Shown: positions 1-36,718 of the stretch, in pieces | Layout: every line of letters starts with the position of its first letter | Position numbering within the stretch: the first letter of the stretch is position 1 | Assembly: GCA_016218375.1 (NCBI GenBank) | Contig: JACREG010000004.1 | Location: 1-36,718, forward strand | DNA length: 36,718 nt | Reading direction: 5' to 3' | Source: Gammaproteobacteria bacterium | GTDB lineage: Bacteria > Pseudomonadota > Gammaproteobacteria > Thiohalobacterales > Thiohalobacteraceae | Position numbers and translations under genes: made by a program | The notes under the pieces: model-generated | Databases searched by the model: none | The model's input: the letters and a program-made list of their open reading frames with translations, nothing else | What the model was told of the DNA's origin: nothing

Positions 1-885
1 CACGGGCGTCTGGCCAAGCGCGGCGTCATCGCCGTGATGCCGTCGGTGACGGATTTCCCCTACAGCACGCGCGTCGTCTCAGAGATCACCGAGTCCAACG
101 GCTCCAGCTCGATGGCCTCCGTGTGCGGCAGCTCGCTGGCATTGATGGATGCCGGTGTACCGTTGAAGGCGCCGGTTGCCGGTGTGGCCATGGGCCTGAT
201 CAAGGAAGGCGACAAGTTTGCGGTGCTCACCGACATCATGGGCGACGAGGATCACCTCGGCGACATGGACTTCAAGGTGGCCGGTACGACCAATGGCGTG
301 ACCGCGCTGCAGATGGACATCAAGATCGACGGTATCACCAAGGAAATCATGGAGACCGCGCTGGCCCAAGCTCACGATGCGCGTCTGCATATCCTCGACA
401 AGATGAGTGCCGCGCTCTCCGCGCCGCGCACGGAAATGTCCAAGTTCGCGCCGCGCTACACCACCATGAAGATCAATCCGGATCGCATCCGCGACGTGAT
501 CGGCAAGGGCGGTGCGACCATCCGCGCCATCACCGAAGAGACCGGCACCAGCATCGACATCACCGACGATGGCACGGTCAAGATCGCTTCGGTGGACGCC
601 GCCGCCGGTGAAGAGGCCAAGCGCCGCATCGAGCAGCTCACCGCGGACGTGACCGTCGGCACCATCTACGAAGGTAAGGTCGCCAAGCTGATGGACTTCG
701 GTGCCTTCGTCACTATCCTGCCGGGTAAGGACGGGCTGGTACACATCTCGCAGATCTGCGACGAGCGCGTGCAGAACGTCAGCGACAAGCTGGCCGAAGG
801 CGACATCGTCAAGGTCAAGGTGCTGGAAGTCGACAAGCAGGGCCGCATCCGTCTCAGCATGAAGGCGGTCGCCGAAGAGGCGTGA
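1..885 (+). CDS. pnp: Polyribonucleotide nucleotidyltransferase (PNPase), C-terminal part; 5' truncated by window edge
   Basis: Frame is open from base 1 ([21 protein letters not shown]...). KH domain ([20 protein letters not shown]) followed by S1 domain ([33 protein letters not shown]). Confidence 0.97.
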
Positions 886-902
886 CGCATACTCCACGCT
901 GA

Positions 903-930
903 AAAAAAGGGGCCTCGCGGCCCCTTTTTT
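903..930. terminator. Bidirectional rho-independent terminator between pnp and the converging transglycosylase gene
   Basis: AAAAAAGGGGCC-TCGC-GGCCCCTTTTTT: 12-bp perfect stem including A/T tracts on both sides, 4-nt loop, between two convergent CDSs. Confidence 0.93.
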
Positions 931-952
931 GTTGGGTGCAATTCCCCGAGTT

Positions 953-2527
953 TCAGTCCGCGGAGGGGATGCGTAATTGTTGCCCCGGGCGGATCACCGA
1001 ACGTGCGTGCATATTATTCGCTGCGAGCAGATCGTTTAGCCGTATCCGGTATGCGCTTGCGATCTTGAAGGGTGTGTCGCCCGCGCTAACGCGGTGGGTA
1101 GTGCTGGCCGTTGCGATCTTATTGAGCGAGTCCGTTGTGTGCGTGCCGGGCAGTTTGAGCACCTGGCCAATGCGTAGCGGTGCGCCCCGCGCACTCAGAC
1201 CGTTATGCGCACTCAGCGTTTTCACCGTGGTGCCGTAGCGACGCGCGATCGTCCACAGGCTGTCGCCTTGTGCAACGCGGTGGATGCGGCTGGATTTGAT
1301 GGGGGTGCCATGGGACGTTTCCACGCGTGCCACCGCAGTGTCGGGCGGCGCAGTGAACTCGGGTACGTAGTTCTTTGCCGGAACCCAGACCGTGATGCCG
1401 GCCGGCAGTTTGCTTTTGCCCTTGAGCGCGCGGTCCGACCAGCCGGGATTGAGATCGGCCAGTGCCAGCAGATCCGTGCCCATCTGTTTGCGAATGTCGT
1501 GCGCATACAGCGCGTGCTTGAGGGTGACGGGCTTGGCCGCCAGCGGGGCCTGGAAGCGCACGCCCTCGGGGAAATATTTGTCCGGAGACTTGGCGATGCG
1601 GCGCACGGCGAGGAATTCCGGATAGAAGTTGCGCGACGAAAAACCGAAAGACGGTGCATCGTAGTCGCGCACAATGCGCGCGAAGTCGTTGCCGAAACGC
1701 GCTTGGGCGCGGTTCATACTGCCGATGCCGTGGTTATAGGACGTTACGGCGAGCGGCCAATTGCCCAGTGATCGATAGGCGCCGGCGAAATAACCCGCCG
1801 CGCCTTGCGCCGCCGTGACCGGGTTGAGGCGCTCGTCGACCGTGGTGCCGACCGTCATGTAGGAGCGCGCGGTGGACGGCATGAATTGCCACATGCCGGC
1901 GGCGCCGACCGAAGAACGCGCGCCGATCTGAAACGAGGATTCGACGTGCGGCAAGTAAGCCAGATCTTCCGGCAGACCGCGGGCGCGGAAAACCGCGCGG
2001 AAAACTTGATCGTAACGACCGCTGATTTCCAGGCCGCGCAGGAAACGTTCGCGCGTGCCGCGTTGCGAGCGTACCCGCTCGGCCGCACCCTTGATCTTGC
2101 CGCTGCCGTAGGTGATGGCGTTGGCCAGGCGCTGTTCCGTTTTCGTCAGGGCTTGGCTGCGGGCCTTCTTGACCGACAGTTGGGAAAGTTCGGCGATCAG
2201 CTGGTTTTCCTGCTCGCGCACCCAGGCGCGCTGGCCGCTGGTCAGACCTTCGGCGACCGGGCCGGGGATATCGACGACGCGGTAAACGACGCCCAGATAT
2301 TCGTCGTCGTGCAGTGCGACCTGTTCGCGGGACCAGTCGGCGAATACTTTGCACCAGAAATCGACGGCGGGTTCGAGACCGCTCGGCAGCGGGAAGGGAT
2401 TCTGTGTTTTGACTTGGCTATTGGCGTTGTCGGGTGCGGCAGAGGCGAAGCAGGGCAGGAACATCAGCAGCGCGGCGATCGCAGCCCCGCCCATAACCCT
2501 TTTGCAGGTGCTCCGGATAGCGTCCAA
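953..2527 (-). CDS. Membrane-bound lytic murein transglycosylase, MltD-like (SLT domain plus C-terminal LysM repeats)
   Basis: SLT motif ...LAYLPHVESSFQIGARSSVGAAGMWQFMPSTARSYM...; two LysM modules (IHRVAQGDSLWTIARRYGTTVKTLSAHNGL; THRVSAGDTPFKIASAYRIRLNDLLAANNM); N-terminal signal-like segment. TTG start preceded by AGGGGGG. Confidence 0.9.
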   Translation of the reverse strand: MDAIRSTCKRVMGGAAIAALLMFLPCFASAAPDNANSQVKTQNPFPLPSGLEPAVDFWCKVFADWSREQVALHDDEYLGVVYRVVDIPGPVAEGLTSGQRAWVREQENQLIAELSQLSVKKARSQALTKTEQRLANAITYGSGKIKGAAERVRSQRGTRERFLRGLEISGRYDQVFRAVFRARGLPEDLAYLPHVESSFQIGARSSVGAAGMWQFMPSTARSYMTVGTTVDERLNPVTAAQGAAGYFAGAYRSLGNWPLAVTSYNHGIGSMNRAQARFGNDFARIVRDYDAPSFGFSSRNFYPEFLAVRRIAKSPDKYFPEGVRFQAPLAAKPVTLKHALYAHDIRKQMGTDLLALADLNPGWSDRALKGKSKLPAGITVWVPAKNYVPEFTAPPDTAVARVETSHGTPIKSSRIHRVAQGDSLWTIARRYGTTVKTLSAHNGLSARGAPLRIGQVLKLPGTHTTDSLNKIATASTTHRVSAGDTPFKIASAYRIRLNDLLAANNMHARSVIRPGQQLRIPSAD

Positions 2528-2650
2528 GTTGACCCCCCTTCTTTGGTACTGTTCCGGTCGATGCGCAATTGGACTGATCGAACGGAATACTAAGCTATCG
2601 GCGGGCCGACCGCCATACTTAGGAACGCGCGCGGCGTGCTGTGATGTCTT

Positions 2651-5590
2651 TCACAGTGTGCTTGGGTTGTTGTCGTTATCCCAGGCGGCACGACGACACA
2701 CACCCTGCATCGGACAATGACGGCAACTGTCGGGATCGCCCCAGGCCGGCAGTGCCTGGCCCGCCAGCAGCGCGCTGTGGGTTGCGGCAAGACGCGCGGC
2801 CACCGCATCGCGCAATTCCATGACCGCCGCGCCGCTCAATTGGCCGGCGCTGCGCACCGTTTGTTTGTCCAGTTGCAGATACTCCACGTGTTCGACGGCG
2901 CTTGTGCCGAGCAGGGCATACATCGGCAATTGCACCGCCTCGCCGGCATCGATAGCGGCTTGCGCGGGAATATAGCCGGTTTTGTAGTCGACGATGGCCC
3001 GATGCTGTCCATCGCTGTCGATGCGATCCAGCCGCCCTTTCAGCGTCAAGCCGTTTTCCAGCGGACGTTCGAGTTGCGCCTCCACCTGCTCTACACGCCA
3101 GTTCGCCGCACGCGCGATTTGCCAGTCGATATAGTCGGGAATCAAGACCAGCCAGCGCTTGAGCCAGCCGCGATGCTGGAAGTTGTCTTCCAGGTCGCGG
3201 GCGAACACGGCGTGCGCAATGCGTTGCAGCAGATCAATGGCCGCGTCGCGCGTGGCCGCGCTGAACGCTTGGGTGAACGGTCCGGGCAGATGCTCGACGT
3301 TGCCGTGGAAGGCCTCCAGACAACGGTGCACGCGTTCGCCGTAGTCGGATTTCTGCAAACGCTCGCGCACCTCGTCCGGCGGCGAGAGGCGCAGACCGTC
3401 GGCGGCGAAATAGCGATACGGGCAGTCGATGAGGTGTTGATGACTGCTGGCGCTGACGGTGGCGGGCAACAAGTCCGCGGGCAGACGCGGTCGCGGCCGC
3501 GTGGGCGGCGCGGGCAACGGCGCGGCATCGGCGGGTGCGACCGCGCCCTGTTCGGAGACGGTCAGTGCCTTGAGTTCGATGTCCTCCAGCGAACGCCCGT
3601 AGGCGAGCCGATGCAGCGACTCCAAGGCTTCCAGCCAAGGGCTCGGCAACACCGGCTCGCCCTGTTCCTCGCGGCGCCAGGTCAGCAGTATCTGCGGTGC
3701 GCTCTCCAACAGATGCCGGAACTGATAACGGCGCAGATCGAGGCGCTGCTCCCAGGTGGGCAAACCGAGTTCGCGGCGCACGCCGGCGTTGAAGAAGGCG
3801 CTGATGCGATCCTTGCCGGGCAGGTGTTCGCGATCGCAGGCGCCGCACACGAGCGCATCGAAATGCAGCGACTGACTTTGTTCCAGCGTCAGCAATTGCA
3901 CCGGACCGTTGGCCAGGCTGGGGCGAAAGGTTTTGTCTTCCAGCGCGCGGCCGAACCAAGTGCGGAATTCCCGCCAGCTCAAGCTCAGCGGCAGGGTTTG
4001 CGCGGCGGCATCCAGTTCTTCCCAGAGTGCCAGGATGCGTTGACCGGCGTCGTCGCCATCCAGGCTGGTCCAGACGCCGAGGGTGGTCAGGCTATCGCGC
4101 AGCGTGGCGAGATACATGCGAGCCGGATGTGCTCTGTTCAGCATGCGCAGCAGCGGACGGGCGGCGGTCGCGAGACGATCGAGCAAGGCGTGCAAGGGTT
4201 CGACTATGGCCGGCGGCCAGTCCAGACGATGCCGACGGTATTCGATATGCCGCCGATAACGCTCCAGACCGCGGGCGATGTTCTCGTGCTGAATGATGTC
4301 GTGTTCCAGGCGATAGACCGTGGCGAGGTGCGCACTGCGCGTGGCCTCCGCGCAGGCACAGGACGACTTGAGGAAATCCAACAACGGCTGATGCGCGAAA
4401 TCCTCTTCCATGCTTTGCAGCCAGCGTTCCACGCAAGCGGCCGCGCTGGTGGTGGACAACGCCCAACCACCGGCGTCCTGCAATACGATGCCGGCGCGTT
4501 CCAGCAGTGCGCGCACGCGCCGCGCCAGACGCCGATCCTCGGTGACGATGCCGATGCGCTGTTTGCCGGCCAGCAGCCAGCGGCGCACTTGCAGATCGAT
4601 GGCGCGTGCCTCCTGTTCGGCGGAGTCCGCGGCCAGCGTGCCGAGTTTGTCTGGCGCGGGACTGTCGGCGTTCGCACTCGCCAGGGCCGCGGCGCGTGTG
4701 CGCAGGTCTGCGTCGTCGTGCGGATACACGCTGTCCAGAAAGGTGCGGATGGCATTGTTATCGGCATTGTCATCGGCGCGGTATTGCGCCGTGCCCAGCG
4801 TGAGGATGTCGTTCAGCGCGCGGTCGGCCAGGGTGTGTTGTGCGGGGAGATTGCCGTGCAGCAGCCACTCGGCACGCCCGGCGTGCAGGCGCGCGGTAAT
4901 CCACTCGTGTTCCGCGGGTGTGAATGTCTGTAATCCGACCAGGATGTAGAAGGGTTCGTCTTCGCGCAGTGGATGTTGTCGTTGTAGCTTGTGCAGATAA
5001 TGCGTGCCGGGGTCGGGGCGATGCAGCGCGGCGGTCTGTTCCTGCCAGGCGCGCCATAGGCGATGCACAATCTGCGCCTCGCGATTGAGCGCGGCCGGTG
5101 CCGAGCCATCGATGCGATAGCCTTTGGCCAAACGTTCGGCCAGGGCCGGCGCGGTCTCCGGCAATTCGGCGCGATGCAGGGTGAGTTCGTCGAACAATTC
5201 CAACAGGCTGTCGGCGAGGCGCCAGGGATCGTCCTCGCCGAACAGGCCGCTGTGCTGACGCAAGGCATCGACCAGTAACAGATGCCGGGCGGGATCGCTC
5301 AAGGGCGGATCGGTGTCGGGGCTATCGGGACTGCCGTTCTCAATGCCGTTATCGATGCCGTTATCGATCCAGGCGCGCAGCGTCAGGATGCGCAATCCCA
5401 GCAGCGCGGGATGTCCCCGCGCCTGCGCGAGTGCGCTGATCTGCACGCGCAGTGCGCGGCTCGCCAGACTGTCGGCCACCAGCACGACCACGCGGGAGAG
5501 ATCGGGACACTGTGCCGCGGCGTGGTACAGGCAACGCTCGGCGGCGCGCGCCAGCAAGTCCTCGCTGTAGGCATGGAGGAAGAGGCTCAT
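2651..5590 (-). CDS. PD-(D/E)XK nuclease family protein, AddB-like 'probable DNA repair protein'
   Basis: C-terminal nuclease core GRLDRIDSDGQHRAIVDYKTG, and an AddB-type Fe-S Cys arrangement (LIDCPYRYFA ... CRHCPMQGVC). Long degenerate helicase-like N-terminal part without a visible Walker A. Confidence 0.83.
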   Translation of the reverse strand: MSLFLHAYSEDLLARAAERCLYHAAAQCPDLSRVVVLVADSLASRALRVQISALAQARGHPALLGLRILTLRAWIDNGIDNGIENGSPDSPDTDPPLSDPARHLLLVDALRQHSGLFGEDDPWRLADSLLELFDELTLHRAELPETAPALAERLAKGYRIDGSAPAALNREAQIVHRLWRAWQEQTAALHRPDPGTHYLHKLQRQHPLREDEPFYILVGLQTFTPAEHEWITARLHAGRAEWLLHGNLPAQHTLADRALNDILTLGTAQYRADDNADNNAIRTFLDSVYPHDDADLRTRAAALASANADSPAPDKLGTLAADSAEQEARAIDLQVRRWLLAGKQRIGIVTEDRRLARRVRALLERAGIVLQDAGGWALSTTSAAACVERWLQSMEEDFAHQPLLDFLKSSCACAEATRSAHLATVYRLEHDIIQHENIARGLERYRRHIEYRRHRLDWPPAIVEPLHALLDRLATAARPLLRMLNRAHPARMYLATLRDSLTTLGVWTSLDGDDAGQRILALWEELDAAAQTLPLSLSWREFRTWFGRALEDKTFRPSLANGPVQLLTLEQSQSLHFDALVCGACDREHLPGKDRISAFFNAGVRRELGLPTWEQRLDLRRYQFRHLLESAPQILLTWRREEQGEPVLPSPWLEALESLHRLAYGRSLEDIELKALTVSEQGAVAPADAAPLPAPPTRPRPRLPADLLPATVSASSHQHLIDCPYRYFAADGLRLSPPDEVRERLQKSDYGERVHRCLEAFHGNVEHLPGPFTQAFSAATRDAAIDLLQRIAHAVFARDLEDNFQHRGWLKRWLVLIPDYIDWQIARAANWRVEQVEAQLERPLENGLTLKGRLDRIDSDGQHRAIVDYKTGYIPAQAAIDAGEAVQLPMYALLGTSAVEHVEYLQLDKQTVRSAGQLSGAAVMELRDAVAARLAATHSALLAGQALPAWGDPDSCRHCPMQGVCRRAAWDNDNNPSTL

Positions 5591-5678
5591 GTGGCTTTGC
5601 GTTGCGACTGTGCTGCCCTGGGGGTCTGCCTGGGGGCTATCTGGCGGCTACCTGGCGGGACTGCCTGGGCGCGCGTGT

Positions 5679-6002
5679 TCAGCGTTGCAGGTCTTTGAGC
5701 TTGTCGGACTTGCCGTTCCAGTTATCCGCGTCGGGCGGCGCGTCTTTTTTCTGGGTAATGACCGGCCAGCCTTGCGCCAGCTCGGCGTTCAATTCCAGAA
5801 AGTGCTCCTGGCCGGAGGGGATGTCGTCCTCGGGGAAGATGGCCTCGGCCGGACACTCGGGTTCGCACAGGGTGCAGTCGATGCATTCCTCGGGATCGAT
5901 GACCAGGAAATTCGGACCCTCGTGGAAACAATCCACCGGGCAGACTTCGACGCAATCGGTGTATTTACACTTGATGCAGTTTTCGGTGACGACAAAGGTC
6001 AT
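5679..6002 (-). CDS. fdxA: 7Fe ferredoxin (FdxA type)
   Basis: [55 protein letters not shown]; both Cys clusters present. Start chosen at the internal ATG (CAT at 6000-6002). Confidence 0.95.
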
Positions 6003-6159
6003 GGCGGGCTCCCGCAACAGGCTGCGATGAATGGAAATACCGACACGCGGTGCCGGTCGCCGTTGGAGGCCTAATGATAGGGATTGGTCGGGGCTTTGGC
6101 GAGGGTGGATCGCTATCGGGATTCGGGCCGGGACTGTGACCGGAACTGGCGCCGGGTGT

Positions 6160-7254
6160 TCAGGCGCGGCTTTGGTTGACCGCCGGCGGGGCGGTCGCTT
6201 CGTCGCTGGCCACTTCGACGCGGTTGCGCCCAGCGTGCTTGGCGCGGTACAGGGCATCGTCGGCTGCGGCGAGCAAGGTGTCGGGATTGTCGCTGCCGCG
6301 TGGGTTCATGTTGGCGATGCCGATGCTCAGGGTGATCTTGTCGGACACCTTGGATGCGTCGTGGCGCACGTTCAGGCGCGATACGGCCTCGCGCATCTTT
6401 TCGGCGACGCGCAGCGTACCTTCCGTGTCGGTCTCGGGCAGAATGACCGCGAACTCCTCGCCGCCGTAGCGCGCGACGAGATCCGAGGGGCGGTGCACGA
6501 TGCGCGCCAGCGCCAGGGCCACGCTCTTGAGACAATCGTCGCCGGCCTGATGACCGTAGGTGTCGTTGAACAGCTTGAAATAATCGATGTCGATCATGAT
6601 CAGCGACAGCTCGGCGCAGTTGCGCAGGGCACGCTGCCATTCCTGTTCGAGCGTCTTGTCGAACTGACGGCGATTGGAAATACCGGTGAGTCCATCCAGC
6701 GACGACAGGCGTTGCAGTTCGCGGTTGCTTTCCTCCAACTGGGCGTTGCTGGTTTCCAGTTGGTTTTGCAGATCGCGCAGCGCTTGGTAGGCGGCATCGC
6801 GTTCCAATTGCGCCAGATAGCTGCGGGAGTGAGCGCGGATACGCGCGACCAGCTCGACCTTGTCGGGCAGTTTGACCAGGTAATCGTTGGCGCCGTTGTG
6901 GAAGGCCTCGCTCTTGATGGCCGGGTCGTCCTTGGTCGACAGCACGATGATCGGCACGTCGCGGGTCGCTGGATTGGTGCGGTAGAAACGCACCAGCATC
7001 ATGCCATCGACTTCCGGCATGACCAGATCCTGCAAGATGGTCGTTGCCTTGATGGTGATGGCGGTTTGAATGGCCTCGCGCGGATCGGCGCAATAATGAA
7101 AGTCGATATCCGTCTCGTCGACCAGCATGCGCCGAATGCCCTCGGCGACCATGGCCTGGTCGTCGACCAGCAGCACCACGGCGCGGCGTTTGGGCATGGC
7201 GGTATCGCTCTGTTGGTCTTTGCGGGTCTCGTTCATCTGCGAAATCCGAATCAC
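6160..7254 (-). CDS. wspR: Response regulator with GGDEF output (diguanylate cyclase), WspR-like
   Basis: Receiver domain ([17 protein letters not shown]...[15 protein letters not shown]...LSTKDD), coiled coil, GGDEF (RYGGEEF) with I-site RPSD five residues upstream. Last gene of the Wsp-ordered operon. Confidence 0.92.
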
Positions 7255-8300
7255 TACGCCGTTAACGGCCGACGCAGGGATTTCAGTAGGGCCGGTCCGA
7301 TGGCATCAAGTCCCAGGATATCGACCGCGGCGCCCAATTCTGCAGCCGCCTTGGGCATGCCGTAAATGGCGCTGCTGGCCTGATCCTGGGCGATGGTGTG
7401 GGCGCCGGCCTGGCGCAGGCTGAGCAGGCCGGTGCCGCCGTCCCGGCCCATGCCGGTCAGCAGAACGCCCACCGAATGGCCGCGCCAGTAGCGCGCCATG
7501 CTCTCGAAGAACACATTGACCGACGGGCGGTAGGCGTAATCGGCCGGCTCCGGGGTGTAGTCCAGGCGGCCGTCCGTGGTGACGATCAGGTGATCTTCGC
7601 GGCCGGCGATCAGCACATGGCCAGGGCTGGGGCGGTCGCCCGGCTGCGCCAAACGCACCGACAAGGCCGTTTGTTCGTCCAGCCATTCCGCGAAGCTGTG
7701 GGCAAACTCTTTGTCCACATGCTGAATGACGATAATCGCCGCCGGCAGATCGGCCGGCAGCGGCGCCAACAGGGTTTTCAACGCGGCCGGCCCGCCGGTG
7801 GACGCGCCAATGGCGATCAGCGGCGGACAACGCCCGGGGACCATGCAGGGATTCGGCGGCTCCGGCGTTACCGGCGGCGCGCTGCGTTTCGGCGCTTGGA
7901 TCAGGCGTCCGACCATGTCGATCTTGTGCAACAGGGCGGCGTTGCCGGCACCGCTGCCGTCCATGCCGAGGATCGGCGTGTTGATCGCATCCAAGGCGCC
8001 CGCGCCCATGGCCTCGAAGACCTTGGCGGCGTTGCCGGCGACACTCGCGGTGACCACGACGATGGCGCACGGCGCCTTGGCCATGATCTGACGCGTGGCC
8101 TCCACGCCGTCCATGTTGGGCATGATGAGATCCATCAGGATGAGATCCGGACGATCCTCGGTGCTGCGGCGCACCGCTTCGGCGCCGTCTTCCGCGACCC
8201 AGGCGACGTGGTGCCGGCCGCTCTCGGCGATCACCCGACGCAGGCTCTCGGCGGCCAGTTTGGAATCGTTTACAACTGCAACACGCATAGCTGGGCTCAT
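7254..8300 (-). CDS. wspF: Chemotaxis-type protein-glutamate methylesterase CheB, WspF-like
   Basis: REC domain (LMDLIMPNMDGVEATRQIM) plus CheB methylesterase motifs (IGASTGGPAALKTLL; VIQHVDKEFAHSFAEWLDEQT; LLTGMGRDGGTGLLSLRQAG). Confidence 0.95.
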   Translation of the reverse strand: MSPAMRVAVVNDSKLAAESLRRVIAESGRHHVAWVAEDGAEAVRRSTEDRPDLILMDLIMPNMDGVEATRQIMAKAPCAIVVVTASVAGNAAKVFEAMGAGALDAINTPILGMDGSGAGNAALLHKIDMVGRLIQAPKRSAPPVTPEPPNPCMVPGRCPPLIAIGASTGGPAALKTLLAPLPADLPAAIIVIQHVDKEFAHSFAEWLDEQTALSVRLAQPGDRPSPGHVLIAGREDHLIVTTDGRLDYTPEPADYAYRPSVNVFFESMARYWRGHSVGVLLTGMGRDGGTGLLSLRQAGAHTIAQDQASSAIYGMPKAAAELGAAVDILGLDAIGPALLKSLRRPLTA

Positions 8301-8311
8301 TGCTTGTCGAC

Positions 8312-11041
8312 CTAGGCCTGACCGATCAGATCGGCGACGGCATCGAGCAGGGTTTCATCGTGAAAGCTGCCCTTGGTCAGATAATAATCGGCGCCGACTT
8401 CCAGCCCGCGCCTGCGGTCTTCGTCACGATCCTTGTAGGACACAATCATCACCGGCAGCGACTTCAACTGCGGGTCTTTCTTTATCAGGCCGACGAACTC
8501 GAAGCCGTTCATGCGCGGCATGTCGACGTCGCTGATGACCAAGTCGTATTCGCCGGTGCGCACGGCATTCCAGCCGTCCATGCCGTCCACCGCAACTTCC
8601 ACGTCGTAGCCGCGGTTGACCAGCATATTGCGTTCGACCTCGCGCACGGTGATGGAATCGTCCACCACCAGAATGCGTTTGGTGACTTTCTTTTTCGGTA
8701 TGTCGCCGTCGCGGCGGATTTTGTCAAGCCGGCCGCCGGCGATGAGGATGTTGATCGAGCGCAGCAGATCGTCGACATCGATAATCAGGCAGGGATCGCC
8801 GTTTTCCAGAATGGCTGCGGCGTTGATGTCCTTGACCTTGCCCAGTCGCGGATCGAGGCTTTGCACCACCAGATTGCGCTCGCCCATGAAGCGATCGACC
8901 ACCAGACCGTAGCGGTCGAGCCGTTCGCCCAGGACCACGATGCACACCTCTTCCGCCTCGGGCGGTTCGCCTTCCAGGCCCAGCACCTGATTGCCCGCGA
9001 TCAGCCCGATGTGTTGATTGATGAGCGTGAAATACTGACGGCCTTCCATGACCTCGATGGCATGGCGCGGCAGTTTGAGGGTGCGATGAATCTGCGCCAG
9101 CGGGAAGACGTAGGGCTCGCCGGCGATTTCCACCATCAGCGCGCGCATTACCGACAGCGTCAACGGCAGTTGCAAATGGAAACGCATGCCCTTGCCGGGT
9201 TGTGCGGTGGCGTGGACGATGCCGTGCATTTCCTGCACTACGCTGTGCACCACGTCCAGGCCCACGCCGCGACCGGAGATTTCGGTGACTTGTTCGCGGG
9301 TGGAAAAGCCGGGCAGGAACAGAAAATCCATCAGCTCCGCTTCGCTGAGATCGGCGGCCATTTCCTGTGAGACCAGTTTCCGCTGCACGATCTTGTGTCG
9401 CAGTCGGTCGAGTTCCATGCCGCGGCCGTCGTCTTCGACCACGATCGACAGCATGCCGGCGCTGTGCATCGCTTCCAGACGGATAGTGGCCTGTTCCGGT
9501 TTGCCGGCGGCCAGCCGGTCGGCGGGCATTTCGATGCCGTGATCGACGGCGTTGCGCAGCAGATGGTTGAGCGGCGCTTCGATTTTTTCCAGGATGTCGC
9601 GGTCGACTTGGGTGGCGAATCCGCGGATATCGAGATGCACGTGTTTGCCGAGCGTGCGCGCCAGATCGCGCACCATGCGCTGGAAGCCGTGCACGCCGTC
9701 GGCGAACGGCCGCATGCGGCTGGCGATGACCTCGCGGTTGAGGCGGCTGGCCAGGTTGTGACTGCGACGGTCGTACTCGTCGAGCTCGTTCAGCCGTTCG
9801 CCGAGCAGTTTCCGGCAATGCGCGGCCTTGTGCTGTGCCTCGCCGAGCAGACTGCGTGCGTATTCGTCGAGATGCGTGAGCTCGACGGCGTCGCGCAGTT
9901 TGTCCAGGAGGCTGATGAGTTCGGTGTGCCGATGTTTGAATTGCACCAGCGCGTCGGCGTAGGGGCGCAGCCAACGCGCCTCGACCTGGACTTCGCCGGC
10001 CAGACCCATGAGGCGATTCAGGCTTTCCGCGGAGACGCGGATGGCGCTGTCCAGATTCTGTTTCGCGGTGTTCGCTGCCGCCGTGTTAGCGGTGGGCGTC
10101 ACGAGTGTCGCAAGTGTCGGGGGCGCCGTTTCGGGTTGCGCTGCCGCGGCCTGTATGACGGGCGGCGGCGTGTTCGTGGGCAAGGTCGCGAGCGCTGCTT
10201 CCAGTGTATCGATGTCGGTGGCGTGCTGGGCGGCCCAGGCATCGATATCCGCCGCGTTGCCTATGCGGCCGAGCATGTCCACGCCGCGCAACAGCAGATC
10301 TACATGCGCCGCGCCGATCACCAGTTTGCCATGCTGCGCAGCGACCAAGCCGTCTTCCATGACATGCGCGATGCGCACGCCGGCGGCGATATCCACCATG
10401 CGCGCCGCGCCCTTGATCGAATGCGCGGCGCGCATCATGGCCTCCAGGCGGGCCGCATCGCTCGGGTTCTGTTCCAGTTCCAGCAGCCCGTCCGCCAGCA
10501 GCCGGGTCTGACTATCGACCTCGATGCGGAACAGATCCAGCATGGTCGAGTCGCGGACGGTTTTTGGCGCGGTCGCCGCGGCCGGTGTCTGTATCGATGC
10601 CGGGATCGATGCCGGGGCGGTCGCGGACGGTGTCGCTGCCACATCCGGTGTGCCGGCGTGTGCGGCGCTCATCGTCTGTAACAGCGCGTCGAGTTCTTGC
10701 GCGTGAGTCTGCGCCCAATCGGGCTGATCGGCGCCCTGGGCGATGCGTTTGAGCATGTCCACGCCGGTCAGCAGCACGTCGATGTGCGCGGGCGTCAGGG
10801 TCAGGCGTCCTTGCTGTGCGGCGACGAACAGATCTTCCAACACATGCGCGATGCGCACGGCGGATTCCACACTCACCATGCGACCGGCGCCTTTGATCGA
10901 GTGCGCGGCGCGCATCAGTGCTTCCAGCGCGACGGCATCGTTCGGCCGCGTTTCCAAGGCCAGCAAATGCTCGCTGAGTTGCGCGGCCTGGGTCTCGACC
11001 TCGCTGCGGAACAGATCCAACATGGAAAATTCGCCGCTCAT
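8312..11041 (-). CDS. wspE: Hybrid CheA-type histidine kinase with two Hpt domains and C-terminal receiver, WspE-like
   Basis: Start at internal ATG (MSGEFSMLDLFRSEVETQ). Two AHSIKG Hpt motifs, HATPase boxes (NHLLRNAVDHGIEMP; VEDDGRGMELDRLR; GRGVGLDVV), CheW-like regulatory domain, REC (RILVVDDSITVREVERNMLV...VISDVDMPRMNGFEFV). Confidence 0.94.
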   Translation of the reverse strand: MSGEFSMLDLFRSEVETQAAQLSEHLLALETRPNDAVALEALMRAAHSIKGAGRMVSVESAVRIAHVLEDLFVAAQQGRLTLTPAHIDVLLTGVDMLKRIAQGADQPDWAQTHAQELDALLQTMSAAHAGTPDVAATPSATAPASIPASIQTPAAATAPKTVRDSTMLDLFRIEVDSQTRLLADGLLELEQNPSDAARLEAMMRAAHSIKGAARMVDIAAGVRIAHVMEDGLVAAQHGKLVIGAAHVDLLLRGVDMLGRIGNAADIDAWAAQHATDIDTLEAALATLPTNTPPPVIQAAAAQPETAPPTLATLVTPTANTAAANTAKQNLDSAIRVSAESLNRLMGLAGEVQVEARWLRPYADALVQFKHRHTELISLLDKLRDAVELTHLDEYARSLLGEAQHKAAHCRKLLGERLNELDEYDRRSHNLASRLNREVIASRMRPFADGVHGFQRMVRDLARTLGKHVHLDIRGFATQVDRDILEKIEAPLNHLLRNAVDHGIEMPADRLAAGKPEQATIRLEAMHSAGMLSIVVEDDGRGMELDRLRHKIVQRKLVSQEMAADLSEAELMDFLFLPGFSTREQVTEISGRGVGLDVVHSVVQEMHGIVHATAQPGKGMRFHLQLPLTLSVMRALMVEIAGEPYVFPLAQIHRTLKLPRHAIEVMEGRQYFTLINQHIGLIAGNQVLGLEGEPPEAEEVCIVVLGERLDRYGLVVDRFMGERNLVVQSLDPRLGKVKDINAAAILENGDPCLIIDVDDLLRSINILIAGGRLDKIRRDGDIPKKKVTKRILVVDDSITVREVERNMLVNRGYDVEVAVDGMDGWNAVRTGEYDLVISDVDMPRMNGFEFVGLIKKDPQLKSLPVMIVSYKDRDEDRRRGLEVGADYYLTKGSFHDETLLDAVADLIGQA

Positions 11042-11733
11042 GTCAGACTCTTGTTCAAGGTGTGGAACAGCAATTCCGCGTCCAGGCTGGCGACATGGCG
11101 TTCGTTCCAGGCGAGCACACCCTTGGTGTAGGTGGCCTTGGATTTGCCGATGGTCGCCGGCGCCGGCTGCAATTCGTTCGGGTGATGGCGGTGCAGGCCA
11201 TGCACCTCGGTCACCGGAAACACATATTGATTGCCTTCGTGCGCGATCAGGATCATGCGGTCGGAAATGCCGACGCTGCCGAAGCGGCGTTCCTGGGCGC
11301 CCTTTTCCAGATCCAGCAGGCCGCCGAGCGATACGCAGATCTGCAATTCGCCGCGCATGTTGACCAAACCCTTGACGATGTTCTTGCGCGTGTGCGGCAA
11401 ACGCCGGACCGATTTGGCCGAGGTGATTTCGCGGACGATACGGCTGGGGATGGCCAGCCATTCGTCGCCGAGACGGAAGATGACAATGGATTCGCTGTTC
11501 TCCTGACTCTGCGGTTTGCGCATCGCCAGTACCTGCGTCCATTCCTCGCGGTAGCCCGCTGGCAATTCGCGTTGGAGGATCTGCCGGCCCGCCGCGGAAT
11601 AGCGTTCGCAATTGCGGCAATGGATGACCCGCTCCAGTTCCGGGCAGGCGTCCGCGCCACGCCGCCAGACACCGATGCGGTTCCAGCAGTCGTCGATGAC
11701 AATTGGGGCGATCGGGGCGACGGTATCGGTCAT
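11038..11733 (-). CDS. wspD: CheW-like adaptor with N-terminal Cys-containing extension, WspD-like
   Basis: CheW fold (IVIFRLGDEWLAIPSRIVREITSAKSVRRLPHTRKNIVKGLVNMRGELQICVSL...) with the N-terminal extension DDCWNRIGVWRRGADACPELERVIHCRNCERYSAAGRQIL. Overlaps wspC and wspE ends by 4 nt. Confidence 0.88.
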   Translation of the reverse strand: MTDTVAPIAPIVIDDCWNRIGVWRRGADACPELERVIHCRNCERYSAAGRQILQRELPAGYREEWTQVLAMRKPQSQENSESIVIFRLGDEWLAIPSRIVREITSAKSVRRLPHTRKNIVKGLVNMRGELQICVSLGGLLDLEKGAQERRFGSVGISDRMILIAHEGNQYVFPVTEVHGLHRHHPNELQPAPATIGKSKATYTKGVLAWNERHVASLDAELLFHTLNKSLT

Positions 11734-13025
11734 GCGTTATCGGCACGGTGTGCCGCCTCGTCCTGTCTGCGCCCATGCGAGCGTTGCGCGCGTTGTCGCA
11801 CCAGTTCCGCATTGGCCTGGTCGCCGCGCTGCGTCAACAGCACGGCCAGATGCGTCAGCGCCTCGTAGTGGCCCGGATCGAGATAGAGCGCCTTGCGCAA
11901 CAAGGCCTCGGCTTCCGCGGGTTCGCCGACCGCCTGGCGAACGATGGCCAACAGATAGAACGCCTGGGCATCGGGTCCGTGCTGTTGCAGATGTTTCTCG
12001 CACAGCGTCGCCGCTTCCACCATATGCCCTTCGTCGGCGAGGTGTGTGGCGGTGGCGAGATCGCCGCGTTTGTCGGGTGTACACGCGGGTATCTCCACCG
12101 GCGCCGGCGCGACATCGGCGAAGGGCCTGGATAGGGGTTTAGGCTTGGGCGGTTCGCTGGGCGCGTGTGCTTGCGTTGGCGCCGGCATGCGACGCCGCGT
12201 CGGCGGCGTTTGCGCCTCGTCGGTAACGCGCTTGCGTCCACGCACGAAGGCGAAGCTTTGCGGTTGTTCCAGTGAAACGAAATCGCGTCCCGCCAGCACA
12301 CCGGCCTCGGCGTGTCCCAGGAACAGCAGGCCGTGCGGGTGCAGCAGGCGTTCCAGCACTTGTAAGGCCTGCGCCTGGGTGGCACGGTCGAAATAGATGA
12401 GCAGGTTGCGGCAGAACACCACGTCGTAGAGCGGGCTCTCGCTCATGAAGCCCGGGGCGAGCAGGTTGGCATGATGGAAGCGCACCTGATTGCGGATATC
12501 GGGTTGCAGCAGATAGCCCTGTTCGGCACGCAGAAAATAACGGTCGCGGAAACCGAGGTCGTCGCCGCGAAAGGAATGTTCGCGATACAGACCGCCGCGG
12601 GCGCGGTGCAGATTAGGTTCGCTGATGTCGACGGCATCGACCTGGAAATCGCTAAACGTCAGGCCGGCGTCCAGCAACGCCATAACGATGGTGTAAGGCT
12701 CCTCGCCGGTGGAGCAGGGCACGCTCAAAATATGCAGCGGACCGGAACGTCCGGCCTGTTTCCAGGATTCTCTGGCGTAGCGTGCCAGGGCATTGAAGGG
12801 ATGCCGGTCGCGGAAGAACCAAGTCTCCGGGACGATCACCAGATCGATCAATTGTTGCAGTTCGGCCGGGCTGTCGCGCAGGCGCAGGAGATAGTCTCCC
12901 GGCTGCTCGATGTCGCGGTCGCGCATGCGTTGCTGCACGGCGCGGTGGATGGCCGAGCTGCCGATCGAGGCCGCGTTCAAGCCCATGGTCTCTTTCAGCA
13001 GTCGTTCGATGGCCGGCAGCGGCAT
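11730..13025 (-). CDS. wspC: CheR-type MCP methyltransferase with C-terminal TPR-like domain, WspC-like
   Basis: MPLPAIERLLKETMGLNAASIGSSAIHRAVQQRM...IVPETWFFRDRHPFNALARYA...ILSVPCSTGEEPYTIVMALLDAG...VVFCRNLLIYFDRATQAQALQVLERLL; TPR-like C-terminus. Start at internal ATG (CAT 13023-13025). Confidence 0.92.
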   Translation of the reverse strand: MPLPAIERLLKETMGLNAASIGSSAIHRAVQQRMRDRDIEQPGDYLLRLRDSPAELQQLIDLVIVPETWFFRDRHPFNALARYARESWKQAGRSGPLHILSVPCSTGEEPYTIVMALLDAGLTFSDFQVDAVDISEPNLHRARGGLYREHSFRGDDLGFRDRYFLRAEQGYLLQPDIRNQVRFHHANLLAPGFMSESPLYDVVFCRNLLIYFDRATQAQALQVLERLLHPHGLLFLGHAEAGVLAGRDFVSLEQPQSFAFVRGRKRVTDEAQTPPTRRRMPAPTQAHAPSEPPKPKPLSRPFADVAPAPVEIPACTPDKRGDLATATHLADEGHMVEAATLCEKHLQQHGPDAQAFYLLAIVRQAVGEPAEAEALLRKALYLDPGHYEALTHLAVLLTQRGDQANAELVRQRAQRSHGRRQDEAAHRADNA

Positions 13026-13480
13026 CAGGCGCACTCCGGAAACAGATTCTGGCGCACGGCATCGGGCAGCAGGTGTTCGATTTCCAGATGCTGTGCCGTG
13101 ATGTGGTCCGCTTTGACCAGTTGGCCGAGATAGGGCGCTTCGGGTACTTGCAGTCCGGCGCACTGAAAATCGGCGTCTTTGAATTTGACCGTTTCGGTGA
13201 CCTGTTCGGCGAGCAGTCCCAGAATGTGCGTGTGGGCCGCGCCGGCGGGATATTTGACCAGCACGATGCGCGTGGTGAGATGCGCCGCGCAATCCTGTCC
13301 GTGGGTGAGCTGGCAGAGATCGATCACCGGCACCCAGGTGCCTCGATAATCGAACAGCCCCGCGACGCAGGCGGGCGTGTGCGGCAGCGGCTTGAGCGTT
13401 ACCAGCGGCACGACTTCGACGATGCGCCGCGCCTCCAGTGCGTAACGCTCGGTCCCCATGCGCAGCAGCAGATACAGCAT
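13025..13480 (-). CDS. wspB: CheW-like adaptor, WspB-like
   Basis: MLYLLLRMGTERYALEARRIVEVVPLVTLKPLPHTPACVAGLFDYRGTWVPVIDLCQL... typical CheW; lies between the MCP and CheR genes. Confidence 0.88.
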   Translation of the reverse strand: MLYLLLRMGTERYALEARRIVEVVPLVTLKPLPHTPACVAGLFDYRGTWVPVIDLCQLTHGQDCAAHLTTRIVLVKYPAGAAHTHILGLLAEQVTETVKFKDADFQCAGLQVPEAPYLGQLVKADHITAQHLEIEHLLPDAVRQNLFPECA

Positions 13481-13492
13481 GACGCGATGACC

Positions 13493-15547
13493 TTAACCGT
13501 TGACCTTGAAGTGCGAGACGCCTTCCTGGAGCCGGCGCGCCGCCTCGTTGAGCTGGCCGATAGCACCGTTGGACTGGCGCAGCGACTCGGCGGTCTGCTG
13601 CGAGGACTCCGCCAGTTGGACCATCGCTTCGCTGATCTGTACCGCGCCCTTGGACTGCGACTGCATGCCTTCGTGCACTTCCTCGAAGCGCGGAATGAGA
13701 TGCTCGACCTGTTCGATGATATGCGCGAGCTGCGCACCGACGCGGCGCACGTCGTCCACACCCTGTTTCACCTCGGTGGAGAATTTTTCCATGCCCATCA
13801 CGCCGGCCGACACCGCCGATTGCATCTCTTTCACCATCTGCTCGATGTCCCAGGTGGCGACCGCGGTCTGATCGGCCAGACGGCGGATCTCGGTGGCGAC
13901 CACGGCGAAGCCGACGCCGTATTCGCCGGCCTTTTCCGCCTCGATGGCGGCGTTCAGCGATAGCAGGTTGGTCTGGTCGGAAACCCGGTTGATGGTGGTG
14001 ACGACGGTGTTGATGTTGCCGGCCTTCTCGGACAGCACGGCCAGTTTGGAACCGATGGCGGTAGTGGCCTCCATCATATTGCGCATCGTTTCTTCCATGC
14101 GCGTCAGCGAGGTGCGACCCTGGTTGGCACTCTCGGCGGTCTTGAAGGCGACATCGGTGACTTCGTGCATGGTGTTGACGAGTTCGCGCGAGGTCGCGGA
14201 GATTTGCGTCACCGTGGCGCGGATTTCGTTGGTGGTCGCGGCCTGTTCGCTGACCGTGGCCTCTTGCTGTTTGGCGGTGGCGGCGATTTCGGTGGCCGAC
14301 GAGGTCACTTGAATACCGGATTGCTGAATACGCGCGACCAGATTGTTGAGACTGTCGAGCATGCCCTGGATGCCGGAGGCGAGATCCGAAATCACATCGT
14401 TGTCGCGATACACCATGAGCTGGCCGGTGAGATCGCCGTGCGCGGCGACTTCGACCACTTCGCGAATCAATTCCACTTTGCCGGTGACGTCTTCGGCATG
14501 CTGACGTTCGCGATCGACAAGTTCACGGAGCTTGCCGGTCATGCGGTTGAACGCGATGGCCAGCGTACTGAACTCTTTTACGGCACGCGAGCGCACCGCG
14601 ACGCTCAGATCGCCCTCGGCGGCACGCTGCATATCCTGCATGAGATTGCCGACGGGGCGGAACAACAGCACATTGAACAGGCCGATGGCCAGCATCAGGC
14701 TGCCGCCGGTGAGAACCAGGAAGGCGATGGCGGTCACGCTCCGTACTTTGGTCATGTCGTCGTGCAATTCGGTGACGTTCTCCAGCACCTCCAACTCCAT
14801 GATGTCGGCACCACCGGCGTCGCGCAGCGGCTGGTGAACGAGCAGTTCGGTGGCGTCGGGCGCATGCCAGTCCCGCGATTGATAGAGATTGGAGGCGTCG
14901 CCGCCTTGGCTGGGGGTGTGGATACGGAACGGCAGTTTCAACGCGTCCTGGATGGTGCGCAGGTGCGTGAGCGGGGAGACGACGATTTCGAGATAGCCTA
15001 CGGGTTGTGCATCGCCGATAGGCAGCAGCATGGAGTAATACGGCGTGCCGTCGGCGGACCAGAGGGTCGTGAGCGGTTGCGTCGGGGCGCCCGCTTTGCG
15101 TGCCTGTTGCAGCAGCACCGGTGGCAGTTCGGAGGCAAGTCCGCCGATCCCCTGGCTGCTTTCCGCCACCAGATGGAATTCCAGATCGTAGCTGCGCAGC
15201 TTGGACAGCGCCAACTCGGCATTCACGTCTTTCTGCTGAAAGGGCTCGTTCAGTAGAGTGACGAAATCGGCCCAGCGTCCGGGGTCCTGTAAAGCGGCGT
15301 CGAAACCCGCCTGTATGTGCGCGCGGGATTGCAGGCGTTGTCCCAGCGCGGCAATGTGCGTGTCGAGCGTGTGCAGCGCTTCGCGATGGGCGACATCGAT
15401 CATGCGCGACAGCGTGCGGGCCTGGGCATTGAGCGCCGCCTCCTGGTAGCGCGCTCCCGAAAACAGGGTCAGCGCGATGGAGGAGAGGCCGAGCAGCAAG
15501 AGCACGCCGACGGTCAGTGCCTTGAGGGAAATTTTTTCAATTTTCAT
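13493..15547 (-). CDS. wspA: Methyl-accepting chemotaxis protein, WspA-like, with a large extracytoplasmic sensor and tandem HAMP-like segments
   Basis: Signalling tip [63 protein letters not shown]. Two predicted TM segments bracketing a ~250-aa sensor. Start at internal ATG ([20 protein letters not shown]). Confidence 0.92.
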
Positions 15548-15621
15548 AGTCGATCCATTCCGGGCAACAGGGGCGATCCGTGTGCCGCACCCAGGCAATA
15601 CCCTGGCGCGACGTCCTGGAT

Positions 15622-15682
15622 TAGCCAAAAAGCAAGTTCGGTGCCATGGCCGTTAGGCTAGGGCGTTACGTTGTTTTGGCTA
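15622..15682. repeat. 9-bp perfect inverted repeat flanking the sigma-54 promoter
   Basis: TAGCCAAAA (15622-15630) and TTTTGGCTA (15674-15682), reverse complements bracketing the -24/-12 element. Confidence 0.7.
15631..15646 (-). promoter_or_regulatory. Sigma-54 (RpoN) -24/-12 promoter upstream of the Wsp operon
   Basis: Minus strand reads TGGCAC-CGAAC-TTGCT, an exact match to TGGCAC-N5-TTGCW, ~85 nt upstream of the wspA ATG and correctly oriented. Confidence 0.88.
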
Positions 15683-15748
15683 GGATTTATACCGGTTGGC
15701 ACCGCGCCGTGGTGGCTGGTTGCCGGGTTCTTGGCGCGGGAGGGTGGC

Positions 15749-18322
15749 TTAGCTGGCGTGCAGGATGTCTTTCAACTTGAACAGGAGCTCCAGCGCCTGA
15801 CGGGGGCTGAGGTCGGCCGGCTCGATGCCTTCGAGGGCGTCGAGGATGGGGTGATCGGTTGGCGCCGCGAACAGGCCGAGCTGCCCGCTGTTGCTGGCGG
15901 GTGTGTGGGTGGCGGACTGGTTTTCCAATTCGCGCAGGCGTTGCCGGGCCTGATTCAACACCTCCTTGGGGATGCCGGCCAGCGCGGCGACGTGCAGGCC
16001 GTAGCTGCGGTCGGCCGGTCCTTCCTTGACCGCATGCAGGAACACGATGCGGTCGCCGTGCTCCATCGCATCCAGGTGCACGTTGGCGATGGACGGATAC
16101 AGCGCCGGCAGTTCGGTGAGTTCGAAGTAATGCGTGGCGAACAGTGTGAACGCCTGAATGCGTTTGGCCAGATCGGCGGCGCAGGCCCACGCCAGCGACA
16201 AACCATCGTAGGTGCTGGTGCCGCGGCCGATCTCGTCCATCAACACCAGACTGTGCTCGGTGGCGTTGTGCAGGATGTTGGCGGTCTCGGTCATTTCCAC
16301 CATGAAGGTCGAACGCCCGGTGGCGAGATCGTCCGACGCGCCGATGCGGGTAAAGATGCGGTCGATGGGACCGATGACCGCGCGCGCCGCCGGCACGAAA
16401 CTGCCGATGTGCGCGAGCAGCACAATCAGCGCGGTCTGGCGCATGTACGTGGATTTGCCGCCCATGTTCGGGCCGGTGATGACGAGCATGCGCCGTGCCT
16501 CGTCGAAGCGTACATCGTTGGGTACGAACGGCGTGTCCAGCACGTGCTCGACCACCGGATGCCGGCCGGCCTCGATCGACAGGCCGGGTTCGTCGTTCAG
16601 GTGCGGACGGCGCCAGTCGAGCGTGTCGGCGCGTTCGGCGAAGCAGGCCAGCACGTCGAGTTCGGCGACGGCCTCGGCGGCGGTTTGTAAGGGTGCGAGG
16701 AATTCGAGTAGCGCATCGAGCAACGCGTCGTAGAGCGCCTTCTCGCGTGCGAGTGCGCGTTCGCGCGCGGACAGCACCTTGTCCTCGAAGCGTTTCAATT
16801 CCGGCGTGATGTAGCGTTCCGCGCCTTTCAGTGTCTGGCGGCGCTGGAAATCGTCGGGCACGCGCGTTGCCTGGGCCTTGCCGACTTCGATATAGAAGCC
16901 GTGCACGCGGTTGTAACCGACCTTGAGCGTGGCGATGCCGGAGCGTTCGCGCTCGCGGATTTCCAGATCGACCAGGAACTGATCGGCGTTTTCGCTCAAG
17001 CTCCGCAGTTCGTCGAGTTCCGCGTCGTAACCGGTGGCGATCATGCCGCCGTCGCGGCTCAACACCGGCGGTTGTTCCACCAACGCGCGCTGTAACAGCG
17101 ACTGCGGTTGCGGATGCTCGCCGATGTCTCCGGCGACTTCGCGCAACAGCGGATCGTCGTATGCAGACAGCACGCGCTGCAAATGCGGCAGACGCGCCAG
17201 ACTGTCGCGCAGGCCCGAAAGATCGCGCGGTCGCGCGGATTTCAACGCCACGCGCGTCATCACCCGTTCCAGATCGCACAGTCCGCGCAGCACGCTATGC
17301 ACGGCCTCGAAACCGCGGTCGTTCTGCAAAGTCTCCACGCACTGGTGGCGCTTGCGCAAACGCGCGCGGCTGCGCAGCGGCCGGTTCAGCCAGCGCCGCA
17401 GCAGGCGACCACCCATCGCCGTCGCGGTGCTGTCGAGCACGCCGGCAAGGCTGTGTTCGACGCGCCCCGATTGCGCGTGATCGAGTTCCAGATTGCGCCG
17501 GCTGGCGGCGTCGAGAATGATGCTGTCCTCGCGCAGTTCCACGCGCAACCCGCGCAGATGCGGCAATGCCGCACGTTGCGTGTCCTTCACGTATTGCAGC
17601 AGCGCGGCGGCCGCACCGATGGCCAGCGGCAGGCTCTGACAACCGAAGCCGGTGAGATCGCGCGTGCCGAACTGCGCGCACAACTGACGCAGACCGCTGT
17701 CGGCCTCGTAATGCCAGGGCGGACGGCGCTTGCTGCCGGTGCGTTCGCTGATCGTTGCGGGAAATGTCGTGTCTTCGTTGAACAGCAGTTCGCTCGGGCG
17801 CAGCCGTTCCAGTTCGCTGTGCAGCGCCTCGACGCCATCGAGTTCCTGCACGCTGAAACGCCCGCTGCTGAGATCGAGCACCGCCAGACCGAAGCGCTCT
17901 CTCAGGCCGGTGCAGGCCGCGAGCAAGTTGTCGCGGCGCTCTTCGAGCAAGGATTCCTCGGTGACCGTGCCCGGTGTGACGATGCGCACCACTTGGCGTT
18001 CCACCGGCCCCTTGCTCGCCGCTGGATCGCCGATCTGCTCGCAGATCGCCACCGACTCGCCGAGCCGCACCAGCTTGGCCAGATATTGGTCGACTGCGTG
18101 TACCGGCACGCCCGCCATCGGAATCGGCTCGCCGGCCGATTGACCGCGCGCGGTGAGCGTGATGTCGAGCAACGGCGCCGCGCGTCGCGCGTCGCTGTAG
18201 AACAGCTCGTAGAAATCGCCCATGCGATAGAACAACAGGATATCCGGATGCTCGGCCTTGATGCGCAGATACTGCTGCATCATGGGCGTGTGCGGACTGG
18301 CTTCTGGGGTCGGCGTGGACAT
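15749..18322 (-). CDS. mutS: DNA mismatch repair protein MutS
   Basis: [34 protein letters not shown]...; Walker [38 protein letters not shown]; full length 857 aa. Confidence 0.98.
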
Positions 18323-18368
18323 CGGGCGGGAGTTTACCCAAAGCGCCCCGAGGTGCCTACTGGGGATG

Positions 18369-18388
18369 CCTACCCTTGGCGCGGTAGG
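18369..18388. repeat. Inverted repeat CCTACC-N8-GGTAGG in the mutS/exosortase intergenic region
   Basis: CCTACC (18369-18374), cttggcgc, GGTAGG (18383-18388). Confidence 0.5.
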
Positions 18389-18596
18389 GGGCTGGGTCGT
18401 TTTTGCTAGGGGGATTTCTGCTGGCAGTTAAGGAATTTTCTTGTTTGTGTCAGGCTGGCTTAGAGATTGCCAGCATCAGGGGTCTTTTTAATGATGGTAC
18501 CGTTTTGACCGTTTGCGCTACTATGACAACTACTGGTGATATACGTTATTATGAAAATGTTAGGGTAAATTCCGCGCTTAAGTAAGAAGCCGTGAG

Positions 18597-18613
18597 TGAG
18601 GCGAGGTGCCTCA
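18597..18613. repeat. Inverted repeat TGAGGC-GAGGT-GCCTCA (possible RNA hairpin)
   Basis: Direct reading of 18597-18613; 6-bp perfect stem, 5-nt loop. Confidence 0.5.
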
Positions 18614-18730
18614 AAATTGCATGTTCACGGCGATGTCGGATGTGTAGTATTTGATGTCTCAGTAAGTATTGTGTTATTGGGCCTTGATGTTTTTCAATCC
18701 TTTTGATTTTACTTGTTTATGATATATCGC

Positions 18731-18752
18731 GCAGTCATTGTTGAGTGACTGC
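18731..18752. repeat. Inverted repeat GCAGTCA-N8-TGACTGC immediately upstream of the exosortase start codon
   Basis: 7-bp perfect arms ending 2 nt before the TTG at 18755 and ~12 nt before the ATG at 18764. Confidence 0.6.
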
Positions 18753-18754
18753 CA

Positions 18755-20353
18755 TTGCCTTGGATGAATGTTATGGTTGCGGCGGATTCCTCAAGACAAG
18801 TTTGGCAGATGACGCTGGTCGGCTGGGCAGTGCTCTCATTGACAGCCCTGTCTATTGGCTTCGTGTCATGGGACGGTATTCAGTATCTGCTTCATCAATG
18901 GGAGAAGCCTGAATACGGCTATGCTTACATGCTGCCTGGGATAGTCGCTTTCCTGGTCTGGCAACGGAAAGATGAATTGGAGCGTATCCAGTTCAATGGC
19001 GATTGGCGTGGGTTAATGCTTTTTCTGCTGGGGTTGGCGATATTGTGGGGCGGTAAGCTATCCGCTGTGCATGCGATTATTCAGTATGGGTTGCTGCTGG
19101 CAATTCTTGGAGCGGTTTGGGCGTATGTGGGGCACCAGGGTTTTAAGAGGATTTTGATGCCTTTGACTATTCTTGTGCTCACTATCCCACTTCCTGGTTT
19201 TATCTATCAAAGCATATCTAACGACCTGCAATTGATCTCTTCCCGCTTAGGGGTGGCTGTCATCAGGCTTCTCAATATAAGCGTGAATCTCGAAGGTAAT
19301 GTTATTGACCTTGGCGCCTATAAACTCCAAGTTGTCGAAGCCTGTAATGGCTTACGGTATTTGTTTCCCCTTCTGACGCTTGGTTATGTGGCGGCCTACT
19401 TCTTCAAGGTGGAAGTGTGGAAGCGTGTATTGTTGTTTGCCTCGGCGGCACCAATCTCGGTGTTGATGAATAGTTTTCGTATTGGCGTAATCGGTATCCT
19501 TGTGGAATATTGGGGTGTATCGATGGCAGAGGGGTTTCTGCATGAATTCGAGGGCTGGTTTGTATTTATGGCTTGCCTTGGCGTGTTGTTGCTTGAGATG
19601 TGGGTGCTGACCAATATTGGCCGTGACTCGAGGCCGCTACAACAAGTTTTTGGTATCGAGTGGCCTCAGTCGACGCCAGTTGATGCTGTAGTAGCAAAAA
19701 GGACGATCCCTCTTCCGGCGTATGCCGGTTTGGCTATTGCCGTGATGATGGCTGTATTTGCGCTAGTAATTCCTGATCGTGAAGATGTTATTCCTAATCG
19801 TGAGAGCTTCAGTCAATTCCCATTGGTGCTGGGGCAGTGGCGTGGCAGGGACGATGTTTTGGAGCAGAGTGCGCTTGAGTCTCTCAATCTGGACGATTAT
19901 CTGCTGGCCGACTATCACAGTAGCGATACTGTGCCAAATGTTGGTGTATATGTAGCGTATTACGGAATTCAGCGGGCAGATAAGGTGCCTCATTCCCCCG
20001 CCGCTTGTTTGCCAGGTGGTGGTTGGTTGATAACCGATAGGAAGGTTTACCCGGTGAGCGGTATTGAGGTGAATGGGGAGCCTCTTCTGGTGAATAGATT
20101 TATCATCGAGCAACATGGGGTCCGCCAGTTGGTTTATTATTGGTTTCACCAGCGAGGTCGAGCCATACATAACGAATACACGGTTAAATGGTATCTTCTG
20201 CTCGACTCCGTAACGAAGAAGCGTTCTGATGGTTCTTTGGTGCGATTGACTACTAGAATATCGCCAGATGAGACCGCGGAAGCTGCGGATGCACGGCTTG
20301 CTTCGTTCGTGGGTGATATTGTTCCTGTGCTCAAAAAATATATCCCCGATTGA
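18755..20353 (+). CDS. Exosortase fused to EpsI domain (possibly XrtD / VPLPA-CTERM-type)
   Basis: Multi-TM N-terminal half with exosortase Cys (VVEACNGLRYLFPL), Arg (MNSFRIGVIGILV) and His (EGFLHEFEGW) motifs; C-terminal EpsI domain with KVPHSPAACLPGGGW. Alternative ATG starts at 18764 and 18773. Confidence 0.9.
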   Translation: MPWMNVMVAADSSRQVWQMTLVGWAVLSLTALSIGFVSWDGIQYLLHQWEKPEYGYAYMLPGIVAFLVWQRKDELERIQFNGDWRGLMLFLLGLAILWGGKLSAVHAIIQYGLLLAILGAVWAYVGHQGFKRILMPLTILVLTIPLPGFIYQSISNDLQLISSRLGVAVIRLLNISVNLEGNVIDLGAYKLQVVEACNGLRYLFPLLTLGYVAAYFFKVEVWKRVLLFASAAPISVLMNSFRIGVIGILVEYWGVSMAEGFLHEFEGWFVFMACLGVLLLEMWVLTNIGRDSRPLQQVFGIEWPQSTPVDAVVAKRTIPLPAYAGLAIAVMMAVFALVIPDREDVIPNRESFSQFPLVLGQWRGRDDVLEQSALESLNLDDYLLADYHSSDTVPNVGVYVAYYGIQRADKVPHSPAACLPGGGWLITDRKVYPVSGIEVNGEPLLVNRFIIEQHGVRQLVYYWFHQRGRAIHNEYTVKWYLLLDSVTKKRSDGSLVRLTTRISPDETAEAADARLASFVGDIVPVLKKYIPD

Positions 20354-20452
20354 GCGCGGTGCTGTGTCGACTGTGCCGAGTTTCAACGGTTGACACCCCG
20401 GGCTAGTCGCTGACTATCGGTGGTGGGTTTGCCTTGGACACTGCATTCCGCT

Positions 20453-22252
20453 TTAGTCGGGACGGCTGTCCTCGAAACTGAAGCGCTTCTCTCTGAACAA
20501 AGTCAGGCAGGCGTCGGCGACGACCGGGTCATAGTGGGTTCCCGTGCCGCGCTCGATTTCGTCGAGCGCGGACTGCATGCCGAGACTGGGGCGGTAGGGG
20601 CGGTGCGACGACATGGCTTCCACCACGTCGGCCACGGCGAGAATCCTTGCTTCCAGGATGATCTGGTCGCCGCGAATGCCTTCCGGATAGCCGGAGCCAT
20701 CCATGCGTTCATGATGCTGCAATATCATTTCGGCGACCGGCCAGGGAAATTCGACGTCGTGAACGATGTTGAAGCCGACTTCGCAATGGGTCTTGATGAG
20801 CTCGAACTCGGCCACGTTGATCCGTCCGGGCCGGTTCAGGAGTTCCGCCGGGACGTAGATCTTGCCGATATCGTGAATCAGAGCGCCAAAATGCAGGCCT
20901 TCCAGTATCGGTCGGTCCATGTCCATCTGTTGTCCTATCGCGGTCGCCAATTGCGCGACCCGTTGCTGATGCCCGGCCGTGTAGGGGTCGCGCGTTTCGA
21001 TGGTGCGTGAAATCGTGCCGATGGTTTCTTTGTACACTTTCAGCAGGCGCTGCTGATTGTCCTTGCGCTCGCTGATATTGCGGGCGATGGCAAGTATGAA
21101 TCTGCTGCCATGGATATTCACCGGATAGCTGCTTACTTCGATGGGCACGGTACCGCCATCCTTGCGGGTCAGTTGAAACTCGGCCGGACCGATGGGTTGA
21201 CGGAAACCGCGTTCCATCAGTTGCAGAGCCCGTGGCAGCGCATCGCTCGTCAGCAGCCCCGATTCCACAACGGTTTTGCCGAGCAGTTCGCTGCGCTTGC
21301 AGCCGACGATATCTTCGGCCGCCTTGTTGCCGTCGGCGAAGCGGCCCTGGTCGTTGATCAGGTAATAGGCATCCGGCGCATATTCGAACAGTACGCGCAG
21401 GCGGTCTTCGGAGGCTTCCAGCTCGGTAATCGCGCGGCGATATTCGGTGACATCCTCTCCTGAAGCCAGAATGCCCGTCGGCTTGCCCAGATCGTCTATG
21501 AGCGGCGTATTGTCCCAGACGATGGTGCGCCGCTCACCGTCGCGCGTGACGATGGTGTTTTCATGCCGCTGGGCGTGGTGCAGGGTGCCTGCGATCAGCT
21601 TGTCGAAAATCTGTGCGGCGAATTCGCGTTCGAATTCCGGGATGAACACCTCGAACCAGTTTTTGCCCAGGAGTTCCACTTCGGTATAGCCGAGGATTTC
21701 ACAGCCGCGCCGGTTGATCATGGTGATGCGTTTATCGAGTCCGATGGCAACGACGATGACGCCGGCCACTTCCAGACACTGGCGTACGCGCCGGTCGTCG
21801 TTGTCGGCGGAAGCGGATTTGCTCATGCGTTCCGTGATGTCGCGTGCTTCGCCGTACAACACCGTCGCTTTGCCGTCGGCATCGCGCGCAACGGTGCCGT
21901 GATCCTCGAACCAATACAACCGGGTGCGATCCTTCGAATAGATACGATACTCCAGCCGGTAGTTGTCCGCGGTCTCGGCGGCAGTTCGTAGCTCGCGTTT
22001 GACGCGTGCGCGGTCTTTGGGATGGATCTGCCGGAACAGAAATCCCGGCACGCCCTTCCATTCGGCGATCTGGAATCCCAGCAGGCCGGTCAGGGCAGGA
22101 CTGATGAAGAACGCCGAGAAATCGGCCGGGTCGATGCAATAGAGGATAGTCGTGAGCTGTTCCAACAGCGCATGGATATGTCGCTCGTCGCTGTTACGGT
22201 GCAGGACGGCATTATGCGATGCGGGTTTTTCCGGCAGTGTCTTGCGATCCAT
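20453..22252 (-). CDS. Multi-PAS sensor HD-GYP c-di-GMP phosphodiesterase
   Basis: Three PAS-like repeats, then HD-GYP: ETRDPYTAGHQQRVAQLATAIG...GALIHDIGKIYVPAELLNRPG...ILQHHERMDGSGYPEGIRGDQI. Confidence 0.95.
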   Translation of the reverse strand: MDRKTLPEKPASHNAVLHRNSDERHIHALLEQLTTILYCIDPADFSAFFISPALTGLLGFQIAEWKGVPGFLFRQIHPKDRARVKRELRTAAETADNYRLEYRIYSKDRTRLYWFEDHGTVARDADGKATVLYGEARDITERMSKSASADNDDRRVRQCLEVAGVIVVAIGLDKRITMINRRGCEILGYTEVELLGKNWFEVFIPEFEREFAAQIFDKLIAGTLHHAQRHENTIVTRDGERRTIVWDNTPLIDDLGKPTGILASGEDVTEYRRAITELEASEDRLRVLFEYAPDAYYLINDQGRFADGNKAAEDIVGCKRSELLGKTVVESGLLTSDALPRALQLMERGFRQPIGPAEFQLTRKDGGTVPIEVSSYPVNIHGSRFILAIARNISERKDNQQRLLKVYKETIGTISRTIETRDPYTAGHQQRVAQLATAIGQQMDMDRPILEGLHFGALIHDIGKIYVPAELLNRPGRINVAEFELIKTHCEVGFNIVHDVEFPWPVAEMILQHHERMDGSGYPEGIRGDQIILEARILAVADVVEAMSSHRPYRPSLGMQSALDEIERGTGTHYDPVVADACLTLFREKRFSFEDSRPD

Positions 22253-22263
22253 GTGCGACCCCT

Positions 22264-22306
22264 TCTACCCATTGTTCATGCCTGAACCTCCCTGGGTAGG
22301 GGTAGA
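22264..22306. repeat. Nested inverted repeats in the 5' leader of the HD-GYP gene
   Basis: TCTACCC (22264-22270) with GGGTAGA (22300-22306), an alternative GGGTAG at 22294-22299, and an inner GTTCA-TGCC-TGAAC (22274-22287). Confidence 0.5.
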
Positions 22307-22367
22307 TACTAGCGCTATCATGCCCGGACCGCCACCGTCACCGGCCACGTTGGCTTACTGCGCCGGG

Positions 22368-23252
22368 TTATTGCCCCCAAACCTGCACGCGATTGCGGCC
22401 GGCCTGTTTGGCGGCATAGAGTGCGCGATCCGCGCGATCGATGGATTCTTCGATACTGACAGCGGCTTCGAGCGGCGCGATGCCAAAGGACGCCGTGACC
22501 AGAATGGGCGTATCGCCATCGTGCGTCAGTACCTGGCCCGCAAGCCCCTCGCGAATGCGTTCCATCACGGCCTGCGCGGTTTGCAGGTCCGTATTGGGCA
22601 GCGAAATCAGAAATTCCTCGCCTCCGTAGCGGAATATCCGGTCATAGGGTCGAAGACAGGTTTTGACGTAACGCACCACCGCGGACAACACATGGTCGCC
22701 GATGATATGCCCATGACTGTCGTTGATATCCTTGAAGCGATCAAGGTCCAATATCGCGACCGAACATGCCTGGGCGGCTCGTTTTATCAGGGCATGTATC
22801 TGTCTGAGTGCCGCGAGCAGGCCGATACGGCTTTCCGCGCCCGTCAGCGGGTCGAGTTTGTACAGCGAATCCTCGATCTCGCCGATCAGCGAGTGCAACT
22901 GTAGGCGGAGTTTTTCCAGTGCATTGGCGAAACTGTCGTAATCGGCGGTCGCAACGCTGCCGGCATGCTCGAACGACAGCAGCAATCGCGCGGCAAGTGC
23001 GTGCATGTTTTTGTGTTCCATCTCCATGGCGGTGAATGCCGCGTGTTCCCGGACTATTTCCGGCGCGGCGGTGTAATACCACTGACCGAACCGGCAATGC
23101 AGGTGTGCATCGCCGGTTGTATCGCGCGGATCGCAGGGGAGCCGGCAGACCAGCGAGCGGATCAGATCTTTGTGCCACTGCTCGTGGTTGTAGAGTGCCT
23201 GCTTCAATTGCAACAGTGCGCCCAGCAGCTCTTCTTGTCGAATGAAAAACAT
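22368..23252 (-). CDS. Diguanylate cyclase with N-terminal zinc-binding-type CZB domain (DgcZ-like)
   Basis: CZB-like pattern HEQWHKDL...HLHCRFGQWYY...MEMEHKNMH; GGDEF with RYGGEEF and I-site RPYD five residues upstream. Confidence 0.87.
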   Translation of the reverse strand: MFFIRQEELLGALLQLKQALYNHEQWHKDLIRSLVCRLPCDPRDTTGDAHLHCRFGQWYYTAAPEIVREHAAFTAMEMEHKNMHALAARLLLSFEHAGSVATADYDSFANALEKLRLQLHSLIGEIEDSLYKLDPLTGAESRIGLLAALRQIHALIKRAAQACSVAILDLDRFKDINDSHGHIIGDHVLSAVVRYVKTCLRPYDRIFRYGGEEFLISLPNTDLQTAQAVMERIREGLAGQVLTHDGDTPILVTASFGIAPLEAAVSIEESIDRADRALYAAKQAGRNRVQVWGQ

Positions 23253-23262
23253 GGGTACCCCT

Positions 23263-26200
23263 TCATCGTGTTATGGACGGCGGTCCGGCCCGCACGAAGG
23301 CCTCGAATTGTTCGGCCGGCAGCGGCTTGCTGAAGTAATAGCCCTGCACTTCATTACATCCTTGTTCGCGCAGAAATGCCAGTTGTTCCGCGGTCTCGAC
23401 GCCTTCGGCGATGGTTTTCAGACCGAGGCTGTTCGCCAGGCCGATGATGGCGACGACGATGGCGCGGTCTTCCGCATCCGCGCCGATCTCGCGTACGAAC
23501 GACTGGTCTATCTTGAGTCGATGCACTTTGAAGCGCTTGAGATAACTCAGCGAGGAATAGCCGGTGCCGAAGTCGTCTATCGACATGCGGATGCCGCGTT
23601 CGTGCAAACGGTCCATCACCGCGATGGCCGCGGGCGCATCCTCCATTGCAACGCCTTCGGTCAGTTCCAGTTCCAGATAGTGCGGTGCCAGTGTGACTTC
23701 TTCGAGGATCTGCGTCACCAGCTCCGGCAGGTGCGGATGACGGAACTGCACGGCCGAGAGGTTCACCGCCATCGTCATCGGCGCGAGGCCGCCGTCCAGC
23801 CAGGTCTTCATCTGTCGCACCGCGCTGCGCAGCGCCCATTCACCGATTTGCAGGATCTGGCCGCTTTCTTCCGCAATCGGGATGAACACGGCCGGGGCGA
23901 CCATACCCAGCTCCGGATGCCGCCAGCGCAGCAGTGCTTCCACGCCGACGATGCTGCCGTCGTGCAAGGCTATTTGAGGTTGATAGTGCAACTGCAACTG
24001 GTCGCGTTCCAGCGCGCGGCGCAGGGCGTTTTCCATTTTCAGGTTGTGGGTCGAACGTGCCTGCATTTCCGCGGTAAAGAAGCGGTAGTTGTTGCGGCCG
24101 TCGTGCTTGGCGCGGTACATGGCGGCATCGGCGCATTTGGACAGCACTTCGAAATCCGTGCCATCGCCGGGATACAGGGCAATGCCGATGGAGAGCGTAA
24201 CGGTCAGTTCGTAATTTTCGATCTGGTACGACTGGGCGATGGTCGTCAGCAACTTCTCGGCCACATGCGCCGCGCCATCGGCGTCGGTGTTGGGCAGAAT
24301 CAGAATGAATTCGTCCCCGCCTTGACGCGAAACCGTGTCCACTTCACGCACCGCGGTTTTCAGCCGGAGTGCAACCGCGACCAGTAGTTCGTCGCCGATG
24401 CGGTGTCCAAGCGAATCGTTGACGTTCTTGAAGTGATCGAGATCGACGAACATGACGGTCAACTGCGTGCGGCTGCGCTGGGCGGTGCGAAGGTCGTGAC
24501 AGATACGGTCGTTGAGCAAGACCCGGTTCGGCAATCCCGTGAGCGGATCGAAATGCGCCAGCCGTTGGATGTGTTCCTGGGCCGCCTTGCGCTGGGTGAT
24601 ATCGTTCGAAATGCCGATATAGTGGGTTATCTCGCCATTGGTATCGAGTACCCGCATGATCGAGAGCAATTCCGGATACAGGCTGCCGTCCTTGCGGCGA
24701 TTCCATACCTCGCCTTGCCAATGGCCTTGCGTGGATATGGCTTCCCACATCGCTTTGTAGAACGTTGAGTCGTGGCGACCCGAAGACAGCAGGCGCGGAT
24801 TTCGTCCCAGAACCTCGGCTTCGCTGTAGCCGCTGATGGCCGTGAATGCCTGGTTGACCATGATGATGTTGCGTTGGGCATCGGTAATGAGGATGCCTTC
24901 GCCGCTTTGTTCGAACACTTTGGCGGCAAGGCTGACTTGGGCCTCGGCACGTTTACGCTCGGTAATGTCTTCTCCCGACGAGAGCACCCCGTTAATCCTG
25001 CCCGATTCGTCCCGCAAGATCGCGTTGTGCCAGGCAACGATACGCTCCTCGCCGCCGCGGGTCAGAATTGCGTTTTCCAGATACTCGACAGGTGCGATGT
25101 TGCCCTTTATCAGTTGGCTGAACGCTTCCCGGATGTCTTCGCGTATGCACTCGGGCAGGAAATTCTCGAACCAGTCCTGGCCGAGAATATCCGCCTCGGC
25201 GGCGCCCAGCATTTCGCAACCCTTGCGATTGACGAGTTGCACCCGGCCTTCCGAATCCAGCGCAACCAGCATCACGCCGGCGATATTCAGGTATTGCAGC
25301 GTCCGTTGTTGGGATTCCAACAGCGCGCGTTCCGCCTGGGTGCGCGCGGTGATGTCGCGGGCGATGCCCAGCACGCCGATGACCTTGCCGCCGTCGTTGA
25401 CCATGGGCGTCTTGATGGTTTCAAACAGCCCTTGACTGCCATCGTCGGCGAAGGTCAGCCATTCTTCGTTGAGGCTGGGTTTGCCGGCGGTCATGGCTAT
25501 GCGGTCGTGCTCGCGGAAGAAGTCCGCCAATTCCCGGTCGACAAAGTCGTAGTCGGTTTTGCCGACGATGTCGGCTTCGCTGGCGCCGTAGAGCCGTTCG
25601 AACATCGGATTGCAGCTCAGATAGACGCCGTTCGCGTCCTTCAGCCAGACCAGATCGGGGATGGCGTCGAGCGTGGCTTCCAGTTTGCGTTGCACGACCA
25701 GCATTTCGGCGGTGCGCTGGGCGATGCTCGCTTCGAGCACTTGTTTGTGCATCCGAAACGCGACAAAAAGTTTCGCCAGATAGCCCAACGTCAGGCTGAA
25801 AAGAAAACCCAGTGCCGCCTGAAGTGCGGGTTCGAGCATATGTCCCCAACCGTCGATCGGCGCGACACTCAATGTCCAGCTTACGTTGGGTACGTGCAGG
25901 GTCTGCTCTACGGGTTCGATCAGGGGAGCCGCTGTCGGCGCAGAGCGCGCGATAATCTGTTTTTGGCGGGTGTCCGGTTGAATGCGCCAGAGCTCATACG
26001 CCAATCCTTGTTCGCGCAGATGGGATAGATGCTCGGTATCCAGTCCCTCGGGCAGGCGCATCACGACAATAGTAAAACCCCAGAAAAAGGGCCGACCCTC
26101 GCTGTCGTCGAGAAACACCGGCAAGCGACCGACCACGCCCATTCCGCCCATCACCAATTTAAGCGGCCCTGCCAGGGTGAGTTTGCCGCTGTCCCGGGCA

Positions 26201-26625
26201 AGCAGGGACTCCTTGCGCAGTGTCGGAGTGTTCAGCAGATCCAGGCCGATGGCGATTTCGTTTCCGGGCAGCGGCGCGATATTCCGGACGACCCCGCCGG
26301 GCGCCAGCGCCAGTTCGGAGGCGCCCGGATAAAACGGCAGTATCTTGCGGGCGGTAGCGTCGAAGTCGTGAACGCTGCCGTTGCTCTGACGTACCAGGGC
26401 CGCCAGGGCATGAGCCGCGGAAAGCGCATGTTCGATGGTATGTTCGATGGTGTGGACGTGGTCGCTCGTCAGGTTGGCAATGCTCGCCCGCTTGTGCTCC
26501 AGGCGATGCTGCTCCAGTTGCCAGACGATCAATCCCGATAGCGCGGCGGCGAGCAGAAAGACGCCGGCTGCGACAATCGACGGTTGCAATGGGCGGCGGG
26601 TGTGTGGGGCTGGCATGGCGATCAT
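23263..26625 (-). CDS. CHASE-PAS-PAS-PAS-GGDEF-EAL dual-domain c-di-GMP enzyme
   Basis: N-terminal TM plus CHASE-like sensor (LPFYPGASELALAPGGVVRNIAPLPGNEIAIGLDLL...), several PAS domains, GGDEF (RQGGDEF, I-site REVD), EAL (VEALLRWRHP; ELELTEG; DDFGTGYSSLSYLKRF; KIDQSFV; IAEGVET). Start taken at MIAMPAPH; 26616 is an alternative. Confidence 0.93.
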   Translation of the reverse strand: MIAMPAPHTRRPLQPSIVAAGVFLLAAALSGLIVWQLEQHRLEHKRASIANLTSDHVHTIEHTIEHALSAAHALAALVRQSNGSVHDFDATARKILPFYPGASELALAPGGVVRNIAPLPGNEIAIGLDLLNTPTLRKESLLARDSGKLTLAGPLKLVMGGMGVVGRLPVFLDDSEGRPFFWGFTIVVMRLPEGLDTEHLSHLREQGLAYELWRIQPDTRQKQIIARSAPTAAPLIEPVEQTLHVPNVSWTLSVAPIDGWGHMLEPALQAALGFLFSLTLGYLAKLFVAFRMHKQVLEASIAQRTAEMLVVQRKLEATLDAIPDLVWLKDANGVYLSCNPMFERLYGASEADIVGKTDYDFVDRELADFFREHDRIAMTAGKPSLNEEWLTFADDGSQGLFETIKTPMVNDGGKVIGVLGIARDITARTQAERALLESQQRTLQYLNIAGVMLVALDSEGRVQLVNRKGCEMLGAAEADILGQDWFENFLPECIREDIREAFSQLIKGNIAPVEYLENAILTRGGEERIVAWHNAILRDESGRINGVLSSGEDITERKRAEAQVSLAAKVFEQSGEGILITDAQRNIIMVNQAFTAISGYSEAEVLGRNPRLLSSGRHDSTFYKAMWEAISTQGHWQGEVWNRRKDGSLYPELLSIMRVLDTNGEITHYIGISNDITQRKAAQEHIQRLAHFDPLTGLPNRVLLNDRICHDLRTAQRSRTQLTVMFVDLDHFKNVNDSLGHRIGDELLVAVALRLKTAVREVDTVSRQGGDEFILILPNTDADGAAHVAEKLLTTIAQSYQIENYELTVTLSIGIALYPGDGTDFEVLSKCADAAMYRAKHDGRNNYRFFTAEMQARSTHNLKMENALRRALERDQLQLHYQPQIALHDGSIVGVEALLRWRHPELGMVAPAVFIPIAEESGQILQIGEWALRSAVRQMKTWLDGGLAPMTMAVNLSAVQFRHPHLPELVTQILEEVTLAPHYLELELTEGVAMEDAPAAIAVMDRLHERGIRMSIDDFGTGYSSLSYLKRFKVHRLKIDQSFVREIGADAEDRAIVVAIIGLANSLGLKTIAEGVETAEQLAFLREQGCNEVQGYYFSKPLPAEQFEAFVRAGPPSITR

Positions 26626-26749
26626 CCTGTCGTCACGGTGGGGCACTCGACGATTCCTATGTTCCGCCGCATCCTGCATCGGCGGCGCGTGTGTTTCCGC
26701 GTAAGACAACTTCGACGGGTTGGATAATCCCCGCTCAATGGGAGCCACA

Positions 26750-27667
26750 CTACTCGCTCAACACTTTTATATGCGCCATGACACTGCGGCCGAGCGCGTG
26801 CAACGCATAACCACCCTCCAGTGTCGAGACTATACGCCCTGCAGACCAAGTCGCGGCAACCTCTTTGAGCTGCCGGGTGATCCAGGCGTAATCCGCTTCG
26901 ACCAGTGCCAGGCCCGCGATCTCGTCTTGCCAGTGGCCGTCGAAGCCGGCGGAGACGAAGAGCATCTCCGGTTGAAAATGCTGCAACGCCGGCAGCCAGT
27001 GTTCAAGTACCGCGCGACGCATGCCGGTGCCGTCCGTGCCCGCGGCCAGCGGTACGTTGACGATGTGATCGCTGTTGTCGGCGCCGGTGTGCGGATAGAG
27101 CGGGTGTTGGAACAACGAACACAACAGCACGCGCGGGTCGTCGCGGAAAATGTCTTCCGTGCCGTTGCCGTGATGCACGTCGAAATCCGCAATCGCGATG
27201 CGACGCAGGCCGTGGGTGGCCAGCGCATGCGCTACGCCGACCGCCACATTGTTGAACAGACAAAAGCCCATGGCATGATCGCGGCTGGCGTGATGCCCCG
27301 GCGGACGGATGCTGCAGAAAGCATTCGCCACCTTGCCGGCCATGACCAGATCGGTGCCGAGTATCGCCGCACCGGCCGCATGCAACGCCGCCTCCAGCGT
27401 GTCGGGATTCATCCAGGTATCGGCGTCGAGAGCGATCAGGCCTGCGTGAGGAGACGCGGCTTCCAGTTGGTCGATGTATTCGCTGGTATGAACGCGCTCC
27501 AATTGTTCGCGACTGACGCGCGGTGCGTCGTGGTGTTGTAGGATGTGATGCAGACCACTGGCGATGAGTTGATCCTCGATCGCCATGAGCCGCGCCGGAC
27601 TCTCGGGGTGTCCGGGGTCGATGTAATGTTTCAGACAGGCGGGATGCGTGATGTAGGCGGTCTGCAC
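26750..27667 (-). CDS. Histone deacetylase family protein (HDAC/AcuC-like)
   Basis: RPPGHHASRDHAMGFCLFNNVAVG; IADFDVHHGNGTEDIF; VSAGFDGHWQDEIAGL. GTG start with GGATGGGA upstream. Confidence 0.94.
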   Translation of the reverse strand: MQTAYITHPACLKHYIDPGHPESPARLMAIEDQLIASGLHHILQHHDAPRVSREQLERVHTSEYIDQLEAASPHAGLIALDADTWMNPDTLEAALHAAGAAILGTDLVMAGKVANAFCSIRPPGHHASRDHAMGFCLFNNVAVGVAHALATHGLRRIAIADFDVHHGNGTEDIFRDDPRVLLCSLFQHPLYPHTGADNSDHIVNVPLAAGTDGTGMRRAVLEHWLPALQHFQPEMLFVSAGFDGHWQDEIAGLALVEADYAWITRQLKEVAATWSAGRIVSTLEGGYALHALGRSVMAHIKVLSE

Positions 27668-27697
27668 GGTGCGAGTCCCATCCGAGTGGATTGTTAC

Positions 27698-27703
27698 TAT
27701 AAT
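27698..27703. promoter_or_regulatory. Candidate -10 box (TATAAT) in the HDAC/Pat divergent region
   Basis: Perfect TATAAT on + strand (CTATAATGG) 37 nt before the Pat ATG; no good -35 at 17 nt. Confidence 0.4.
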
Positions 27704-27739
27704 GGTTCCTTAGCGCGTCCACCAAAGGGAACATGGCTC

Positions 27740-30418
27740 ATGGGCAAACATTATCTCAGTCCGCTGTTCGCGCCCCAGAGCGTCGCCGTGATCGGCGCCA
27801 GTAACCGCTTGGAGAGCGTGGGTGGACTGGTGTTCCGCAATCTGCTCACCGGCGGCTATCGGGGCCGCTGTTTTCCGGTCAATCCTAATCACACCGAGAT
27901 TCAGGGCCAGCCGGCTTTCGCCAGTATCGAACACATTCCCGAGCGCGTCGATCTGGCCGTGATCGCCACCAAGGCCGAGACCATGCCGGCGATCATCGAG
28001 GCCTGCGGCCAGCAGGGCGTGCGCGCCGCGGTGATTCTCTCGGCCGGTTTTCACGAAACCGGCACTCACGGTGCCGCGCTGGAAAAGGCCGTGCTGGAAA
28101 ATGCGCGGCGTTACGGCCTGCGCTTGATCGGCCCCAACTGTCTCGGTGTGATCCGTCCCGAACTCGGTCTCAATGCCACATTCACCAACAGCGCCGTGCA
28201 GCCCGGCAACCTGGCGCTGATTTCGCAATCGGGCGCGTTGTGCAGTGCGATCCTCGATTGGGCGCTGCCCAATCATATCGGTTTTTCCAGTGTGGTATCG
28301 CTGGGCAATTCCGCCGACGTCGATTTCGGCGAGATCCTCGACTTCATGGTGTCCGATCCGCAGACCCGCGCGATCCTGCTGTACATCGAAGGCATCCGTC
28401 ATGCACGCAGTTTCATGAGCGCGTTGCGCGCCGCGGCACGCCTCAAGCCGGTGATCGTCGTCAAGGTCGGGCGGCACGAGGCCGGCAGCAAAGCGGCGCA
28501 GTCGCACACCGACGCGTTGGTGGTTGCCGACGATGTTTTCGATGCCACGCTGCGCCGCGCCGGCGCCGTGCGGGTGTTGAGCGTGGCGCAATTGTTCACC
28601 TCGGCGCAGGCACTGGCGGCCGGCATCCGTCCCAGCGGCAATCGTCTGGCCATCGTCACCAACGGCGGCGGCCCCGGCGTGATGGCGGCCGATCGTGCCG
28701 CCGATCTCGGCGTCGAACTGGCGATGCTTTCGCCGCAGAGCATCGACACCCTCAACGCCGTGCTGCCGGAAACCTGGTCGCACGGCAATCCGGTGGACAT
28801 CATCGGCGATGCCGCCGCCGAACGTTATCGCGATGCATTGACCGTCTGCATGCGCGCGCCGGAGATCGACGGCGTACTGGTGATCCTCACGCCGCAGGCC
28901 ATGACTCAGCCGTTGCGCGTGGCCGAGGCGGTGATCGAGGTGGCGCGGCAATTCACCAAGCCGTTGCTGGTGTGCTGGATGGGCGGTTCGCAAGTGATGG
29001 ACGCGCGCGCCGCCTTCATCGCGGCGGGCATTCCCAGCTTCCGCACGCCGGAGCCGGCCGTCGAGGTGTTTTCCTATCTCTCCGCGTATTTTCACAACCA
29101 GCAATTGTTACTGCAGACGCCCGGACCGCTGGCGCATCAGATCGCGCCGGACGTGGATGGCGCACGCATGTTGATCGAAAGCGTGCTGGCCGAGCATCGC
29201 AAAGTGCTCAACGAAATGGAATCCAAGGCGCTGTTGGCGGCGTTTCGCATTCCGGTGGCGAAAACCGTGGTGGCGCACTCGCCGAACGAGGCGCTGTTGT
29301 TGGCCGAACAGTTCGAATTTCCGGTGGCGATGAAAATCAACTCGCCGGACATCACCCATAAATCCGACTCCGGCGGCGTGCGTCTGAACATCGCCAACGC
29401 GGTGGCCGTGCGCGCCACCTATCAGGAGATCGTCGCGGATGTGCAGCGCAATCGTCCCAATGCGCATATCGACGGCATCGCCATCGAGCCCATGGCGGTC
29501 AAGCCGAACGGCCGCGAACTGTTGGTGGGCGTGACCACCGATCCGGTGTTCGGCCCGGTCATCACCTTCGGACTGGGCGGCACGGTGGTGGAAGTCCTGG
29601 CGGATCGTGCCGTCGAACTGCTGCCGCTCAATACTTATCTCGCCAGCAATCTGATTCAGCGCACCCGCGCCGCGAAACTGCTCGGCGCCTTCCGGCACAT
29701 GCCGGCCGCCGACATGGACGCGCTGATCAGTGTGTTGTTGCGCGTCTCGGAAATGGTCTGCGAACTGCCTTGGCTGAAGCAGATGGACATCAATCCGCTG
29801 CTGGTGGACGAACACGGCGCGCTGGCGGTCGATGCGCGTTTCGTCGTCGACTTTCATCAGCCCAGCGCCGACCGCTACGGTCACATGGCGATCAGTCCCT
29901 ATCCGACCCATCTGGTCGGCGAATGGCAACTGCCCGACGGCACCAATATTGTCATCCGGCCGATCCGCCCGGAAGACGCGGATCTCGAACAGACCTTCGT
30001 GCGCGGCTTGTCCGACGAGGCCAAATATTTCCGCTTCATGGAAACGCTTCAGGAACTCACGCCGGCGATGCTGGTGCGTTTCACGCAAATCGACTATGAC
30101 CGGGAAATGGCCTTGATGGCGGTGACCGAGGTCGCCGGCCAGGAGGTCGAACTGGGCATCGCCCGCTATGCCATCAACCCCGATGGCATGTCCTGCGAAT
30201 TCGCGCTGGTGGTGGCCGATCAGTGGCAGGGCAAGGGCGTGGCGCACAAACTCATGAGCAGTCTGATGGACGTCGCGCGCGATCGCGGGCTGGAGCGCAT
30301 GGAAGGCGAGGTGATGCGTGCCAACCAATCCATGCTCAAGCTGGTCACTCGTTTGGGATTCACCATCAAGACCAGCGAAGACGACGATGCGGTGAAACGG
30401 GTGAGCAAGGCGTTGTAG
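27740..30418 (+). CDS. Pat-like protein lysine acetyltransferase: NDP-forming acyl-CoA synthetase-like region fused to C-terminal GNAT
   Basis: [53 protein letters not shown]-grasp region ([23 protein letters not shown]); C-terminal GNAT ([31 protein letters not shown]...[14 protein letters not shown]). Start at internal ATG. Confidence 0.9.
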
Positions 30419-30466
30419 CGTTCCCGCGCATCCCTCCCATACCGAACACGACAGGCGGTGGACGGC

Positions 30467-32614
30467 ATGACAGACACAACGGAAGGCCTGTATATCCTGC
30501 TCGTCAGCGTGCACGGACTGATCCGCGGCCACGATCTGGAATTGGGGCGCGACGCGGATACCGGCGGTCAGGTGCTGTATGTCGTGGAGCTGGCGCGCGC
30601 GCTCGCCGCACATCCGCAGGTCGCGCGCGTCGATTTGCTCACGCGTCGGGTCGGCGATCCCAAGGTGTCGCCCGATTACGGCCGGCCGCAGGAACAAATT
30701 GCCGACCGGGCCTTCATCGTGCGCCTGACCTGCGGGCCGAAGCGTTATCTGCGCAAGGAAGTGCTGTGGCCGTATCTCGATGGCTTCGCCGATCAGGCGC
30801 TGGCGCATGTGCGGCGCGTCGGTCGCGTGCCCGATGTGGTGCACGGTCACTATGCCGATGCCGGTTATGCCGGCGCGCGCATCGCCGGTCCGCTCGGCGT
30901 GCCGATGCTGTTCACCGGCCATTCGCTCGGCCGTATCAAACGCGAGCGCTTGCTGGCGCAGGGTATGAAGGCCGGCGCGATCGAGTCGCAGTACAACATC
31001 GATACGCGCATCGAGGCCGAAGAACTGGCGCTGGACACGGCCGCCGTGGTGGTGGCGAGCACGCGCCAGGAGATCGAGTCGCAATACGCGCGCTACGACA
31101 ACTACACGCCGCGACGCATGATCGTGATTCCGCCCGGTGTGGATCTCAGCCGTTTTCATCCGCCGCGACGCCAGGAGGCCGATCCGCCGATAGGCGCCGA
31201 ACTCGCGCGCTTTCTCCGCGAACCGGGCAAGCCGATGATCCTCGCCTTGTCGCGGCCCGACGAACGCAAGAATATCGCCACGCTGGTGCAGGCCTATGCC
31301 GAACACGCGCCGCTGCGCGACAAGGCCAACCTGGTGATCGTCGCCGGCAACCGCGACGACATCGCCGAGATGGAGAAAGGCCCGCGCGAAGTGCTGAGCG
31401 ATCTGCTGCGCATGATCGACCGTTACGATCTCTATGGCAGCGTCGCCTATCCCAAGCATCACAGCCCGGACGACGTACCGGATCTGTTCCGGCTCGCCGC
31501 GCACCGTCGCGGCGTGTTCGTCAATCCGGCGCTCACCGAACCTTTCGGTCTGACGCTGCTCGAAGCCGCCGCCAGCGGTCTGCCGATTGTCGCCACCAAC
31601 GACGGCGGGCCGCGCGATATCGTCGATGTCTGCCGCAACGGCCTGCTCATCGATCCGCTCGACACACCGCACCTCGGCGAAGTGTTGTATGCGGTGCTGT
31701 CCAATCGTTCGCGCTGGCGGCGCTGGTCGAAGAACGGTGTGCACGGCGCGCACAACAGTTTTTCGTGGCCGGCGCACGCGCACAAATATGTGCAGACCGT
31801 GCAAAAGATCATCGCCCGTCAGCGCATGCGCGGCGTGTCGCTGCCCAAGAGCCGTCTGCCCACGGCCGACCGCATGCTCATCAGCGATATCGACGACACC
31901 TTGATCGGCGACGCCGCGGCCTTGCGGAAGTTGCTGCAACGCCTCAAGGCGGCGGGCGGGCGCATCGGCTTCGGTGTTGCCACCGGGCGGCGCATCGACA
32001 GCGCACTCAAGGTGCTGCGCGAATGGCAGGTGCCGCGCCCCGATCTGATGATCGCGGCGGTGGGCAGCGAGATTTACTACGGCCCGCGCGGCGTCGAAGA
32101 TCTCGGTTGGCGCCAGCACATCGATTACCGCTGGAAAGCGCAAGAACTGCGCGAGGCCATGCAGACCGTGCCCGGCGTGCGTTTGCAACCCAAAGAAGAA
32201 CAGCGCCTGCACAAGATCAGTTATTACTACGATCCCGAGCGCGCGCCCGACGTGCCGGAGATCGTGCGCCATCTGCGCGTACACGACCTGCATGCCAACG
32301 TTATCTACTCGCACCAGGCGTATCTCGATCTGTTGCCGATCCGTGCCTCGAAGGGGTTGGCGCTGCGCTATCTCGCGCTCAAGTGGGGACTGGCGCCGGA
32401 TCGTTTTCTGGTGGCGGGCGATTCCGGCAACGACGAAGAGATGCTCACCGGCGATACGCTCGCGGTGGTGGTCGGCAATCACGGTCCGGAACTGGAACAT
32501 CTGCGCGGCCGGCCGCGCATTTATTTCTCCCGCGGCCGGTATGCGCGCGGTATCGTCGAGGGGCTCGAATACTACGATTTTCTCGGCCGCTTGCGCATTC
32601 CCGAGGAGGCCTGA
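30467..32614 (+). CDS. Sucrose-phosphate synthase with C-terminal SPP-like HAD domain
   Basis: [40 protein letters not shown] donor motif [33 protein letters not shown] motifs SDIDDTLIG and [12 protein letters not shown]. Confidence 0.92.
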
Positions 32615-32616
32615 CG

Positions 32617-35031
32617 ATGAAAGACATTGGCACATCGCTGGAGATGTTCGACGAGACTCTGCAAAACCATCGCGAGGCGGTGTACCTGTTACTGCGCCGG
32701 TTGATTGCGCTGGGTCGGCCGTTTCTGCTGCAATCGGAAATCGCCGATCAGTTCCAGGAATTCTGCGCCACTCCCGAGGGTGCGCCGCTGATCGACACGG
32801 TGCTGGCGAACCTCGTCCCCATCGTGCAAGAGGCGGTGATCGAGGCGCCGTGGATTTATTTCGCGGTGCGCCAAAGCATCGCGCGCTGGAATTATCTGCG
32901 CATTCACGGCGAGGCTCTGCAACCGGAGGATATTACGGTGGCGCAGTTCCAACGCTGCAAGGAACGGCGGGTGGATGGCGCGGCCGTGACCGAGGCATGG
33001 ATGTTGGAAGTGGACTTCGGCCCGTTCAACCGCGAATTTCCCAAGTTGCAGGAGGCACGTTCCATCGGCCGTGGCGTGGAGTTTCTCAACCGGCGGCTGT
33101 CCAGCCAGTTGTTTCAGGACATCGGCGAGGGCGACCAACAGTTGCTGGATTTTCTGCGCATGCATCAGTGTCACGGTCAGCCGCTGATGTTGAACGGCCA
33201 CATCCACGAAGTCGTCGGGCTGCGCCGCGCCTTGCGCCGCGCGGAAGAGTATCTGGCCACGCAGTCGCCCGAGGCCGGTTGGGAGCAGGTGGGGCCGCGA
33301 CTGCAATTCCTGGGCTTCGAGCCGGGCTGGGGCGCGAACGTGGAACGCATGCGCGATACGCTGAACCTGCTCAGCGATATCCTGGAAGCGCCGGAGCCGG
33401 TTAGTCTGGAGCGTTTCCTGGGTCGCATCCCGATGATCTTCAACTTGGTGATTCTGTCGCCGCACGGTTATTTCGGCCAAGCCAACGTGCTCGGTCTGCC
33501 GGACACCGGCGGTCAGGTCGTCTACATCCTCGATCAGGTGCGTGCGCTGGAAAAGGAAATGCGCCGGCGCATCGCCGAACAAGGTTTGGACATCGAGCCG
33601 CGCATTCTGGTGGTGACGCGGTTGATTCCCGAGGCGCGCGGCACCACCTGCGATCAGCGCCTCGAAGACATCGTCGGCACGCAGGGCGCGCGCATCCTGC
33701 GCGTGCCGTTCCGCAACGCCAGCGGCGAGGTGCTGCCGCAGTGGATCTCGCGCTTCGAGGTGTGGCCGTACCTGGAGCGCTTCGCCGGCGAGGTGGAAAA
33801 GGAGATCCTCGCCGAACTCGGCGGCCGTCCCGATCTGCTCATCGGCAATTATTCGGACGGCAATCTGGTGGCGACTCTGCTGGCACAGCAGTTGCGCGTT
33901 ACGCAGTGCAACATCGCCCACGCGTTGGAGAAGACCAAGTATCTGTACTCGGATCTGTTCTGGAAAGACAACGAGGCGCGCTATCACTTTTCCTGCCAGT
34001 TCACCGCCGACCTGATCGCCATGAACGCCGCAGATTTCATCATCACCAGCACCTATCAGGAGATCGCCGGCAAGATCGATTCGGCTGGGCAATACGAGAG
34101 CTACGGCGCCTTCACTTTGCCGGGCTTGTATCGCGTGGTGAACGGCATCGATGTGTTCGATCCCAAGTTCAATATCGTCTCGCCCGGCGCGGACGCCGAG
34201 GTGTATTTCCCGCACGGCGAAACCGAGCGTCGCCTCACCGGCCTGCACGAAGAGATCGAACGGCTGATCTACGGCCCGGACCAGGACGCTGCGCGCGGTA
34301 TGATCGAGACGCGCGCCAAACCGCTGATCTTCACCATGGCGCGCCTCGATCGTATCAAGAACATCGCCGGCCTGGTGGAGTGGTATGGCAGCAGTCCGCG
34401 ATTACGCGCTGCGGCCAATCTGCTGGTGATCGCCGGGCATGTCGATGCCGCGCAATCCGGCGACCAGGAAGAACAGGAACAGATCGCGCGTATGCACGAA
34501 CTCATGGATCGGTTCGAACTCGACCGGGACATGCGCTGGCTCGGCGTGCATCTGGAAAAGACCCTGACCGGCGAGTTGTACCGTTATGTCGCGGATCAAC
34601 ACGGCGTGTTCGTGCAACCGGCGCTGTTCGAGGCCTTCGGTCTGACTGTGATCGAGGCGATGATCTGCGGCCTGCCGACCTTCGCCACGCGCTACGGCGG
34701 CCCGTTGGAGATCATCAAGCACGGCGAGTCCGGCTTTCACATCGATCCGAATCACGGCGAGCAGGCCGCCGAACTGCTCGCGGAATTCCTCGAACGCTGC
34801 CACGACGAGCCGGCGTATTGGGAGCGGCTGTCGAACGGCGGTATCAGACGGGTACGCGAGCGCTACACCTGGGAACGCTACGCCGAACGCATGATGACGC
34901 TGTCGCGCATCTACGGCTTCTGGAAATATGTCACCAACCTGGAGCGCGACGAGACCTGGCGTTATCTGGAAATGTTCTACGGCCTGCAATACCGGCCGTT
35001 GGCGCAGACGGTAAACCCCGCGCCAAGCTGA
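32617..35031 (+). CDS. Sucrose synthase
   Basis: [107 protein letters not shown]; 804 aa from ATG 32617. Confidence 0.94.
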
Positions 35032-35101
35032 CGCGCTTTTTTGCTTGCGTTGGCCCCCCGGCTTTGGTACCTAGAGCCTTACATCTCCGGGAGGGTCGAC
35101 C

Positions 35102-35407
35102 GTGGCATTACGCGATATCGAAGAAAAGCGGGATTTCATCCGCATGCAGTTGGACTGCCCGGCGCACTGCACGGATTTGCACAGCGGCGAACAGTTTACC
35201 GGACAGGCCAAGGATCTCAGCGGCAAGGGCCTGTGTCTGGAGTTGACGCGGAGTCTTCCACCGGGCGCGCTGTTGGACGTGCGCATCGAGCCGGCGACGG
35301 CGGTGGTCGCGCCGCTGCATGCCGTGGTGGAAGTGGTGCGCGTCGAGCCGGACATGAGCGGCGAACGCTTTCGCACCGGCACCGCAATCCGCGAATTCAA
35401 ATCCTGA
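35102..35407 (+). CDS. PilZ domain protein (candidate c-di-GMP receptor)
   Basis: EKRDFIRMQLDCPAHC (RxxxR) and AKDLSGKGLCLEL (DxSxxG); GTG start with GGGAGGG ribosome-binding site. Confidence 0.87.
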   Translation: MALRDIEEKRDFIRMQLDCPAHCTDLHSGEQFTGQAKDLSGKGLCLELTRSLPPGALLDVRIEPATAVVAPLHAVVEVVRVEPDMSGERFRTGTAIREFKS

Positions 35408-35417
35408 GTATCTAAGC

Positions 35418-35921
35418 ATGACAACCCAGCCGCCCAGCGACGCCGACCTGCACGGGTTGGCGGAACGGCTGGGCGAACGCATGAGCGCGGCCGGGATGCG
35501 GTTGGCGCTGGCCGAATCCTGCACCGGCGGGTGGGTGGCCAAGGTGGTCACCGATGTCGTCGGCAGTTCGCAGTGGTTCGAGCGCGGTTTTGTCACCTAT
35601 ACGAATGAATCCAAGCAGGAGTTGCTCGGTGTGTCCGCCGACACGCTCGCGACCGACGGCGCGGTGAGTGCGGCGACGGTCGCGGCGATGGCACGCGGGG
35701 CGTTGATACACAGTCGCGCGCAGTTGAGTTGTGCGATCAGCGGCATCGCCGGGCCGGGCGGCGCGACGCCGACCAAGCCGGTCGGGCTGGTCTGGTTCGC
35801 CTGGGGCGTGCGCGACGGCGCGGTGCGCACCGAGCAGCAAGTCTTCGCCGGCGACCGCGAGGCGGTGCGTCGGCAGGCCGTGGCGCATGCCCTGCGGGGG
35901 CTGTTGGATGTCTGCGCCTGA
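35418..35921 (+). CDS. pncC: Nicotinamide-nucleotide amidohydrolase (PncC/CinA C-terminal domain family)
   Basis: LALAESCTGGWVAKVVTDVVGSSQWFERGFVTYTNESKQELLGV...CAISGIAGPGGATPTKPVGLVWFAW. Confidence 0.95.
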   Translation: MTTQPPSDADLHGLAERLGERMSAAGMRLALAESCTGGWVAKVVTDVVGSSQWFERGFVTYTNESKQELLGVSADTLATDGAVSAATVAAMARGALIHSRAQLSCAISGIAGPGGATPTKPVGLVWFAWGVRDGAVRTEQQVFAGDREAVRRQAVAHALRGLLDVCA

Positions 35922-36471
35922 ATCCAATCCCGATGCTATGGCGGAGTCGCAAGCCAAACAGCGCGTGTTCTTCGCGCTCTGGCCGGATGCCGAGGTGCGT
36001 GCCGCCCTCGATACCCTGGCGCGACAACATGCGCGTCACAACGGTCACGCGGTCGTTGCGGAAAATCTGCATGTGACGCTGGCCTTCGTCGGTGGCGTGA
36101 CTGCCGAGCAGCGTGCCTGCATGGAGGCGGCGGCCGCGGCGCTGACGGCAGCTCCTTTCGCAGTGACGTTCGACACGCTGGGCTTCTGGCTGCGACCACG
36201 GATTCTCTGGGCGGGTGCCCGCGTGATGCCGCCGGAACTCGCCGACTTGGTCGCCGCGCTCAATGCCGCACTGGCACCGTGCGGCTATCGGCCCGAGACG
36301 CGCCCGTTCCAGGCGCATATCACCCTGGCGCGCAAGGCACGGCGGTCGCCACCGGTGCGGCAGATTCCGCCCGTTGTCTGGCGGGCCGACGCGTTTTGTC
36401 TGGTGGAATCGGTCGCGAGCGAGCAGGGCAGCGAGTACCGGGTGATCGGGCGCTGGCCGTTGCGGGGTTGA
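35908..36471 (+). CDS. thpR: RNA 2',3'-cyclic phosphodiesterase (2'-5' RNA ligase family)
   Basis: RVFFALWPDAEVRAAL; two HxTx motifs (NLHVTLAFVG and QAHITLARKA). Alternative ATG at 35938. Confidence 0.9.
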   Translation: MSAPESNPDAMAESQAKQRVFFALWPDAEVRAALDTLARQHARHNGHAVVAENLHVTLAFVGGVTAEQRACMEAAAAALTAAPFAVTFDTLGFWLRPRILWAGARVMPPELADLVAALNAALAPCGYRPETRPFQAHITLARKARRSPPVRQIPPVVWRADAFCLVESVASEQGSEYRVIGRWPLRG

Positions 36472-36486
36472 GGTACAAACAGACTC

Positions 36487-36515
36487 TTGCAGTCTATCGG
36501 CGGGTACTGTATAAA
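36487..36515 (+). promoter_or_regulatory. Sigma-70 promoter TTGCAG-N17-TATAAA overlapping a LexA box
   Basis: TTGCAG 36487-36492, 17-bp spacer, TATAAA 36510-36515. Confidence 0.8.
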
Positions 36516-36524
36516 TCCACAGTA
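36505..36524. promoter_or_regulatory. LexA (SOS) operator
   Basis: TACTGT-ATAAATCC-ACAGTA, matching the gammaproteobacterial CTGT-N8-ACAG SOS box. Confidence 0.92.
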
Positions 36525-36718
36525 CCCGCCGCGGCAGCCTTTGCGCGGGCCGGCGACGCTCTCGACTCACGGTTTCTCTGAGTTCAGGGGTCCAACGTCC
36601 CGGTCGGCGCGGGTTGTCCGGGGGTTCCCCCGATAGTCTCGGGGACGGGAGCGGTGGGATAATCGCCGCGCGCCAACGTACAGATTCGGTGGCTAGGGAT
36701 AGCCGCAATCAACCAGAC

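Follow-up and report, generated by a model that had tools for sequence, protein, structure and literature searches.

The complete wspABCDEFR operon in the analyzed stretch of DNA (36,718 nt, hereafter the window) is probably transcribed from a genuine, lineage-specific sigma-54 (RpoN) promoter at positions 15646-15631, a reading to which we give a probability of about 0.84. The promoter element, TGGCACCGAACTTGCT, assigned on its exact consensus match and its conservation within the clade, is a 16-mer on the minus strand (15631..15646), with the GG dinucleotide at 15645/15644 and the GC at 15633/15632, and nothing else in the 36.7 kb window matches TGGCACN5TTGCW exactly. It is placed in the 200-nt gap between mutS (15749..18322, minus strand) and wspA; its start precedes the wspA ATG (15547) by 99 nt and its 3' end by 83 nt, in agreement with the initial annotation, which had reported an exact minus-strand -24/-12 match about 85 nt before wspA. 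Promoter activity is predicted, and the usual spacing to the -12 element would put the start site near 15620, which would give the wsp mRNA a 5' leader of about 73 nt (15548..15620, minus strand). A crude scan of 15450-15850, made with no RpoS model, found no sigma-70-like site, and a search for intrinsic terminators from mutS to wspA, leader included, gave none.

The operon described downstream of the element was recovered in full, with all seven genes in order on the minus strand, an order retained in relatives. It comprises wspA (13493..15547), a methyl-accepting chemotaxis-type receptor with HAMP and MCPsignal domains; wspB (13025..13480), a CheW protein; wspC (11730..13043), a CheR methyltransferase with a C-terminal TPR; wspD (11038..11733), CheW-like; wspE (8312..11050), a CheA hybrid with two Hpt, HATPase, CheW and receiver domains; wspF (7254..8300), a CheB methylesterase scoring above the NF009206 cut-off; and wspR (6160..7254), a receiver-GGDEF diguanylate cyclase (Pfam REC and GGDEF) with a GGEEF motif and an upstream RxxD. 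An absence of wspD was considered and rejected: the gene sits in another frame (11038-11733), masked in the ORF list by a longer wrong-frame ORF. Co-transcription presumably extends through wspR, and the system is predicted to sense surface contact and to increase c-di-GMP.

Several other genes were observed around the operon. An AddB-like PD-(D/E)XK protein is encoded after wspR (2651-5590, minus strand), with an addB homologue in the same place in G001, G003, G006 and L045 (from G010). On the other side of mutS, 18755-20353 (plus strand) encodes an exosortase (EpsH) fused to a DUF3485/EpsI domain, a PEP-CTERM protein-sorting part located 3 kb from wspA, and 20453-26748 (minus strand) holds a run of c-di-GMP-type genes (PAS-HD, HD-GYP-like; CZB-GGDEF; and CHASE-PAS-GGDEF-EAL). 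Two ORFs of 1175 and 519 aa (29108-32635 and 32689-34248, both on the minus strand) had no Pfam match and may be wrong-strand ORFs opposite a plus-strand frame at 30223-35031.

A consensus match inside a single genome is, taken alone, not decisive. When up to two mismatches to TGGCACN5TTGCW were allowed, the window contained 21 matches against 20.4 expected, which is chance level, while exact matches in the whole source genome (G000) numbered 10 versus 3 for a reversed control pattern. The stricter pattern TGGCACN5TTGCT gave 22 exact matches over three genomes, compared with four for the reversed control, and the genes behind them were mostly of the classical sigma-54 type (nifH, flgB, fliK and fliL, along with genes for an ANTAR-type regulator, a binding protein of the NMT1/NrtA type and a Gcw_chp protein); in G004 and G006, exact matches also preceded genes for proteins with PEP-CTERM-like C-termini. 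Given this excess over the control and the mostly textbook sigma-54 genes behind the matches, exact matches in this lineage are usually real promoters. Dinucleotide shuffles of the region of about 415 nt around each of nine conserved sites produced a site with intact GG and GC and no more than one mismatch in 0.1-0.85% of cases and an exact site in at most 0.05%, indicating that a chance origin of the wspA site is very unlikely.

Conservation in relatives, a check named in the initial annotation, was found throughout one WspA clade of environmental Gammaproteobacteria: 11/11 testable members carried the element ahead of wspA, either perfectly or with a single mismatch that spared GG and GC. 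This clade consists of the order of the window (seven readable upstream regions) and a sister family (four), the latter including uncultured Thiogranum. The site was directed into wspA in every member, usually 68-129 nt from its start (full range 45-316 nt). Within the order these distances were 99 nt in G000 and G001, 95 nt in G002, 94 nt in G003, 256 nt in G008, 316 nt in G004 and, depending on the start codon, 45 or 63 nt in G006; in the sister family they were 129 nt in L047 (with the same upstream sequence as G317), 79 nt in L046 and L151, and 68 nt in L150. One-mismatch variants, TGGCAT or TGGCAA, occurred in some relatives. Upstream regions cut off by contig ends, those of L033 (from G010) and L048, were left out of the 11.

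Outside the clade the site was absent. Eighty loci were taken from genome records, 52 of which combined ordered wspA, cheB and wspR genes with 350 nt or more of upstream sequence; the only one with the site was L047, a clade member, leaving 0/51 among the other complete wsp operons. Two one-mismatch matches were not counted, one in L068, where no wsp genes lay beside the match in the stretch examined, and one in L168, where the match fell at an ORF start. When the signalling part of WspA was placed in a tree by maximum likelihood, all 11 site-bearing operons fell in one 100/100 clade, in which the only members lacking a site call were L033 and L048, with their contig ends. The mutS-wsp order is retained in the clade. 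A single gain at the clade base, with no loss seen, would be the simplest history; the nearest outgroup, L049, is truncated upstream, so that the gain cannot be dated more closely. Two corrections apply: the source genome is not a pseudomonad, and the sigma-54 site is limited to one clade rather than belonging to wsp generally. The promoter reading itself is supported.

The core of the element has been kept while its surroundings drifted. A 20-bp core was 19/20 identical in the pairs G000/G002, G004/G008 and L046/L151, a figure biased upward because the sites were picked by consensus, a bias from which the contrast with the other wsp operons is free. Identity over the 95 nt upstream was close to that of shuffled sequences in the same pairs (0.59 vs 0.63, 0.67 vs 0.66 and 0.67 vs 0.64, respectively), and the leader was still partly similar in G000/G002 and L046/L151. 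In G004 and G008 an insertion separates the promoter from wspA, with the site retained at 316 and 256 nt, and the spacing from mutS to the site is altered in G006 and L046, again with the site retained. The insert in G004 and G008 (L032 and L031, respectively) is repeat-like, of the CCCCGCGAAGGCGGGGATCC type, and lengthens the wsp leader. Judged from these alignments, a conserved core amid drifted flanks is the pattern of selection on a promoter.

The machinery for such a promoter is encoded in these genomes. The initial annotation had made its proposal depend on rpoN, which was found in the source genome and in all the surveyed genomes of the order (11/11), as a contig-end fragment in G000 and as a near full-length domain in the 10 relatives. 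G000 also carries 12 strong enhancer-binding-protein genes (PF00158, sigma-54-interacting AAA+), most with GAFTGA and including FleQ (PF06490) and NtrC. FleQ domain matches were obtained in 11/11 genomes of the order, and PrsR in 9/9 of the other, fuller genomes; in G000 (86% complete) and G001 (79% complete) no PrsR was found.

Under the proposed mechanism, RNA polymerase-sigma-54 would occupy the GG/GC element as a closed complex. Its opening would depend on ATP hydrolysis by an upstream-bound AAA+ enhancer-binding protein, with a probable binding position some 110-150 nt ahead of +1. Sigma-54 biology entails such an activator, and the conserved promoter thus implies that switching on wsp probably requires a dedicated activator protein; as the complex would remain closed until this protein acts, the Wsp diguanylate-cyclase pathway would be made only when the activator senses a second signal. 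An activator that responds to c-di-GMP, as the enhancer-binding protein FleQ does, seems rather unlikely; with such an activator, the Wsp product would feed back on wsp transcription via sigma-54, and surface sensing would be tied to the flagellar hierarchy in the clade.

Motif sampling for an upstream activator site yielded one candidate enhancer dyad, CGCCAAGAACCCGGCA (15721..15736, minus strand), located 90 nt upstream of the -24 element. In the mutS-linked members, a 16-nt CGCCRMGAAACCGKCA-like word was found 90-122 nt before the -24 element, with an information content of 13.7 bits compared with a null maximum of 10.9 (12 shuffled sets), and a related word was identical across 17 nt in G004/G008 amid diverged flanks. 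Genome-wide matches to the dyad CGMCRMGAAACCGKCA were about equal to the control, showing no enrichment elsewhere. The dyad is weak and its spacing would suit an enhancer, but it lies directly behind mutS, and it is only a candidate.

Known activator boxes gave no common answer. No match to FleQ, NtrC, NifA, GlrR, NorR, IHF or PrsR-like boxes upstream of wspA was common to the members, a perfect IHF match being present only in L047. PrsR was rejected as the activator: it was not found in the incomplete G000, and for the 17-nt PrsR motif, of which the TTTACA end alone was tested, G006 was the one member with an exact TTTACA 32-92 nt before the sigma-54 site. Sampling for non-palindromic motifs upstream did not exceed the null in the smaller sets, and the signal of the ten-sequence set (17.6 vs 16.5 bits) was not trusted, its words lying at scattered positions. 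A conserved palindrome-like word, AGTGACAAATTTCTGTCGTTA, was observed 223-290 nt before the sigma-54 site in L046, L150 and L151; it was rejected as a wsp element and probably belongs to a divergent gene, the likely start of one being close by in L151. Upstream of the flgB sigma-54 site, TTGCCGCCCGGCGGCGG and a second word, TTGCCGC, were common to three genomes (L206, L209 and L008) and likely mark a flagellar activator site for the order; such FleR-type words were also rejected as the wsp activator site, none being seen upstream of wspA.

Other explanations of the element were weighed against this promoter reading. The site could be real but secondary, with a sigma-70/RpoS-type promoter or read-through from mutS supplying most of the transcription. 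The wsp genes of P. putida, served by RpoS and several internal promoters (PMC11784136), offer a parallel, and mutS is a same-strand neighbour some 200 nt upstream with no intrinsic terminator found in between; against this, the crude scan of 15450-15850 revealed no sigma-70-like site, and upstream identity is at the shuffled level apart from the -24/-12 core and one dyad. We regard this arrangement as clearly unlikely.

A functionless match is considerably less probable still. A 16-mer consensus with 11 specified positions does have a few chance occurrences per genome, as illustrated by the three reversed-control matches in G000, but chance would hardly place it in 11/11 clade members and in 0/51 other wsp operons, or let it outlast complete divergence of the upstream flank. 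The variable distance to the start codon among relatives (45-316 nt) might instead suggest that the site drives a short transcript, such as a small RNA or a leader, and not the operon; its direction into wspA in every member, usually from 68-129 nt away, and the lack of any terminator found in the leader make this scarcely credible. The reading of the element as the sigma-54 promoter of the operon is thus the one retained.

Wsp is the textbook surface-sensing c-di-GMP pathway, and work on it has dealt mostly with signalling and less with transcription. The gene order and architecture of the Pseudomonas wsp operon match those described here. The Pseudomonas system also comprises the same seven genes, encoding the same kinds of proteins (PMC11784136), whereas the clade studied here differs in its mutS-wsp-addB neighbourhood. 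In P. putida, RpoS binds to PwspA and activates it, and the operon has this one RpoS-driven main promoter plus five internal promoters (PMC11784136); in contrast, the conserved promoter of the present clade is of the sigma-54 type. No report of RpoN/sigma-54 control of wsp was found in the open-licence literature, and within that literature the remark of the initial annotation that the pseudomonad operon is not described as RpoN-dependent holds. The whole operon was apparently placed once under enhancer-dependent sigma-54 control and then kept there, suggesting that the step leading into biofilm formation can be brought under a second signal with tight gating. This idea lends itself to direct testing, since the clade includes complete genomes, with G004, G006 and G090 each in a single contig, and rpoN is present in every surveyed genome of the order.

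Sigma-54 control of matrix-related genes has a precedent, because the PEP-CTERM system is known to be controlled in this way (PMC1569441, PMC9850573). The PEP-CTERM/PrsK-PrsR regulon (Haft 2006, PMC1569441) likewise places a biofilm/exopolysaccharide-linked function under sigma-54, and the likeness extends to the presence of PrsR in the order and of an exosortase 3 kb from wspA; it differs in that wspA is not a PEP-CTERM gene and that the TTTACA-ended motif is absent upstream at the expected spacing, except for one TTTACA in G006. Sigma-54 flagellar promoters of the FleQ/FleR class show the same -24/-12 element at flgB, fliK and fliL in the same genomes, although the TTGCCGCCCGGCGGCGG words of flgB, found in three genomes, were not seen upstream of wspA. 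The case described here is one of variant regulation in a known system; no new system is involved.
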